The notes beneath the pieces were generated by a model. It did no database searches. It saw nothing but the letters and a program-made list of their open reading frames with translations, and was not told where the DNA came from. A program made the translations under genes and the position numbers. DNA of 64,000 bases from Paraburkholderia acidisoli (GTDB lineage: Bacteria > Pseudomonadota > Gammaproteobacteria > Burkholderiales > Burkholderiaceae), in NCBI RefSeq assembly GCF_009789675.1, contig NZ_CP046914.1:1054001-1118000 (forward strand), given 5' to 3'. Below are positions 1 through 64,000 of the stretch, piece by piece. Each line of letters starts with the position of its first letter. Position 1 is the first letter of the stretch.

Positions 1-180
1 GAGGACCTCGACCGCTGGCTGGGCGCCTACGAGCGCGAGATCATCGCCGCACCGCACTGGGCCGTGGTGAGCGAAGCGCCGCAGATCGCCGCGCGCTTCA
101 TGCATTTCGCGGCGCGCTGCGCGAGTGCGCAACCGCTCCATCCCAACGAATCTTCCCTGCACACCGAGGTGAACCCGTGA
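1..180 (+). CDS. C-terminal end of an unidentified protein (partial)
   Basis: The window opens inside a gene. Frame 1 is open from base 1 and ends at TGA 178-180, giving the last 59 residues (from EDLDRWLGAYEREI to HTEVNP). The segment is hydrophilic and I recognise no domain. Its stop overlaps the GTG start of the next gene by 3 bases (GTGA), so the two are almost certainly co-transcribed and translationally coupled. That links this protein to the hydrolase and acyl-CoA ligase downstream. The true N-terminus lies outside the window, so no function can be given. Confidence 0.75.
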   Translation, partial: EDLDRWLGAYEREIIAAPHWAVVSEAPQIAARFMHFAARCASAQPLHPNESSLHTEVNP

Positions 181-1235
181 GTCCACTCGTTCTGGCTGTC
201 GTGGGTGCCGTTGTCGTCGTTGCGGCGACCACGAGCGTCGTGCTCGCCATCTTTACGAAGCGCGCCACACGCGTGATCGAAGCGTCGGTGCCGATGGACG
301 GCAAGCTCGTCGATGTCGACGGCGACCGCATTCATTATGTCGAATACGGCGAGGGACCGCCCGTGGTGTTCGTGCACGGCCTGAGCGGACAGATGCGCAA
401 CTTCGCGTGGCTGCCCATCGCTGCGCTCGCACGCGAGCATCGCGTGATTCTCATCGATCGCCCCGGCGCGGGCTATTCCACGCGCGGCGCGCAATCGCAG
501 GCCAATATTTATGCGCAGGCGCGCACGGTGGCGCGCTTCATCGAAACGATGCGGCTCGAAGCGCCCGTGCTGGTCGGCCATTCGCTCGGCGGCGCGATTG
601 CGCTGGCCGTGGCACTCGAATACCCGCGGGCGGTGGAGCGCATCGCGCTCATCGCGCCGCTCACGCACGTGCAAACCGAAGTCCCGAAGGCGTTCCGCGC
701 CCTCGTGCTGCGCTCGAAGGCCGTACGGCGCTTCGTTTCGCGCACCTTCGCCACGCCCGTGGGTCTCGCCACGAGCGCCGCCGTCCTGAAGCAGGTGTTC
801 GCCCCCGAGCCCGTGCCCGACGACTTCCCCACGCGCGGCGGCGGTTTGCTGAGCCTGCGGCCGAGCGGCTTCTATAGTGCTTCTGCCGATCTGGTCGCGA
901 TCGAAGATGCCGACGACCTCGCGCAGATGGAACAGCGCTACGGACAACTGACTATTCCTATCGACGTGTTGTTCGGCCGTGAAGACGTGGTCCTCGACTG
1001 GCGGCGTCACGGCGACGCGCTGCGCCGCAAGTCGGAACTCGTCACGCTCAAGGTCGTGAGCGGCGGCCACATGCTGCCCGTCACCGCGCCCTGCACGACG
1101 TTCGACTGGCTGCTCTCCGCCATCGCGGGCACGGCGCACGCCAGCAGCCCGCGCGAGATTCGCGTCGAGCAACCGGCACAGGACATTGCGCGGCGCGGCA
1201 TGCCCGGCGGCGCTAGAGCGACTGCTCGGTACTAA
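177..1235 (+). CDS. Membrane-anchored alpha/beta-fold hydrolase
   Basis: 352-residue protein. A hydrophobic N-terminal segment (about residues 4-26) should anchor it in the inner membrane. It is followed by an alpha/beta hydrolase core: oxyanion-hole motif VHGLSG near residue 67, nucleophile elbow GHSLGG with Ser136, a likely acid at Asp270 in FGREDVV, and the catalytic His in GGHMLP near residue 298. The triad is complete, so an active esterase, lipase or acyl hydrolase is expected; the substrate is unknown. The GTG start overlaps the upstream stop. The acyl-CoA ligase 79 bp downstream suggests that released fatty acids are re-activated, but this is inference. Confidence 0.88.
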   Translation: MSPLVLAVVGAVVVVAATTSVVLAIFTKRATRVIEASVPMDGKLVDVDGDRIHYVEYGEGPPVVFVHGLSGQMRNFAWLPIAALAREHRVILIDRPGAGYSTRGAQSQANIYAQARTVARFIETMRLEAPVLVGHSLGGAIALAVALEYPRAVERIALIAPLTHVQTEVPKAFRALVLRSKAVRRFVSRTFATPVGLATSAAVLKQVFAPEPVPDDFPTRGGGLLSLRPSGFYSASADLVAIEDADDLAQMEQRYGQLTIPIDVLFGREDVVLDWRRHGDALRRKSELVTLKVVSGGHMLPVTAPCTTFDWLLSAIAGTAHASSPREIRVEQPAQDIARRGMPGGARATARY

Positions 1236-1314
1236 AGCCGAGCCATAGCGGGATCGCCCTGCTATCGTCGAAAGAACCGCGCGAAGCGGCATCGACAACA
1301 ATCAGGAGACAACC

Positions 1315-3066
1315 ATGGCCGTGCCCCTCGAGGTGCAGGCGCCGCGCTTTGGCGCGCCCGACACCGACGGTATCTGGTACGACGCGTATCCGCCCGGCGT
1401 GCCGCGCGAGATCGATCCGTCGCAGTACGAAACGATTACGCAGTACTTCGACGAATGCACGGCCGCGTTCCGCGACCGTGTGGCGTACGTAAGCATCGGC
1501 GCTTCGCTCACATACGGCGCGCTCGCGCGCAAGGCCGAAGCGTTCGCGGCGTGGCTGCAAAGCGTGGGCATCCAGCCCGGCGAGCGCGTGGCCATCATGC
1601 TGCCCAACACGTTTCAATATCCGGTGGCGCTGTTCGGCGCGCTCAAGGCGGGTGCCGTGGTCGTCAACGTGAACCCGCTCTACACGCCGCGCGAACTCGC
1701 GCACCAGTTGCGCGACAGCGGCGCGCGCGCGATTGTCGTGTTCGAGAACTTCGCGAAGACGCTCGAAGTGGCGCTGCCCGGCACCCGCGTCGAGCACATC
1801 GCGGTCACGGCGCTCGGCGATCTGCTCTCCGAAGGCGTGAACGTCAAGGGACGTTTGCTCAATTTCGTGCTCAAGCGCGTGAAGAAGATGGTGCCGAAGT
1901 ACTCGCTGCCGAATGCGGTACGCCTGCGCGACGCGCTCGCGCTCGGTGCGAAGCGGCCCATGGCCAATGCGGCGCGCACGAGCGGCGATCTCGCGTTTCT
2001 GCAATACACGGGCGGTACCACGGGCGTGGCCAAGGGCGCGATGCTCACTCACGCGAACATCATCGCGAACGTGCTGCAGGCGAAGGCGTGGTCGGCGTCG
2101 CAACTCGACGGCGACATCGAAACCGTACTCACGCCGTTGCCGCTGTATCACATCTACTCGCTCACAGTGAACGCGCTGATCTTTCTCGGCCTGGGCGGCC
2201 GCAACATCCTGATCGCGAATCCGCGCGACACGAAACGCATGATGATGATCCTGCGCCGCGAGACCTTCACGGGCATCACCGCGATCAACACGCTCTATAA
2301 CGCGCTGCTCGACAACCCCTTGTTTTGCCGGCGCGATTTCTCGGCGCTCAAGCTCGCCATGGCGGGCGGCATGGCCACGCAAAAGGTCGTGGCCGATCGC
2401 TTCAAGGCCGTCACGGGTCAATCGATCGTGGAAGGCTACGGGCTCACCGAGTGTTCGCCGATCGTCGCCACGCATCCCGTCGACCTGAAGAACCCGCGCG
2501 ACTTCGACGGCTCGATCGGCGTGCCGGTGCCGTCCACGCAGGTGCGCTTTCGCCGCGAGGACGGCTCGTGGGCCAATGTCGGCGAGGCGGGCGAGTTGTG
2601 CGTGAAAGGTCCGCAGGTCATGCTCGGCTACTGGAATCGCCCCGACGAAACCGCGCGCGTGCTGGACGACGAAGGCTGGCTCGCAACGGGCGATATCGGC
2701 GTGATGGATGCGCAGGGTTTCATCCGGCTCATCGACCGCAAGAAGGACATGATCCTCGTTTCGGGCTTCAACGTGTACCCGAGCGAGATCGAGGAAGTCG
2801 TGATGATGCTTCCCGGCGTGCGCGAGGTCGCGGCGATCGGCGTTCCCGACGCGGCGCAAGGCGAGCGCGTGAAGGTGTTCGTCGTCGCGCGCGATGCCTC
2901 GCTCACGGCCGACGAGATCCTTCGGCACTGCCGCCGCAATCTCACCGGCTACAAGATGCCGCGCGAAGTGGCGTTCCGCGAGGCGCTGCCGCAAACCAAC
3001 GTCGGCAAGATCTTGCGGCGGGCGCTGCGCGACGAAGAAGTGGCGAAGCTCGAGCCGCGCGCGTGA
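1315..3066 (+). CDS. fadD: Long-chain fatty acid-CoA ligase (FadD-like)
   Basis: 583-residue AMP-forming ligase of the ANL superfamily, which converts fatty acid, ATP and CoA to acyl-CoA. Visible motifs are the phosphate loop YTGGTTGVAKG (residues 231-241), the adenine-binding GYGLTECSP, and the C-terminal hinge and linker DRKKDMILVSGFNVYPSEIE (spanning 20 residues). The catalytic lysine region near the end (NVGKILRR) is present. Length is normal for FadD (about 560 residues). ATG 1315 follows an AGGAGA ribosome site. A DUF1571 lipoprotein-like gene starts 32 bp downstream, so this is probably a three- or four-gene operon. Several paralogues are usual in Burkholderia, so the exact chain-length preference is open. 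Confidence 0.93.
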   Translation: MAVPLEVQAPRFGAPDTDGIWYDAYPPGVPREIDPSQYETITQYFDECTAAFRDRVAYVSIGASLTYGALARKAEAFAAWLQSVGIQPGERVAIMLPNTFQYPVALFGALKAGAVVVNVNPLYTPRELAHQLRDSGARAIVVFENFAKTLEVALPGTRVEHIAVTALGDLLSEGVNVKGRLLNFVLKRVKKMVPKYSLPNAVRLRDALALGAKRPMANAARTSGDLAFLQYTGGTTGVAKGAMLTHANIIANVLQAKAWSASQLDGDIETVLTPLPLYHIYSLTVNALIFLGLGGRNILIANPRDTKRMMMILRRETFTGITAINTLYNALLDNPLFCRRDFSALKLAMAGGMATQKVVADRFKAVTGQSIVEGYGLTECSPIVATHPVDLKNPRDFDGSIGVPVPSTQVRFRREDGSWANVGEAGELCVKGPQVMLGYWNRPDETARVLDDEGWLATGDIGVMDAQGFIRLIDRKKDMILVSGFNVYPSEIEEVVMMLPGVREVAAIGVPDAAQGERVKVFVVARDASLTADEILRHCRRNLTGYKMPREVAFREALPQTNVGKILRRALRDEEVAKLEPRA

Positions 3067-3098
3067 CGCGTGCGAGTTCAATACAGGGAGACAAGACG

Positions 3099-4028
3099 AT
3101 GAAAACGTACAACGGACGGCACCTGATCGCGTGCGCGGTGGTTGCGCTCGCAACGACATCGGCAGGGGCACAAAGCGACACACCGGCGGACACGCAGGCG
3201 AGCGCCCCGGCGTCACCGGCATCGACATCGACATCGACATCGACATCGACATCGGCGGCCGACGTGGCGAAGCTCAGCCCCGAGCAGCAGGTGAAGTGGC
3301 TACAGCATGCACAAAAGAGCGGCGCGCTCGTGAAGATGGACGACGCGCAACTCACCGCGCTGTTCTCGGCGCTCGATCCCGTGGTCGTGCCCACGCTCAT
3401 CAAGCTCGGGCCTTCGGGGTATCCCTCGTATGAATTCACGCTCTCGCGCTGGGAGCGTCTGAATGGCAAGTGGCCGAGCAAGCCCGCGCACATGCTCGTG
3501 AAGCTGGAGCACGACCCGCTGCGTATCTACGCGAAATGGCTGCCCGACGGCGATCACTCGGGCGAGGAAGTCATTTACGACGCCTCGAAGCGCGGCGACG
3601 AAATGTACGGCCATCTGGGCGGCCTGCTCGGCGTGATGCCAATGTGGACCGCGCTGGACGGCACGCTCGCGCGCTCGCAGTCGAATCACAAGATCACGGA
3701 CCTCGGCACGGAGTTCATCGTGAGCCAGTTCATGACCGACGCGAAGAAGTACGTGGAAGTGGGCGCCTCGTACAAGCCGCAGGTGGAAGTGAAAACCGTG
3801 AACGGCGTGCGCGTGGTTGCGCTCACCTATGTCTCGCCGAGCGGCAAGCCGCAGTTCTACGCGAAGAAGCAGACGCTCGGGCTCGACCTGCGGCATCCGT
3901 ATTTCCGCACGGTCGAAGCGTATAACGACGACGGCGAGATCTTCGAGAAGATCGTGATCGACAGCATCACGCCAAAGCAGTTCGACGCCGAAGCGTTCGA
4001 TCCGAAGAACCCCGACTACAAGTTCTAG
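3099..4028 (+). CDS. Exported DUF1571 family protein
   Basis: 309 residues from ATG 3099, chosen because GGGAG lies just upstream and a signal peptide follows (cleavage near SAGAQS, about residue 25). Residues 33-58 are a low-complexity Ala/Pro/Ser/Thr linker containing an alternating Ser-Thr run encoded by a hexanucleotide repeat. The rest matches the DUF1571 family as I recall it: conserved segments such as KMDDAQLTALF, YTLSRWERLNGK-like, and a C-terminal HPYFRTVEAYNDDG region, with an LolA/LolB-like lipoprotein-carrier flavour. It should be periplasmic. The family's role is not established. Its position after an acyl-CoA ligase suggests a lipid or envelope function (inference). Confidence 0.8.
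   Translation: MKTYNGRHLIACAVVALATTSAGAQSDTPADTQASAPASPASTSTSTSTSTSAADVAKLSPEQQVKWLQHAQKSGALVKMDDAQLTALFSALDPVVVPTLIKLGPSGYPSYEFTLSRWERLNGKWPSKPAHMLVKLEHDPLRIYAKWLPDGDHSGEEVIYDASKRGDEMYGHLGGLLGVMPMWTALDGTLARSQSNHKITDLGTEFIVSQFMTDAKKYVEVGASYKPQVEVKTVNGVRVVALTYVSPSGKPQFYAKKQTLGLDLRHPYFRTVEAYNDDGEIFEKIVIDSITPKQFDAEAFDPKNPDYKF
3221..3254 (+). repeat. In-frame hexanucleotide repeat (ATCGAC)n
   Basis: Five perfect ATCGAC copies (3221-3250) plus a partial sixth. They encode alternating Ser-Thr just after the signal peptide of the DUF1571 protein. A six-base unit can expand or contract by slippage without breaking the frame, so only linker length would vary. Confidence 0.9.
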
Positions 4029-4067
4029 CGTCTGCTTCAAGGCGCTCGCCGCCGCGCCGAAACACAA

Positions 4068-4085
4068 AGGTGAGGGTTTTCGGGA
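4068..4085 (+). repeat. Distal iteron copy, origin-type
   Basis: AGGTGAGGGTTTTCGGGA fits the consensus AGGTGAGNNTTTNCGGGA of the origin repeats (14.2-15.6 kb). It lies about 10 kb from the origin array, between the convergent ends of the DUF1571 and DsbG-like genes. It is probably a Rep-binding site. Confidence 0.8.
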
Positions 4086-4128
4086 GGGTGCGTTCGTTGC
4101 GCGGTCAAGTTTCACCCTGAGCGCGTTC

Positions 4129-4146
4129 TCCTGGAACTCCTCACCT
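4129..4146 (-). repeat. Distal iteron copy, inverted
   Basis: The reverse strand reads AGGTGAGGAGTTCCAGGA, which matches origin iterons ending in CAGGA (14434, 14501, 14752, 14796). Together with the copy at 4068 it forms a head-to-head pair 61 bp apart in one intergenic region. Confidence 0.72.
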
Positions 4147-4201
4147 TTTCGCGTTGGGCGGTGAGATAACGATGCTTCGTTGACCTCACCGCTCGCGCGG
4201 T

Positions 4202-4816
4202 TTATCGATACTTTTGCAATTCAGGATCGGTGATCGGTTGCGCGGGCAGGTTCAGCATGCCGGGCAACTGGCTCAGCTTCGGCAGGCCGCTGATATCGGC
4301 CCAGCGTCCGCCCGAGCCGCGATAGATGAGCGTGGGCGTACCGTCGAAACCCAGATCCTGAAAGAGCTGCACGTTGGCGTTCAGGCGGTTTTGATCGTCG
4401 AAGGAAATATTCGCGAGCGGTGCAATGCCGCCCGATTCGTCCTTCTCCGAATAGTGCGTTTCGAGTTGCCTGAGCAACGCGGCGCCGTCCTTCGATTCCA
4501 GCAAAGCGGCCGCTTTTCCAGCGGAATCCGGCTTCAGGAAGCCCATCGGAATCCAGTGCACCTGCAAGCCCGCGGCTTCATACGGTTGCAGCGCTTTCCA
4601 CACCAGGTGACAGTAAATACAGTTAGGGTCCATGAAGACGTAAAGCGTCGATTTCACATTCGCGCCACTCGCGCCTTCCACGATCGCGCTGGCGCCCTGA
4701 AAGCGCGAGATAGCGGATGCGGGCAACCACGAAGGTTGCGGGCCGTCCGCGGCCATGGCGGATGCCGTGAGCGAAACCGCGGCGGCGGCGATCAGTGTGC
4801 GTATCAACGTCTTCAT
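4202..4816 (-). CDS. DsbG/DsbC-like periplasmic thiol:disulfide protein, short form
   Basis: 204 residues from ATG 4816, which has AGGAAA upstream and begins a clear signal peptide ending in ASAMA-A. The mature part holds a thioredoxin-fold motif, MDPNCIYCH (CxxC about residues 66-69), and the cis-proline loop GTPTLIY near residue 160, as in DsbC/DsbG disulfide isomerases. E. coli DsbG is about 248 residues and starts with a dimerisation domain. Here only about 40 residues precede the redox strand, so that domain is missing or much reduced and the protein may be monomeric. The ORF remains open further upstream, but those residues look non-coding. Inverted and direct iterons flank the gene on both sides. 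Confidence 0.85.
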   Translation of the reverse strand: MKTLIRTLIAAAAVSLTASAMAADGPQPSWLPASAISRFQGASAIVEGASGANVKSTLYVFMDPNCIYCHLVWKALQPYEAAGLQVHWIPMGFLKPDSAGKAAALLESKDGAALLRQLETHYSEKDESGGIAPLANISFDDQNRLNANVQLFQDLGFDGTPTLIYRGSGGRWADISGLPKLSQLPGMLNLPAQPITDPELQKYR

Positions 4817-4895
4817 GCTTTTCCTTTGTCTTGCTGCGCGCGCCACCTGGCGCGTGCTCGAACGCGAAGCCAAGTATGTTAGGGCCAGGGCGTGA

Positions 4896-4947
4896 CGCGT
4901 TGCTGGCGCGAACATGGCACGAGTGACAGGTTCGCGCCAGCAACGCG
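4896..4947. repeat. 18-bp perfect inverted repeat (long hairpin)
   Basis: The arm at 4896-4913 (CGCGTTGCTGGCGCGAAC) is the exact reverse complement of 4930-4947, separated by 16 bases. There is no T-tract on either side, so it is not a typical terminator. It lies upstream of the DsbG-like gene and 8 bp before a perfect iteron (4955). It could be a protein-binding palindrome or a recombination or regulatory hairpin. Confidence 0.85.
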
Positions 4948-4954
4948 CGGGCAA

Positions 4955-4972
4955 AGGTGAGAGTTTGCGGGA
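4955..4972 (+). repeat. Distal iteron copy
   Basis: AGGTGAGAGTTTGCGGGA fits the origin iteron consensus at every fixed position. It lies in the gap between the DsbG-like gene and the outer-membrane protein gene, about 9.3 kb from the origin array. Confidence 0.8.
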
Positions 4973-5005
4973 GCCGGTGCGCAATTCGCAGCGCCGGCGC
5001 CAGAG

Positions 5006-5581
5006 CTAGAACTTGAAGCGCAGCTGGAAGCCGATGGTGAACGGCAGGTCGTCGGAAGGGATAGGCGGCACGACGATGAAGTTGATACCCACGCGCTTGT
5101 ACGCGACCATCACGAGCGGCGCGGCCACGGGGCCGATCGTGTGATTGCGGCCGAGACCCCAGTTGCCGTAGTTGTAGCCGCTGATAATGCCGCCCATGGC
5201 TGCGAGCCGCACGAAGCCCCAGTGCAGGAATTCAGGCGCCCATACGCCGCCCGCGTACCAAGACGGCCGGCGCAGCGAATTACGGAAGCCGCCGCCGGTC
5301 ACGGCCCACTGGTCGTTGATCCAGCATTCCACGCCCAGCCCCGGATTGAACTGCTCGAAATCTTTGTCGGGGTTGATGTGATACGACGCGACCATGGCGT
5401 CGACCCACACACCCGAACTGCACCAGTCCGCCGCCTGCGCCGAGGGCGCCGCGCCCAGCATCAGCAGCGAACCGAGCAGCGCCGCCGCAACGGCGCGCGT
5501 CCTTTTGCCTGCGTACTGCTGTGGGGTATCGACCGACGTGCGCGTGCGTGCCGCGCCACCTTGCTTCTGCCAAAACCGCAT
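5006..5581 (-). CDS. Small outer-membrane beta-barrel protein, PagP-like context, unassigned
   Basis: 191 residues from ATG 5581, chosen because GGAG lies 5 bases upstream; longer in-frame starts lack a site. A long basic N-terminus leads into a signal peptide (core AAALLGSLLMLGAA, cleavage after SAQA). The mature part is about 140 residues, rich in aromatic and glycine residues in alternating patterns, and ends in QLRFKF, a typical C-terminal barrel strand with a terminal aromatic residue. Size and layout resemble small 8-stranded barrels such as PagP. I do not see PagP's catalytic residues with certainty, so the enzymatic role stays open. Confidence 0.72.
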   Translation of the reverse strand: MRFWQKQGGAARTRTSVDTPQQYAGKRTRAVAAALLGSLLMLGAAPSAQAADWCSSGVWVDAMVASYHINPDKDFEQFNPGLGVECWINDQWAVTGGGFRNSLRRPSWYAGGVWAPEFLHWGFVRLAAMGGIISGYNYGNWGLGRNHTIGPVAAPLVMVAYKRVGINFIVVPPIPSDDLPFTIGFQLRFKF

Positions 5582-5819
5582 GGGCTCTCCGTCCATTCTT
5601 GCGCCGGGCCGCTTGGGGCCCGTTGTTGTTCTCGGGTTGCGGGTACGAGGTGAAGCGCAAACTGTACCGCAAGCCGATGCGCGTGCAATGGAATCGCAGC
5701 TCGAATCGAGCCGCGATGCGTCCATCGCACGTCGCCGCCATGATGCCAGCGGCGTGAGTCGGCGCGATGAATGCTTTGTCGATAGAGCCAGGCCGCATGG
5801 GCAGGCGACGAAAACGCGC

Positions 5820-6299
5820 TCAGAGACCGAGGTCGCTCAGGCTCGCGTGATCGTCGGGACGGCGGCCCAGCGGCCAGTGATAGAGACGATCGGCTTCGCG
5901 AATCGGCAGATCGTTGATGCAGGCGAAACGGCGCGCCATCAAACCGTTTTCGTCGAACTCCCAGTTCTCGTTGCCGTACGAGCGGAACCAGTTGCCCGAA
6001 TCGTCGTGCCATTCATACGCGAAGCGCACCGCGATGCGATTGTCCGTGTACGCCCACAGTTCCTTGATCAGGCGATAGTCGAGTTCGCGCGCCCACTTGC
6101 GTGCGAGAAAGCCCTCGATCGCCTCGCGCCCCGTGACGAATTCCGCGCGATTGCGCCATACGCTTTGCGGCGTGTAGGCGAGCGCCACGCGCTGCGGATC
6201 GCGCGAATTCCAGCCGTCTTCGGCGGCGCGCACTTTCTGGATCGCGGTTTCGCGCGTGAAGGGAGGCAGCGGCGGGCGCACTTCGTTCGAATCACTCAT
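5820..6299 (-). CDS. DUF1348 / SnoaL-like (NTF2-fold) protein
   Basis: 159 residues from ATG 6299. It matches DUF1348 proteins: [18 protein letters not shown] near the start, [13 protein letters not shown], a central [12 protein letters not shown] and a C-terminal [13 protein letters not shown]. The NTF2-like fold is usual for small ligand-binding or isomerase-like enzymes; the substrate is unknown. Its start overlaps the end of the upstream TetR gene by 8 bp, so the pair is an operon and the regulator probably responds to a compound this protein handles. Confidence 0.87.
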
Positions 6300-6960
6300 G
6301 GTCTTGCTCCTTGCGGGGATGGGCGCGCCGGGCCGGCGCACTACGGTGTGAGTCTTGGGGCGCGAGCGCGTCGAGCAGATGACGGCCGGCGGTGCGGGCG
6401 TCGAGCGCCGCGTCGGCTTCGCCGCTCACGAGCGCCACGCCGATCGCGCCGTCGATCAGGATCAGCCACTGGCGGGCGAACCGCGCGGCCACGCGGCTGT
6501 CGGCGCCGGTTTCGGCAGCCCACGCATCGCTTTGTTCGCGCACGAATTCGAGCAGCCGTTCCTTGTGATAGCGCGCAACGCGGCGAATCGGATCGTCCGG
6601 CGACGCGATCTCGCCCGCCGCGTTGAGAAACGCGCAGCCATGAAAGCCGTCCGAAGCGAACCATTCGCGCAGCACGTCGAACATCGCCAGCAGGCGCGTT
6701 TGCGGCGTGCGCGCGCGGGCGAGCGTGCCTTCGATAAACCAGCGCATCCAGCGCTCGTCGCGCCGTTCGAGCGCGGCGGCCACGAGCGCGTCTTTCGATT
6801 CGAAGTACGTGTAGAAGCTTTTGCGCGCGGCGCCCGCGGCACGCACGATGGCATCGACGCCCGTGGCGTGAATGCCGCCCGCGTAAATCAGGGCTTCGGC
6901 GGCTTCGAGCAGGCGTTCGCGGGCGTCGGCTTGCGGCGCGGTGGATTCAGTGGCGTTCAT
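6292..6960 (-). CDS. TetR/AcrR family repressor
   Basis: 222 residues. The N-terminal helix-turn-helix covers about residues 12-58 ([15 protein letters not shown], then [26 protein letters not shown]), typical of TetR. The remainder is a helical ligand-binding domain containing [13 protein letters not shown], as in many TetR proteins of the LefR/AcrR type, and a charged tail. It is divergent from the YceI gene. Two copies of a palindrome lie just upstream (6996-7044), the likely operator for autorepression and possibly for control of the divergent gene. It is co-transcribed with the SnoaL-like gene. Confidence 0.9.
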
Positions 6961-6995
6961 GGTTGGGCGTGGCTCGACTTCACTTGCGGAATTTT

Positions 6996-7044
6996 GGGGA
7001 GAATGATCGTTCTCCCCAGACGCAGAGTAGAACGATCATTCTCC
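6996..7044. promoter_or_regulatory. Twin TetR operators
   Basis: AGAATGATCGTTCT (7000-7013, within a longer GGGGAGA...TCTCCCC palindrome spanning 6996-7017) and its reverse complement AGAACGATCATTCT (7029-7042) lie 29 bp apart, centre to centre. Both are in the divergent gap between the TetR and YceI genes. The spacing is close to three helical turns, which fits two repressor dimers on one DNA face. Confidence 0.82.
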
Positions 7045-7181
7045 GTCGTCAAGCGTTTTTCTCGCTCGTGCGCCGCGAAAGAAAATGTCGATAAAGTGGG
7101 AAGAGATGGGACACGCCAGCCGTTTTAGCGTGATGGCGGCCGCGCCGCACGCGGTTCTGGGTGATTTTTGGGGAGAAAGCG

Positions 7182-7850
7182 ATGAAATCTGCGCGATCAC
7201 GGCTCGCGGCGCTCGCCGTGACCCTGGCAATAGGCGCGGCGCTTTGCGCGGCGAGCCTCGCCGCGTGCACGCCGCTGCGCGTGGTCACGCACACGGTCAC
7301 ACGCACCGAAGCCGACGTGCCGCCGGGTCATTACGTAATGGACGCGCATCACTGGAGCGTGATCTTCGACGTCGATCACTTCCATTACTCGCGCTTCGTC
7401 ATGCGCTTCGACCGCGCGCAGGCGCAACTCGACTGGCGCACGGGCGGACTCGAGACCGCGTCGGTCGACGCCACGATCGACGCCGCCAGTCTCGACACCA
7501 ACGTGGCCGCGCTCGATACGATGGTGAAAGGCGCGCAGATGCTGGATGCGGCGCGTTATCCGCAGATCCGTTTTGTGAGCACGCATTTCGAGCGTACCGG
7601 CGAGGGGCGCGGCACGCTCACGGGCGATCTGACGATCCACGGCGTGACCCAACCCGTGACGCTCGAGGTCACGCTCAACGGCTACGCGCCGAATCCGCTC
7701 ACGAAGCAACCCACGGTGGGCTTCGCGGCGAGCGGCCATTTCAGCCGCGCGAAGTTCGGTTTGTCGACGTGGTTCCCGGCCGTGGGCGACGATGTCGGCG
7801 TTCGCATCGAGGCCGAATTCGCGCAGCCCGCGCCGGGGGCATCGCCATGA
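7182..7850 (+). CDS. YceI family lipoprotein
   Basis: 222 residues from ATG 7182, which follows GGGGAGAAAGCG. A signal peptide ends in a lipobox (SLAAC), so this copy is probably a lipoprotein rather than the usual soluble periplasmic form. The YceI lipocalin-like fold is evident: MDAHHWSVIFDVDHFHYSRF, then FDRAQAQLDW, a central MLDAARYPQIRFVSTHFE, and LTIHGVTQPVTLEV near the C-terminus. YceI proteins bind isoprenoid or amphiphilic ligands, which may be relevant in a replicon rich in hopanoid genes. It is divergent from the TetR gene and convergent with tdh, 18 bp away. Confidence 0.9.
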   Translation: MKSARSRLAALAVTLAIGAALCAASLAACTPLRVVTHTVTRTEADVPPGHYVMDAHHWSVIFDVDHFHYSRFVMRFDRAQAQLDWRTGGLETASVDATIDAASLDTNVAALDTMVKGAQMLDAARYPQIRFVSTHFERTGEGRGTLTGDLTIHGVTQPVTLEVTLNGYAPNPLTKQPTVGFAASGHFSRAKFGLSTWFPAVGDDVGVRIEAEFAQPAPGASP

Positions 7851-7868
7851 AACCGCTGGCGAGAAGAC

Positions 7869-8897
7869 TCAGGCCGCCCAGTCGAGAATGACTTTGCCGC
7901 TTTCGCCCGAGAGCATCGCCGCGAAGCCTTTTTCGTAGTCGTCCACGCCGAAGCGATGCGTGATGATCGGCGAAAGATCGAGCCCGCTTTGCAGCATCGC
8001 GACCATCTTGTACCAGGTCTCGAACATCTCGCGGCCGTAAATGCCCTTGATTTCGAGGCCCTTGAAGATGACCTGATTCCAGTCGATGGCGGTTTGCGCG
8101 GGCGGAATGCCGAGCAGCGCGACCTTGCCGCCGTGGTTCATGGCTTCGAGCAACGCCGTGAACGCGCTGGGCACACCCGACATCTCGAGGCCCACGTCGA
8201 AGCCTTCGGTCATGTGCAATTCGGCCATCACGTCGCGCAGCGATTCGCGCGAGACGTTGACCGCGCGCGTCGCGCCCATCTTGCGCGCGAGTTCGAGGCG
8301 GAAATCGTTGACGTCCGTGATGACCACGTTGCGCGCGCCCACGTGCTTCGCGATCGCCACGGCCATGATGCCGATCGGTCCCGCGCCCGTGATGAGCACG
8401 TCCTCGCCGACCAGATTGAACGACAGCGCCGTATGCGTGGCGTTGCCGAACGGATCGAAAATGGCCGCGAGGTCGTCGCTGATTTCGGGCGGAATCTTGA
8501 ACGCGTTGAAGGCCGGAATCACGAGATATTCGGCAAACGCACCCTCGCGATTCACGCCCACGCCCGTGGTGTTGCGGCACAAATGACGGCGCCCCGCGCG
8601 ACAGTTGCGGCAAAACCCGCAGGTGATGTGCCCTTCGCCGGACACGCGATCGCCAATGGCGAAACCGCGCACCTCCTGGCCCATTTCGACGATTTCGCCC
8701 ACGTATTCGTGGCCCACGTGCATGGGCACGGGAATCGTTTTCTGCGCCCAGTCGTCCCACTTCCAGATATGAATGTCGGTGCCGCAAATCGCCGTCTTGC
8801 GGATCTTGATCATCACGTCGTTATGACCGACTTCGGGCTTCTTCACGCGCGTGAGTGTGAGACCGGGCGCGCGTTCGAGTTTGGCGAGTGCTTTCAT
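7869..8897 (-). CDS. tdh: L-threonine 3-dehydrogenase
   Basis: 342 residues, the normal length. This zinc- and NAD-dependent medium-chain dehydrogenase oxidises L-threonine to 2-amino-3-ketobutyrate. Catalytic zinc ligands are Cys38 ([10 protein letters not shown]) and His/Glu in HVGHEYVG. The structural zinc cysteines are in [15 protein letters not shown], and the NAD-binding motif is GAGPIG. It starts 16 bp after the kbl stop, forming the kbl-tdh operon, whose two enzymes convert threonine to glycine and acetyl-CoA. Confidence 0.97.
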
Positions 8898-8913
8898 TGT
8901 TTCGGATTCCCTA

Positions 8914-10125
8914 TCAAATCACGCCGAGCTGCTTGCCCACGCGCGCGAAGGCGTCGACGGCCCGCCCGATCTGCTCCGGCGTGTGCGCCGCGCTCATCTG
9001 CGTGCGAATGCGCGCGCGGCCCTTCGGCACGACCGGATACGAGAAGCCAATCACGTAGACGCCTTCGCCGAGCAATGCGTCGGCCATTTTCGAGGCCACT
9101 TGCGCGTCGCCGAGCATCACCGGAATGATCGGATGCTCGCCCGGCACGAGCGTGAAGCCGAGCGCGCTCATGTCGCGGCGGAATTGCGCGCCGTTTTCGC
9201 GCACGCGGCGGCGCAGCTGTGCGCCTTCTTCGCTCGCGATCAGTTCGAGCACGGCCAGCGACGCGGCGGCGATGCTCGGCGTGAGCGTGTTCGAAAACAG
9301 GTACGGGCGCGAACGCTGGCGCAGCAATTCGACCACTTCCTTTTTCGCCGCGACATAGCCGCCCGAGGCGCCGCCGAGCGCCTTGCCCAACGTGCCCGTG
9401 ATGATGTCCACGCGCTGCGCGACGCCGCAATGTTCGGGCGTGCCGCGGCCGTGTTCGCCGATAAAGCCCACCGCGTGCGAGTCGTCCACCATGACGAGCG
9501 CGCCATAGCGGTCGGCGAGATCGCAGATGCCCTTGAGGTCGGCGATGATGCCGTCCATGGAGAATACGCCGTCGGTTGCGATGAGCTTGTAGCGCGCGCC
9601 GGCGGCATCGGCCTCCTGCAGCTTTGCTTCGAGGTCCGAAAGATCGTTGTTCTTGTAGCGATAGCGGCGCGCCTTCGAGAGCCGCACGCCGTCGATGATG
9701 CTCGCGTGATTGAGTTCGTCGCTGATGATGGCGTCTTCGTCGCCGAGCAGCGTTTCGAACAGACCGCCGTTCGCGTCGAAGCAGCTCGAATAGAGAATGC
9801 AGTCCTCGGTCTGCAGGAACGCCGCGAGCGCACTCTCGAGCTGCTTGTGCACGGTTTGCGTGCCGCAAATGAAACGCACCGACGCCATGCCGAAGCCGTC
9901 GCGATCGAGTCCGTCCTTCGCCGCCGCGACGAGCCGCGCGTCGTTGGCGAGGCCGAGGTAATTGTTGGCACAGAAGTTGAGAACGTCGGCACCATTCGCA
10001 AGCTGAATGCCGGCGGATTGCGGCGTGGCAATCACGCGCTCGTGCTTGTAAAAGCCGTCGGCGCGGATCTGCTCGAGCGTGGCGCGCAGGTGGTCGAGGT
10101 ACGGGGTACGCATCGGGTCGGACAT
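8914..10125 (-). CDS. kbl: 2-amino-3-ketobutyrate CoA ligase (glycine C-acetyltransferase)
   Basis: 403-residue PLP enzyme of the alpha-oxoamine synthase family. It cleaves 2-amino-3-ketobutyrate with CoA to glycine and acetyl-CoA. Motifs seen are FCANNYLGL near the N-terminus, [13 protein letters not shown], the cofactor Asp/His in [11 protein letters not shown], and the PLP lysine in [10 protein letters not shown]. It is the first gene of kbl-tdh. The upstream gap is shared with a divergent XRE-cupin regulator and is packed with GTTCG/CGAAC half-sites, so regulation by that protein is likely. Confidence 0.96.
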
Positions 10126-10180
10126 GTCTCGGGCTCCTGACAGGGGCGGCCGCGGCTGCTATAGTCGCCGTCAGCCATGA

Positions 10181-10229
10181 GCGAACATTTTCTTTATTTC
10201 GAACCTATGTTCGATATACCGAACGAACT
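10181..10229. promoter_or_regulatory. Operator array between kbl and the XRE-cupin gene
   Basis: CGAAC and GTTCG half-sites recur: GCGAAC (10181), CGAAC-N4-GTTCG (10200-10213), GTTCG-N6-CGAAC (10209-10224) and a further CGAAC overlapping the end. This is the expected target of the XRE-cupin regulator encoded 25 bp downstream. It could control both divergent units. Confidence 0.68.
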
Positions 10230-10248
10230 CTAAACGATGAGGCCGTGA

Positions 10249-10935
10249 ATGACAAGCACACGCGCAAGCACCCGCAAACCGCGCGCCGCGTCGTCGGCCG
10301 CGCATGGGGAAGCGCCGGCCACGGCGGCTACCGTTTCCACGGCGGCCGTCTCCACGGCGGCCGCTTCGTCCGCTTCCACGGCGACGGTGCCGCCGCGCGT
10401 GGGCGAGCAGATCCAGCGCCTGCGCACCGAGCGCAAGATGACGCTCGACGATCTGTCGCGCGCGGCGGGCGTCTCGAAATCGATGCTATCGGAAATCGAA
10501 CGGGACAAGGCGAATCCCACCATTGCCGTGGCGTGGCGGCTGACGAACGCGCTGGGCGTCAAGCTCGACTCGCTGTTTGCCGCGCCGAAGGCGCCCGAAG
10601 CCATTGCGGTGGCCGGTCCGCACGACATTCCCACGCTGCACGGTCAGGACGCGGGCTACCAGCTGCGCGTGTGGGGTCCGATCGAACTGGCCGGCAGCTT
10701 CGAGTGGTACGAACTCACGCTCAAGCCCGGCGGCGCGCTGGTGTCGAACGCGCACGAGCCCGGCACGCGCGAGCATCTGACGGTGCTGCAGGGCAGTCTG
10801 GAAGTGGAAGCGGCGGGCGCCATGCAGCGCATCAAGGCCGCCGACACGGCGCGCTATATCGCGGATCAACCGCACGCGATCCGCAATGTCGGAAAAGGCG
10901 AGGCGCGCGCGCTGCTCGTGGTGATTCACGGCTGA
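10249..10935 (+). CDS. XRE-family regulator with C-terminal cupin domain
   Basis: 228 residues. After an Ala/Thr/Ser-rich N-terminal tail (1-44) comes an XRE helix-turn-helix (about 46-100: VGEQIQRLRTERKMTLDDLS, then AAGVSKSMLSEIERDKANPT), followed by a cupin domain (about 140-225) with GTREHLTVLQGSLEV. Such fusions sense small metabolites, often amino acids or polyamines, and repress nearby catabolic genes. Divergence from kbl-tdh suggests control of threonine breakdown. The alternating Thr/Ala tail is unusually long and low in complexity. Confidence 0.9.
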   Translation: MTSTRASTRKPRAASSAAHGEAPATAATVSTAAVSTAAASSASTATVPPRVGEQIQRLRTERKMTLDDLSRAAGVSKSMLSEIERDKANPTIAVAWRLTNALGVKLDSLFAAPKAPEAIAVAGPHDIPTLHGQDAGYQLRVWGPIELAGSFEWYELTLKPGGALVSNAHEPGTREHLTVLQGSLEVEAAGAMQRIKAADTARYIADQPHAIRNVGKGEARALLVVIHG

Positions 10936-10987
10936 AGGTGCGGCCGCCCGGCTAGCCGAACGGATGAGGCTGCGTAATCGGCTCGAA

Positions 10988-11007
10988 TACTGTATATTTA
11001 TACAGTA
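10988..11007. promoter_or_regulatory. LexA (SOS) box
   Basis: TACTGTATATTTATACAGTA is a 20-bp near-perfect palindrome matching the CTGT-N8-ACAG LexA box. It ends 21 bp before the ATG at 11029. Promoter elements probably overlap it. It predicts DNA-damage induction of the next gene. Confidence 0.88.
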
Positions 11008-11028
11008 AATGCCCGACCGGAGCCGTCA

Positions 11029-11442
11029 ATGCCACTCCCGCCCGCCCATCCACCGCAGTCCGAACAGGAACTGGCCGCCCTGCGTTTTCAGGCCGCCGCC
11101 CGCGATCTCGAACACATCGTTCGCAGCATCGCGCAACGCTATATCGCCCAGCACGTGCCGCTCACGTGGCGCCTGCTGCACGCCGTCGAAGCCGAGGCGC
11201 TCGCCGATCTCGGTTTTGCGAGCCGCCACGACGCGATCATGCTCGGCCTGTTTCAGCGGCCAGACGACCTGGCATTTCCGGAAACCGACGAAACCGTGGA
11301 CTTCGGGCAATCGAACGCGTTGCCCGCGGTATTTGCGTTCGCCGTCTCGGCGTATGAACGCGCGGCGCAAAGCGCGGAGGCTGCGCGCCAGCAGGCCAGG
11401 CGTCACGAGGCCGTCAAACGCATGCGTGCCTGGGGCGGCTAG
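11029..11442 (+). CDS. Small SOS-controlled protein of unknown function
   Basis: 137 residues, mostly helical by composition, with no signal peptide or membrane segment. I recognise no family. The middle (ITQRYIAQHVPLTWRLLHA-like, about residues 37-56) is amphipathic. The end is a charged helix (AYERAAQSAEAARQQARRHE) that could pair or bind nucleic acid. A LexA box lies just upstream, so it should be expressed after DNA damage. It sits between kbl-tdh and a recombinase-like gene next to the replication origin. A role in damage response or replicon maintenance is inference from position only. Confidence 0.72.
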   Translation: MPLPPAHPPQSEQELAALRFQAAARDLEHIVRSIAQRYIAQHVPLTWRLLHAVEAEALADLGFASRHDAIMLGLFQRPDDLAFPETDETVDFGQSNALPAVFAFAVSAYERAAQSAEAARQQARRHEAVKRMRAWGG

Positions 11443-11474
11443 TGGCAGTTGAGAACGCACGGTTTACCGGCTCA

Positions 11475-11503
11475 TGACCGACGGCGCGCACTATCGCTAT
11501 AAT
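11475..11503 (+). promoter_or_regulatory. Putative sigma-70 promoter of the recombinase-like gene
   Basis: A consensus TATAAT (11498-11503) lies 31 bp before the ATG at 11535, with a weak TGACCG 18 bp upstream. The recombinase-like gene may therefore be transcribed independently of the LexA-boxed gene. Confidence 0.5.
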
Positions 11504-11534
11504 CACCTGTAATGCAACTAACGGAGTGATAGAG

Positions 11535-12527
11535 ATGGTGTCCTCTACATCCTCACGCGACCTCTTCGATCAACGGCGAGCCGACTGGCAACGCGATCCG
11601 GTCGGCGCCTTCGACGCCTGGCTGGTTTCCCAGGATCTGCGCCGCTCTTCCGCCGACGTCTACCGCGTGCAATGGGGGCGCTTTCTCGAGTGGCTCGCGC
11701 TCAAGCGCAAAACCATCATGACAGTGGACACCGGCACGATCGCCGAATTCGTCGCGAGCCTCGAGGTGAAGAAGCCGCAACGACTGCGCTATCTTCGACT
11801 GATCGAACGCGTGCTCGACCACATCCGCGAAATCGAACTGGCCTCCACCAATCCCGCGCGCTTCATTGCGCAAGACGGCGAGGCCGCGTGGCGCAATGCG
11901 CGCGAAAACGAGCCAACCGGCTTTCTCAATGCGGACGAACGCGCCGCCATCATCGGCAAGCTGTTTTCACCGCTGGTCGAACAGTCCGCGGCAAAACGCT
12001 GGCGCGAGCGGCGCGACCGCGCACTCGTCGCCATCTTTCTCGGCGGTGGCTTAAAAACCGGCGACGCCATCGCGCTGACACTCGACTGCGTCGCGATCGG
12101 TTCGGAGTGGGTGACGATCGAGGCAGACAATGCCGCGTTCACGCGCGTGACCCGGCTCGCGCCGTTCGCCGTCGACGTGCTCGGCGCATGGCTCGAAGCG
12201 CGAAGGCTCGCTAATTTGCCGGGCGAACTCGTGTTTCCGGGCTCGCCTTCGGGCCGGCCCATGCACAAGGCCACCGTGCTGCGCGCCATCGACGCCTTGA
12301 TGGAAGAAGCGGGCGTCGCGCAAACGCGCGCGGAGCGGGCGAGTCCGCAGACGTTGCGCAATACCTTCGCGGCCGATCTGTTCGAACGCGGCGTAGAAAC
12401 CGATCAGGTGGGGCAATGGCTCGGGTTTCTGCAACCCATATCGGCCGGTCGGCTCTACCGGTCCTGGCAGGCATGGAGCGAACGCGAGACTTCGCCAGCG
12501 GCAAATGCCGATCACGTTGAGTCGTGA
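11535..12527 (+). CDS. Degenerate tyrosine recombinase (XerC/D-like fold)
   Basis: 330 residues from ATG 11535 (GGAG 8 bp upstream; an in-frame GTG at 11526 is possible). It has an N-terminal core-binding SAM-like domain (about 20-110: DAWLVSQDLRRSSADVYRVQ) and a C-terminal catalytic-type domain. Most of the pentad is altered. The first Arg, normally in GLR, is Lys in GGGLKTGDA. The HxLR box reads QTLRNTFA (His lost, Arg kept). LGH reads LGF. The nucleophile Tyr appears kept in GRLYRSW. Strand exchange is therefore doubtful and a DNA-binding or architectural role is plausible. It lies within 2 kb of the iteron array of the secondary replicon. Confidence 0.85.
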   Translation: MVSSTSSRDLFDQRRADWQRDPVGAFDAWLVSQDLRRSSADVYRVQWGRFLEWLALKRKTIMTVDTGTIAEFVASLEVKKPQRLRYLRLIERVLDHIREIELASTNPARFIAQDGEAAWRNARENEPTGFLNADERAAIIGKLFSPLVEQSAAKRWRERRDRALVAIFLGGGLKTGDAIALTLDCVAIGSEWVTIEADNAAFTRVTRLAPFAVDVLGAWLEARRLANLPGELVFPGSPSGRPMHKATVLRAIDALMEEAGVAQTRAERASPQTLRNTFAADLFERGVETDQVGQWLGFLQPISAGRLYRSWQAWSERETSPAANADHVES

Positions 12528-12611
12528 CGCCGATACGGCAAAGTCCCACGGGCAGGCGGTTTCAGCTGGCAACGCGCCCCGTATATCCTCACCCTCCTGC
12601 GCCGTAATCGC

Positions 12612-12629
12612 TCCCGTAAAGCATCACCT
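12612..12629 (-). repeat. Distal iteron copy, inverted
   Basis: The reverse strand reads AGGTGATGCTTTACGGGA, a near-exact match to the origin copies at 15059 and 14893. It lies between the convergent ends of the recombinase and KfrA-like genes, 1.6 kb from the main array. Confidence 0.78.
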
Positions 12630-13831
12630 CAAACCTTGACGCGCGACGCCGATTTGCCCGCAAAGCGTGCGAGCGCTTCGAGCCGCGAGGCGCCCGGGCC
12701 CGACGTGTAGTCGCATTCCGGACACGACAGCTCGAAGCCGTCTTCCACCTCCGCGAGTTCCGGCTCGCCTTCCTGACAATTGGGGCACCGCGCCGGCAGG
12801 CTCACGTGACCATCCACCGCTTTGCCAAGTTGCGCGATTTCGCTCTCGCCGAGGCGGCCGGCCTCGGCCAGCGAGCACAACACCGCGGCCACCGAGGCAT
12901 CGACGCCCTGTTGCCCGCGCAGCGCCGACACCTGGCGCGTCAACACATCCACTTCATCCGAACGTTCGCGCAGAATCGCGTCGAGCCGGTCGGCGCGCGC
13001 CTTCGCGGTCGCGATCTGCTGGATGAAGTCGAATTCCTTTTTGCTCGCGTCGCGTTGCGCGGCCTGCCATGTCGACGACATCGAGCGCAACGAGTCGAGT
13101 TCGACGAGCATCGGCTTGACGCGCCGCTCGGCTTCCGCGAGGGCGTCCTTGATTTGCTGCGCGTAGTGCTCGGTGCTCTTGCGCATCTCTTCGTGCAGAC
13201 CGTCGATACGGTCGCGCAAACCCGCGTTCGTCGTTTGTTCGGTTTCGATGCGCTGACGTAGCGACTCGTTCTCTGTTTCGAGCCGCTGCAGCAAGACATC
13301 GCGATTGCCCTGATGCAGCACGCCTTGCGCGGAACTGGCCGCAAGCTGGCTTTCGAGCTCGCGAACGCGAATGTAGGCGGCTTCGGTCCGGGCTTCGCTG
13401 CGCTGAAGCATCTCGTCGGCGGCGGCGCGGCGCGCTTCGGCTTCGCGGGTGGCCTGCTCGGCGTCGCGCTGTCCGGCTTCGAATTCGGCACGCTCGGCTT
13501 GCAAGGCTTCGCGCGCGAGCGCCAGCGATGATTCGAACAGCGCACCCAGCAACTCGCCCGCGCGTTCTTCGAGCGCAGGCGGAATCGCGCCCGCACCGAC
13601 CCGCACTTTCGATGTGCTGCGAATGCGCTGCCAAAACAGCTCGATGTCTTTGGGAATGTCGCTGGCACTGCCGGTCTGCGTCAGATCGCGGACGGTGGCC
13701 ATCGACGGGCGAATCTCGAAATCGAAGAACAAACGCTTGCAGGCATGCAACGACAACTCCTGCCGTCGCGCACCGTTTGCGCGCAGTTTGTCGAGTTCTT
13801 CGCGGATAACCTCGCGGTCTTGATCACGCAT
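12629..13831 (-). CDS. KfrA-like coiled-coil DNA-binding protein with C-terminal zinc ribbon
   Basis: 400 residues from ATG 13831; the frame stays open to a TTG at 13870. The N-terminal 100 residues match the KfrA DNA-binding domain (VIREELDKLRANG, ACKRLFFDFEIRPSMATVRD, DIPKDIELFWQRIR). A very long coiled coil (about 105-310) of Ala/Glu/Arg heptads follows. The tail carries two cysteine pairs, CPNC and CPEC, 19 residues apart, which look like a zinc ribbon not found in classical KfrA. On IncP plasmids KfrA is an autoregulated accessory protein that forms filaments and aids stable inheritance. Here it borders the origin and an upstream inverted repeat, so a nucleoid or segregation role is likely. 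Confidence 0.83.
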   Translation of the reverse strand: MRDQDREVIREELDKLRANGARRQELSLHACKRLFFDFEIRPSMATVRDLTQTGSASDIPKDIELFWQRIRSTSKVRVGAGAIPPALEERAGELLGALFESSLALAREALQAERAEFEAGQRDAEQATREAEARRAAADEMLQRSEARTEAAYIRVRELESQLAASSAQGVLHQGNRDVLLQRLETENESLRQRIETEQTTNAGLRDRIDGLHEEMRKSTEHYAQQIKDALAEAERRVKPMLVELDSLRSMSSTWQAAQRDASKKEFDFIQQIATAKARADRLDAILRERSDEVDVLTRQVSALRGQQGVDASVAAVLCSLAEAGRLGESEIAQLGKAVDGHVSLPARCPNCQEGEPELAEVEDGFELSCPECDYTSGPGASRLEALARFAGKSASRVKV

Positions 13832-13863
13832 ATTCGTATTCTCGGCAGGGGAGTGGCCGAATA

Positions 13864-13882
13864 ATAACAAATTACGTGTTAT
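13864..13882. promoter_or_regulatory. Inverted repeat upstream of the KfrA-like gene
   Basis: ATAACA (13864-13869) and TGTTAT (13877-13882) are separated by 7 bp. They lie 33 bp before the KfrA-like ATG. KfrA proteins repress their own promoters, so this is a plausible operator. Confidence 0.6.
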
Positions 13883-13980
13883 TTGCTACATATTTTCGTG
13901 GTCCTGGCTCCGCTAGGCGGTCGCGGCGCTTTCTTGGGCGATTCGACCGTTTCTATCGCGGCGATGTCGCCTGACTATCG

Positions 13981-14004
13981 TGAAACAAAGCGAGGTTTGT
14001 TTCA
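13981..14004. repeat. 9-bp perfect inverted repeat in the origin flank
   Basis: TGAAACAAA (13981-13989) and TTTGTTTCA (13996-14004) are separated by GCGAGG. A further TTGTTTCA occurs at 14055-14062. No T-tract follows. It is probably a protein-binding site at the edge of the origin. Confidence 0.7.
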
Positions 14005-14093
14005 TAAGGCATTGATAAACCGACGAAATTTCGCATTCATTCTACGCGTACGGATTGTTTCACGCGAGCGTCATCGTCGGTGTTGGGGGGAAG

Positions 14094-14102
14094 TGTGGAT
14101 AT
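14094..14102 (-). promoter_or_regulatory. Weak DnaA box
   Basis: The reverse strand reads ATATCCACA, one base from the TTATCCACA consensus. It lies just before the AT-rich stretch and the tight iteron array, the usual place for DnaA in iteron origins. Confidence 0.5.
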
Positions 14103-14199
14103 CTTGGGCGACTCGCGGGGTTCGTGATGCTTGAGAGTCATAAAAGTAAACACCCTTAATACCTTATTAAAAACGTTAACGCCAAGGCAAACCCTTACC

Positions 14200-14328
14200 A
14201 GGCAAGGCTTTCCGGGCGATCAGGTGAAGCTTTACGGGAAGCCTGGTGAGCGCTTGCGGGATTGCGCGGTGACGGGGTTCGGGACTGTGGGTGAGGAACA
14301 GCGGGAAAGGTCGTGAGCGGGTTCGGGA
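14200..14328 (+). repeat. 22-bp-phased iteron array
   Basis: Six units start at 14200 (degenerate), 14222, 14244, 14267, 14289 and 14311, with steps of 22-23 bp, two turns of the helix. The best copies read AGGTGAAGCTTTACGGGA and TGGTGAGCGCTTGCGGGA. The even phase places all Rep-binding sites on one DNA face, so this is the most likely core for initiator assembly. Confidence 0.88.
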
Positions 14329-14355
14329 GCGCCGTAATTCTTGACTCCGCGGCAA

Positions 14356-15556
14356 AGGTGAGCGAATTCGGGAGGATGATACCGGCCGGCTGGGCGATAC
14401 GCGGAAAATATGACGCTGTTACGGGAAATGCAACAGTGAGCGGATTCAGGACCGTCGATTGAGTGAGTTTTTGGGTCGAATTAGCGGGGCTCGGCAGCGC
14501 AGGTGAGTTTAATCAGGAAAGAAATCGCCGTGAGGGTGAGGTTTTTCGGGGCTTCGAGGCCAAATCCGCGCCCTCGGCCGCTTTTTCGGGCTTGAGGTGA
14601 GTATTTTCGGGAGATCGAAGACCGGACCGAAGTTGGCTTCGATGTATCGCACTCGCCTTGGCGGTCATTGCGCCGCTCCAAGGTGAGAGTTTTCGGGACC
14701 GGTGGTCGGTGGTGCGATTTATGCAGACTTCACGGCACGCAAAGGCGCTTGAGGTGAGGCTTTGCAGGAGCGATTTTGTGCCCGCAAAAGCCTTGAGGTG
14801 AGGCAATACAGGAAGAAGTGGGCGGTCACTGCGCTAGAAGGCCCGGATTTACGTGAACATTTCCGGAATGGACTGACGCTCCTGGAATCCTGAGGTGAGG
14901 CTTTACGGGAGTCATGGTTCGGGCTGTTTTTTGGCCGCGCCTTGCGTATCGGGTGGTTTAAGGTGAGATTTTACGGGGCGCTGCGCGATGTTCTGCCTGC
15001 TTCGTCGTTTGTGGATAAGTGGTGGATTCTATTGATTTTTCTGCTAAAGCCATCAAACAGGTGATGCTTTTCGGGAGCCCTCGCAGCCCAGGCTTCAATC
15101 GCTCTCCCTACGTCAAAGGTGAGATTTTCCGGGAACGAAAACACGCTCAAACGCGACTGGGTAAGGATCCCGGCAAGCTGGATTCTCATCGTCGCAAGCG
15201 GGAAAGGTGGGGATTTTCGGGATCCAAAACCGAAATTCTGCGCCGATGGCGAGCCGATTTCACGCCTGGACGCCAAAATTCAGCGATTTCTGTTGGTAAA
15301 AGGCTGGGATAGAGCGCTTCGCGGGCGTTGATGCGTCATGAAGCAATCCATCATGCGCCGAACGGCGGCCACTTCACTTCACCGCCTCCCGCGGTCAGCC
15401 AATACGGCTCTTTCCGGCAAAATTTTTGAGGTGAGCTAATACGGGAGGCATTCTGGACCTTGAGTTCCGGTCGCAAAACGCGGCCAACGGGCAAATCCCC
15501 AACAGTCAAAGCACCAGGCCGGGCGCGGGTTTGCGCTGAGGTGAGGCTTTTCGGGA
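14356..15556 (+). repeat. Dispersed iterons of the origin
   Basis: Fifteen further 18-bp copies, all in direct orientation, start at 14356, 14434, 14501, 14534, 14595, 14681, 14752, 14796, 14893, 14961, 15059, 15117, 15205, 15429 and 15539. Consensus: AGGTGAGNNTTTNCGGGA, with CAGGA replacing CGGGA in a few. Many spacings are close to multiples of 11 or 22 bp (33, 44, 67, 88, 98, 110). A degenerate copy is visible at 14851. Confidence 0.9.
15010..15018 (-). promoter_or_regulatory. DnaA box
   Basis: TGTGGATAA, the exact reverse complement of TTATCCACA. It sits in the longest iteron-free gap of the central array, next to an AT-rich stretch (15018-15055). Confidence 0.8.
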
Positions 15557-15590
15557 TCGCCTGGCGGTGAGTTCGCCGCTCGGATCGCGC

Positions 15591-15633
15591 ATCACCAGGA
15601 ATGGTGAGATAGGCCCTATAGACGTCTATCACC
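15591..15633. promoter_or_regulatory. Candidate rep operator of inverted half-iterons
   Basis: TCACC (15592-15596), GGTGA (15603-15607) and TCACC (15629-15633) are opposed half-iterons. A perfect 12-bp palindrome ATAGACGTCTAT (15618-15629) lies between the last two. They end 43 bp before the rep ATG. Rep_3 initiators commonly repress their own gene by binding as dimers to inverted half-iterons. Confidence 0.65.
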
Positions 15634-15676
15634 CCAGACGGTATGCTTTCGCGAAATTCCCTCCTCGACTCGACGC

Positions 15677-17032
15677 ATGGCCACGAAGCGCGTGAAAAAA
15701 ACCGATGTGGTGAGTCCCAGTTCGGCGGAATTGCGCAAAGCCGTCGAGGCGATCGCGATCCAGCCGAAAAGCGGCAAAATCACCCTCCTGACGCGCAAGC
15801 TGTTCAACGTGCTGCTTGCCGTCGCCCAGCAGGCGGACGAGTCCGGCGACACCTATCGTGCGCTGCTCTCGGACATCGTCGCCAATTCGGCCTTCGACTC
15901 GAACGATACCGCGCTCGTGAAGGAACACCTGCGTCGCATGGTGTCGGTGCAGGTCGAATGGAGCCAGGGTACGTCGAGCCAGAAGCCAGGGCGCAAGTGG
16001 GGCATTTCCACGTTGATCGCCGACGCCGAAATTCTCGAAGACCCAACCACGCGGCGGGTCTGGGTCGAGTTCTCGTTCGCGCCGAAGATCAAGAAGAAGT
16101 TGCTCGATCCGGTTCAGTATGCGCGCTTGAGTCTGCAGTTCCAGAGCCAGCTGCGCAGCAGCGCGGGTCTCGCGCTTTACGAGATCTGCGTGCGCTATCT
16201 CACGAATCCCAGCCATCTGACGATGCGGGAAACGTGGGAATGGTGGCGGCCGATCCTTTCCGGCACGCCGGATACCGAAGCCGGCGACGAGGCCAAGCGC
16301 GAATACAAATACTTCAAGCGCGATTACCTGCGGCCCGCGATCGCCGAAGTGAATGCCGTCACGAACATTTTCGTCGAGCTGATCGAGCATCGCGAAGGAC
16401 GGCGCGTCGCCGAGATCCAGTTCCGCGTGACCGAGCGCAAGCAACCGATGCTCGCGCTCGATGAACATCCGAACGTTTTCGACAGCACGCTCGTGGACCG
16501 GATGGTCAAGATCGGCATCCCGCTCAAGGAAGCCCAGTCGCTTTACGCCGACAGCGAGGAAAACCGCATTCGCGCCGCCCTGCAACTGACGGAGCAGCGC
16601 ATGCGCAGCACGAGCCTGCCGCCCGTGCGCAGCGCCGCGGCTCTCTTCAAGGACGCGTTGAAAAAGGGCTATGCGCCGCCGGTCGAGACGCAGGCCGGCG
16701 CGGCGCCGGCCGCGGGACGTGTGACCGCCTCGGTGACCGCGGACGATCCGAAGGCGCGTTTGCTCGACGAATATGCCGCATGGCGTCGCAAGGAGGCGCG
16801 CGCGCTCTACGACGAGCAGGGCGACGCGGAGCGCGAAGTCGCGCGGCAATCGTTCGAAGCGGATGAGTTGCCCGGGCTCGGCGCGCATTTGCGCGACGAC
16901 TGGCGCCGTCGTGGGCTGGATTCGAAGCTCGCAGACTCGGCGTTTTTCGACTGGCTTGCCCGCAAGACGTGGGGCGCACCCACGGATGGCGATCTGCTGT
17001 CCTTCACGCTGAATCAGACTCGCGCGGCCTGA
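15677..17032 (+). CDS. repA: Rep_3 family replication initiator
   Basis: 451-residue initiator protein that binds the iterons and opens the origin. The N-terminal half matches the Rep_3/RepB superfamily: KITLLTRKLFNVLLAVAQ at residues 34-51 (first winged helix), then FSFAPKIKKKLLDPVQYARL, a region of SSAGLALYEICVRYLTN and EWWRPILSG, and a second winged helix (about 190-250). The last 190 residues are charged, with an Ala/Pro linker near 330-350, and exceed plasmid RepE or pi length (about 250-300). Extended C-termini are usual for chromid initiators. No strong ribosome site precedes ATG 15677. parAB is convergent with it. Confidence 0.92.
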   Translation: MATKRVKKTDVVSPSSAELRKAVEAIAIQPKSGKITLLTRKLFNVLLAVAQQADESGDTYRALLSDIVANSAFDSNDTALVKEHLRRMVSVQVEWSQGTSSQKPGRKWGISTLIADAEILEDPTTRRVWVEFSFAPKIKKKLLDPVQYARLSLQFQSQLRSSAGLALYEICVRYLTNPSHLTMRETWEWWRPILSGTPDTEAGDEAKREYKYFKRDYLRPAIAEVNAVTNIFVELIEHREGRRVAEIQFRVTERKQPMLALDEHPNVFDSTLVDRMVKIGIPLKEAQSLYADSEENRIRAALQLTEQRMRSTSLPPVRSAAALFKDALKKGYAPPVETQAGAAPAAGRVTASVTADDPKARLLDEYAAWRRKEARALYDEQGDAEREVARQSFEADELPGLGAHLRDDWRRRGLDSKLADSAFFDWLARKTWGAPTDGDLLSFTLNQTRAA

Positions 17033-17096
17033 TCGCGGCGTGCTGACCTTCTCGCTCCGGCGTTCTGCCGGAGAATCGTCCCGCAGTGCCTTTTTG

Positions 17097-17141
17097 AAAA
17101 AAAACCGGCGAAGCCTTCGTGATCGAAGGCATGCTCGCCGG
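17097..17141 (-). terminator. Terminator of the parAB operon
   Basis: A long hairpin (17105-17141; CCGGCGA and GCCTTCG arms pair with CGAAGGC and TCGCCGG) is followed on the minus strand by eight T (17097-17104). A smaller hairpin, CTCCGGC-GTTCT-GCCGGAG, near 17054-17072 may end rep transcription on the plus strand. Confidence 0.75.
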
Positions 17142-17161
17142 GATCGTCTACCACTGGCCGC

Positions 17162-18217
17162 TTACTTCGTCTTCAGGATCTGCTCGATCTGCTGCAGGAT
17201 CTCGTCGCGGCGATCCTTCGACAGTCCCTTAAGGCGCAATTCGAGCCGGTCGTCGCCATACGACTTTAGATCGCCGACCGATACCCCATCGAGCTTGATC
17301 TCGAGTCGTTGCGCGTAGCGCTGACGTCCCGCCGGTTTCGGCGTTTCCTGGGCGCTGGCGCGACCCTTGACGATATCGGCAACCTGCCGCGTGCTCAGAT
17401 CGTCGGCGACGATGCGATTGATGAGTCGCAGCGTGGATTCGGTGCCGCGCGCGCCGTGGTAGCGGCCGACCTGATACGCCATGTTCGAGCCGAAGCGGTC
17501 GGGGCGCGCGACCATCTCCTGCATCACCGCTTCCGGCAGCTTGCCGATGGAAAGCGCGACCGCCACTGTCGATTCGTCGAGACCTAGATGGTCCGCGAGT
17601 TCGCGTTGACTCTGGAAATGCTTGTCGTCGATAAAGCGCTTCCACACGACGGCGTTGTCGAACACCGTCTGCGAATCGCGCTGCACGTTGAGGTCGTAAC
17701 CGAGCTTGTAGCTCTGGATTCCGATGGGCAGATCGACGACGATCGCCTTCACGACTTCCTTGTTGGCTTCCTTGAGCGCGCGCACCCGACGACCGCCGTC
17801 GCTCACGTAATACGTGCCCGGCGTCTGATAGTCGGGAATGACGTGAATGGCCTGCTGCTGACCCTGCTTCGCGAGATTGACGGCCAGTTCGGCAATCGAC
17901 CCCTTCAGGTAGAAATGGCGGGGATTGAACGGGCTGGGCTTGATCGCCTTCAGCGGCAGTTCGATGATTTGCCCCGGGCGATAAGCGTGCTGGACGCGCC
18001 ACGCGTGGTATTCGGCCGACTCGTTTTCAACGATGACCGGTGCCTCCACGACGGCGTCGACAACCGGCTGGCTCGCGCGGCCCGTCACCTCGCGAGCTTT
18101 CGGCTTGTCCTCGACGAGGCCGTCGATGGCGTTGAGGCGGTCGAGGGCGGTGCGCTTCTCGCTGCTCGTCGTATCCGGGCGTGCCTGGAAGCCTTTAGCG
18201 AATTGGGAGGGTTTCAT
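17162..18217 (-). CDS. parB: ParB partition protein
   Basis: 351-residue centromere-binding protein. It has an N-terminal tail, then the ParB/Srx nucleotide-binding region (IKPSPFNPRHFY, YYVSDGGRRVRALKEA), a central helix-turn-helix (SQRELADHLGLDESTVAVAL, about 205-225) and a C-terminal dimerisation helix. The CTP-binding GERR box of chromosomal ParB reads GGRR here, closer to plasmid types. It starts 24 bp after parA. That gap is almost filled by a parS site which also covers the parB ribosome site, so ParB may throttle its own synthesis. It should load on the four TTTATGCGCATAAA sites nearby. Confidence 0.95.
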   Translation of the reverse strand: MKPSQFAKGFQARPDTTSSEKRTALDRLNAIDGLVEDKPKAREVTGRASQPVVDAVVEAPVIVENESAEYHAWRVQHAYRPGQIIELPLKAIKPSPFNPRHFYLKGSIAELAVNLAKQGQQQAIHVIPDYQTPGTYYVSDGGRRVRALKEANKEVVKAIVVDLPIGIQSYKLGYDLNVQRDSQTVFDNAVVWKRFIDDKHFQSQRELADHLGLDESTVAVALSIGKLPEAVMQEMVARPDRFGSNMAYQVGRYHGARGTESTLRLINRIVADDLSTRQVADIVKGRASAQETPKPAGRQRYAQRLEIKLDGVSVGDLKSYGDDRLELRLKGLSKDRRDEILQQIEQILKTK

Positions 18218-18225
18218 TCAGGGTC

Positions 18226-18241
18226 CTTTATGCGCATAAAG
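18226..18241. promoter_or_regulatory. parS site 1, between parA and parB
   Basis: CTTTATGCGCATAAAG, a perfect 16-bp palindrome. It begins one base past the parA stop and its AAAG end forms part of the AAAGGA ribosome site of parB. Confidence 0.92.
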
Positions 18242-18904
18242 TCAGGGGAGCATCGCCGCGATTTCGTCGGCGCATGCGCGCACTTCCATCGCGGCAAGCC
18301 GGGCGCCGCGGTCGTTCATCTGCAATACGGTTTGGCCAAGCGCCATGGCTTGCTTGTACGCTTCGCGCGTCGGGATCTGCGTCTTCAGCAGCGGAAATCC
18401 CAACTCCTCCAGCGCACGCTTCAGTTCGCGCGTGAGCATGCGCTTCTCTTCTGTCTTGTTCAGCAGGAACACGGCGCGCAGATCTTCATTCATCACCTGG
18501 GCCTGCTGGATCAACTTGACGAGGCCAACGCTCGACCAGTAGTCAGCCGGGGACGACGACGTTGGAATGACGGCGACCGTCGCGGCGAGCAGCACGACGC
18601 CTGAGACTTTTTCGGTGATCGAGGGCGGGCAGTCGACGACGATGATGTCGTAGTCGCCGATGAACTTCTTGATCTCGCGATGGATCTGGCCGCCGGCTTC
18701 GGAAAGGTTCACCACAGGAAACGGAATACCGGCTTCGCCGTCGGCCGATGCGCTAGCCCAGTGAACGAGGGTGTTCTGGCCGTCCGCGTCGACGACGAGC
18801 ACGCGTTTGCCCTTTTCGTGGAACGCAGCACCCAGATGCATCGCGATCGTACTTTTGCCGACCCCGCCCTTTTGCTGCGTGACTGCGATGATCTCAGCTG
18901 CCAC
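18242..18904 (-). CDS. parA: ParA partition ATPase
   Basis: 220 residues from GTG 18904, chosen because AAGGAG lies 8 bp upstream and homology starts there (AAEIIAVTQQ). An in-frame ATG at 19018 lies inside a parS site and upstream of the promoter, so it is rejected. It carries the deviant Walker A KGGVGKST (residues 12-19), Walker A' VDADGQNT and Walker B IIVVDCPPS. It lacks the N-terminal helix-turn-helix of type Ia ParA, so it is the short (type Ib-like) form. It is the first gene of parAB. Confidence 0.95.
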   Translation of the reverse strand: MAAEIIAVTQQKGGVGKSTIAMHLGAAFHEKGKRVLVVDADGQNTLVHWASASADGEAGIPFPVVNLSEAGGQIHREIKKFIGDYDIIVVDCPPSITEKVSGVVLLAATVAVIPTSSSPADYWSSVGLVKLIQQAQVMNEDLRAVFLLNKTEEKRMLTRELKRALEELGFPLLKTQIPTREAYKQAMALGQTVLQMNDRGARLAAMEVRACADEIAAMLP

Positions 18905-18935
18905 CTGGAGTTCTCCTTTTTCCTGTTGGCTTCGA

Positions 18936-18963
18936 ATTCTACCTGGAATGTTTTTCGATTCAA
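18936..18963 (-). promoter_or_regulatory. parAB promoter
   Basis: On the minus strand TTGAAT (18963-18958) and TAGAAT (18941-18936) are separated by 16 bp, 31 bp upstream of the parA GTG. parS sites 2 and 3 lie just upstream, so ParB spreading could repress it. Confidence 0.62.
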
Positions 18964-19006
18964 TGATTTTTACGAAATATCGTCCAGATTTAGCCATTCG
19001 GATGAG

Positions 19007-19022
19007 GTTTATGCGCATAAAG
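19007..19022. promoter_or_regulatory. parS site 2
   Basis: GTTTATGCGCATAAAG, identical to site 1 across the central 14 bp. It lies 44 bp upstream of the parAB -35 element. Confidence 0.9.
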
Positions 19023-19035
19023 GTGGCGGCCGGGG

Positions 19036-19051
19036 CTTTATGCGCATAAAG
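19036..19051. promoter_or_regulatory. parS site 3, in a 24-bp palindrome
   Basis: CTTTATGCGCATAAAG embedded in a perfect 24-bp palindrome (19032-19055) with GGGG and CCCC flanks. Its centre is 29 bp from site 2. Confidence 0.92.
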
Positions 19052-19483
19052 CCCCCTTTGCTGCTCATCGTGTCGAAGCCGTCTTCACATGCGGGTCCTT
19101 GCTCCCGGGTAGAAGTGAAGCGGTCGATTGCGTTGTCGCGCTGTCATCTAACGTCGTTAATTTCGGTGCACCGCCCCGTCGAGATTTTTCGGGCGGGCAG
19201 GCAACGCGCCAGAAACATCAGAAGCCCATGATGAAAGCCGCTTGCCGAAGCGAAGCATCTCGCGCTCGCGATTCCAAAACGCATACACGTCGGCGAGATC
19301 TGCGAACGTGCCCGCGCCATGCAAGCCACCGCGCAGCACCACACCGAGCACACCAACCTTTATGCGCATAAAGCCCCCGGCGCCAATATGGGCTGCGCGT
19401 CCGCCCAAGCCCTTCACGCTTCGCCCGGTAAAATCGCGGCGTCTACGCCTCAACCCACTACCCTCTCGGCTTTTGCACGAATC
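19052..19483. other. Non-coding stretch upstream of the ArsC-like gene, with parS site 4
   Basis: 432 bp with no credible gene; short open frames lack ribosome sites and typical codon use. The only clear element is parS site 4 at 19358-19373. The region probably serves as centromere space and holds the promoter of the ArsC-like gene. Confidence 0.6.
19358..19373. promoter_or_regulatory. parS site 4
   Basis: CTTTATGCGCATAAAG, a perfect 16-bp palindrome 111 bp upstream of the ArsC-like ATG. Confidence 0.92.
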
Positions 19484-19837
19484 ATGATCACGATCTATCA
19501 CAACCCCCGGTGCTCGAAGTCTCGCGCAGCCTGCGAACTCGTCGCACAAGGTCACGCCGGCGAGACCGTCGAAGTCATCGAGTACCTCAAGCAACCGCTT
19601 GGCGTCGATCAACTCAAGGCGCTGCGTGCATTGCTCGGCGTTCCGCTGCGCGAGATGGTCCGCACCGGCGAAACGGAGTACGCCGATTTGAACCTCGGCG
19701 CGGAGCATGTCACCGATGAAGCGTTGTACGAAGCCATCGCAAAGCACCCAATCCTGTTGCAACGACCGATCGTCGTTCGCGACGGCCGTGCCGTGATTGG
19801 CCGGCCAACCGAAAACATCGAAGCGCTGTTCGAATAA
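19484..19837 (+). CDS. arsC: Glutaredoxin-dependent arsenate reductase (ArsC family)
   Basis: 117 residues from ATG 19484, matching the start of ArsC (ITIYHNPRCSKSR). The catalytic cysteine is Cys10 and the fold is thioredoxin-like, with the conserved LLQRPIVV and GRP near the C-terminus. The enzyme reduces arsenate to arsenite using glutathione and glutaredoxin. There is no arsR, arsB or acr3 beside it, so it may be a housekeeping YffB/ArsC paralogue rather than part of a resistance operon. GntP follows in the same direction after 54 bp. Confidence 0.92.
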   Translation: MITIYHNPRCSKSRAACELVAQGHAGETVEVIEYLKQPLGVDQLKALRALLGVPLREMVRTGETEYADLNLGAEHVTDEALYEAIAKHPILLQRPIVVRDGRAVIGRPTENIEALFE

Positions 19838-19891
19838 GCATTCGCGTTTCCCCCGCGTTTTCCAAACCCATTACGACAACAAGAGAAGCCC

Positions 19892-21259
19892 GTGACCACC
19901 CTTGCTGCCTGGTCGTTTCACGACACCCAGCTCATCCTCTCCTGCGTGCTCGGTCTCGCACTGATCGTCATCCTGATCAGCGCGCTGAAGCTCGCCCCGT
20001 TCCTGTCGATTCTTGTCGGGACTTTCGCGGCCGGTTTTGCGGCCGGCTTGCCGCTCGAAGCCATCGCTAGCGCATTCAGCAAAGGCGCGGGCGCGCTGCT
20101 CGGCGACGTCGGCATCATCATCGCGCTGGGCGCGATGTTGGGTGCGCTCATGGCCGAGTCCGGCGCGGCCGACCGGCTCGTCACCACGCTGCTCGACCAT
20201 TCCACGCCGCGTGCGCTGCCGTGGATGATGGCGCTCGTCGCGGTCATCATCGGCTTGCCGTTGTTCTTCGAAGTGGGTCTCGTGATGATGGTGCCGATCA
20301 TCTTCGTGATGGCGCGTCGCTCGAAGCAGCCGATTTTGCGCATCGCAATTCCCGCGCTTGCGGGCATGACCACGCTGCATGCGCTGCTGCCGCCGCATCC
20401 CGGTCCGCTCATCGCCGTGAGCGCCTTGCATGCGGATCTCGGCATCACACTCGGTCTGGGTCTGATCGTCGCGTTGCCCGCGGTCGTGCTCGCCGGTCCG
20501 ATCTACGGTTCGTGGCTGTCGCGCCGGATGCATGTCGCCGAACCGGAAGATCTCGGTAAACTTTTTACAAGTCATGATTCGCAACTTGCCGCACCCGGAT
20601 TCGGCGTTTCGCTGCTGACGATTCTGTTGCCCGCATTGCTGATGCTGGGCCGAACGGTCGCGCGCCTCGCGCTCACGCCGAAAACGCTCGCCTACGAAAC
20701 GCTGGATTTTTTGGGTGAGCCGCTCATCGCACTCGGGCTCACCGTTCTGTTTGCGATCGTGGCGTTGGGCTGGTCACGCGGCATGCCGCGCGATCGCGTC
20801 GGCGGCATTCTGCGCAAGAGCTTGCCGCCCATCGCCGGCCTGCTGCTCACGATCGGCGCGGGCGGCGGTTTGAAGCAGGCACTCGTGCTGGCCGGAATCA
20901 GCACGACGATCAGCAAGATCGCCGTCGGTGCGCACTTGCCGCTGTTGTTGCTCGCATGGTTGATCGCCGTGGCCCTGCGTCAGGCTACCGGTTCCGCCAC
21001 GGTCGCGACCACGGCGACGGCGGGTATCGTCGCGCCCGTCGTCACCGGTTTGAGCGCGCCGCATAGCTCGCTGATGGCGCTGGCCATCGGTGCGGGTTCG
21101 GTGTTCTTCTGCCAGGTGAACGATGCGGGCTTCTGGATGGTGCGCGAGTACTTCGGCCTGCAACTCAAACAAACCGTCTTCGTTTGGTCGATCCTGCAAA
21201 CCATCGTGTCCGTCGTCGGCCTCGTACTCACGCTGGTGCTCTGGAACGTGCTCGCGTAA
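19892..21259 (+). CDS. gntP: GntP family gluconate:H+ symporter
   Basis: 455 residues with about 12-14 hydrophobic segments across the whole length, the usual size for GntP permeases. Family signatures seen are LGAMLGALMAESGAADRL, GLPLFFEVGLVMMVPI, HALLPPHPGPL and a C-terminal QVNDAGFWMVREYFGL. It imports gluconate or a related aldonate across the inner membrane. The start is GTG at 19892 with AGAGAAG upstream. No gluconate kinase is beside it, so the substrate is uncertain. Confidence 0.93.
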   Translation: MTTLAAWSFHDTQLILSCVLGLALIVILISALKLAPFLSILVGTFAAGFAAGLPLEAIASAFSKGAGALLGDVGIIIALGAMLGALMAESGAADRLVTTLLDHSTPRALPWMMALVAVIIGLPLFFEVGLVMMVPIIFVMARRSKQPILRIAIPALAGMTTLHALLPPHPGPLIAVSALHADLGITLGLGLIVALPAVVLAGPIYGSWLSRRMHVAEPEDLGKLFTSHDSQLAAPGFGVSLLTILLPALLMLGRTVARLALTPKTLAYETLDFLGEPLIALGLTVLFAIVALGWSRGMPRDRVGGILRKSLPPIAGLLLTIGAGGGLKQALVLAGISTTISKIAVGAHLPLLLLAWLIAVALRQATGSATVATTATAGIVAPVVTGLSAPHSSLMALAIGAGSVFFCQVNDAGFWMVREYFGLQLKQTVFVWSILQTIVSVVGLVLTLVLWNVLA

Positions 21260-21456
21260 CGCACCCGACACCGCCACGCCTCGGCTGCCCGGACGTTCGC
21301 TGTACCGTGCGGCGCGCATGCCGACAATCGGCATAAAGCGCCGCGCGCGACGTGATTCGCATCGAAATCGACGCGAAAAGCTCACACAATATGCACCTTT
21401 GAAAACGTGCGGGCGAATCCCAAGCGAGGCCCGGCCACACCGGCGCTGCGGGTAAG

Positions 21457-21517
21457 TTGTCCACAACCTTATGCCCAAAAATTGTGGATAAATCAGTGGC
21501 CCCTCGAGTTATCCACA
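21457..21517. promoter_or_regulatory. Cluster of three evenly spaced DnaA boxes
   Basis: TTGTCCACA (21457-21465), TGTGGATAA (21483-21491, reverse) and TTATCCACA (21509-21517) start exactly 26 bp apart. Two are perfect boxes and one has a single change. They lie in the 393-bp gap before the FMN reductase gene and 6 kb from the iteron origin. Confidence 0.82.
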
Positions 21518-21652
21518 TCGGCAGTCCGCTGCGTTCCGTCTCGTCCTCCTACGCGACGTGAGAAATCGCGCGCGCCTATGATGGTGCCTGCTTCCGCCGC
21601 GTTTCTCGCGCGCGATCCGAGTACCGAAGAAAACCCCGATGAGGACACTGAG

Positions 21653-22207
21653 ATGGCATACAAAATTGCAGTCGTGGTCGGCAGTCTGCGCAAGGAATCG
21701 TTCAATCGCCAACTCGCGCACGCGGTGACGTCGCTGGCACCGCCCGACTTCAGCTTCGAATATCTCGATATCGGCGTGCTGCCGCTTTATTCGCAGGATT
21801 ACGACGCCGACTATCCCGAGGTCGCGCGCAACTTCAAGAAGCAGATCGAAGCCGCCGACGCGCTGCTGTTCGTCACGCCCGAATACAACCGCTCGATTCC
21901 GGGCGTGCTCAAAAATGCGCTCGATTGGGGGTCGCGCCCGTGGGGCACGAATTCGTGGGGCGGCAAGCCGGGCGCGGTGCTCGGGACATCGCTGGGCGCG
22001 ATGGGCACGGCGCTTTCGCAGCAGCATCTGCGCAACGTGCTCGCGTATCTCGACGTGGCGGTGCTCGCGCAGCCCGAGATGTTCATCAAGCACGACACCT
22101 CGCGCATCAACGAAAAAGGCGAAATCGTTAGCGACGATACGCGCAAATTCCTGCAGGGTTTCGTCGATGCCTACGTCACGTGGGTCAAGCGCCAGCTCGG
22201 CCGCTGA
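21653..22207 (+). CDS. NADPH-dependent FMN reductase (chromate/quinone reductase type)
   Basis: 184 residues from ATG 21653 (GAGGA 7 bp upstream); a longer in-frame start lies in the DnaA-box region and is rejected. It has a flavodoxin-like fold with the FMN-binding GSLRKESFNRQLA near residue 10 and the family motif PEYNRSIPGVLKNALDW near residue 78. Proteins of this group (ChrR/YieF/SsuE-like) reduce quinones, chromate or azo compounds. Three DnaA boxes upstream may affect its expression. Confidence 0.93.
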   Translation: MAYKIAVVVGSLRKESFNRQLAHAVTSLAPPDFSFEYLDIGVLPLYSQDYDADYPEVARNFKKQIEAADALLFVTPEYNRSIPGVLKNALDWGSRPWGTNSWGGKPGAVLGTSLGAMGTALSQQHLRNVLAYLDVAVLAQPEMFIKHDTSRINEKGEIVSDDTRKFLQGFVDAYVTWVKRQLGR

Positions 22208-22237
22208 CGCCTGACACCACAACGGCGACTGCCGCGC

Positions 22238-23122
22238 TCAGTGCAACGTGCGCGGCGGCTGCCCCGGCGCCGGGGTCGTAGCCTGATCCGCGGATTGCCC
22301 CGTTGCCTGGCGCTGCGTCTGACTGGCCGCCGGGCTCGCCGGCGCTTCGTGAGGTTCCGGATGAGGTTCCGACGAAGCTTCCTCGAACTCCAGGAACTCG
22401 TTCGGAATCTGCGGCGCGACGCCCTGCGCGGGCGCTTTCGCCTCGGGCGCGGCCGGCACGTTCACCACCGGCGCCTCGACCACGGGCGCGTCCACGACCT
22501 CCACGTGATGCACGCCCATCACCGCCCCCGCGCCCGGTGCGCTCGCGGCCGTGAGCACGGTTGCTTCGGCCTCGTTGAGCGGATCGACCGGATTGATCGT
22601 GTCGACAACAGGCGTGGCCGCGGGCGTCACAGTGGAGGCCGTCGCTTCGGTGGGCGGCGTGGCGGCGGCGTGGGCGCGGCGGCGCATGGCATCGGCGATA
22701 TCGCCCAATCCCAGTTCGTCGAGCGCCGAATGCTCGCGCTGTGCGTCGGGCACCGCGGGGTGATCCGTCGATGCCGCCGGCCAAGTCCACGGCGCGCCGC
22801 GGCGCGCGACTTCGAGCGCATGTTCCGCGCGCAGCGTTTCCGCCGCGAGTTCGGCGTGCACCTCGTCGTCGACATGAACGCCGATGCGCACGCTTTCGCC
22901 CAGCGGTGGCGTGGCTTCGCCTTGCTGCTCGGCCGTGGTTTGACGCACGTCGCCCGTGGTCGAGAAAAAGCTCGTTACGAGGCGTTCGATGCCGGCGAGC
23001 ACGCCCTCGTTCTGCGCGGGCAAGTCGATTTCGCTGGCCGCAAAACCGCGCTGCAGCAGCGCGGCCTGCGCGTGCAGCGCTTCGTCGTAGGACTTGAAAA
23101 GGCCCGTCACGGTCTGTTTCAT
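22238..23122 (-). CDS. Stress-type protein with N-terminal YflT-like domain and disordered tail
   Basis: 294 residues from ATG 23122, which follows AAGGAG. The first 100 residues (TVTGLFKSYDEALHAQAALL, FAASEIDLPAQNEG, then VRIGVHVDDEVHAELAAETL) resemble the heat-stress/YflT-like domain found in general stress proteins. The rest is a low-complexity Ala/Pro/Glu/Val-rich tail without predicted structure. It is soluble, with no signal peptide. The function is unknown. It lies 83 bp upstream of the sensor kinase stop and on the same strand. Confidence 0.7.
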   Translation of the reverse strand: MKQTVTGLFKSYDEALHAQAALLQRGFAASEIDLPAQNEGVLAGIERLVTSFFSTTGDVRQTTAEQQGEATPPLGESVRIGVHVDDEVHAELAAETLRAEHALEVARRGAPWTWPAASTDHPAVPDAQREHSALDELGLGDIADAMRRRAHAAATPPTEATASTVTPAATPVVDTINPVDPLNEAEATVLTAASAPGAGAVMGVHHVEVVDAPVVEAPVVNVPAAPEAKAPAQGVAPQIPNEFLEFEEASSEPHPEPHEAPASPAASQTQRQATGQSADQATTPAPGQPPRTLH

Positions 23123-23205
23123 GGCGATCTCCTTCGAATGGCTACGCGGGAAAAATATCCCTCGAAGCACCGCAAATCGCGTGCCGTGCGCCGATCCGCC
23201 GTGCC

Positions 23206-25464
23206 TCAGTGCGTGGCGTCCCGCGCGCGCGTCTGGCGGTCGCCGCGAATCGCGTCGAGCATTTTCTCCAGCAGCGCGATGTCGAACGGCTTCGAGAGCA
23301 CGCGCACGTCCACGTTGCGCGCGCGTTCGAGTTCCTCGGCGTAGCCCGTCACGAGAATCACGGGCAGCGTGGGCTCGAGGCTTTGCAGCGCCTCGGCGAG
23401 ATCGATGCCGTTCATCGTGCCCGGCATGTGAATGTCGGAGAGCACGAGGTCGAAGCGCGGCGTGCGTTCGTCCTCGCCAGGCGGCGCCTTGATGCGCGCG
23501 AGCGCGCTCGCGGCGTCGCTCGCGCAGGTCACGCGGTGCCCCATCATCTGCAACAACGCCTCGGTGCCGGCCGCCACTTCGTCGTTGTCCTCGACGAGCA
23601 GCACGCCGAGTCCCTGCTTCACCTCGGCGCTTTCCTCGCCCGGTTCGTTCACGCGCGGCGCGACCGGCTCGGCGAGCGAGCGCGGCAGGTACAGATGCAC
23701 GGTCGTGCCCGCGCCAATCGCACTGTCGATGGCCGCGAGACCGCCCGAGCGCTCGCAGAACGCGAACACCTGCGGCAGCCCGAGACCGGTGCCGGTGCCC
23801 TTCGACTTCGTCGTGTAGAGCGGTTCGAACGCGCGCGCGAGCACTTCGGGCGGCATGCCCGTGCCCGTGTCCTCGAGCGAGAGATGAACGAAGTCGCCGT
23901 CGAGCGGAAAGCCTTCGTTCGGGCGGAAGCTGATGTTGCGCGCGTTCACGGTAAAGCGGCCGCCGTTGGGCATCGCGTCGCGCGCGTTGACGGCGAGATT
24001 GATGAGCGCGAGTTCGAATTCGGCGACGTCGACGAGCACCGGCCACACGTCGTCGGCGACATCGACCACGAGCGAGACCTTCGCGCCCAGCGAGGCGCCC
24101 AGCAACTCGCGGCACGCCGGCAGCCAGCGTCCCACGTGGATGGTTTCGTTGCGCAGCGGCTGCTTGCGCGCGACGCCGAGCAACTGGCGCGTGAGCGACT
24201 GGCCGCTCTTGAGCGCGCGTTCCATGGCCGACAATTCGCGGTCGAGGCCGGCCGCGCCGCGCCGCCGCGCGATCTGCACGTTGGCCGAAACGATCATCAG
24301 CAGATTGTTGAAGTCGTGCGCGACGCTGCCGACGAGATTGCCGAGCGCTTCCATCTTGCGCGACTGCCGGTACGCGGATTCGATCGAGCGCCGCATCGAC
24401 GCTTCGGCCTGCCAGCGCTCCCACGCCTCCTCTTCGGCGGCGAGGCGGCGCAGCGAGAGCCAGATCACGCACCAGAGCGCGATCGACGGCATGAACATGG
24501 AGATGATGAGCACGCTCAGATGGCCGTACCACGCGGCCCAGATCGCGGGCGTGCGATACGCGCAGGTCACGTAGACGGGGTACGCGCCCACGCGCCGGTA
24601 CGCGACGATCACGTTGCTGCCGATCAATTCCGACTTCATGTGCACGACGCCGCTGTCGCTGCCGCGCATGAGCGCCGAGTGCAGCGGCGACATCGGCGTA
24701 ATGGTTTGCGAGCGGGTGCGCGACGGCGGTTCGAGCGCGAGGATCGCGCCGTCGCTGCGCACGAGCGCGAGATCCATCGGCGAATCGGGGCCGAGCAGTT
24801 CGCGATAGAACTTGCTGAAGTAGCTCGGCCGCAGCGCCACGGAAACGATGCCCGCGAAGGCGTCGCCGTCATCGCGGCGCGCCACGCCGGTGTTGAAGAC
24901 GGCTTCGCCGCTCACCTGCGCCTGCATGACGCGCGAAACGTGGTCGATCACGCGGCCGTCGCGAATGCCCATGAAGTCGTCGCGCGCGACGATCGAGACG
25001 GGCGGCGGTTCGGCGTAGCGGCTGCTCGCGAGCAGGTCGCCGTCCTGGCCGAAGATCGACACGGCCGCCACTTGCGGATAGCCGCCGCCGATCGACTTGA
25101 GCTTCTCGTGGATCTGCGCTTCGTTCGCGCGAATGCCGTCGTCGTTCAGGCCGTGCACGAGTTCGACCACGCGCGCGTCGAGCGCCTCGTTCATGTCGAA
25201 CACCTTGAGCGCGTGCTCCTCGGCCACGCGCACGGTGCGCAGCGTGACGTCGGTGGCGTCGGCTTCACGCGTGCGCAGATCGCTCCAGGCCATGGCGGCC
25301 ACGTAGATGCAAGGCAGCACGATCGCCGCGAGCAACAAGGCGAGCAGGGTCCGGCGCCGCACGGTGAAGTCGTGTCCCGGCGCGGCCGGAAACGGCACGT
25401 CTTCAGTGCGCGGCGGCGGCGTGAGAGGGCGTTCGTCGGGCCGCTCGGGCCGGTCAGCAATCAT
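23206..25464 (-). CDS. Hybrid sensor histidine kinase with periplasmic sensor domain
   Basis: 752 residues from ATG 25464. Order: cytoplasmic tail, membrane segment (about 36-58), a periplasmic Cache-type sensor domain (about 60-320), a second membrane segment (about 325-350), a HisKA box with the phosphorylated His in SVAHDFNNLLM (near 383), an ATPase domain with TGTGLGLPQVF, and a C-terminal receiver with the phospho-Asp in VLSDIHMPG (near 678). The Cache-HisKA-HATPase-REC layout senses small extracellular ligands. No DNA-binding partner is adjacent. The REC/CheC/GGDEF operon, divergent across a 635-bp gap, is a candidate output. Confidence 0.92.
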   Translation of the reverse strand: MIADRPERPDERPLTPPPRTEDVPFPAAPGHDFTVRRRTLLALLLAAIVLPCIYVAAMAWSDLRTREADATDVTLRTVRVAEEHALKVFDMNEALDARVVELVHGLNDDGIRANEAQIHEKLKSIGGGYPQVAAVSIFGQDGDLLASSRYAEPPPVSIVARDDFMGIRDGRVIDHVSRVMQAQVSGEAVFNTGVARRDDGDAFAGIVSVALRPSYFSKFYRELLGPDSPMDLALVRSDGAILALEPPSRTRSQTITPMSPLHSALMRGSDSGVVHMKSELIGSNVIVAYRRVGAYPVYVTCAYRTPAIWAAWYGHLSVLIISMFMPSIALWCVIWLSLRRLAAEEEAWERWQAEASMRRSIESAYRQSRKMEALGNLVGSVAHDFNNLLMIVSANVQIARRRGAAGLDRELSAMERALKSGQSLTRQLLGVARKQPLRNETIHVGRWLPACRELLGASLGAKVSLVVDVADDVWPVLVDVAEFELALINLAVNARDAMPNGGRFTVNARNISFRPNEGFPLDGDFVHLSLEDTGTGMPPEVLARAFEPLYTTKSKGTGTGLGLPQVFAFCERSGGLAAIDSAIGAGTTVHLYLPRSLAEPVAPRVNEPGEESAEVKQGLGVLLVEDNDEVAAGTEALLQMMGHRVTCASDAASALARIKAPPGEDERTPRFDLVLSDIHMPGTMNGIDLAEALQSLEPTLPVILVTGYAEELERARNVDVRVLSKPFDIALLEKMLDAIRGDRQTRARDATH

Positions 25465-26099
25465 CGGACGGAAAAAGGGGCTGAAAAAAAGCGGCAAGAC
25501 CGCTACATGATAAACGACGGCGGCGATGCTTCGGCGAGATGTGCAATCGCGACGGATATCGCGGGCGAGTCTCAAATATTTCGAAAGAAACCTCGAAAGT
25601 TAATTTTCCTTCGTAGTTGCCTAAATTCGCGAAAATCGGCGAAGCGCAAACGTACACAAAAGGATAATCAACGGAAATTATTTAAGGGATCGATCAATTA
25701 TTTCGAAAATTTCGCCAAGTGGAGTTAATTTTGTTCGCGTATTCGTTATCGGCGAGTTGCATTTGATTCAATTTGATTCGAGAATCGCGTGCACGATAAT
25801 TAACGTGTTTGCATGAGCGCTGCGCCACAGACCAATGCGCGCGGCCGTGCTACGGGGCTGCATCCATGCAGAAGAGGGGCCTTTCGGCCAATTGCCGAAT
25901 TTCCGGGGCCGCCGGCGTCCATCGCGCGACGCACCGGCCGCACGCTTTCGCCTATGCGCGCAGGCCCGTCGCCCCGCCGTTCCTTTCATGCATTACGCAT
26001 AACGCAAATTCCGCACAATTTTCCCTAAAGTAATTGCGCGCGCCGCCGTTAATACGACAAAACGCACTCCGTCCAACGCACACTCAATCAGCATATCCA
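25465..26099. other. AT-rich intergenic region between divergent signalling operons
   Basis: 635 bp with no credible gene. GC content falls sharply over about 25570-25800 relative to its surroundings. It holds an 11-bp palindrome CGAAAATTTCG (25704-25714) and two tandem 10-bp repeats ATTTGATTC(A/G) at 25761-25780. It probably contains the divergent promoters and may bind an AT-specific nucleoid protein. Confidence 0.6.
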
Positions 26100-26468
26100 A
26101 TGTCCTTGCCCATCGTGATCGCCGATGACTCGCTGTTAGCCCGCAAGGTGCTCACGAAGGCGCTGCCCGAGGGCTGGGACGTCGAGATTTCGTACGCGTC
26201 GAACGGAAAAGAAGCGCTTGCGCTTTACCGCGACGGTCGTGCCGAGGTCATGTTTCTCGACCTCACCATGCCCGACATGACGGGGTTTCAGGTGCTCGAA
26301 GCCTTGCAGCACGAAGACCTGAACACGTTCGTGATCGTCGTTTCGGCGGACGTCCAGCCGCGCGCCCGCGAGCGCGTGCAGGCGCTCGGCGCGGCGGCGT
26401 TCATCGCGAAGCCGGTAACCCAGGAGGCGCTGCTGCCCATCCTGAAGGAGTACGGGTTGTATGCCTGA
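26100..26468 (+). CDS. Single-domain response regulator (CheY-like)
   Basis: 122 residues made only of a receiver domain: the acidic pair in VIADDSLLARKVL, the phospho-Asp in VMFLDLTMPDM (near 53), the Thr/Ser in IVVSADVQ, and the Lys in FIAKPVT. ATG 26100 is chosen over upstream in-frame codons because homology begins here. It has no output domain. Its end overlaps the CheC-like gene by 8 bp, so the two are coupled and CheC probably dephosphorylates it. Confidence 0.93.
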   Translation: MSLPIVIADDSLLARKVLTKALPEGWDVEISYASNGKEALALYRDGRAEVMFLDLTMPDMTGFQVLEALQHEDLNTFVIVVSADVQPRARERVQALGAAAFIAKPVTQEALLPILKEYGLYA

Positions 26469-27084
26469 TCGAGTGTTCACAGAACTTCAGCGCGACGCGC
26501 TCCAGGAAATCGCCAATCTCGGCATGGGCCAGGCGGCGACGCGCCTCTCGGGGCTGCTCAACGCCTTCATCGAGCTTTCGGTGCCGCGCGTGCGCGTGGT
26601 CGCGGTCTCGGAAGCCGCCGCCGCGTTGCGCGAGATGACCGGTATCGACGGTCCCGTGGCCGCCGTGCGCCAGGGTTTCCGCTCGGAGATCAAGGGCGAG
26701 GCGCTGGTGATCTGCCGCAGCGGCGAGATCGCTTCGCTCGGCAGCCTGGTGGGCGGTCCTTACGCGCACAGCGAAGACGATCATCTCAGCGAAGAAGAGC
26801 TGATGTTCGACGTGGCCAACGTGCTCACGGGCGCGTGTGTCTCGTCGATGCTGGACCAGCTCGGCCGCCTGCCCGTGTTCTCGCAGCCGGGCCTGCTCGG
26901 CGAGGCGATCATGCTCGACCAGGTGTTCCAGCCGGGTCTGCTCGCGTGGGACGTGGCGCTGCTGGTGGAAGTCAATTTCGCGCTGGAAGATCACCGTTTC
27001 CGCGCTCACCTCGTCATGCTCATGGCCGAGGAATCGATTCATGTCGTGAGCCGGGCCATCGACGCGCTGCTGCATAGCCTATGA
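26461..27084 (+). CDS. cheC: CheC-like CheY-P phosphatase
   Basis: 207 residues. Two CheC-type helices are visible: LQEIANLGMGQAATRLS (Glu and Asn of the ExxN motif) and MFDVANVLTGACVSSM (an Asp in place of Glu). It lies between a CheY-like receiver and a diguanylate cyclase with overlaps of 8 and 4 bp, so the three form a tight operon. CheC proteins hydrolyse phospho-Asp on CheY or bind CheD. With no flagellar chemotaxis genes nearby, it probably resets the upstream receiver and so tunes c-di-GMP output (inference). Confidence 0.86.
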   Translation: MPDRVFTELQRDALQEIANLGMGQAATRLSGLLNAFIELSVPRVRVVAVSEAAAALREMTGIDGPVAAVRQGFRSEIKGEALVICRSGEIASLGSLVGGPYAHSEDDHLSEEELMFDVANVLTGACVSSMLDQLGRLPVFSQPGLLGEAIMLDQVFQPGLLAWDVALLVEVNFALEDHRFRAHLVMLMAEESIHVVSRAIDALLHSL

Positions 27085-28025
27085 ACGACCAAGCCGGTTT
27101 GCCCTCCCTGTCCGATCTCGTCGTCGAGCGGGTCGGTTTCGGCATCTTCGTGGTCGACCGCGACCTCAGCGTGCTGTCGTGGAACCGCTTCATGCAGGAC
27201 CACAGCGGCTTCGCGGCCGAGGACGTGATCGGCCGGTCGATCTTCGAACGTTTCCCCGATCTGCCGCGCGCGTGGCTCACGCGCAAGGTGGAGAGCGTGT
27301 TCCAGCTCGGCAGCTTCGCGTTCAGCTCGTGGGAGCAACGGCCGTATCTGTTCCAGTTCGATCACGACCGGCCCATCACGGGCGGCGTGGATTACATGCA
27401 GCAGGACTGCACGTTCATGCCGCTCATGCATGGCCGCGAGGTGGTGGCCGTGTGCGTGACGATTTCCGACGTGACGCACGTGAGCGTGATGCAGCGCGAG
27501 CGCGAGGAAGCCGTGGCGAAGCTGCGCGAATACGCCGATCGCGACGGCCTCACGGGCATCGCCAATCGACGCTATTTCGAGTCGCGTCTCGCCGACGAAT
27601 TCTCGCGCTGGCAACGTTATGGCGGCCAGTTGTCGATGCTGCTGTTCGACCTCGACCACTTCAAGCGCATCAACGACGAATTCGGTCACGTGGCCGGCGA
27701 CATCGTGCTGCGTTCGATGGCGCAGCGCGTGGCCGACGTGGTGCGCAACACCGACGTGTTCGGGCGGTTCGGCGGCGAGGAATTCGCGCTGCTGCTGCCG
27801 TGTACGCCGCTCGACGACGCGCTGTACGTCGCGGAGAAGATTCGCCGCACCATCGGCGACGAACCGGTCGAGGTGCAGGGCGTGATCGTGCCCGTCACGG
27901 CCAGCGTGGGCGCCGCCACGGCGCGCACGGGCTCGGCGGATTACGAAGGCATGATCACCGAAGCCGACGCGGCGCTCTACGCCGCCAAGCGCCAGGGCCG
28001 CAACCGCTCGGTCGCGCTCGCCTGA
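27081..28025 (+). CDS. PAS-GGDEF diguanylate cyclase
   Basis: 314 residues. A PAS domain (about 10-135; ERVGFGIFVVDRDLSVLSWN) leads into a GGDEF domain (about 150-312) with the active site FGGEEFALLL. The inhibitory I-site RxxD is intact (RNTD, five residues upstream of GGEEF), so product feedback is expected. It should make c-di-GMP. ATGA overlap with the CheC-like gene supports joint control by the receiver. It lies just before the hopanoid operon but is separated from it by 376 bp. Confidence 0.94.
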   Translation: MNDQAGLPSLSDLVVERVGFGIFVVDRDLSVLSWNRFMQDHSGFAAEDVIGRSIFERFPDLPRAWLTRKVESVFQLGSFAFSSWEQRPYLFQFDHDRPITGGVDYMQQDCTFMPLMHGREVVAVCVTISDVTHVSVMQREREEAVAKLREYADRDGLTGIANRRYFESRLADEFSRWQRYGGQLSMLLFDLDHFKRINDEFGHVAGDIVLRSMAQRVADVVRNTDVFGRFGGEEFALLLPCTPLDDALYVAEKIRRTIGDEPVEVQGVIVPVTASVGAATARTGSADYEGMITEADAALYAAKRQGRNRSVALA

Positions 28026-28401
28026 GCCGCTTTAGCCGCTTGGACCGCCAGCGCTGCTAACGCCGCTAGCGCCATTCGATTTCGCTCGATGCGCCACCGT
28101 TCCGTGCCGCGCGCACCGGCGATTCCCTGACGCGCAGGCGCCGCCCCGCCGCGCCATCGCGCCGAACGCGCCGGCCAGAAACGGCCGCCCACGCAAGCCT
28201 CGCACCCGGCGGCCCCGCGCTGCCTGCGGGGCATCCCAAACGTTGATATACTTTGGCCCGTTTCCGGCCTGCCGTCTTTCTTGTGCAAGACGAATTCAGG
28301 GCCGGGTGCCTCGCGCGTGTCCGCGCGCGCGGGCGACCCGCAGCAAAGCGGGCCCGAATTGTCGCAACGCCCCGCCGAGGGCGCCCCCAGCGGAGATCGT
28401 C
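28026..28401. other. Leader region of the hpnDEFG operon
   Basis: 376 bp with no gene; some frames are open but not convincing. The stretch GTTGATATACTTTGG near 28242-28256 is the best promoter-like sequence. It probably holds the promoter and an untranslated leader of hpnD. Confidence 0.45.
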
Positions 28402-29253
28402 TTGGCCGTTTCCAACCTCGTCGTGGACGATACACAACACACCGACGCCGCCGCCGCTTCGTCGGGCAGCTCGTTTTATCTGGCGATGCGGATTCTGCCT
28501 CCCGCGCAGCGCGACGCCATGTATCAGGTCTACGCTTTTTGCCGCGCTGTCGACGACATCGCGGACAGCGACCTCCCGCGCGCCGAGCGTGCGGCGGCGC
28601 TCGACCAGTGGCGCGCCGACATCGACGCGTGCTACGCCGGCACGCCGCGCGCCTCGCTGGCAGCGCTCACGCGTCACATCCATACGTTCGGGCTGCAGCG
28701 CGAGGACTTCCACGCGATGATCGACGGCATGGCGATGGACGCGGCCGAGGACATCTGCGCGCCCGACGAAGCCACGCTCGATCTCTACTGCGACCGCGTG
28801 GCGAGCGCGGCGGGCCGCCTGTCGGTGAGAATTTTCGGGATGCAGGAGGCGCCCGGCCGCGCGCTGTCGCACCATCTGGGACGCGCGCTGCAACTGACGA
28901 ACATCCTGCGCGACATCGACGAAGACGCGGACATCAACCGCTGCTATCTGCCGCGCGAACTGCTGGCGCGCGAGGGTATCGGCGCGTCGAATCCGCATCA
29001 GATCGCCGCGGATGCGAAACTGCCGCGCGTGTGCGACACGCTCGTGCAGCGCGCGCTCGCGCATTTCGCCGAAGCCGACGCGATCATGGACGCCGCGCCG
29101 CGCGCCGAAGTCAGGGCGCCGCGCATCATGTCCGGCGTCTATCGCGTGCTGCTCGAACGCACGGTCAAACGCGGGTTCGACCTGCCGCGCACGAAAGTCA
29201 GCAAGCCGCGCGCGCGGCTGATGTGGATCGTCGCGCGCTACTGGTTGTTCTGA
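28402..29253 (+). CDS. hpnD: Presqualene diphosphate synthase HpnD
   Basis: 283 residues from TTG 28402, chosen because GGAG lies 6 bp upstream and the sequence AVSNLVVDDTQ follows; a longer frame begins at ATG 28243 but is unlikely. It condenses two farnesyl diphosphates to presqualene diphosphate. Both aspartate-rich motifs are present: FCRAVDDIADSD and LRDIDEDADINRCYLP. Membership of the squalene/phytoene synthase family is clear from SVRIFGM and NILRDIDED. Its stop overlaps hpnE by 1 bp. An iteron-like sequence (28823-28840) lies inside the coding region and is probably coincidental. Confidence 0.93.
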   Translation: MAVSNLVVDDTQHTDAAAASSGSSFYLAMRILPPAQRDAMYQVYAFCRAVDDIADSDLPRAERAAALDQWRADIDACYAGTPRASLAALTRHIHTFGLQREDFHAMIDGMAMDAAEDICAPDEATLDLYCDRVASAAGRLSVRIFGMQEAPGRALSHHLGRALQLTNILRDIDEDADINRCYLPRELLAREGIGASNPHQIAADAKLPRVCDTLVQRALAHFAEADAIMDAAPRAEVRAPRIMSGVYRVLLERTVKRGFDLPRTKVSKPRARLMWIVARYWLF

Positions 29254-30521
29254 TGCCGCGGCTCGTCCACGTGATCGGCGCGGGGCTGGCAGGCCTCGCG
29301 ACGGCTGCCCGCCTGCAGCGGCGCGGCGTGCAGGTCGCGCTCTACGAGGCGGCCGCTCAGGCGGGTGGACGGTGCCGTTCGTACTACGACCGCACGCTCA
29401 ACGCGACGCTCGACAGCGGTAACCATCTGGTGCTCGCGGGCCACGCGCAAACGCTCGAATACGTGCGGGCGATCGGCGCGGCGGAAGCGCTGGCGGGCGC
29501 GAGCGAGCCGGGTTTCGCATTCATGGATCTGGCGGCGCGCTCGCGCTGGACAGTGCGTTTCGCGCGCTCGCGCATGCCGTTCTGGATCGGCGACGCGCGC
29601 GCCCGCGTGCCCGGCACCCGCGCCGCGGATTACCTCGCGCTGCTGCCGCTGCTGTTCGCGAAGCCCGGCCGCACGATGGAGCAGACCATGCGCTGCGACG
29701 GCCTGCTGTGGGACCGCCTGCTGCGCCCGTTCTTCGTTTCGGCGCTCAATGTGGAGCCGCGCCACGGCAGCGCGGAACTGGCCGGCGCGATGCTGCGCGA
29801 GGCGCTGGCGGCGGGCGGCGAGGCGTTCCGGCCGCTGGCGGCGCGCGGCGGGCTCTCGAGCGCGTTCGTCGATCCGGCGTTGCGCATGCTCCAGCACGGC
29901 GGCGCGGCGATCCATCTCGGGGCGCCGCTCAAGGAGATCGTGTACGACGACGCGTCGCAGCGTGTCGCCGCACTCGATTTCGCCGATGGGCGCGTCGCGC
30001 TCGCGCCCGACGAAGCCGTGGTGCTCGCCGTGCCCGGCGCAACCGCCGCGGCGCTCGTGCCCGCGTTGCAGGCGCCGCAACAGCATACGGCGATCGTCAC
30101 CGTGCATTTCGCGGTGCCGGCGCCGCCCGGACTCGTCACGCCGATGGCGCTTGTCAACGGCACGGCCAACTGGCTGTGCGCGAGCGACGCCCGGCTTTCG
30201 GCGACGATCCACGACGCGCGCGACGTGCTCGACCTCGACCCCGAGGTGCTGGCGCGGCGCGTCTGGGGCGAGGTGGCCGCGGCCGCCACGCTGCCGCTCG
30301 AGCCGATGCCCGCGTGGCGCGTTGCCGCCGACGCGCGCGCGACCTTCGCGGCCGTGCCCGAGGAAGAGTGGCGCCGTCCCGCGGCGCGCACTCGCTGGAC
30401 CAATTTGATGCTCGCAGGCGACTGGACGGCTACCGGTCTGCCCGCAACGATCGAAGGCGCGATTCGCTCCGGCCGCAAGGCCGCGGATCTGCTGCTGACG
30501 GAGAACATGGAACGCCGATGA
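29253..30521 (+). CDS. hpnE: Hydroxysqualene dehydroxylase HpnE
   Basis: 422 residues, FAD-dependent amine-oxidase superfamily. The dinucleotide-binding motif is VIGAGLAGLATAARL at residues 7-21, followed by AGGRCRSY. The C-terminal FAD site is NLMLAGDWTATGLPATIEGA. It completes the HpnCDE route by reducing hydroxysqualene to squalene. It starts on the last base of the hpnD stop and overlaps shc by 4 bp (ATGA). Confidence 0.94.
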   Translation: MPRLVHVIGAGLAGLATAARLQRRGVQVALYEAAAQAGGRCRSYYDRTLNATLDSGNHLVLAGHAQTLEYVRAIGAAEALAGASEPGFAFMDLAARSRWTVRFARSRMPFWIGDARARVPGTRAADYLALLPLLFAKPGRTMEQTMRCDGLLWDRLLRPFFVSALNVEPRHGSAELAGAMLREALAAGGEAFRPLAARGGLSSAFVDPALRMLQHGGAAIHLGAPLKEIVYDDASQRVAALDFADGRVALAPDEAVVLAVPGATAAALVPALQAPQQHTAIVTVHFAVPAPPGLVTPMALVNGTANWLCASDARLSATIHDARDVLDLDPEVLARRVWGEVAAAATLPLEPMPAWRVAADARATFAAVPEEEWRRPAARTRWTNLMLAGDWTATGLPATIEGAIRSGRKAADLLLTENMERR

Positions 30522-32605
30522 ACGATTTATCCCACGCCCTGCCAACCGAAGACGAGCTTGTCAGCCGCCCTGCCAGCGCTGACACCGTCACGCCGAATCC
30601 CGTCTCCACGCCCCTGCCCGCGTTCGCCGCTGAGTTTGCCGATACCGCGCGCCCGCAGCCCGTGGCCGCGCAAGGTGCGGCCGCGCTCGACGCTTCCGTC
30701 GTGCGCGCCACCGAGGCGATCCTCGCCGACCAGCGCGCCGACGGCCACTGGGTCTACGAACTCGAAGCCGACGCCACGATTCCCGCCGAATACGTGCTGC
30801 TCGTGCATTACCTCGGCGAAACGGCGAACCTCGAACTCGAGCAGAAGATCGCGCGCTACCTGCGCCGTATTCAACTGCCGGGCGGCGGCTGGCCGCTGTT
30901 CACCGACGGCGCGATGGACGTGAGCGCGAGCGTGAAGGCCTATTTCGCGCTCAAGATGATCGGCGACGCCGAAGACGCCGAGCACATGGTGCGCGCGCGC
31001 GCGGCCATTCTCGCGGCGGGCGGCGCGGAGCAGGTCAACGTGTTCACGCGCATCCTGCTCGCGCTGTTCGGCGTGGTGACGTGGTACGCCGTGCCCATGA
31101 TGCCCGTGGAAATCACGCTGCTGCCGCAGTGGTTCCCGTTCCATCTCTCGAAGGTCTCGTACTGGGCGCGCACCGTGATCGTGCCGCTGCTCGTGCTGGG
31201 CGCGAAGCGGCCGGTCGCGAAGAACCCGCGCGGCGTGCGTATCGACGAACTGTTCCACTGCGCGCCCGTGACCGTTGGTTTGAACGCGCGCGCGCCGCAT
31301 CAGAGCAAGGGCTGGTTCGGCGTGTTCCGCACCATCGACGGCGTGCTGCGCGTGACCGATCCGCTGTTCCCGTCGTATCTGCGCCAGCGCGCGATCGACG
31401 CGGCGGTGGCGTTCGTCGACGAACGTCTGAATGGCGAAGACGGCCTCGGCGCGATTTTCCCGGCGATGGCCAACGCGGTGATGATGTACGACGTGCTCGG
31501 CTATCCGGCCGATCACCCGCACCGCGCGATCGCCCGCCAGTCGCTCGAAAAGCTCGTGACCGAGCACACCGAGGAAGCCTACGTGCAGCCGTGTTTGTCG
31601 CCCGTGTGGGACACGTCGCTGGCCGCGCACGCGCTGCTCGAAACCGGCGAGGCGCGCGCGGAGGAAGCGGCGCGGCGCGGGCTCGAATGGCTGCGCCCGC
31701 TGCAGATTCTCGACGTGCGCGGCGACTGGATCTCGCGCCGCCCCGACGTGCGGCCGGGCGGCTGGGCGTTCCAGTACGCGAACCCGCATTATCCCGATGT
31801 CGACGACACGGCCGTGGTCGTGGCCGCGATGGATCGCATGGACAAGCTCGACCGCGCGCACGCCTACGACACGCCCATTGCGCGGGCGCGTGAATGGGTG
31901 GTCGGCATGCAGAGCAGCAACGGCGGCTGGGGCGCGTTCGAGCCGGAAAACACCCACGAGTATCTGAACAACATTCCGTTCTCGGACCACGGCGCGCTGC
32001 TCGATCCGCCCACGGCCGACGTCTCGGGCCGCTGTCTGTCGATGCTGGCGCAACTCGGCGAAACGCCGGCCGCGAGCGAACCGGCGCGGCGCGCGTACAA
32101 CTATCTGCTCGACGAACAGGAAGCCGACGGCAGCTGGTACGGCCGCTGGGGCATGAACTACATCTACGGCACGTGGACGGCGCTGAGCGCGCTCAACGCG
32201 GCCGGTCTCGAACACGGCGATCCGCGCATGCAGCGCGCCGCGAACTGGCTGATCCAGATCCAGAACGACGACGGCGGCTGGGGCGAGGACGGCACGAGCT
32301 ACAAGCTCGAGTATCGCGGCTACGAACGCGCGGCCAGCACGGCGTCGCAAACGGCCTGGGCGCTGCTCGGCCTGATGGCGGCGGGCAAGGTCGAGCACCC
32401 GGCGGTGGCGCGCGGCATCGACTGGCTGCAAAAGACGCAGCGCGAGCACGGCCTGTGGGACGAAACGCGCTTCACGGCCACCGGTTTCCCGCGCGTGTTC
32501 TATCTGCGTTATCACGGCTATCGCAAGTTCTTCCCGCTGTGGGCGCTCGCGCGCTACCGCAACCTCACGCGCGCCGGTGAAACGCGTGTGACGGTGGGAC
32601 TGTGA
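30518..32605 (+). CDS. shc: Squalene-hopene cyclase
   Basis: 695 residues, slightly longer than the common 630-680 because of a disordered N-terminal tail (about 1-60, Ala/Pro/Thr-rich). The catalytic DxDD motif reads DVDDTA at residues 427-432, with Asp430 the likely proton donor. Several QW-type repeats are visible (LPGGGWPLFTDG, QSSNGGWGAFE, QEADGSWYGRWG, NDDGGWGEDG). It cyclises squalene to hopene/diplopterol at the inner membrane. It overlaps hpnE and hpnG, so all four are one operon. Confidence 0.97.
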   Translation: MNDLSHALPTEDELVSRPASADTVTPNPVSTPLPAFAAEFADTARPQPVAAQGAAALDASVVRATEAILADQRADGHWVYELEADATIPAEYVLLVHYLGETANLELEQKIARYLRRIQLPGGGWPLFTDGAMDVSASVKAYFALKMIGDAEDAEHMVRARAAILAAGGAEQVNVFTRILLALFGVVTWYAVPMMPVEITLLPQWFPFHLSKVSYWARTVIVPLLVLGAKRPVAKNPRGVRIDELFHCAPVTVGLNARAPHQSKGWFGVFRTIDGVLRVTDPLFPSYLRQRAIDAAVAFVDERLNGEDGLGAIFPAMANAVMMYDVLGYPADHPHRAIARQSLEKLVTEHTEEAYVQPCLSPVWDTSLAAHALLETGEARAEEAARRGLEWLRPLQILDVRGDWISRRPDVRPGGWAFQYANPHYPDVDDTAVVVAAMDRMDKLDRAHAYDTPIARAREWVVGMQSSNGGWGAFEPENTHEYLNNIPFSDHGALLDPPTADVSGRCLSMLAQLGETPAASEPARRAYNYLLDEQEADGSWYGRWGMNYIYGTWTALSALNAAGLEHGDPRMQRAANWLIQIQNDDGGWGEDGTSYKLEYRGYERAASTASQTAWALLGLMAAGKVEHPAVARGIDWLQKTQREHGLWDETRFTATGFPRVFYLRYHGYRKFFPLWALARYRNLTRAGETRVTVGL

Positions 32606-33336
32606 CCCGGGCTTTGCACGTGAATGCTCGACTTCCTGCGCGTGTGTTGCCCGTGATCGCGGTCGCCGGCATGGCGTTCGAAGCGCGCGTGGCCGCGGGC
32701 AAGGGCGACGACGGCGTGCGCGCCGTTTACGCGGCGCGCGCCGACTGGCTGCAAGCGGCGCTCGCGCAGGCGCTCGAAGGCGGCGCGGCGGGCATCGTGA
32801 GTTTCGGCACGGCGGGCGGTCTCGGGCCGGACCTGGAGCCGGGAACCCTGGTGATCGCCGATGCCGTGGAAGGCCCGTTCGGCCGCGTCGCGACGGATGC
32901 CGCGTGGAGCGCGCGCATGGCCGAAGCGCTCATGGCCTCGCCGCTCGCGGCGAGGGTGCGGCGCGGTGTGGAAGCCGCCGTGGCGGCACCGCTCACCGGC
33001 GCGGCGGAAAAAGCGGCGCTGCATCGCACGAGCGGCGCGCTGGCCGTCGACATGGAATCGCACCTGGCCGCCGCCGCGGCCGCCGCGCACGGCGTGCCGT
33101 TCGCGGTATGCCGCGCGATCGTCGATCCGGCCTGGCGCAGCTTGCCTAAAGCCGCGATGGCCGGCCTGCGCGACGACGGCACGACCGCCGTTCTCCCCGT
33201 GATCCGCGAACTCGCGCGCGACCCGTCGCAACTGGGCGGACTGCTGCGCATTGCCGGGGACGCCAGGGCCGCGCGGCAAACGCTGGCGCTCGCGCGGCGC
33301 GTTCTGGTGGACTCGGCGGCTTTTTTTCCGGATTGA
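32602..33336 (+). CDS. hpnG: Adenosylhopane nucleosidase/phosphorylase HpnG
   Basis: 244 residues of the nucleoside phosphorylase/MTAN superfamily (GIVSFGTAGGLGPDLEPGTL, then GALAVDMESHLAA with the nucleophile-type Met-Glu). The GTG start overlaps the shc stop (GTGA). HpnG removes adenine from adenosylhopane, made by HpnH, to give ribosylhopane, a precursor of bacteriohopanetetrol. Its C-terminal region (about 190-240) is helical. It is the last gene of hpnDEFG. hpnH is 20 kb away on the other strand. Confidence 0.92.
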   Translation: MTRALHVNARLPARVLPVIAVAGMAFEARVAAGKGDDGVRAVYAARADWLQAALAQALEGGAAGIVSFGTAGGLGPDLEPGTLVIADAVEGPFGRVATDAAWSARMAEALMASPLAARVRRGVEAAVAAPLTGAAEKAALHRTSGALAVDMESHLAAAAAAAHGVPFAVCRAIVDPAWRSLPKAAMAGLRDDGTTAVLPVIRELARDPSQLGGLLRIAGDARAARQTLALARRVLVDSAAFFPD

Positions 33337-33451
33337 ACGCACGCGAATATTGAAATACTAGGGAAAACCCCTATCTCTGGTAACATCTCGGCGTTAACCC
33401 TAGGTTCTGTTCGAATCGAGGGGCAGATCACGAATCGGGGAGTTATCAGTC

Positions 33452-33937
33452 ATGAATTTTCATACTCGCAAGTGGGTCAAGCCGGAAGACCTCAATCCCA
33501 ACGGCACCTTGTTCGGCGGCAGCTTGCTGCGCTGGATCGACGAGGAAGCGGCCATCTACGCCATTTGTCAGCTCGACAACCAGCGCGTGGTGACCAAGTT
33601 CATCTCGGAAATCAATTTCGTCAGCTCGGCGCGCCAGGGCGACATCATCGAACTGGGCATGACGGCCACGCATTTCGGCCGCACGTCCGTCACGCTGCGC
33701 GCCGAAGTGCGCAACAAGATCACGCGCAAGAGCATTCTGACGATCGACAAGATGGTGTTCGTGAACCTCGGCGCCGACGGCCTGCCCGCGCCGCACAACC
33801 GCGAACAGATCCGTTACGCCGACGAAGCCTACGAGCGCTATCGCCAGACCGTGCAAACGGCGGCCGATGCCACGGCGCTGGCAGCGGCGCGCGAAGCCGA
33901 GCGTGAAGCGGAACACGAGGACGCGGCGGCGCACTGA
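33452..33937 (+). CDS. Acyl-CoA thioesterase (hotdog fold, YciA-like)
   Basis: 161 residues from ATG 33452, with GGGGAG upstream. It matches BFIT/YciA thioesterases: PEDLNPNGTLFGGSLLRWIDEE near residue 12, the catalytic Asn and Asp region, and VNFVSSARQGDIIE-like text. It hydrolyses acyl-CoA to free acid and CoA. A strong terminator follows. The C-terminal 25 residues are an Ala/Glu-rich helix beyond the usual fold. It stands alone between hpnG and the toxin-antitoxin pair. Confidence 0.92.
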   Translation: MNFHTRKWVKPEDLNPNGTLFGGSLLRWIDEEAAIYAICQLDNQRVVTKFISEINFVSSARQGDIIELGMTATHFGRTSVTLRAEVRNKITRKSILTIDKMVFVNLGADGLPAPHNREQIRYADEAYERYRQTVQTAADATALAAAREAEREAEHEDAAAH

Positions 33938-33966
33938 GCCCCTGCTGGCGTTCGCGCTGGAATAAA

Positions 33967-34003
33967 AACCCGTCAGCCTTTGGGGCTGACGGGTTTTGTT
34001 TTT
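33967..34003 (+). terminator. Rho-independent terminator
   Basis: A 12-bp stem, AACCCGTCAGCC / GGCTGACGGGTT, with a TTTG loop, followed by TTGTTTTTT. It ends the thioesterase transcript and insulates the toxin-antitoxin operon. Confidence 0.92.
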
Positions 34004-34042
34004 TGGGACGAACAACCCGTTTTCTTGGTTAATCGATTTAGC

Positions 34043-34054
34043 TAGACTAGACTA
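34043..34054. promoter_or_regulatory. Putative antitoxin operator
   Basis: TAGACTAGACTA, two tandem TAGAC units, just upstream of the antitoxin ATG, within TTAGCTAGACTAGACTAA. Phd/YefM antitoxins bind short repeats at this position and repress their operon. Confidence 0.5.
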
Positions 34055-34077
34055 ATCTGAGCGATTGGAGGCGTACT

Positions 34078-34326
34078 ATGAAAACCGTCAACATGCTCGA
34101 AGCCAAGTCTGCGTTGTCGCGTCTCGTTGAAGACGTCGAACTCGGGCGTGAGCCGCAAATCATCATCGCAAGAGGTGGTCGCCCGGTGGCGCGCCTTGTG
34201 CCACTTGAAGAGGTTGCGCCGGTGGAGCGCCGCATTGGCGTGGCGAAAGGCGCATTCGAGGTGCCGGACGATATCGACACGTATAACGACGAAGTGGCCG
34301 CTCTTTTCAATGGAGGCGGCGCTTGA
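34078..34326 (+). CDS. Phd/YefM-type antitoxin
   Basis: 82 residues from ATG 34078, with GGAGGC upstream. It matches Phd/YefM antitoxins: MLEAKSALSRLVEDVELG, then IIIARGGRPVARLVPLE. The N-terminus binds DNA; the acidic C-terminal tail (DDIDTYNDEVAALF) should bind and block the toxin. It overlaps the PIN toxin by 4 bp (TTGA). The pair is flanked by a terminator and by mlaA, inside the hopanoid/envelope cluster. Confidence 0.93.
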   Translation: MKTVNMLEAKSALSRLVEDVELGREPQIIIARGGRPVARLVPLEEVAPVERRIGVAKGAFEVPDDIDTYNDEVAALFNGGGA

Positions 34327-34709
34327 ACGTTTTGCTCGACACGCACATCGCGCTTTGGGCAATCACCGACAGCCCGAAGTTGCCTGACGCCGCGCGGGAA
34401 ATCATCCTCGCCGAATCCACGACGATCCACGTAAGCGCTGCGAGCGTCTGGGAAATCGCGATCAAGTATTCGCTACAGCGCGGCGACATGCCCGTATCCG
34501 GGCGGGCAGCGCTAGGCTATTTTCGCGCGGCCGGCTATTGGCTGTTACCGATCGAGGCCGAGCACACGGTGGTGGTCGAAGGGTTGCCCCTGCACCATCA
34601 GGACCCCTTCGACCGGTTGATCGTCGCGCAGTCGCTTACGGAGCCGCTGCGGCTGATAACGCATGACCGGCAGGTCGCCCGCTACAGCGACACGATCCTG
34701 CTCGTCTAA
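34323..34709 (+). CDS. vapC: PIN-domain toxin (VapC family)
   Basis: 128 residues with a TTG start overlapping the antitoxin stop. PIN RNase fold: first acidic residue in LLDTHIALWA (Asp6), SAASVWEIAIKYSL (Glu near residue 43) and DPFDRLIVAQSL (Asp near 92-95). These metal ligands are all present, so it should be an active RNase that cuts tRNA or rRNA when free. Partner antitoxins of the Phd type are common for this PIN group. The mlaA gene converges 22 bp downstream. Confidence 0.93.
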   Translation: MNVLLDTHIALWAITDSPKLPDAAREIILAESTTIHVSAASVWEIAIKYSLQRGDMPVSGRAALGYFRAAGYWLLPIEAEHTVVVEGLPLHHQDPFDRLIVAQSLTEPLRLITHDRQVARYSDTILLV

Positions 34710-34731
34710 CGCCGCCGCTCTTGCGATCTCA

Positions 34732-35880
34732 TCAAGGCGCCGTGGCCGCCGACGCCGCCGAAGCGGGCGCCGCCTTCACGGCCGAAGCCGCCTGAGCCGC
34801 GGAAGCCGCCGAAGCCGCCTTGGGCGCGGAAGCCGCCGCAGCCGGCACCGCCGCCGCCACGCCAGCCGTTCCCGCCGCTGCCGCCGCGCCGGGCCCGGCG
34901 CCTGCCGCCGTACCCGCACCGTTCACCGCCGCGCCGCTCGCCGCCGCGGCACCCGCCGCGCCCGCGCTCGATTCGCCCGGATCTTCGTAATTCGGCAGCC
35001 CGTTGCTATTCGACGAATTCGAGGAACCCGACGAACCCGCCGCGCCCGAAGCCCCGTTCGACTCGCCCGGATCCTCGTAATTCGGCAAGCCGTTTTTGTC
35101 GCTCGAGCCGCCCGCGCCGCCGTTCGGTTTCGCGGTGTCGCCGTCGCCGGTATCGCCCGGATCGCCGTAGTCCGGCAGCGGCGCATTGTTGCTCTGCGAG
35201 CCGCGAATCAGCGACTGGCGCTGCTGGCGGTACGCGTCGCGCACGAACGAATATTTGTCGAGCGCGGCCTGTTGCAGCAGGTCGGTCGCGCCCAGCAGGT
35301 CGGCGCGCGCGCTCACGAACTGCGCCACGTACATCGGGTTGCGCACGGCCGGCTCGATGTAGTTGAGGATGTTGAACTTCGTTTCGACACCCATGCCGAT
35401 GCCGTCGCGCACCGAACTCGGCCCAAACAGCGGCAGCACGAGATACGGGCCGGCCGGCACGCCGTAGTGGCCCATCGTCAGACCGAAGTCCTGGTGATGC
35501 TTGGGCAGCCCGGCGGGCGTCGCGAAGTCGATCAAACCGCCCAGACCGAAGGTCGTGTTCATGGCGAGGCGCATGAGGTCTTCGGTGGCGTCGGTGATCT
35601 TCAACTGCAGCACGTCGTTGGCGAAGTTGCTCACGTCGCCGATATTCGAGAAGAAGTTCGTGATCGCCTGGCGCAGCGGCTGCGGCGTGACCTTCTGGTA
35701 GCCCTTCGCGATCGGTTGCGCGATGTGCGTGTCGAGTGCGTCGTTGAACGTGAAAATGGCGCGATTCGCGGGTTCGAACGGGTCGCCCGGTTTGCGGTCG
35801 GGACCTGTGGCGCAACCCGACGTCACGAGGAGCGTCAGGCTGGCCGCCGCCATGGTGAGCGCGGCGTAATTTTTCTTCAT
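34732..35880 (-). CDS. mlaA: MlaA (VacJ) lipoprotein with extended repeat tail
   Basis: 382 residues from ATG 35880. A lipobox (LVTSGC, Cys near 23) is followed by a MlaA domain (about 30-235: [66 protein letters not shown]). Ordinary MlaA is about 250 residues. The extra 130 residues are low-complexity and hold three LPxYxDPG motifs ([10 protein letters not shown], then two [11 protein letters not shown]) in Gly/Ser/Ala linkers. MlaA sits in the outer membrane with a porin and moves phospholipid. It is cotranscribed with hpnN (4-bp overlap), so hopanoid traffic is a likely extra role. Confidence 0.93.
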
Positions 35881-38504
35881 CGGTCGATCCCCTGAATATC
35901 CGATCGTGCGCGCTTCGCGCGCGGCTTGCCCATCAGCACCGGCTGGAACACCACCGCGCCGATCAGCGTGCAGAACAAGGACAGCGCGAGCAGTTTGCCC
36001 ATGCTCGACGTGCCCGGATGATGCGAAAGCCACAGGCTGCCGAACGCCGTGGCCGTGGTCGCGGCCGAGAATAGCACCGCATGCGTGAGGCTCGAATGCA
36101 GCAGGCCGGTCTGACCGGCGCGCCATGCCATCACGAAATAGATTTTGAACGCGACGCCCACCCCCAGCATCAGGGGAAGCGCGATGATATTCGCGAAGTT
36201 GAGTTGGATACCGAACACAACGCACAACTCCAGCGTCACCAGCGCCGAAACCAGCAGCGGGATCAGCGTGCGCAGCACGTCGCCGAAATGACGCAGCGTG
36301 ATCCACAGCAGCGCGGTGATGAGCAGCACCGACCAGGCCGCCGCCTGGAGGAACGCGAGAATGATCACGTTCGCCGAGTGCAGGATCGAGATCGGGCCGC
36401 CAATGGCGCGCGGCTCCGCCTGCTTCACCGCGTGCGAGAAGCGCGCGAGCATCGCGTCGTCGTTGGAATCGACGCCCGGCGGCACGCGCGGCGCGACGTC
36501 GACGATCGCCTGGCCGTTCGGCGCCACCCAGTCGCGCACCATCTCGGGCGGCAGGTTCTCGCGCGTGATTTCGGTCGGCTGCAACAGGCGTTCGAGCTGC
36601 GCGAACGCGAGCTTGAGCGGCAGGCTGAACGCGCGCTCGGCGGCGTCGCGCGTGGCCGGGCTGGCGGCGGCGAGCTTCATCAGCGAATCGGACAGATGCT
36701 TCGCCTCGGCCGCGCCCGGTCCCGGATGATCGCCGGCCGCGAGCGCGAGCTGGTTGGCTGCGCGCTTGAGCGTGTCCACGCGCACCGCGTCGGTCACGGG
36801 CGACGACGGTTGCTGCGTGAGCGCGGGCATCAGTTGCTGTGAGGCGCTCGAGATCAGCATGAGTTTTTGCTGCTGTTCCGTGGGGATCAGCGAACTGAGC
36901 GTGACCGCGCGGCCCACTTCGGGCAGTTTCGCGAGCTTCACGGCGATCTGGTCGGCCTCGGCCAGCGAAGGCGCGAGCACGCTCACGTCGTTGATCGAAA
37001 TGACGGGCGAATTCTTGAGCGCGATGAGCGTGGCCATCGACTCGGTATGCGGGTCCTTCAGATGCAGCGGATTGAAGTCGAAGCGCAAGTGCAGCAGCAG
37101 CGGCGACGCGCCCAGCACGACCACGAGCGTGCCGATCAGAACCGGCTTGCGATGCTCGGCGAGCCAGCGGTCGACGGGCGCGAGAAACGCGAAGCCCGGC
37201 GAGGCGCGCTCGCCCTTCGGCTTGAACACGCTGATGAGCGCGGGCAGCAGCGTCATGTTCGCGAAGTACGCGACGAACATGCCCACGCCGGCGATCTGCC
37301 CGAGTTCCGAGAGGCCCTTGTAGGCCGTGGGCATGAAGGAGAAGAAGCTTTCGGCCACGGCGATGGCGGCGAGCGTGAGCGGCAGGCCGATCAGCCGCGC
37401 CGTCTTGAGAATGGCCGCGTCGAGCCGGTTGTCCTGGAAGCGTTCTTCGCGGTACTTCACGCCGAACTGCACGCCGAAGTCCACGCCGAGACCCACGAAC
37501 AGCACCATGAACGCGACCGAGAGCATGTTGAGCGAGCCGATCATCATGAGCCCGAGCGCGGCCGTGACCACGAGGCCCACCACGAGCGTGACGAGCACCG
37601 CGCCGATCAGGCGGCCCGAGCGCAGCGCGAGCCAGAGGATCACGAGCACGACGATCGCCGTGATGATGCCGTTGAGCGCGGCGCCTTCCTGCACCGAGGC
37701 GAATTCGTCGTCGGCGAGCGGCTGTTCGCCGGTCAGGCGGATGTGCGCGCCGTATTCGGTGTCGAGATGCAGCGCGGCCGCCGAGGCGCGAATGGCTTCG
37801 GCCGCGTTCGCGCCCGCCTTGAGCGCCGCGAAGTTGAGCACGGGCTGCACGGTCACGAACGAGAACGCGGGCTTGGCGGCGGCGTCCTTGTCGACGAGCG
37901 CGCGCCACGAGAACGCGGCGGGCTTGCCCGCGAGCACCTGGTCGACGACGTCGGCGGCGCTGCCCAGCAGGTGCGCCATTTGCGGCAATTTCACCTGGCC
38001 GATGGTGAGCGGCAATTGCAGCGTGGTCGTGAGCGTGCCCGCGAGGCCCGCGAGGCTCGGGTCTTTCGCCAGCTGATTGACGAGCGGCCGCGCCTGCACG
38101 AGCTGGCCCGTGGTGGTGAGCACGGTTTGCGTCGACGGAAACAGCAGGCCGTTGTGCTCGAAGAACGGGCCGCCCGCGGGCTGCGACACCGAGCTGAATT
38201 CGCGCGTGTCCTGCTTGAGCGCCTGGGCGAGCTTGTCGGCGGCGGCGTCGGCGAGTTCAGGCGCGTCGGCCTGGACCACCACCAGCAGCGAGCTGGCGCG
38301 TTGCGGGAACGCCTTGTCCTTGGCGTCGCTGAGCGCGGCCCACTCGGCGTTGTTCTCGACGAGACCGCTGACGTCCGTGTTGATCTTGAAATGCTTCGCG
38401 ACGTACACGCCGGACAGAACGGCAAGCACGATCGCAAGTGTGATGACCCACGCCGCGCGGCGCACCGACCAGGCGACGAGGTGAACGATGAATGGCTTCA
38501 ACAT
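35877..38504 (-). CDS. hpnN: Hopanoid transporter HpnN (RND superfamily)
   Basis: 875 residues, with an N-terminal membrane segment, a large periplasmic loop, a block of five membrane segments around 275-445, a second periplasmic loop and a second membrane block near the C-terminus, as in MMPL/RND transporters. Motifs include [20 protein letters not shown] and a final [17 protein letters not shown]. HpnN moves hopanoids to the outer membrane in Rhodopseudomonas and Burkholderia. It is divergent from hpnM and overlaps mlaA by 4 bp. Confidence 0.95.
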
Positions 38505-38711
38505 ACAGGCGAGGGGGCCTTGTCAATTAAGTTTTTTGACGCGAAGCGCTCAAGTATACCGGCCCCGACCGTTGTGACGCGGCATGTGCGCATGCAGGGG
38601 CGCGGCGGCGCCCAAAGAGCGCATGCGTCAAAGCCGTTATACTGGCCCAGCCGGTCGCGCGGGACTGCCGCGCCGGGCCGGCGCCTGATTCTCACTGTTC
38701 CTGAAGAGCGT

Positions 38712-39320
38712 ATGAAACGTTACTTGACCGCATTTCTCGCCGCAGCCTGTCTCACGGGCGCATCGACCGCCGCTTTCGCGCAGTCCTCGCCGGACGCCGT
38801 CGTGAAAGCTGCCGTGGAAGGCACCGTGAAGGCAATGCAAGCCGATCCGCAAGCGAAGGGCGGCGACATGAACAAGATCACGCAAGTGGTCGAGACCCAT
38901 TTCGTACCGGCCACGGATTTTCAGCGCACCACGCGTATCGCCATCGGCAAGGCGTGGACCACCGCCACGCCCGAACAACAGCAGAAGCTCTATGAGCAAT
39001 TTCAACTCCTGCTCGTGAAGACCTACGCCTCGTCGCTCGCGCAGCTTCGCGACACGCAGGTCACCTTCAAGTTCGTGCCGTCCAACACGGGCGCGAACGC
39101 GAAAGACACCGTGGTGCAATCGCACGTCATCAGCAACGGCGGCGACGACGCCATCGACTACCGCATGGAAAAGAGCGGCAACGGCTGGAAGATTTACGAC
39201 ATCAACATGATGGGCGCGTGGCTCATCCAGGTGTATCAAACGCAGTTCGCCGACCAGATCGCGAAGGGCGGTATCGACGGGCTCATCAAGTTCCTCATCG
39301 ATCACAACGCGCGCAGTTAA
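38712..39320 (+). CDS. hpnM: HpnM, MlaC-like periplasmic lipid carrier
   Basis: 202 residues from ATG 38712; the frame is open far upstream but those residues are the antisense of hpnN. A signal peptide ends in AAFAQ. The body matches the MlaC/Ttg2D family: VETHFVPATDFQRTTRIAIG, LYEQFQLLLVKTYASSLAQL, and WKIYDINMMGAWLIQVYQTQ. It should bind a lipid in the periplasm. It is divergent from hpnN-mlaA, which together resemble an RND-driven Mla-type pathway. Confidence 0.93.
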   Translation: MKRYLTAFLAAACLTGASTAAFAQSSPDAVVKAAVEGTVKAMQADPQAKGGDMNKITQVVETHFVPATDFQRTTRIAIGKAWTTATPEQQQKLYEQFQLLLVKTYASSLAQLRDTQVTFKFVPSNTGANAKDTVVQSHVISNGGDDAIDYRMEKSGNGWKIYDINMMGAWLIQVYQTQFADQIAKGGIDGLIKFLIDHNARS

Positions 39321-39435
39321 GTACCGTACTTCAACACGTCTGCGCACGTGTCGGTGTCATAACGGGCGGCTTCGCAATGCGAGCCGCCCGTCTCGTTTGC
39401 AGCGGGGCTTCCGGCTTCCACACAGGATTTTTTTC

Positions 39436-40437
39436 ATGCGCGCTCGCGTGGTGTCCGCGTGTTTTGTCATGTCGATGGCGATCGGCGCGAGCGTTTGCGT
39501 CACCGCCTGCACGAGCGGCCCGGCGCATCGTGAGACTTCGCCGGTCGTTTCGTCGACGGATCCGTCGAGCCATCCCACGCGCGCGCCGCTCGTGATCGCG
39601 CATCGCGGCGGCACCGGCGACGCGCCCGAGAACACGCTCGCCGCGATCCGCCTCGCGCTCGCCCATCACGCCGACGCGATCTGGCTCACCGTGCAGCTGA
39701 GCCGCGACGGCGTGCCCGTGCTGTATCGCCCCGCCGATCTCGCCGCGCTCACCGACGCGCGCGGTCCCGTGGCCGCGAAAACGGCCGCCGAACTCGCGCG
39801 CGTGAACGCGGGCTGGCGGTTTCAATCCGCCGATGCCAACGGCAACGCCAACGACCCCTGGCGCCGGACGCCCGCGCCCATTCCCACGCTCGCCGCCGCG
39901 CTCGCCGCGATACCGCCCAACGTGCCCGTGATCCTCGACATGAAGGCGCTGCCCGCCGCGCCGCAAGCGCGTGCCGTGGCGCAGGTGCTCGACGCGGCGA
40001 ACGCGTGGCCGCGCGTGCTCCTCTATTCGACCGAAGCGGACTATCAGCGCGCGTTCGCCGCGTGGCCGCAGGCGCGCGTGTTCGAGGCGCGCGACGCCAC
40101 GCGCACGCGGCTCGTGACGCTCGCGCTCGCGCGGCGTTGCGAAGCGCCGCCGCCCGCGGGCGCATGGACCGCGTTCGAATGGCGGCGCGAACTCGACGTT
40201 GCCGAGCACTACACGCTGGGCGAAGCGCATTCGAAAGTCCCCGACGCGCAACTCTGGAGCGCGCGCGCCGTGCAGTGCTTTCGCACCCGGCCCGACGTGC
40301 ATATCGTCGCGATCGGCGTGAACGACGAGGCCGACTATCGCGCGGCCGCATGCGCGGGCGTGGATGCCGTGCTCGCCGATTCGCCGCGTCGCATGACGCG
40401 GGCGCGCGACACATTTCGTGAAGATTCGTGTCGCTGA
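39436..40437 (+). CDS. GDPD-like lipoprotein lacking key metal ligands
   Basis: 333 residues from ATG 39436 (AGGA upstream). Signal peptide with lipobox VTAC near residue 23. A TIM-barrel GDPD domain begins at IAHRGGTGDAPENT. The first His/Arg/Glu are present, but the canonical E-x-D metal-binding motif after the second strand reads IWLTVQLS. The next HD pair, usually after VVLH, reads VLYRPADL. Glycerophosphodiester cleavage is therefore doubtful, so it may be a degenerate or binding protein. It lies between hpnM and the terminator facing the autotransporter. Confidence 0.85.
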   Translation: MRARVVSACFVMSMAIGASVCVTACTSGPAHRETSPVVSSTDPSSHPTRAPLVIAHRGGTGDAPENTLAAIRLALAHHADAIWLTVQLSRDGVPVLYRPADLAALTDARGPVAAKTAAELARVNAGWRFQSADANGNANDPWRRTPAPIPTLAAALAAIPPNVPVILDMKALPAAPQARAVAQVLDAANAWPRVLLYSTEADYQRAFAAWPQARVFEARDATRTRLVTLALARRCEAPPPAGAWTAFEWRRELDVAEHYTLGEAHSKVPDAQLWSARAVQCFRTRPDVHIVAIGVNDEADYRAAACAGVDAVLADSPRRMTRARDTFREDSCR

Positions 40438-40485
40438 ATTAGCGTCGATAAGGCGCGCGTTATCTGTCGACATCGACACAAAGAA

Positions 40486-40522
40486 AAAGGCGCAACGGTC
40501 GTGAAACCGTTGCGCCTTTTTT
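40486..40522. terminator. Bidirectional terminator A
   Basis: A 14-bp stem (AAAGGCGCAACGGT / ACCGTTGCGCCTTT) around CGTGAA, with T-runs on both sides. It ends the GDPD-like gene and the convergent autotransporter gene. The stem is almost identical to terminator B at 52724. Confidence 0.92.
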
Positions 40523-40548
40523 AACGCGACTTCAGATCAGCCAGCCGC

Positions 40549-43500
40549 TTACCACTTCCAGTTCAAGCCCGCCACGCCGCTGTAGTTCTGCTCGTGGTTG
40601 CCGAGGTCCGCCGAAACGCGCGCGAACACCGAGGCGTGCTTGCCCACCGTCCACTCGCCGCCCGTGCCCACGTGAGCGATCGTGCGCGCCAGCGGCGTGC
40701 CGCCCGCCTGGTAGACATAGTCGGGCGCGCTCGCGAACGACGCGTTGACCGTCTGGCTCGTGCTGCCGAAGCGCTGCTGCACGTTCGCGTCCACTTCCCA
40801 CGTGTTCGTGCCGCCGCCGCTGCGCTGCTGCGTGAACAGGTAGCGCACGCCCGCCACGCCCGTCGTGGCCGCCTGACCGGTGCCCTGGTAGGCGAGATCG
40901 AACAGACCGCCGCCGCTTTCCGTGTAGCCCGCCTGGCCGTAGTGGCCGAAGCGCACGCCCACGTAAGGTTGCAGCGTCATGTCGTCACGCAGATGCAGGC
41001 TCAGACCGCCTTCGGCATAAGCCGTCGTCGATTGCGTCTGCACGCTGCCGCGCGGGTTGCCGTTCAGCGTGCCGAGCGTGACCGAGCGGTTCACCGAGTC
41101 GGCCCAGCGTCCCGTGCCCACCATGGCGCGGGCGAAGAACGGTTGTTCCGCCGGCGTCCACGCGCCGTACACGAGTGCCTGCCAGCCGTTCGCATGACCG
41201 CTCGCGCCCGGCTCGTTGAAGCCGAGATCGCTGTAGTCCGCATCCACGGCCACGCCCACCCGCACGTCGCGCAACACCACGCGGTCGTAGCCGATCGTGA
41301 GCGAACTCGTGCGCACGTCGAGCGCCGAACTGCCGACCGACGAATCGCCCGAATTGTGCGACTGGCCGTAGCGCACCTGCGCCCACAGATCGTTCGACGG
41401 ACGCGCCATCGAAGCCGCCGTCAGGCGATCGCCCACGGTGTTCTGCAGCGCCTCGGTGTTCTGACGCGCCACGCGCAGCAGGTTCGCGCCTTCGTCGCCG
41501 GCCATCTGCGTGAGCGCGCTGCGCGCGCCCGCCGTCGATTGCATCAGCAAGGCCGCCGTGACGTCGTTGCCGCCCGCGCCCTTTGCGTAGATGCGGTTGA
41601 GCGCGCTCGCCACCTGCAACTGGTTCTGGTTCTGGCCGACCATGCCGAAGCCCGCGAACAGGCCCGTCTGCCAGAAGATCGACGCGATGTTCAGCGTGAG
41701 ATCCACTTCCTGGCCCGCGTAGCTCAGCGTGGGCGCGAGGTACGCGTAGTCGGTCGTGACGCCCGCGAACTCGCCGGTGCGCGTGCCCGTGTACGTCAGG
41801 ATCGCGACCGTCGTGTTCGGTTTCCAGTTGTCCGGACCCGCGCTGACGACGACCTTCGCGCCGCCGTTCGTGCCGCTCGCCGCCAGCGTGACGTCGCCGT
41901 TGACAGCCACGCTGCCCGCCTGACCCGCCGCCGTCGCGCTCACCACGAACTGCGCGCCGTCGTTCATCGCCAGATTGCCGGCGATATGGAACTGGCTGCC
42001 CGGCGTCTTCGCGGCGAGCGTGCCGCCCGCGTTGATCGTGGCGTTGCCCGTGAGCGTGCCGCTGCCGTAGAGCGTGGCGCCCGCGTTCACCGCCACGTTC
42101 GCCGCCGTGCTGGTATCGACCTGCACGGTGCCGCCGTTCGCGACAATGCCCTGGCTCGCGCTCGCGAGGTTCTGCACGAGGCCGCCGCTCGTGACCGTGA
42201 CGCCGGCCACGTCGCCGTCGCCGGTGAGCGTGCCGCCGCTGTTCACCACGGTGTTCGACACCGTGCTGCCCGAGTGCACGAGCTGCGTGCCGCCCGCGTC
42301 GACGGTCGTGTCGGTGGCCGTGCCGCCCGAGCTGACCACCTGCGTGCCGCCCGCGAGCGTCGTCTGGTTGGCGATGGCGTCGGCCTGCACTTCCTGCAAG
42401 CCGCCGCTGTTCACGAGCGTGCCCGTGGCCGTGCCGCCGAACGCCACCTGCTGCACGCCGCCGCTGTTGACCACGGCGTTGTTCGCGTAGCCCATGACTA
42501 CGCCGTCGACATACTGCAAGCCGCCCGCGTTGATGGTCGTGTCGTTCGCCACGCCGCCCGCCAGCACGTTCTGCGTGCCGCCGCTGTTGACGACCGTGGT
42601 GCTCGCGACCGCGCCTTCGAGCAGCGTTTGCGTGCCGCTCGTGGCGAGCGTCGTCTGGTTGGCCACGCCGCCCGACGAGACGGTTTGCGTGCCGCCGCTC
42701 GACACCACGGTGGTTTGCGCGACGCCGCCCGAGGAGACGTTCTGCGCGCCGCCCGCGACCGTGGTGCTGCTCGCCACGCCCGCCACGGTTTGCGTGCCGC
42801 CCGCCGAAACCAGCGTGCCTTGCGCGCTCGCGCCCGCCGCGATCTGCTGGGTGCCGCCGCCGCTGACCGTGGCGCTCACCGCGCCGCCGCCCGACGAGAC
42901 GGTTTGCGTGCCGCCCGAGATCAGCGAGCCTTGCGCGAGGCCGCCCGCCGAGACGACTTCCGTGCCGCCCGAGCCGACGTTCGTGCCGTGCGCGACGCCG
43001 CCCGAGAGCACCGTGAAGGTGCCGCCGTTTTCGACCAGCACGTTGCTGGCCGAATTGGCCGCCACCTGGAACGCGCCGCTCGCGTTGCTGCCGCTCACGC
43101 TGGCCGAGGTGTTGCCGGTGAAGGCCGCGCCCGCGCTTTGCGCGATGGTGGCGCTGCCCGCGTCCGTGACCGTGGCGGAGCCGCCGCCGAGCACGGTGAT
43201 GCTGCCACCCGTGCCGCCGCTCGAGACCGTGATCTGGCCGCCCGAGAGCACCAGCGTGCCGCTGGCCGCGCCGCCCGAGACCACGGTTTGCGAACCGCCG
43301 CTCGACACCACCGAGCTGGTGGCGCTGCCGCCCGACGAGATCGCCTGGGTGCCGCCGCTCGACACGTTCGTGCCGCTCGCCGCGCCGCCCGAGACGACCG
43401 ACTGCGTGCCGCCGTCGGTGACCGCCACGCCGCTTGCCACGCCGCCCGACGACACGTACTGCGTGCCGCCGCTCGCGACCGTGACCGCGCCCGCGCTGCC

Positions 43501-46500
43501 GCCCGCCGAGACGTTCTGCGTGCCGCCCGCGCTCACCAGCGTGCCCGAGGCGATGCCGCCCGAGGCCACGTTCTGCGTGCCGCCGCTCGCCACCGTCGTG
43601 TTCAGCGCGGTGCCGCTCGTCTGCACGTATTGGGTGCCGCCGCTGCCGACCAGCGTGAGCACCGCGCTGCCGCCCGCCTGCACGTTCTGCAAGCCGCCCG
43701 ACTGCACTTGCGTGCCCGCCGCGACGCCGCCCGATTGCACGTCTTGCAAGCCGCCGCCCGACACCGTCGTGCCGCTCGCCGTGCCGCCGGCCGCGACCGA
43801 CTGCGTGCCGCCGCTCGACACCGTGGCGTCCTGCGAGAGACCGCCCGAGGCGATCGTTTCCAGCGCGCCCGCGCCGATCTGCGTGGCGCTGACCGCGCCG
43901 CCCGACGACACCGTGAGCGTGCCGCCGCTCGTGATCTGCGTGGCGTTCGCGTGGCCGCCGGAAGCGACGTCGACGGTACCGCTCGCGCCGATCTGCGTGC
44001 CGCTCGCCACGCCCGAAACGTGCATCGCGCCGCCGCTCGCGACGAGCGTGTCGTTGGCGACGCCGCCCGAGGCCACGTCGACCGTGCCGCCCGCGCCCAC
44101 GACCGTGCCGCTGGCCGTGCCCGCCACGCTTTGCGTGCCGCCCGAGACCGTCGTGCCGCTCGCCATGCCGCCCGAGGCGACCGTTTCCGTGCCGCCGCTG
44201 CCCACGTAGTCGCCGAAGGCGCTGCCGCCCGCGAGCACCGTGAAGCCGCCGCCGTTTTCGACGAGTACGCCCGAGGCGACGTTGTTCTGCACCGAGAAGG
44301 CGCCCGAGGTGTTGCTGCCGTGCAGGATCGTGCCCGAGGTATCGGCGACGAGCGTGGCGCCCGCCTGCTGATCGAGACCGTCGACGAGACCGCCGCCCGT
44401 GAGCGTGAGTTGCGCGCCCGCTTCCAGCGACGTGCCGCTCGCGACACCGCCCGCGAGCACGTTCTGCGCGCCGCCCGAGCTGACGGTCGTGCCGGTTGCC
44501 GAGCCGAGGCTCGCGACCGTCTGCACGGAATCGCTGTTGACGCTCGTGCCCGCGGCCGTGCCGCCCGCCGCGACGGTTTGCGTCGCGCCGTTGAGCGTGG
44601 TGCCGCTGGCGGTGCCCGAGACGGTTTGCGTGCCGCCGTCGAAGGTCGCGCCGATCGCGACGCCGCCCGTTGCGACGTTCTGCGCGCCGCCCGAGACGAC
44701 CGTGTTGGTGGCCGTGCCCGAGACGTTCTGCGTGCCGCTCGCGCCGATCGCCGCGCCGTCGGCCGTGCCGCCGGAAGCGACCGTTTGCGTGCCGCCGTCG
44801 TCGACGCTGCCACCCGTGGCCGAGCCGCCCGACATCACGTTCTGTTGCGCGCCCGAACCCGCCACGGTCGTGCCCGAAGCATTGCCGTAGAGCGTTTGCG
44901 TGCCGGACAGCACGGTGTCGACCACCGTGCCCGAGACGACCTGCGTCGCGCCCGCATCGACCGTGCTGCCCGACGCCACGCCACCGGCGCCGACGTTCTG
45001 CTGCGCGCCGCTTTCGATATGCGCCGACGCGACCGTGCCGCCCATGAAGACGGTTTGCGCGCCGCCCGACTGCACGTCGGTGCCGGTGGCCGTGCCGCCG
45101 AGCGCGACCGTTTGCGTGCCGCCGCTGCCCACCGTCGTGTCGCTGGCGGAGCCGAGGTAACCCACGCCCTGGCTGCCGCCCGAGAGCACGGTGCCGACCG
45201 CGCTGCCCGCCGAGACCATCTGCATGCCGCCCGTCGTGACCGTCGTGCCGTTCGCGACGCCGCCGCTCAGCACCTGCGCGCCGCCCGAACCGACGCTCGT
45301 GTTGTCGGCGCTGGCGCCGCTCAGGAGCGTTTGCGTGCCGCCGCCCGCGACGACCGTATCCGTCGCGCTGCCCGCCACGTTTTGCGCGCCGCCCGAGAGC
45401 ACCGAGCCGCTGGCCGCGCCGCCCGAGGCGACTGCTTGCGTGCCGCCCGAGAACACCGTCGTGGCGCTCGTGCTGCCGCCGTTGGCGACCGTTTCCGTGC
45501 CGCCGCTCGACACCAGCGTGCCGCTGGCCGCGCCGCCCGAAGCGACGTTCTGCGTGCCGCCCGAGCCCACCGTGGTGGCTTGCGCGCTGCCGCCCGAGGC
45601 CACGTTGAGCGAGCCGCCGTTTTCGGCGAGCACGTTGCTCGCCACGCCGCTGATGATCGAGAACGCGCCGTTGGCGTTCTGGCCGTCGACGTTCGCGCCC
45701 GTGTCGGTGATCAGTGCCGCGCCCGCTCGTTGATCGACATCCGTTGCCGTGGCGCCCGCCGAAACCGCCAGCGTGCCGCCGCTCAGCACCGAAGCCGCGC
45801 CCGCGCTGCCGTTGGCCGTCACGTTCAGACGGCCGCCGCCCGAGACGGTGGTGAAGTCGGCTTCGCCGCCCGCGAGCACGCTCTGCGCGCCGCCGGACAG
45901 CACCGTGGTCGCGAACGACGAGCCGCCGTCGCCGAGGATCGCCCGGCCGCCGCTGGAAACCACCGTGCCGCCGAGCGAACCGCCCGACACCGCGCTCGCC
46001 ACGCCGCCCGCCAGCACCTGCGTGCTGTCGGCATAGCCGTCGCCGCTCACGGTTTGCGTGCCGCCCGAATGCACCGAGGTCGAGTTGGCCGTGCCGAGCA
46101 CGCTTTGCGAGCCGTTCGCGTAGAGCTGCGTGCCGTCGGCCTCGCCGTCCGCGCTCACGTTCTGCGTGCCGCCGCTCACGACCGTGCCGGTCGCCATGCC
46201 GTCCACGGTCTGCGTGCCCGCGCTGATGGTGGTGCCGGACGCCGTGGCGCCGTTCTGCACGTTTTGCGTGCCGCCCGAGATCACGGCATTGGTCGATGCG
46301 CCGCCCGCCGAAATCGTCATCGTGCCGCCCGTCTTGATCACGGTGCCGGAGGCGCTCGCGTTGTCGTCGACGTTCTGGTTGCCGCCCGCCGTCACGATGG
46401 TGCCGCTGGCGGTGCCATCCACGGTCTGGGTGCCCGCGACCGTTGCCGAAACGGCTCGCGCGCCCGCCTGAACCTGCTGGGTGCCGTGCGCCTGCACGCT

Positions 46501-49500
46501 CGCGCCGCTCGTCACGCCGCCCGACTGCACGTTTTCCTGGCCGGCGCTGCCGACCACGGTGTTGAGCGACGAACCGCCCGACAGCACCGTGAGGCTGCCG
46601 CCGTTCATGATCTGCACGCCCGAGGCCACATTGGCGCTGATACGGAACGACGAGCCGTTCGGGCCGGTGCCCGAGAGCAGGCCCGCCGTATCGGCGGTGA
46701 GAATCGCGCCGGAATTTTCGGTCACGCCGAGCGCCGTGCCGCCGCCCGTGAGCGTGAGCGCGCCGCCGGAATTCATCGTCAGGCCCGATACCGCGCCGCC
46801 CGACGCCACCGCGACCGTGCCGCCGCCATTGACCGTGCCGCCCGAGGCGTGGCCGCCCGCGAGCACTTGTTCGATACCGCCGTACACGGCCGTGCCGCTC
46901 GCGGTGCCGCCCGAGCTGACGGTTTGCGAGCCGCTGTAGATCGTGGTCGACGACACCACGCCGCCAGCTTCCACCGACTGCGTGCCGCCTTGCACGGTCG
47001 TGCCGCTCGCCACGCCGCCGCTCACGTCTTGCAGGCCGCCTGACGAAACGGTCGTGCCGCTCGCCACCGCGCCCGCGAGTACGTCCTGTTCGCCGTTCAG
47101 GCCGATGGTGGTCGACTTGGCGACGCCGCCCGACTGGATGGTTTGGGTGCCCCCCACGAGGCTGTCGCCGGTCGCGACGCCGCCGTTGGAGACGACTTCG
47201 GTGCCGCCCGAGCCGACCGTGTTGTAGCTGCCCGAGCCGCCGTTCAGGATCGACAGCGTGCCGCCCGAGGTGACATTGCTGTACGACGCGCGCGTGCCCG
47301 TGGCAACCGAGAGCGTGCCGCCCTGGATTTGCGCGCTGTTCGCCGAAGCGCTGTTGGCGAGCGCGATCGTGCCGCCCGCGAGCACCGTGGCCCCCGTCGT
47401 GCTGGCGGCGCTGCCGTTGACGTTCTGGTGACCGCCCGACGACACCACCGCGCCATAGCTCGAACCGCTCACGGTTTCCGTGCCGCCGCCCTGGATTTGC
47501 GTGCCCGAGGCGCGCGCGTACTGCGCGATCGTCTGGGTCGCGCCGCTGTTGACAACGGTGCTGTTCGCCGTGCCGCTCGTCACGGCTTCGGTCGAGCCCG
47601 AGGCCAGTTGCGTGCCCACGGTCGTGCCGCCCACCACGTTGACGGTCGTGCCGGTGGCCGCGCTGGTGTTGCTCGCCACGCCGCCCGACACGTTGAGCGC
47701 GCCGCTACGGAAGTTCGTGTCGTAGGTCGTGCCGCCCGAAATGTTCTGGGTGCCGCCCGAAATGAGCGTGCCGCTGGTCGTGCCGCCGGTCACGTTTTCG
47801 ACGCCGCCCGTCTGGACGGTCGTGCCGCTCGCCACGCCGCCCGAGACGTATTCGACCGCGCCGCTGCCGATGGTCGTGTTGTTGGTCACGCCGCCGCGCA
47901 CGTAGACCGTGCCGCCCGTCGATGCAACCGTGTCGTTGGTCACGCCGCCCGCCGCGGTGAGCGTGCCGAGGCTGCTCACCACCGCGCTGTTGAGCGTGCC
48001 GCCGCTCACGACGGCCGTGCCGTAGGACGTGATCGTGGCGTTGTTGGCCACGCCGCCCGACACCGTGAGATTGCCGCCGCTGCTGACGAGCGTGTTCGAC
48101 GCGGTGCCGCTCGACAGCACGGTCAGCTGGCCGCCGTTTTCGAGGATCACGTTGGTGGCGACGTTGCCGCTTACCGTGAAGGTGCTGCTCTTGTTGCTCG
48201 CGTTGACGATGGTCGCGTTGGTGTTGGTGACGAGCGCGCCGCCCGCCGAGACCACCACGCCGTCCGCGAGACCGCCCGCATCCACTTCGAAGCGGCCGTT
48301 GTTGTCGACCCGCGTGGTCGTGGCGATGCCGCCGCTGTTGACGATGGTGTTGCCGCCGCTGCCCACCTCCGTGACCGTCGCGCTGCCGCCCGACAGCACG
48401 GTGAGTACGCCGGTGTATTCGATCACCGCGTTGCTCGCCACGTTGCCCGACACCGTGAAGTTGCCGTTGCGGTTCGTGCCGTTGGTGATGACCGCCGAGG
48501 TGTTGGTGATGAGGCCGCCGCCGGCGCCTTGCGACACCACGTCGGCCGAGCCGCCCGCGTCCACCTGGAGCGTGCCGGCGATCAGCGTGGTCTGGCTCGC
48601 GAAGCCGCCGCTGTTCACGGTCAGCTTGGCCGCGCCGCCGTCGAGCACCACGTTCGACGCCACGTTGTTCGAAACGTAGAAGCTGCCGCTCGCCGTGGTC
48701 GACGCGTTCGTGATCGTCGCGGAGGTATTGGTGATGATCTGGCCGCCGGAGCCCTGGCTCACGACATCGGCGGTACCGGCCGCGTCCACCTGGAGAATGC
48801 CGCCCGCCGAGTACATGGTGTCTTGCGCGGTGCCGCCCGAAAGCGCCGTGAGATGACCGGTGCCGACGATCTGCGTGTGCGACGCGACGTTGTCCTGGAT
48901 CGTGAAGGCGTTGCCGTTGTCCGCGCGCGTGTTGGTGCCGTTGAGCACCGTTGAGGAGGTCGTGGCCACGAGGCCGCCGCCCGCGTTCTGCACGATGCCG
49001 GTGGCCGTGCCGCCCGACTCGACCGTGAAGGTGCCGCCCGAATTCACGGTGCCCGAGGTCGCGCTCGCGCCCGAACGCACGTCCACGTTGCCGCCGCTCG
49101 AGACGACCGCGAAGTTGGTCGCGCCGCCCGAGTTGACGTATTGCGTGGCGTACGTGCCGCTCACGAGCGTGGCGTTCGCGACGCCGCCCGCCTGCACCGT
49201 GTCGACCGAAGCCGGGCCGACCGTGGTGCCGCTTTCCACGCCCGCCACCGACTGCGTGGCGTAGTACGTGTTGGTGCCGCTCAGCACCGAGCCGCTCACA
49301 TAGCCGCCCGCCTGCACGTTCACCGAAGCGCCCGAGTTCACGCGCACCGTGTTGAGCGTGCCGCCGCTCGAGACGCCCACGCTGCCGCCCGAGTTGACCG
49401 TGGTCGAGGTGGCCGTGCCGCCCGCGACGCTCTGGCTGCCGCCGTAGCCGACCGTGGTGAACGACGCCGATCCGCCATTCGATACGACCTGGCTGCCGCC

Positions 49501-50640
49501 CGAGCTGACCGTGGCCGAGACCGCGGTGCCCGCGCCCGAGACCGTTTGCGTGCCGCCGCTGCGCACGTTCGAGTAAGTCGCGAAGCCGCCCGTGATGTTC
49601 TGTGTGCCGTTGCTCGTGACCGTCGACGAGGTCGCGGTGCCGCCGCTCACGTTTTGCGTGCCGCCCAGAATCTGCGTGTTCGCGGCCGAGCCGCCGACGA
49701 ACACGTTTTCGTTGCCGCCCGCGCTCACGACGGTGCCGCTGGAGCGTTGCCCCAAAAGCACGTCGAGTTTGCTGCCGTCGGTGAGCACGTAACCGGTGGC
49801 CGCGCCGCCCGTCGTGCTGAAGCTGGTGCCGTTGGCGTTGGTGCCGTAGATCGTGCCCGAGGTGGTCGCGGCCAGCGTCGACCCCGACGAGAGCGTGAGG
49901 CCGCTCACGTAGGCGCCGGCGGAAACGACTTCGTGGCCGCCGCCCGAGACCGTCACGCCCGTGGCGGTGCCGCCGCCCAGCACGACCTGGGCGCCGCCGT
50001 AGTTGACGACGGTGGTGGCCGCGCTGCCCGCGCTGTGCACGGTCTGCATGCCGCCGCCGTTGATCGTCGACGAGTTGGCGTGGCCGGCCGAATACACGTC
50101 TTCGGAGCCATTCACCGTCGACGAGGTCACGGTGGCGGCCCAGAGGTTTTGCGCGCCGCCCGCGTTGATCGTGGTCGAGGTGGCCGTGCCGCCCGAGAGG
50201 TTTTGCGTGCCGCCCGAGTTGACCGTGGTCGAGGAGGCCACGCCGCTCGACACGTTCTGCGTGCCGCCCGCGTAGACCGTGGTTGCCGTGGCGGTGCCGC
50301 GCACGGTTTGCGTGCCGCCGCTGTTCACGCTCGTGGCGTTCGTGCTGCCGCCGGCGGAAACAAACTGCAGGCCGCTGTCGCCGACGCTGACGCTGATCGC
50401 GGACCCGGCGTTCTCGATGGCTTGCGTGCCGCTCGTCACCGTTTCGCCGATGACGGTGTGGCCGCTCGTGACGTCGGCGGTGAAACTCGGCGGATTCGAG
50501 GTTTGCGCGAGCGCGGGCGTGGCGATGACCGCATGCAGCCCGAGCAGCGAAAACAGGCCCGCGAGCAGGCGAGACACGCGACGACGGCGATTGCCGAAGA
50601 CGTGTTGGCAGAATTTACGGCGGAAGGTAATCGGCTTCAT
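40549..50640 (-). CDS. Giant AIDA-type autotransporter adhesin
   Basis: 3,363 residues. A long signal peptide (1-46, with basic FRRKFCQHVFGNRRRR, cleavage after ALAQ) is followed by a passenger of about 2,900 residues made of short AIDA-like repeats (SGGTQNVSSGGVASGTTV type) that fold as a beta-helix stalk. Nine longer modules of about 48 residues (TNTSATI..G..NG.FTVSGNVAS....ENGG.LTVLSGG) interrupt them. An autochaperone-like part (ILTYTGTRTGEFAGV) and a C-terminal 12-strand barrel (about 3,090-3,363) end in GLNWKW. It is secreted by type V mechanism to the cell surface. It starts 202 bp after the heptosyltransferase gene, which is expected to glycosylate its Ser/Thr. Confidence 0.96.
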   Translation of the reverse strand: MKPITFRRKFCQHVFGNRRRRVSRLLAGLFSLLGLHAVIATPALAQTSNPPSFTADVTSGHTVIGETVTSGTQAIENAGSAISVSVGDSGLQFVSAGGSTNATSVNSGGTQTVRGTATATTVYAGGTQNVSSGVASSTTVNSGGTQNLSGGTATSTTINAGGAQNLWAATVTSSTVNGSEDVYSAGHANSSTINGGGMQTVHSAGSAATTVVNYGGAQVVLGGGTATGVTVSGGGHEVVSAGAYVSGLTLSSGSTLAATTSGTIYGTNANGTSFSTTGGAATGYVLTDGSKLDVLLGQRSSGTVVSAGGNENVFVGGSAANTQILGGTQNVSGGTATSSTVTSNGTQNITGGFATYSNVRSGGTQTVSGAGTAVSATVSSGGSQVVSNGGSASFTTVGYGGSQSVAGGTATSTTVNSGGSVGVSSGGTLNTVRVNSGASVNVQAGGYVSGSVLSGTNTYYATQSVAGVESGTTVGPASVDTVQAGGVANATLVSGTYATQYVNSGGATNFAVVSSGGNVDVRSGASATSGTVNSGGTFTVESGGTATGIVQNAGGGLVATTSSTVLNGTNTRADNGNAFTIQDNVASHTQIVGTGHLTALSGGTAQDTMYSAGGILQVDAAGTADVVSQGSGGQIITNTSATITNASTTASGSFYVSNNVASNVVLDGGAAKLTVNSGGFASQTTLIAGTLQVDAGGSADVVSQGAGGGLITNTSAVITNGTNRNGNFTVSGNVASNAVIEYTGVLTVLSGGSATVTEVGSGGNTIVNSGGIATTTRVDNNGRFEVDAGGLADGVVVSAGGALVTNTNATIVNASNKSSTFTVSGNVATNVILENGGQLTVLSSGTASNTLVSSGGNLTVSGGVANNATITSYGTAVVSGGTLNSAVVSSLGTLTAAGGVTNDTVASTGGTVYVRGGVTNNTTIGSGAVEYVSGGVASGTTVQTGGVENVTGGTTSGTLISGGTQNISGGTTYDTNFRSGALNVSGGVASNTSAATGTTVNVVGGTTVGTQLASGSTEAVTSGTANSTVVNSGATQTIAQYARASGTQIQGGGTETVSGSSYGAVVSSGGHQNVNGSAASTTGATVLAGGTIALANSASANSAQIQGGTLSVATGTRASYSNVTSGGTLSILNGGSGSYNTVGSGGTEVVSNGGVATGDSLVGGTQTIQSGGVAKSTTIGLNGEQDVLAGAVASGTTVSSGGLQDVSGGVASGTTVQGGTQSVEAGGVVSSTTIYSGSQTVSSGGTASGTAVYGGIEQVLAGGHASGGTVNGGGTVAVASGGAVSGLTMNSGGALTLTGGGTALGVTENSGAILTADTAGLLSGTGPNGSSFRISANVASGVQIMNGGSLTVLSGGSSLNTVVGSAGQENVQSGGVTSGASVQAHGTQQVQAGARAVSATVAGTQTVDGTASGTIVTAGGNQNVDDNASASGTVIKTGGTMTISAGGASTNAVISGGTQNVQNGATASGTTISAGTQTVDGMATGTVVSGGTQNVSADGEADGTQLYANGSQSVLGTANSTSVHSGGTQTVSGDGYADSTQVLAGGVASAVSGGSLGGTVVSSGGRAILGDGGSSFATTVLSGGAQSVLAGGEADFTTVSGGGRLNVTANGSAGAASVLSGGTLAVSAGATATDVDQRAGAALITDTGANVDGQNANGAFSIISGVASNVLAENGGSLNVASGGSAQATTVGSGGTQNVASGGAASGTLVSSGGTETVANGGSTSATTVFSGGTQAVASGGAASGSVLSGGAQNVAGSATDTVVAGGGTQTLLSGASADNTSVGSGGAQVLSGGVANGTTVTTGGMQMVSAGSAVGTVLSGGSQGVGYLGSASDTTVGSGGTQTVALGGTATGTDVQSGGAQTVFMGGTVASAHIESGAQQNVGAGGVASGSTVDAGATQVVSGTVVDTVLSGTQTLYGNASGTTVAGSGAQQNVMSGGSATGGSVDDGGTQTVASGGTADGAAIGASGTQNVSGTATNTVVSGGAQNVATGGVAIGATFDGGTQTVSGTASGTTLNGATQTVAAGGTAAGTSVNSDSVQTVASLGSATGTTVSSGGAQNVLAGGVASGTSLEAGAQLTLTGGGLVDGLDQQAGATLVADTSGTILHGSNTSGAFSVQNNVASGVLVENGGGFTVLAGGSAFGDYVGSGGTETVASGGMASGTTVSGGTQSVAGTASGTVVGAGGTVDVASGGVANDTLVASGGAMHVSGVASGTQIGASGTVDVASGGHANATQITSGGTLTVSSGGAVSATQIGAGALETIASGGLSQDATVSSGGTQSVAAGGTASGTTVSGGGLQDVQSGGVAAGTQVQSGGLQNVQAGGSAVLTLVGSGGTQYVQTSGTALNTTVASGGTQNVASGGIASGTLVSAGGTQNVSAGGSAGAVTVASGGTQYVSSGGVASGVAVTDGGTQSVVSGGAASGTNVSSGGTQAISSGGSATSSVVSSGGSQTVVSGGAASGTLVLSGGQITVSSGGTGGSITVLGGGSATVTDAGSATIAQSAGAAFTGNTSASVSGSNASGAFQVAANSASNVLVENGGTFTVLSGGVAHGTNVGSGGTEVVSAGGLAQGSLISGGTQTVSSGGGAVSATVSGGGTQQIAAGASAQGTLVSAGGTQTVAGVASSTTVAGGAQNVSSGGVAQTTVVSSGGTQTVSSGGVANQTTLATSGTQTLLEGAVASTTVVNSGGTQNVLAGGVANDTTINAGGLQYVDGVVMGYANNAVVNSGGVQQVAFGGTATGTLVNSGGLQEVQADAIANQTTLAGGTQVVSSGGTATDTTVDAGGTQLVHSGSTVSNTVVNSGGTLTGDGDVAGVTVTSGGLVQNLASASQGIVANGGTVQVDTSTAANVAVNAGATLYGSGTLTGNATINAGGTLAAKTPGSQFHIAGNLAMNDGAQFVVSATAAGQAGSVAVNGDVTLAASGTNGGAKVVVSAGPDNWKPNTTVAILTYTGTRTGEFAGVTTDYAYLAPTLSYAGQEVDLTLNIASIFWQTGLFAGFGMVGQNQNQLQVASALNRIYAKGAGGNDVTAALLMQSTAGARSALTQMAGDEGANLLRVARQNTEALQNTVGDRLTAASMARPSNDLWAQVRYGQSHNSGDSSVGSSALDVRTSSLTIGYDRVVLRDVRVGVAVDADYSDLGFNEPGASGHANGWQALVYGAWTPAEQPFFARAMVGTGRWADSVNRSVTLGTLNGNPRGSVQTQSTTAYAEGGLSLHLRDDMTLQPYVGVRFGHYGQAGYTESGGGLFDLAYQGTGQAATTGVAGVRYLFTQQRSGGGTNTWEVDANVQQRFGSTSQTVNASFASAPDYVYQAGGTPLARTIAHVGTGGEWTVGKHASVFARVSADLGNHEQNYSGVAGLNWKW
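42230..50500 (-). repeat. Repeat-encoded passenger of the autotransporter
   Basis: About 8.2 kb of tandem, degenerate units of roughly 57-60 bases (about 19-20 residues: x-V-x-S-G-G-x-x-x-V-x-x-G-G-x-A-x-G-T). Nucleotide copies differ enough to limit recombination. Long open frames on the opposite strand, including one of over 6 kb, are by-products of this repeat. Confidence 0.88.
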
Positions 50641-50842
50641 TGTTGTTGACTACGGTGTATCGCCCCGAGGCGCGTGCGCGCCCGACGAGGCGTTGGTCTC
50701 TCGTGCAAACCGTCTCTCGGTGGACGGCATTCCGGTGTATTCAGGCGACGAGCGTCGATGCGGCCGCGGCCATCGGCATGCGATGTCGCTCGTGTCTGGG
50801 TGGTGTCCTGCTGGCGGGAAGCGTGGGCTCGCTGCGTTGGCG

Positions 50843-52204
50843 TCAGGCGTTCGCTTCCGCGATCGCCGTTTCGTTTGCCGCGTCGTCCGCCGCCGCATTC
50901 ACGCCGAAGCCGGGAATGCGCCGCAACGTGCGCTTCACCTGCTCGGGCGTGATGAGCCGCGTGCATTCGAACTGGCGCGGCGTGTCCTTGTGGCGCGGAC
51001 ACCAGAAGAAGTCCTGATGATCGAAGCGCTGGCTCGCGTCGTTCCAGCAGCCGTTGCACGCGTGGTAATTGATCACGCGGAACGGCGTATGGAATTCGTT
51101 GTTCTCCATCGTGAAGCCGCTGATCATCACGACCGGCGTCGCGCACGCCCACGCGAGCCACGCGAGGCCGCTGGAAAGCCCGACAAAGAAGTCGGCGTGA
51201 CGCAGCCAGCGCGCGCGTTCTTCGAGCGGCATGTCGCCGGTCTGATCTTCGGCGCCGTGGGGAATGTGATTCCAGACGAGGCCCGAACCGTGCGTGGCCT
51301 TCTGGTCGATGCAGATCACGCGATAGCCTTGCGCCTTGAGGAAGGCGACGATCTCGCGCCAGCCCGTGGGGTGGTTCCAGTACTTGCACTGCGTCGAGCT
51401 TTGCACGGCGATGCAGACGTAGCGCTCCTCGATCGGGCGGCTCTCGTCCTTCAGCACGAGTTCCGGGCGCATCTCTTCGGGATCGACGCCCAGAATGTGG
51501 CCGGCCGTGCGATGCAATCCCACGTGACGGAAGTCGGCGGGCTGGAACACGTGGTTCACGTCGTCGAAGAAGAGACCCACGTTGTAGGTCGCGTAATAGC
51601 GCTCGGGCTGCACGTCTTCGTGCGTGACGAACTCGATCTCGGGATACGCGCGGCGGAACAGCGGCGCGATCAGCGCGCCCATCGCGCAGGTCAGCTTGCA
51701 GCCGTGCTGGCGCTGGAATTTCACCGCGTACGGGAACCAGCCCATCAGGTCGCCGAGCGTGCCCACCGGAAACTGGATCAGCACCTCGCGGTCCTTCGCG
51801 TCGTAGCGATGGATGAAGGCGGCGTCGGCGTGCTTGCCGCGCTGCTGGATCTGCACTTCGAACGGCACGAAGTATTTTTTCGCGCTCGCCACGGTGCCCG
51901 CGCCGATATCGGTTTCGAACAGCACGTTGTCGGTTTCGTAGTCGCGCAGCACGACGTGCCATTCGCCTTCGGGCAGCACCACGCGGCAGCCGTCGTTGAA
52001 ATCGAAACGCACGCCTTGCAGCGCTTCCTGCGTGGGCACGGGCGCGGGTCGCGGGAACGGCGGTTTGGCCGGCGCGCTGGCGGAAACCGGACCGGCGATG
52101 GGTACAGCCGGTACGAAGGCGGGAACGACAGCGTTTGCGCCCGTGGACGCGTGATCGCCTGCCGCGGGCACGGCAAGGATTTCGTGGGGAATCGAAGCAG
52201 TCAT
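50843..52204 (-). CDS. Autotransporter heptosyltransferase (Aah/TibC, BAHT family)
   Basis: 453 residues. After a Pro/Ala-rich tail (1-55) comes the strand-loop-strand and catalytic GT-B-like core: VLIQFPVGTLGDLMGWFPYA, FFDDVNHVFQP, VCIAVQSSTQCKYWNHP and FVGLSSGLAWLAWA. The C-terminal cysteines CNGCWND, FFWCPRHKD and QFECTRLI match the iron-binding finger of TibC. It transfers heptose from ADP-heptose to Ser of its adhesin in the cytoplasm. It precedes the giant autotransporter on the same strand, as aah precedes aidA. Confidence 0.95.
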   Translation of the reverse strand: MTASIPHEILAVPAAGDHASTGANAVVPAFVPAVPIAGPVSASAPAKPPFPRPAPVPTQEALQGVRFDFNDGCRVVLPEGEWHVVLRDYETDNVLFETDIGAGTVASAKKYFVPFEVQIQQRGKHADAAFIHRYDAKDREVLIQFPVGTLGDLMGWFPYAVKFQRQHGCKLTCAMGALIAPLFRRAYPEIEFVTHEDVQPERYYATYNVGLFFDDVNHVFQPADFRHVGLHRTAGHILGVDPEEMRPELVLKDESRPIEERYVCIAVQSSTQCKYWNHPTGWREIVAFLKAQGYRVICIDQKATHGSGLVWNHIPHGAEDQTGDMPLEERARWLRHADFFVGLSSGLAWLAWACATPVVMISGFTMENNEFHTPFRVINYHACNGCWNDASQRFDHQDFFWCPRHKDTPRQFECTRLITPEQVKRTLRRIPGFGVNAAADDAANETAIAEANA

Positions 52205-52723
52205 GTGTCAGACCAGAACTGGAAGAGAACCGGCGCTAATCAATGATTAACGGCGGGACTTGCGGTATGGCTCCAGTTGAGGTCGGTTAATCCATGACTG
52301 GCTGGTGCTTAATACGGCTCAAAGATTTTCAGTTAGATTACATTGGCCAGCAACGTGGATTTGATGGCATATGTGGCTTTTAATTGGCAGATGAAAATCC
52401 AGAGCGGTGTTACACGCACGCGTAATCGGCGTAAGAATTTGGAACTTGAGGGCTGGCCGAAAAAATAAAGTGCCGTGCAGGCTTGCGGGGGCGGCTGGGA
52501 AAGGCTGGCGGCGCGGGCCGCGTAAGGCGGGAAAGAGCCGGATGACGCGCGCGGGTGATTGCGCGCGAGACTCAGTGAAAATGAGGATACAGCAAGTTTT
52601 ACCGCGTGCGTTTATTTTTTGAGTGCGGCGGCTCGCATGTAATTTTTGCGCTACGGGTTATTGCGCATTAATGCTTTGAATACGCCGATTATAACTGCCT
52701 TATGCGAAGCGCATTCGCCAAAT
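52205..52723. other. Intergenic region upstream of the heptosyltransferase
   Basis: 519 bp, lower in GC than the surrounding genes, with no credible gene. A 13-bp palindrome TAATCAATGATTA (52237-52249) lies 33 bp upstream of the heptosyltransferase start and may be an operator. The promoter for the adhesin unit should lie here. Confidence 0.55.
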
Positions 52724-52761
52724 AAAAAGGGCGCAGCGGATAAACCGTTGCGCCCTTTTTT
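52724..52761. terminator. Bidirectional terminator B
   Basis: A 16-bp stem with one G-U pair (AAAAAGGGCGCAGCGG / CCGTTGCGCCCTTTTT) around ATAAA. It ends hpnH on the minus strand. It shares AAACCGTTGCGCC and the T-run with terminator A at the other end of the adhesin unit. Confidence 0.9.
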
Positions 52762-52782
52762 AAACCGGTATGGAAGCGGGTT

Positions 52783-53934
52783 TTAGCTTGCCGCGACCGT
52801 GACCGGCTTCTTCGTCTTGGCCGAGTGCTTGATCTCTTCGAGCTTGATCTCGACGTGACGCGAGAACACGTATTCGGCCGGACGCGCGCCTTCGAGCGGG
52901 ATGTCCTTCACGAATGCGCCTTCGGTCTTCGGGCCGGTCATCGCGACCTTCAGCGCCTTGAGCGGATGCGCCACGGTGTCCATCACGGCGGTGGCCTCGA
53001 AGCCGCAGTGGACCATGCAGTCCGCGCACTTCTCGTACTTGCCCGTGCCGTACTTGTCCCACTCGGTGGTTTCCATCAGTTCCTTGAAGGTCTTCACATA
53101 ACCTTCGCCGACCAGATAGCAGGGCTTTTGCCAGCCGAACACCGTGCGCGCCGGGTTGCCCCAGGGCGTGCATTCGTAGGTCTGGTTGCCCGCGAGGAAG
53201 TCGAGGAACAGGCTCGACTGGCTGAACGACCACTTCTTGCCGTTGTTGCCGCGCTTGAAGATTTCGCGGAACAGGTTCTTGGTCTTGTCGCGGTTCAGGA
53301 AGTGCTGCTGGTCCGGCGCGCGCTCGTACGCATAGCCCGGCGACACCGTGATGCCGTCCACGCCGATAGCGTGCGCCGTGTCGAAGAACTTCGCCACACG
53401 CTCCGGCTGCGCGTCGTTGAACAACGTGCAGTTGATGTTCACGCGGAAGCCGCGGCGCTTGGCTTCCTTGATGGCCGCGACGGCCTTGTCGTACACGCCT
53501 TCCTGCGAGACCGAGTGGTCGTGCGCTTCGCGGTCGCCGTCCAGGTGGACCGACCAGACGAAGTACGGGCTCGGCTCGTAGTCGTCCATCTTCTTTTCCA
53601 TGAGCAGCGCGTTCGTGCAGAGATACACGAACTTCTTGCGCGCCATGATGCCCTTCACGATCTGCGGCATTTCCTTGTGCAGCAGCGGCTCGCCGCCCGC
53701 GATGGAAACGACCGGCGCGCCGCACTCGTCGACGGCTTCGAGGCATTCCGCCAGCGACAGGCGCTGGTTCAGGATGGGATCGGGATAGTCGATCTTGCCG
53801 CAGCCGTTACAGGCGAGGTTGCAGCGGAACAGCGGCTCGAGCATGAGCGCGAGCGGGTAGCGTTTGTTGCCGCCGAAATGTTGGCGAAAGATGTAGGCGC
53901 CAACGCGGACTTTCTGGAGCAGCGGAATAGACAA
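52783..53934 (-). CDS. hpnH: Adenosylhopane synthase HpnH (radical SAM)
   Basis: 383 residues. The radical-SAM cluster motif CxxxCxxC is CNLACNGC (Cys38, 42, 45), followed by GGEPLLHKEMP. The C-terminal region has three further Cys in CADCMVHCGFEA. It adds the 5'-deoxyadenosyl radical to diploptene to make adenosylhopane, the substrate of HpnG. It starts 11 bp after ispH, forming an ispH-hpnH operon. Full length for the family. Confidence 0.97.
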   Translation of the reverse strand: MSIPLLQKVRVGAYIFRQHFGGNKRYPLALMLEPLFRCNLACNGCGKIDYPDPILNQRLSLAECLEAVDECGAPVVSIAGGEPLLHKEMPQIVKGIMARKKFVYLCTNALLMEKKMDDYEPSPYFVWSVHLDGDREAHDHSVSQEGVYDKAVAAIKEAKRRGFRVNINCTLFNDAQPERVAKFFDTAHAIGVDGITVSPGYAYERAPDQQHFLNRDKTKNLFREIFKRGNNGKKWSFSQSSLFLDFLAGNQTYECTPWGNPARTVFGWQKPCYLVGEGYVKTFKELMETTEWDKYGTGKYEKCADCMVHCGFEATAVMDTVAHPLKALKVAMTGPKTEGAFVKDIPLEGARPAEYVFSRHVEIKLEEIKHSAKTKKPVTVAAS

Positions 53935-53945
53935 GAGTGTCCTCC

Positions 53946-54890
53946 TTAAACTTCGCGTGCGACGAGCGGTTGCAACAGCTTCGACGGCAGCTTGAATTCG
54001 ACTTTTTCTTCACGGCCCGCCATCGTCGACACCTCGACAGGCCCTAACGCGCGCAGCGCGTCGATCACGTTCTCGACCATCTCTTCCGGTGCCGACGCGC
54101 CGGCCGTGATACCCACGGTCTGCACGCCCGCGAACCACTCGGACTTCACTTCCGAACCGTCGGCGACGAGGTAGCTCGGCACGCCCGTTTCGCTGCCGAT
54201 TTCGCGCAGGCGATTCGAGTTCGAGCTATTCGTTGCGCCCACCACGAGCAAGACTTCCACTCGATCCGACAACTCGCGCACCGCCGCCTGGCGATTCTGC
54301 GTGGCGTAGCAAATGTCGCGCGTGTCCGGACCGACGATGTCGGTGAACCGCGCGAGCAGCGCGTCGATGATGCCGCGCGTGTCGTCCACCGACAGCGTGG
54401 TTTGCGTCACGTACGCGAGCGGCGCATCGAGCGGCAGATCGAGCTTCGCGACGTCGGCTTCGCTCTGCACGAGCAGCACCTTGCCGGGAATCTGCCCGAT
54501 CGTGCCTTCCACTTCCGGGTGACCGGCGTGGCCGATCAGGATCAGCGTGCGGCCCGCCCCGACGTACTGGCGGCCCTGCACGTGCACCTTGGTGACGAGC
54601 GGGCAGGTGGCGTCGAGCACGTCGAGGTCGCGTTCCTCGGCGGCGCGTTCCACCGTTTTCGCCACGCCGTGGGCGCTGAAGATCGCCACGGCGCCTTCCG
54701 GCACTTCGTCCAGCTCTTCCACGAAACGGGCGCCCTTGTTACGCAGGTTCTCGACCACGTGACGATTGTGGACGATCTCATGGCGCACGTAGACGGGCGC
54801 GCCGTGCTTCTGCAATGCGCGATCGACGATTTCGATGGCGCGGACAACCCCCGCACAAAAGCCGCGGGGTTGGGCAAGGATCACTCGCAT
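53946..54890 (-). CDS. ispH: 4-hydroxy-3-methylbut-2-enyl diphosphate reductase
   Basis: 314 residues from ATG 54890; an upstream extension in frame is ignored because [15 protein letters not shown] is the normal start. The iron-sulfur cysteines are visible in GFCAG (Cys12), [11 protein letters not shown] and the later Cys before the [11 protein letters not shown] region. The enzyme makes IPP and DMAPP, the last step of the MEP pathway. Its pairing with hpnH suggests a hopanoid-dedicated supply of isoprenoid units. A second, housekeeping ispH is usual elsewhere in these genomes. Confidence 0.97.
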
Positions 54891-55435
54891 AGGGTGAAGA
54901 ACTCCGACCGCTGCGGTCTGGAAGCGAGCCGGAACAGGCTCGCGATCGCCGCAACGTCTATTTAGTAAGGTGCAAAAATCCGTCGAAAGCGGTGACGGAG
55001 TAAAAACCAAGGGCGCATTTTAACTCCATCGCCGCGCCTTTGCTGACTAGCGCGCGGCAGGGTGCGGCGCCCACGCGACGGCCGTGGTGTTCCGCCCGCC
55101 CGGGTGTGCCGTTTTCCGTTGATTCGACACGAATTTCACACGGATTCTTACGCCTTGGCACACGCCATTAAGACGATTAAGTCAGAACAATCGCGGTTAA
55201 ACCTGCCACATTTGCTGCCGATACTCCTTATATAGGCTGCGCAAGCTCGCCGCACTGTTCGTCAAGCCCGACTTTTTGCGCGTTTTCACGATTCCGGTCG
55301 ATGGCGAACCGGCACGCGCATCCGGCGGACGCGATTGCTTTGCGCGGTGCAACATAGCGCGTAAGCCCTTAAACTATCGCGTCCTGCGCGGCGCCGGGAT
55401 GGCACGCGAGGATACGACCCCATTCTGGACGCCCG
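54891..55435. other. Divergent promoter region between ispH and hpnC
   Basis: 545 bp without a credible gene. It separates two divergent halves of the hopanoid cluster and should contain both promoters. I see no strong palindrome or clear sigma-70 pair. A short AT-rich stretch lies at about 55175-55245. Confidence 0.5.
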
Positions 55436-56305
55436 ATGGAACCCGACCACTACGACGATTTTCCGGTAGCGAGCGTATTGCTGCCGAAGGCGCTGCGCGC
55501 GCCTGTCGGCGTGATCTACCACGTCGCGCGCACGCTCGACGACATCGCGGACGAAGGCGACTGGCTGCCCGAGGAACGCCACCGGCGCCTCGCCGATTTT
55601 CGCGACGGCCTCGACGCCGTGGCCCAAGGGCGCCCGGCGCCCGTGCACCCCACGCTGTTCGCGAAGCTCGCGGGTGTGGTGCGCACGCGCCGGCTGCCGC
55701 TCGAGCCGTTCTACGACCTGGTCGCCGCGTTCGATCAAGACGTGGATACCACGCGCTACGCGGACCATTTCGAGCTGCTCGACTTCTGCCATCGCTCGGC
55801 GAACCCGGTCGGCCATCTCATGCTGCATCTGATCGATGCCGCCACGCCCGAGAATCTCGCCGACTCCGACGCGATCTGCACCGCGTTGCAGCTCATCACC
55901 TTTTTGCAGGACGTGAGCGCCGACTGGCATCGCGGCCGCGTGTACCTGCCGCTCGCCGACCGCGAACGCTTCAACGTGACCGAAGCGCAGATCGCGGCGG
56001 GCGTCGTCGACAAGAGCTGGCGCGCGTTGATGGCCAACGAGGTCGCGCGTGCGCGCGCGCTCATGCTGAGCGGCGCGCCGCTCGCGCTGCGCGTGCCGGG
56101 CCGCTTCGGGCTGGAGTTGTGCAGCGTCGTGCACGGCGGCCTGCGCCTGCTCGAAGTGATCGAGCGCAACGGCTACGACGTTTTCCGCGCGCGCCCGGCG
56201 CTGCGTTTCACCGACTGGGCCGTGGTGCTGATGCGCACGGCCACCATGTGGCTGTCGCGCCGGGTGGGCGTGCGCGCGCCTTCGATCGAGAGTAACAACG
56301 CATGA
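55436..56305 (+). CDS. hpnC: Hydroxysqualene synthase HpnC
   Basis: 289 residues of the squalene/phytoene synthase family. The aspartate motifs are TLDDIADEGDW and LQDVSADWHRGRVYLP. It turns presqualene diphosphate into hydroxysqualene, between HpnD and HpnE. ATG 55436 is taken because MEPDHYDDFPVASVLLPK is the typical start. It overlaps hpnB by 4 bp (ATGA). hpnC is 26 kb from hpnDE, so the pathway is split over two operons. Confidence 0.94.
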   Translation: MEPDHYDDFPVASVLLPKALRAPVGVIYHVARTLDDIADEGDWLPEERHRRLADFRDGLDAVAQGRPAPVHPTLFAKLAGVVRTRRLPLEPFYDLVAAFDQDVDTTRYADHFELLDFCHRSANPVGHLMLHLIDAATPENLADSDAICTALQLITFLQDVSADWHRGRVYLPLADRERFNVTEAQIAAGVVDKSWRALMANEVARARALMLSGAPLALRVPGRFGLELCSVVHGGLRLLEVIERNGYDVFRARPALRFTDWAVVLMRTATMWLSRRVGVRAPSIESNNA

Positions 56306-57477
56306 CAACGCTGATTCTGTTCGCGGTTTCCTGTCTTTCGCTGCTGATCTGGCTCGTGCTCGTGTTCGCGCGCGGCGGCTTCTGGCGCGCTCGCCCGGCC
56401 GCGCCGCTGCCGCTCGTCGAACCCGCCAGCGGCTGGCCCGCGGTCTGCGCCGTGGTGCCCGCGCGCAACGAAGCCGACGCCATCGGCGAAGCGGTGACCT
56501 CGTTGCTGGAGCAGCGCTACGGCGGCGAGTTCCACGTGGTCGTGATCGACGATCACAGCACCGACGGCACCGCCGAAGCCGCGCGCGCCGCCGCGCTCGC
56601 GCTGCAATGCCCGGAAAAGCTCAGCGTGATCGGCGCGAAGCCGCTGCCGGCCGGCTGGTCGGGCAAGGTGTGGGCGCAGTCGCAAGGCATCGAGGCCGTG
56701 CGCACGCTCGGCCTGCCCGCCGACTTCTTCCTGCTCACCGACGCCGACATCGGCCATCCGCCGGAGGCCGTCGCGCAACTCGTGGTGCGCGCGCTCGCGG
56801 AAGGCCGCGATCTCGTCTCGCTGATGGTGCGCCTGCGCTGCGACTCGTTCTGGGAAAAGGCGCTGATTCCCGCGTTCGTGTTCTTCTTCGCGAAGCTGTA
56901 TCCGTTCGCGTGGGTCAACAATCCGCGCAACAAGACGGCGGCGGCGGCGGGCGGCACGATGCTCGTGCGGCGCAAGGCGCTCGAAGAGGCGGGCGGGATC
57001 GAGTCGATTCGCGCCGAACTCATCGACGATTGCAGCCTCGCCGCGCGCATCAAGCATCGCGGCGAAGGGCGTCATCCGATCCGGCTCGACGTGGCGGCGA
57101 ACAGCGTTTCGCTGCGGCCCTACGATTCGTGGAAGGACATCTGGAACATGATCGCCCGCACGGCGTTCACGCAGCTGCATTACTCGGCATGGCAGCTCGC
57201 GGGCACGCTGCTCGGCATGGCCGTGATCTATCTCGCGCCGCCCGTGATCGCGCTCGCGCTCGGGCCGCAGGGCTGGCCCGCGTGGCTCGCCTGGGCGCTG
57301 ATGTGCTGCGCCTACGCGCCCATGCTCGCGTACTACCGCCGCTCGCCGCTGTGGGCGCCGTTCCTGCCGCTCGTGGCGCTGTTCTACGTGGGCGCGACAT
57401 TCGCCTCGGCGTGGCGCTTCTGGCGCGGCAAGGGCGGCCAGTGGAAGGCGCGCGTGCAGGCGCCGGTGCAACGCTGA
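56302..57477 (+). CDS. hpnB: Hopanoid-associated glycosyltransferase HpnB
   Basis: 391 residues. An N-terminal membrane segment (about 4-23) is followed by a GT2 fold with AVVPARNEADAIGEAV, VVIDDHSTDGTAE, LLTDADIGHPPEA (DxD region) and DDCSLAARIKHRG. Three or four C-terminal membrane segments follow, so the active site faces the cytoplasm. The family is linked with hopanoid loci; its precise acceptor is not settled. It is coupled to hpnC and a terminator follows. Confidence 0.93.
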   Translation: MTTLILFAVSCLSLLIWLVLVFARGGFWRARPAAPLPLVEPASGWPAVCAVVPARNEADAIGEAVTSLLEQRYGGEFHVVVIDDHSTDGTAEAARAAALALQCPEKLSVIGAKPLPAGWSGKVWAQSQGIEAVRTLGLPADFFLLTDADIGHPPEAVAQLVVRALAEGRDLVSLMVRLRCDSFWEKALIPAFVFFFAKLYPFAWVNNPRNKTAAAAGGTMLVRRKALEEAGGIESIRAELIDDCSLAARIKHRGEGRHPIRLDVAANSVSLRPYDSWKDIWNMIARTAFTQLHYSAWQLAGTLLGMAVIYLAPPVIALALGPQGWPAWLAWALMCCAYAPMLAYYRRSPLWAPFLPLVALFYVGATFASAWRFWRGKGGQWKARVQAPVQR

Positions 57478-57510
57478 GATTCGCGTTGTCCCTTGGCTAC
57501 GCGCCAGAAT

Positions 57511-57540
57511 AAAAAAGCCGTCGTTTCCGACGGCTTTTTT
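57511..57540. terminator. Bidirectional terminator
   Basis: Stem AAAAAAGCCGTCG / CGACGGCTTTTTT with loop TTTC. It ends hpnCB and the convergent alanine-rich gene. Confidence 0.92.
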
Positions 57541-57568
57541 TATCGGCGCATTCTGCCGATGCGTGCGC

Positions 57569-58288
57569 TCAGCGTTGCGTGAGCATCATGTACATCTGCA
57601 CGACCATGTCGGGCGAGAACGTGAACGGCACCCAGCCGTGACCCGTGTGGCGCATCACCAGCAGGCGGTCGCCGTTCGACTGCTTCTGCACGGCCATGAC
57701 GGGGTTTTTCGTCGAGACGAAACGCCAGCCGGGCGGAATGCCGGGCGGCGGTTCGGGCTGCATCGAAGCGCGCGCGTTGGCGAGTTCCTCGACCATCTGA
57801 CCCACTTGCAGCGCATTGAGCGTGACCGTCTGGTCGCCGATCGTGAGCGTGATTTCGTTCTGCGAAGGACGCGCCACGCGCAGTTCGGGTTCCGCGGCGG
57901 CGTTGGCTTCGGCGGCGGGGGCGGCGGGTTCTGCGGTCACTTCGGGGGTTTCCGTTGCGGTGGCTTCGAGCGCTGGCGGGATCGCGGTGTCGTGGCCCGG
58001 CGCGTTGGCTTCGTGGTTCGGTGCGGCGGCGGGCGCCGGGGCGGCGTCGGCGCTATCGACCGTGGCGCTGGCGGCGTGGGCAGCGCCATTCCCGGCGTCG
58101 TTCGCGGCTGCATTTCCGGCTGCATTTCCGACGGCGTTACCCACTGCGGCGGCGGCGGTTTCGGTCGGTGCGGAGATCGGTTCCGCGGCGGCTTGGACGC
58201 CCGCGCGCGGGCTGTGCGCGGCAGCGGCGGCCTGAAGGAGCTGATCGACGCCCGCTTCGAGCACGCCGATCTGGTCTTGAAGATTCAT
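57569..58288 (-). CDS. Ala-rich protein with conserved C-terminal domain, unknown function
   Basis: 239 residues. A short helical N-terminus (MNLQDQIGVLEAGVDQLLQ) is joined by a 110-residue Ala/Asn/Pro/Glu linker to a compact C-terminal domain (about 140-239: ITLTIGDQTVTLNALQVGQM, then GWRFVSTKNPVMAVQ and a YMMLTQR end). No signal peptide. I do not recognise the family. The N- and C-terminal parts look conserved and the linker looks freely variable. It is convergent with hpnB. Confidence 0.72.
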   Translation of the reverse strand: MNLQDQIGVLEAGVDQLLQAAAAAHSPRAGVQAAAEPISAPTETAAAAVGNAVGNAAGNAAANDAGNGAAHAASATVDSADAAPAPAAAPNHEANAPGHDTAIPPALEATATETPEVTAEPAAPAAEANAAAEPELRVARPSQNEITLTIGDQTVTLNALQVGQMVEELANARASMQPEPPPGIPPGWRFVSTKNPVMAVQKQSNGDRLLVMRHTGHGWVPFTFSPDMVVQMYMMLTQR

Positions 58289-58488
58289 GCGTGGCTTCTC
58301 AAATAAGACCGGCGATTTTACCCGCAGCGCGCGCGCAATGCCTTCCTGCCGTTGCAGGCATGTTGAAACAAAAGTTGTAACAAATTACGTAGGGTTGACG
58401 TGCGATCAATAAAAGTGACTTAAAAGTGCGCCTTGCTTGCGTGCCGCCTTCGCGTTATCGACCGCTCGATCTTGCGCCCTGGCGGCGC

Positions 58489-59511
58489 TTATCGGGCGTT
58501 CAGATACCCCGCCTCGCGGAACCACGCGAGCGCGTCCTTCAAGCCTTCGCGATACGGCCGTGCGCGATAGCCGAGTTCGCGCTCCGCTTTCGCCGACGTG
58601 AAATACATCTTGTTTTTCGACATCTTCAGCGCGTCGACGGTCACGAACGGTTCGCGCTTCGTGAACCGTGCCACGGCTTCGGCGCCCATGGCGAGCGGGT
58701 ACAGCGGCCAGCGCGGCAGCGTGATTGTCGGCGGTTTGCGGCCCACCATGCCCGCGATGTCGGCGAGCATTTGCTGCAGCGGCAGATTCTCGCCGCCCAG
58801 GATGTAGCGCTCGCCGATCTTGCCGCGTTCGAGCGCGAGAAAGTGGCCGTTCGCGACGTCGTCGACATGCACGAGGTTCAGGCCCGTATCGACGAAAGCG
58901 GGAATCTTGCCGGTGGCGGCTTCCACGATGATGCGGCCCGTGGGCGTGGGCTTCACGTCGCGCGGCCCGATGGGCGTGGACGGATTGACGATCACGGCGG
59001 GCAGCCCGTCGTTCGCGATCATGCGTTCCACGGCGCGCTCGGCGAGCACCTTGCTGCGCTTGTACACGCCAATCGCCTGTTCGGCCGTGAGCGGCGAGGT
59101 TTCGTCCGTGGAGTTGCCCGAGTTCGTGACCTTGAGCGTGGCCACGCTGCTCGTGTAGACGATGCGCTCCACGCCCGCCGCGAGCGCCGCGCGCATGGTG
59201 GCCTCGGCGCCTTCGAGATTGGCGCGCTCGATCTCGTGCGGGTCGGGCGCCCACAGGCGATAGTCGGCGGCCACGTGGAAGAGATAGCGCACGCCGTCGA
59301 GGGCTTTGCGCATGGAGGCGGCGTCGCGCATGTCGCCCGTGACGATCTCCACGTCGAGCGCTTCGAAGTTCTTGCGCGGGCTGGTCGCGCGCACGAGCAG
59401 GCGTACCGCGTAGCCTTTGTCCAGCGCGATGCGGGCGACGGCCGAGCCGACGAAGCCGGACGCCCCGGTGATCAGCACGAGGTCCTTGTTGGCGCGGGAG
59501 GTGTCGGTCAT
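58489..59511 (-). CDS. hpnA: Hopanoid-associated sugar epimerase HpnA
   Basis: 340 residues from ATG 59511. Extended short-chain dehydrogenase: NAD-binding LITGASGFVGSAVAR at residues 13-27, catalytic VYKRSKVLAERAVE (Tyr-x-x-x-Lys type, YKRSK), and a C-terminal substrate domain. The family is called hopanoid-associated by location; a role in making the cyclitol or sugar head group is likely but not proved. It is on the opposite strand to hpnCB, 978 bp from the alanine-rich gene start. Confidence 0.9.
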   Translation of the reverse strand: MTDTSRANKDLVLITGASGFVGSAVARIALDKGYAVRLLVRATSPRKNFEALDVEIVTGDMRDAASMRKALDGVRYLFHVAADYRLWAPDPHEIERANLEGAEATMRAALAAGVERIVYTSSVATLKVTNSGNSTDETSPLTAEQAIGVYKRSKVLAERAVERMIANDGLPAVIVNPSTPIGPRDVKPTPTGRIIVEAATGKIPAFVDTGLNLVHVDDVANGHFLALERGKIGERYILGGENLPLQQMLADIAGMVGRKPPTITLPRWPLYPLAMGAEAVARFTKREPFVTVDALKMSKNKMYFTSAKAERELGYRARPYREGLKDALAWFREAGYLNAR

Positions 59512-59674
59512 TGCAGATTCGCTTTCGGGTGTGATCAACGGCGGTTCAGAACGCCGTGGGGTCATGGCGTGGCACCGGATTGTACGCGGCGCGCGCGATC
59601 CTGCCCGCCTGCGCGCGCGAGCGATGACGTCTACAATGCCGCCGTATCGGCAGAGCTAGCAGGAGTAACGAACG

Positions 59675-59971
59675 ATGAGTGAACCGGATCTGGACGCGCG
59701 CCTCGAAACGTACTACGTGCGCGTGCGTGGAACGGTGCAGGGCGTGGGTTTTCGTCACGCGACGGTGCGCCAGGCGCACGCGCTGCGCATTCGCGGCTAT
59801 GTCGCGAACCTCGAAGACGGCTCGGTCGAAGCCGTGATCCAGGGCTCGGCGAACCAGGTCGACCGCATGCTGTCGTGGCTGCGTCACGGGCCGCCCGCCG
59901 CGCGCGTGAGTTCGGTGGAAAGCGAAGAGCAGCGCACGGAAAAACGCTACGAGCGCTTCGAGCAGCACTGA
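59675..59971 (+). CDS. acyP: Acylphosphatase
   Basis: 98 residues with the catalytic loop and Arg in VRGTVQGVGFRHAT and the Asn in RGYVANLEDGSVEAVIQG. It cleaves acyl phosphates. Length and motifs match the family fully. A strong terminator follows. Confidence 0.95.
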   Translation: MSEPDLDARLETYYVRVRGTVQGVGFRHATVRQAHALRIRGYVANLEDGSVEAVIQGSANQVDRMLSWLRHGPPAARVSSVESEEQRTEKRYERFEQH

Positions 59972-60003
59972 GGTCGCGCGCGGTATCGACGAAAAAAGCA
60001 CGT

Positions 60004-60044
60004 AAAAAAACGGTGCGCCAGCCAGGTGGCGCACCGTTTTTTTT
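60004..60044. terminator. Bidirectional terminator
   Basis: A 10-bp stem CGGTGCGCCA / TGGCGCACCG with loop GCCAGG, flanked by A7 and T8. It serves acyP and the convergent egtD. Confidence 0.93.
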
Positions 60045-60075
60045 CTGGCGCATGCGCGTATCAACCACTCCGCGT

Positions 60076-61065
60076 TCAGTGCACGGCGAGCAGGCTCTCC
60101 GCGAAACCCCAATCCTTCTCCACCCACTGATGCTCGCAGGTGAAGCCCGCGTCGGCGGCGATCGCGGGGATTTCGTCGGCGTGATACTTGTGGCTGCTTT
60201 CGGTCCAGATCGTCTCGCCTTCCTGCAGGTCGATGTCCAGACGCGCCGCGCCCACGTGCACATGCACGTCGCGTTTGGCGCGCAAATGCATCTCGATGCT
60301 GCGCACGTCGGGATTGAAACGCGCCACATGCTCGAAGTCGTGCAGGTCGAAGTCGGCGTCGAGTTCGCGATTGATACGCGAGAGGATGTTCAGATTGAAC
60401 GCGGCCGTCGCGCCGATCGCGTCGTCGTACGCGGCCACCAGCGTATCCACGGGTTTCACGAGGTCGGTGCCGAGCAGCAGCGTGTCGCCGGGGCGCAGCA
60501 TCGCGCGAATGTCACGCAGGAAGCGGGTGGCCGCGAGGCGCACGAAATTGCCGATCGTGCTGCCGAGAAACAGCACGCACAGCTGTTCGCCGGGCTTGCG
60601 CTGGCGGCTCACCTCGGCGAGACCCGCGAGGTAATCGCGCTCGTAACCGACGATGGAAATGCGCTCGATGTCGGCGAGTTCGCGTTGGCAAAGCTGCAAC
60701 GCGGCGCGCGAAATTTCGATGGGGTAATACGAGGTCGGGCGCTTGCGGCACAGCGCTTCGAGAATGCGGCGCGTCTTGCGGCCGCTGCCGCTGCCGAGTT
60801 CGGCCACCTTCACGTCGGCGGGCAGCGCTTCGACAATCTCGCTCGCGTAGCGCGTGAGCAGCTTTTCCTCGCTGCGCGTGACGCCGTATTCGGGCAGCAC
60901 GGTGATCACTTCGAAAAGTGCCGAGCCCACTTCGTCATACAAATACTTCGAGGGCAGTTCCTTTTGCGGCGCGCGCGCGAGGCCCGCGCGCACATCGGCG
61001 GCGAATTCGCTGGCGCTGGAACGGGCGGGGTCGGCAACGGCGGGGCGGGGCGCAGGAAGGGTCAT
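60076..61065 (-). CDS. egtD: L-histidine N-alpha-methyltransferase EgtD
   Basis: 329 residues. A SAM-dependent methyltransferase that trimethylates histidine to hercynine. Motifs are KYLYDEVGSALFEVITVLPEY-type (in part), the SAM-binding VAELGSGSGRKT and FLGSTIGNF, and a C-terminal VHVGAARLDIDL region. Length is normal. The usual partner egtB is not adjacent; only a 461-bp gene-free gap lies upstream. egtB must be elsewhere or the product is used as hercynine. Confidence 0.93.
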   Translation of the reverse strand: MTLPAPRPAVADPARSSASEFAADVRAGLARAPQKELPSKYLYDEVGSALFEVITVLPEYGVTRSEEKLLTRYASEIVEALPADVKVAELGSGSGRKTRRILEALCRKRPTSYYPIEISRAALQLCQRELADIERISIVGYERDYLAGLAEVSRQRKPGEQLCVLFLGSTIGNFVRLAATRFLRDIRAMLRPGDTLLLGTDLVKPVDTLVAAYDDAIGATAAFNLNILSRINRELDADFDLHDFEHVARFNPDVRSIEMHLRAKRDVHVHVGAARLDIDLQEGETIWTESSHKYHADEIPAIAADAGFTCEHQWVEKDWGFAESLLAVH

Positions 61066-61526
61066 GCGGGCTCCAGGGGGCGTTGGACATGCGGAAAGCG
61101 TCTTGAGGCGTCATATTCGCGGCGGCCTGCCTCGTTGCGTCGAACACGATGTCGACCGCTGCGAGGCGGCGCGCGAGCGAATGGCGAAGGCGTCGTCCGG
61201 GCGGCAACAAGGCCGGCAGCGGCGCGCGGGCGCAGCGAGACTTACGTTCTAGTCCATCGTCACGGCATCTGCACGGACTAAATCGGCGGTTGCGCTGCGA
61301 ATCGCGAAGTGCCGCATGGTCCATGCCCGCCGCGCTCACGCCGGCCATTCAAGGCGCGGCGGTCCCCGCGCGCGGCGCGAACCCGACTAGAATGCGGTCT
61401 CGCCACGGACGACACGTCCGCGCGTCTTATTCAATAAACGATTCAAATGACAACGCTTTTACCCGTGCGCACTTTCACCGCGCGCACCGTTCGCCGTTCC
61501 CGTTTCCTTTGCCGTGAAGCGCGCCC
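61066..61526. other. Gene-free region between egtD and rarD
   Basis: 461 bp between divergent genes. No credible frame or strong repeat. It should hold both promoters. Confidence 0.5.
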
Positions 61527-62420
61527 ATGAACACCTATGAGCCTGGGCGCGGCATTGCGCTTTCCGCGGGCGCTTCGGCGTTGTTCGCGCTGATGTCGGC
61601 CTATACGCTGCTGCTCGCGCCGCTCGACGGTCTCGACATCTTCGCGTGGCGCGTGCTCTGGACCGTGCCCGGCGCATTCGCGCTGCTGCTGCTGCGCCGG
61701 CGCGGGCCGCAACTGCGCGCGCTGCTCGCGCGCATGGTCACGGAGCCGCGCACGCTGCTCGCGCTCGTGGTGGGCGCGGCGCTGCTCGGCTCGCAACTGT
61801 GGGTGTTCCTGTGGGCGCCGCTGCACGGGCGCCTGCTCGAGGTCTCGCTCGGCTACTTCCTGCTGCCGCTGATCATGGTGCTGGTCGGGCGCTTCTACTA
61901 TCACGAACGGCTCGAACCGCTGCAATGGATGGCGGTCGCGTGCGCGGCCGTGGGCTGCGCGCACGAACTGTGGGCGACGCATGCGTTTTCGTGGCCGACG
62001 CTGCTGGTCGCCTTCGGCTATCCGCCGTATTTCGTGCTGCGCCGCAGGATTCAGGCCGATTCGCTCGTCGTTTTCGCCGTGGAAATGCTGCTGCTCGTGC
62101 CGGTGGCCGTGATCGAAGTGCGCGCGGGCGGTTCGCTCGCGCAGCTCGACGCGCATCGCTTTCTCGCGTTCGTGCTGCTGCCGGGCCTGGGCGTGCTGAG
62201 CACGGTCGCGCTCGCGTCGTATCTGAAGGCGAGCCGCCTGCTGCCGATGGCGTTGTTCGGCATTCTCGGCTACGTCGAGCCGGTGTTGCTCGTGGTCGTT
62301 TCGGTGACGATGCTCGGCGAGCACCTGAGCGCGCGCCAGCTCGCGACCTATGTGCCGATCTGGCTGGCGGTGGCGCTCACGGCGCTGCACGGCGCGCGGC
62401 TCGTGCGCTTGTCGCGCTGA
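61527..62420 (+). CDS. rarD: RarD-type EamA family permease
   Basis: 297 residues with ten hydrophobic segments, the DMT/EamA pattern. It matches RarD: YTLLLAPLDGLDIFAWRVLW near residue 25 and SLGYFLLPLIMVLVGRFYYHERL near 110, then FGILGYVEPVLLVVVS. RarD is an inner-membrane metabolite exporter of uncertain substrate. It is convergent with the Mpo1-like gene. Confidence 0.92.
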   Translation: MNTYEPGRGIALSAGASALFALMSAYTLLLAPLDGLDIFAWRVLWTVPGAFALLLLRRRGPQLRALLARMVTEPRTLLALVVGAALLGSQLWVFLWAPLHGRLLEVSLGYFLLPLIMVLVGRFYYHERLEPLQWMAVACAAVGCAHELWATHAFSWPTLLVAFGYPPYFVLRRRIQADSLVVFAVEMLLLVPVAVIEVRAGGSLAQLDAHRFLAFVLLPGLGVLSTVALASYLKASRLLPMALFGILGYVEPVLLVVVSVTMLGEHLSARQLATYVPIWLAVALTALHGARLVRLSR

Positions 62421-62552
62421 CGCGCTTTCGACACGCGGCTCGCGGCGTGCCGGGCGTGCGTTGCGGCCACGACAATCGATGTCGATGGCGCACGCCGGTG
62501 GCGTGCGGCGGCTTTCAGCGAGCGTCGGTGGCGCGCGCCCACGCCTGCGGCC

Positions 62553-63101
62553 TCACGACCGCGCGGCCTGTTCGCGCGGCGGATTGATGCGGGTGGGGCC
62601 GACCTTCGCCTCGATCGCCTCGCGCAGCGCGGGGCGCCAGCCCACGCTGAACAGCGCCTCGGCGAGCACGAACAGCGGCCCGATCATGAGGCCGATCACG
62701 TCGTCGACGAACGCGGGCTTGCGGTGCTCCCACGCAATGTGGCCGACGAACTGGAAGATCCAGCCAATCACGAACAGGCCCACGCCCGTGCCGAGCCACG
62801 CCGCCGTGCTCATCGGCGCGACCCAGCCGCCGAACGCCACGCACAGCGCCGACACCACGGCCATCATCAGCCCGAGCGGCACGTCGAGCACGAGATAATA
62901 GAGCGTGGCCGCGCCGAACAGGAGCCACACGGGCGAGACGCTCACGGCACTGCCCGCCGCGCCTACGGCGAACGCGGGACGCGAAAGCAGCACCGCGAGC
63001 GCCAGCACGATCAGCGGAATGCCGACGAAATGCGTACCGATATTGCGCGTATCGCGATGATAGGCGGCGTATTGCGTCAGTTGCTCGGTCAGGTTTCGCA
63101 T
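62553..63101 (-). CDS. Mpo1-like / DUF962 membrane protein
   Basis: 182 residues with four hydrophobic segments. The DUF962 signature is clear: YAAYHRDTRNIGTHFVGIPL near residue 12 and WIFQFVGHIAWEHRKPAFVDD near 110, with the His residues that bind iron in yeast Mpo1, a dioxygenase acting on 2-hydroxy fatty acids. It is an inner-membrane protein. The bacterial role is untested; a lipid alpha-oxidation step is possible. Confidence 0.9.
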   Translation of the reverse strand: MRNLTEQLTQYAAYHRDTRNIGTHFVGIPLIVLALAVLLSRPAFAVGAAGSAVSVSPVWLLFGAATLYYLVLDVPLGLMMAVVSALCVAFGGWVAPMSTAAWLGTGVGLFVIGWIFQFVGHIAWEHRKPAFVDDVIGLMIGPLFVLAEALFSVGWRPALREAIEAKVGPTRINPPREQAARS

Positions 63102-63254
63102 GGGTGCCTCTCTGTCTCCAAAATCATTATGATCGACGGGCGGCCGGGCGCAGACCTTCGCCTGCCCGACAATTGCGGGTTTTCACCCGGGCTGCGCGGG
63201 TTGTTTCGCCGATACAGGCCTGAATCGCGTATGGCCGCCGATTTTCGCCGCTCA

Positions 63255-63319
63255 TTCGCCACCGGTCTTCGCCAACGTTATTCGCCACCAACATCCGCCA
63301 CCAACATTCGCCGCCGACG
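63255..63319 (+). repeat. Five tandem 13-bp repeats
   Basis: Units start at 63255, 63268, 63281, 63294 and 63307, each close to TTCGCCACCAACA. They lie 48 bp before the Crp/Fnr gene. They could be a binding-site array or a slippage repeat that shifts promoter spacing. Confidence 0.75.
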
Positions 63320-63367
63320 TTTCCCGACCCTCCACTCTCGACGCATTGCGCGCTGGCTTCCGACCCG

Positions 63368-64000
63368 ATGACCGTTCCCGCCGATTCTCCGCCCGAACCT
63401 TCCGCCGAACGTTCCATCTCGTCCGACGCCGCGCGAGACGCCCAGCTCGCCCAGGCGCTCGACCGTAGCGCGTGGTTTCGCGCCGCGCCCGCGCCGTTGC
63501 GCGACGCGTTGCGCCACGCGGGCCGCGTGCGCGCGCTCAAGGCGGGCGAGCGCCTTTTCATGCGCGGCGACCCCGACGACGGCCTCTACTGCGTGCTCGA
63601 CGGCGCGGTGCGCGTGGGCGCGGCGGGGATCGGCGGACGCGAGGCGCTGCTGGCCGTGGTCGGCCCGGCGCACTGGTTCGGCGAGATCGCGCTGTTCGAC
63701 GGCGGTGTGCGCACCCACGACGCCTACGCCGAGCGCGACGCGACGCTCTTCCACGTGCCGCGCGCGGCGCTGGCCGCCTTGCTCGACGCGACGCCCGCCT
63801 ATTGGCACGCGTTCGGCGTGTTGCTGGCGCAGAAGCTGCGCCTCGCGTTCGACGCCATCGAGGAGACCGCGCTGCTGCCCGCCGCCGCCCGCGTCGCGCG
63901 CCGCTTGCTGCTGCTCGCCGACGAATACGGCGAAGCCGCCGCGCGCCGCGTCGTGAACGTGCCGCAGGAGCAACTCGCGCTCATGCTCGCGCTGTCGCGC
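63368..64000 (+). CDS. Crp/Fnr family regulator (partial at window end)
   Basis: 211 residues are visible from ATG 63368 and the frame runs off the window. A disordered tail (1-25) is followed by a cyclic-nucleotide-binding jelly roll (about 40-150: LKAGERLFMRGDPDDGLYCV, HWFGEIALFDGG) and the start of the winged helix (VNVPQEQLALMLALSR). There is no N-terminal cysteine cluster, so it is Crp-like rather than Fnr-like. The effector is unknown. Confidence 0.9.
   Translation, partial: MTVPADSPPEPSAERSISSDAARDAQLAQALDRSAWFRAAPAPLRDALRHAGRVRALKAGERLFMRGDPDDGLYCVLDGAVRVGAAGIGGREALLAVVGPAHWFGEIALFDGGVRTHDAYAERDATLFHVPRAALAALLDATPAYWHAFGVLLAQKLRLAFDAIEETALLPAAARVARRLLLLADEYGEAAARRVVNVPQEQLALMLALSR

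Follow-up and report, generated by a model that had tools for sequence, protein, structure and literature searches.

An inverted pair of 18-bp sites near the origin of the second chromosome of Paraburkholderia acidisoli is, as comparison with related sequences indicates, one station in a conserved set of remote origin-type sites. By analogy with other replicons, we consider it probable (about 0.58) that the pair represents conserved remote sites for the initiator Rep, which would titrate or handcuff the initiator and so limit re-initiation. The window, i.e. the whole 64,000-nt stretch that was analysed, spans positions 1054001–1118000 of the 1,829,290-bp contig C2, which belongs to a genome (G000) of 7.95 Mb in five contigs.

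The site pair and its replicon

As the first-pass annotation had proposed, two 18-bp matches to the origin repeats occur on opposite strands, the plus-strand site being exact and the minus-strand site, which faces it, carrying two mismatches (Table 1). The 61 bp given for their separation is the start-to-start distance, with an intervening gap of 43 bp, and the nearest origin repeat begins at 14200, in agreement with the ~10 kb that had been stated. The flanking genes are indeed convergent, encoding a DUF1571 protein (plus strand, ending at 4028) and a DsbG-like protein (minus strand, ending at 4202), the latter scoring under the cut-off of the DsbG model. Two aspects of the original description had to be revised: the pair does not consist of two equal iterons, since the site on the minus strand is of a different class, of which origins contain hardly any members, and it is not an isolated feature, since it belongs to a set scattered over up to ~270 kb.

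Table 1. Coordinates of the features of the window (positions counted from its first nucleotide; scores in bits on the origin-derived matrix).
Feature	Position	Strand	Details
Remote iteron	4068..4085	+	Exact match to AGGTGAGNNTTTNCGGGA; 29.6 bits
Variant (V) site AGGTGAGGAGTTCCAGGA	4129..4146	-	Faces the 4068 site; 2 mismatches to AGGTGAGNNTTTNCGGGA; 22.0 bits
Third remote iteron	4955..4972	+	Exact; between the 5′ end of the dsbG-like gene and the stop of the next gene
Degenerate pair, 3′ end of kfrA-like gene	12577-12594, 12612-12629	-	3 mismatches and 1 mismatch, respectively; 35 bp start to start
KfrA-like DNA-binding protein, possible alternative binder	12629..13870	-	PF11740
Origin iteron array	14200..15556	+	18 matches at ≤3 mismatches, all on the plus strand, upstream of rep
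rep, Rep_3 initiator, putative binder of the sites	15677..17032	+	PF01051 WH1, E 1.2e-11; PF21205 WH2, E 5.9e-10
parB	17162-18217	-	Context
parA	18242-19018	-	Context
parS-like 16-bp palindromes, central CG	18226..18241, 19036-19051, 19358-19373		Sequence unlike the iteron sites
Match with one mismatch, within a coding region across the origin from the pair	28823..28840	+	26.2 bits; membership of the set uncertain

Chance was ruled out as the origin of the matches by shuffled, genome-wide, genus-wide and V-pattern controls. Within the window, 26 matches were found at up to three mismatches, against 0.75 expected, a number reached in 0 of 100 shuffles. Scored with a matrix built from 1115 origin sites, the right-hand 46.9 kb of the window gave a best value of 3.9 bits, save for the site at 28823. 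A search of window positions 1–20000 against Rfam at the gathering threshold yielded nothing.

The replicon resembles the Rep_3-initiator iteron type, both in the domains of its initiator (WH1 and WH2) and in the direct repeats upstream of rep. Relatives of this initiator are found in Paraburkholderia, and a PDB sequence search returned no match for Rep. At about −3 kb from rep, a site in the opposite orientation was present in all 23 Paraburkholderia genomes compared, and in 18 of these there were two, 24 or 35 bp apart; near the kfrA-like gene we also observed a tyrosine recombinase gene (Phage_integrase family, XerC/D-like; 11526-12527).

Across the whole P. acidisoli genome, 43 matches were detected at up to two mismatches, compared to eight for a reversed-pattern control. 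Among the 31 with no or one mismatch, 29 lie on the rep-bearing contig C2 and two on the 186-kb contig C5, and the five matches on C1, C3 and C4 all have two mismatches, leaving the 0–1-mismatch class absent from the other 5.9 Mb. The equal density on the primary chromosome that the first-pass annotation had named as evidence against its proposal was thus not observed. C2 has 15 exact sites, of which ten are not part of the origin; two of these ten form a pair (283995/284102) at a distance of 785 kb from rep. On C5, whose own Rep_3-like gene lies ~30 kb off, two one-mismatch iterons are 32 bp apart (C5:67466-67515; locus L008, 7467-7516); there may be cross-talk with chromosome 2.

A variant site class and its distribution

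The minus arm of the pair is a member of a distinct conserved class with the consensus WGGTGAGGARTTCCAGGA, and not a decayed iteron. Iterons and V sites have GGTGAG, TT, C and GGA in common and are told apart by positions 10 and 15. The V pattern GGTGAGNNNTTCCAGGA, of which the 4129 site is the sole exact match in the P. acidisoli genome, has exact matches in 91 of 97 genomes (control, 0 of 97), with many copies in arrays and others as scattered singles. In 61 stretches, none of the sites in the minus orientation with A10/A15 (n = 76) or G10/A15 (n = 54) lay within 2 kb of rep; of the plus-orientation iterons (T10/G15), 353 of 382 did. Exact V sites numbered 156 at remote positions versus eight at origins in 69 Paraburkholderia stretches or genomes, and the class is nearly absent in other genera (one remote exact site in 32 genomes). 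The 156 remote sites score 17.8–22.5 bits, compared to a 10th percentile of 16.9 and a median of 25.5 for origin sites. V sites are probably Rep sites of a different affinity or binding mode, judging from their sequence, and this is the weakest step of our argument; given how few V sites occur at origins, they could instead be recognised by some other protein.

V arrays lie ~10–20 kb upstream of rep and hold up to nine exact copies, or 11 when one mismatch is allowed, mostly in the opposite orientation and with spacings recurring at 18, 29–31, 38, 55 and 76 bp; in one genome, the V unit forms a 73-bp tandem repeat of ~4 copies. Two loci (L064 in G036 and L098 in G050) contain two or three V arrays each within ~6.5 kb, which suggests turnover of whole arrays.

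Among the 20 loci most similar to window positions 3700–5300 (L010–L029), a V site at up to one mismatch was present in 18, and an opposite-facing iteron within 210 bp of the V site in 17, at 26–206 bp start to start, so that the 61-bp spacing is not fixed. The third remote iteron has an exact or one-mismatch counterpart in 16 of 20 related loci. In 12 aligned loci the spacer had turned over, while the iteron was kept in 11 and the V motif in 12, the latter figure following from the selection of these loci for the V motif. The start-to-start spacing shifts from 61 to 36–37 bp with a diverged spacer, both motifs being retained.

Exact iteron matches were found in all 58 congeneric genomes scanned, at 3–18 apiece, and the reversed control gave 0 of 58. 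For positions relative to rep, we used 21 near-complete Paraburkholderia genomes, i.e. P. acidisoli and 20 few-contig genomes picked from the 97; the compared genomes are related, so their counts are not independent events, and the genus names of part of them were inferred from named loci. Two approximations leave the distance classes unaffected: one contig (of G013) was taken 6.2 kb short, and in three genomes that have rep at the start of the contig its position was placed near the contig end. In this set, 264 of 271 exact matches fall on the rep contig, and all 102 origin matches share the orientation of rep. Between −2.2 and −50 kb from rep there are 93 exact matches, 83 in the opposite and 10 in the same orientation; between −50 and −300 kb there are 52, divided 22 to 30. 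Of the 162 non-origin matches on rep contigs, 145 lie 2–300 kb upstream, two within 300 kb downstream and 15 farther away, the P. acidisoli pair at 785 kb among them. In ten genomes of other genera, 101 of 103 exact matches were on the rep contig and sites at +90 to +270 kb downstream occur, which restricts the one-sidedness to Paraburkholderia. Overall, origin-type sites are enriched outside the origin on the same replicon, the exceptions amounting to 2/31 in P. acidisoli, 7/271 in Paraburkholderia and 2/103 in the other genera.

Four genomes (G023, G068, G076 and G095) carry a chromosome-2 type rep on contigs of 6.6–7.0 Mb (C1 in each), possibly as a result of chromosome fusion; even so, none of the 13 exact iterons of G023 is more than 73 kb away from rep.

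Gene neighbours and alternative readings

Gene calls from a purpose-built caller trained on the P. acidisoli genome place only one of 474 remote sites in 69 genomes within a called gene, though called genes cover 71% of bases. Convergent gaps hold 197 of these sites and divergent gaps 18, against backgrounds of 92,920 and 65,490 bases, respectively.

Some neighbours are constant. A distal pair, with its sites 181–362 bp apart and facing the same way as the origin array, occurs in exact form in 16 of the 21 Paraburkholderia genomes, has a relaxed base in P. acidisoli and G094, and is absent from G023, G025 and G074; in G019, which lies outside the 21, its direction is reversed. The pair lies 3′ of an H-NS-family gene (PF00816) in P. 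acidisoli and in all 20 fetched Paraburkholderia loci, which had been picked for having pairs (two exact sites, or in G094 one exact and one near-exact). In five of five Burkholderia-type genomes, the end of this H-NS-like gene and a remote iteron are separated by ~4–5 bp; four of these genomes have them at +132 to +160 kb and the fifth at −249 kb; no H-NS-like gene was present at five fetched loci of other genera. The four Burkholderia-type genomes with the iteron at +132 to +160 kb additionally have 6–8 sites (up to one mismatch), 23 bp or near-multiples apart, ~3 kb from the H-NS-like gene. In G107, a dense iteron-like array with a mostly 23-bp period (C2; L272, 3210-3458) lies ~155–157 kb from rep; a second origin there was rejected, as by-eye inspection of the open reading frames listed around the array revealed no Rep-like one. 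An SDR-linked pair was likewise retained in nine of nine loci (L154–L162) at 106–118 bp spacing, and because this pair persists 785 kb from the origin in P. acidisoli, early duplication is not needed for retention.

Such constancy would be expected if Rep or another regulator acted through the sites on transcription, with the H-NS-like and SDR genes as targets: the sites keep these neighbours as their distance from the origin changes, and six of the 17 remote C2 sites examined in P. acidisoli lie in divergent gaps. We nevertheless regard this as quite unlikely, given the preference for convergent over divergent gaps across the 69 genomes and the fact that the sites adjoin the SDR and H-NS-like genes at their 3′ ends; moreover, Vibrio cholerae RctB appears, in the accessible reports, to regulate only its own transcription. 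An unlikely but more credible reading is that some other protein, for example the KfrA-like one, occupies the V arrays and possibly every remote site, for segregation or domain organisation and not for initiation control. The substitutions at positions 10 and 15, the near confinement of V to remote arrays with recurring spacings and mostly opposite orientation, and the one-sidedness in Paraburkholderia all fit such a binder, but V retains the shared iteron bases, scores in the origin range, sits among true iterons and is nearly absent in other genera. Nor are the sites parS: those of secondary replicons are described in the accessible text of PMC5450999 as 16-bp palindromes with a central CG and a T-rich 5′ end, whereas the remote sites are not such palindromes, and the three candidates beside parAB are a separate sequence.

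It is very unlikely that the sites are neutral remnants of an ancestral origin region broken up by rearrangement, even though they are concentrated on the origin side and have kept their neighbouring genes when rearrangements occurred, as the motifs are retained where flanking spacers have diverged or no longer align (true of many, not all, distal pairs, at loci selected by motif). Three reduced relatives of ~1.1–1.2 Mb (G103, G123 and G162; loci L124, L140 and L141) encode a Rep of 77–82% identity and keep origin iterons on contigs of 61–72 kb, and remote sites were not found in their fetched 20-kb rep stretches, which fits loss of function or general decay alike. Least probable of all is a role of the inverted pair as a bidirectional transcription terminator or an RNA hairpin between the convergent genes, with only a secondary likeness to iterons. 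Positions 4060–4152 (plus strand) do fold at −44.3 kcal/mol (z −5.1), and a second hairpin beside the pair, with GGTGAG/CTCACC arms (4150–4210, z −5.5), is partly kept in relatives; however, any inverted copies fold, a scan of 3900–5100 gave no intrinsic-terminator-like site, the hairpins failing the test for a GC-rich hairpin followed by a T-run, and in several genomes (e.g. G006, G050 and G028) V forms tandem direct repeats without a nearby facing iteron. The other genomes thus show selection acting on lone sites that have no inverted partner, which speaks against a hairpin role. We also considered a checkpoint site of the crtS kind on the primary chromosome; crtS is unlike iterons, so that a checkpoint of unrelated sequence may exist there. 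Of 12 fetched loci with GGTGAGCTTTTCCAGGA, seven fall into two homologous groups and five match no other, so that this sequence has no single conserved place.

Proposed role and relation to known systems

Titration or handcuffing by Rep, as suggested in the first-pass annotation, is retained here as the likeliest role, because remote copies of the origin iteron are confined almost wholly to the rep replicon and are conserved; its framing in terms of an isolated pair of equal iterons is not. Rep would bind the remote sites, as the shared consensus and replicon confinement lead us to infer, and a control function is suggested by the precedents of V. cholerae RctB and E. coli datA. The remote sites would double soon after initiation as the fork passes; the doubled sites could then take up Rep, pair with Rep-bound origin iterons (handcuffing), or both, which would make it less likely that the origin fires again before the cell cycle is over.

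Titration alone leaves the orientation bias and the fixed gene neighbours unexplained. In Paraburkholderia, most proximal iterons and V arrays point away from the origin, and the distal pair beside the H-NS-family gene points back to it. A speculative extension, unlikely as it stands, is that an oriented domain next to the origin is built from the remote sites, in which Rep bridges convergent stations with the origin and so joins initiation control to long-range looping, V being a second Rep recognition mode that evolved in Paraburkholderia.

The literature found says little, outside Vibrio, on how large second chromosomes of the Burkholderia type are limited to one round of copying per cell cycle. 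The conserved remote sites are concrete DNA elements of a replicon whose initiator is of the plasmid Rep_3 type, and they suggest that dispersing initiator sites is a recurrent means of adapting a plasmid origin to a chromosome-sized replicon, for which the V class and the H-NS-linked distal sites provide new handles.

Remote sites of a Burkholderia second replicon had been thought undescribed, which needs correction: Du et al. 2016 (PMC4948915), in the legend of their S1 Table, mention further iteron copies on c2 of B. cenocepacia J2315, with a second cluster 140 kb anticlockwise. Their consensus ctCCCGAAAAacCTCACCTtt is the reverse complement of the P. acidisoli iteron, i.e. the same iteron, and in the accessible text of that paper the remote copies receive one sentence without analysis. 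A cluster at +132 to +160 kb is found in four Burkholderia-type genomes (G107, G143, G165 and G184); in B. cenocepacia CMCC(B)23006, no match at up to one mismatch was found at about −187 to −38, +107 to +156 and +156 to +192 kb from rep. The same paper reports a slight left-arm deficit of c2 in J2315; one-sided sites were considered as an explanation and set aside, as in four of five Burkholderia-type genomes the distal cluster and the proximal sites are on opposite sides of rep. Our literature search, which covered few subscription journals, returned no title on remote iterons of Burkholderia or Paraburkholderia, and relative to the literature found, the V class, the conservation, the one-sidedness and the H-NS link are apparently new.

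The closest precedent is V. cholerae chromosome II, for which remote RctB sites are on record (PMC3937223, PMC6090056, PMC11711613); in vitro, RctB binds the remote iterons there, and these iterons also reduce the copy number of poriII (PMC3937223). In the accessible parts of these reports, deletion of one remote chromosome-II site gave no growth phenotype, and mutation of three prominent RctB sites had a minimal effect on Chr2 replication, one site being weakly negative. The Paraburkholderia-type initiator differs from RctB in having Rep_3 domains, and its putative sites are more numerous, spread over up to ~270 kb, conserved across genera and orientation-biased. The V site resembles the iteron, whereas the V. 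cholerae 39-mer is described as lacking similarity to the 12-mer. E. coli datA and the chromosomal DnaA titration sites likewise provide additional places for an initiator away from the origin of the replicon that carries them, as far as the accessible descriptions go, but serve a different initiator from the Rep_3 Rep. datA promotes hydrolysis of DnaA-ATP, a process to which we know of no counterpart for Rep_3 initiators. In plasmids P1 and F, incA and incC are second iteron arrays in cis to a Rep-dependent origin that act by titration and handcuffing; these arrays lie within a few kb of the origin, whereas the remote sites of the P. acidisoli type lie 10–270 kb from theirs.
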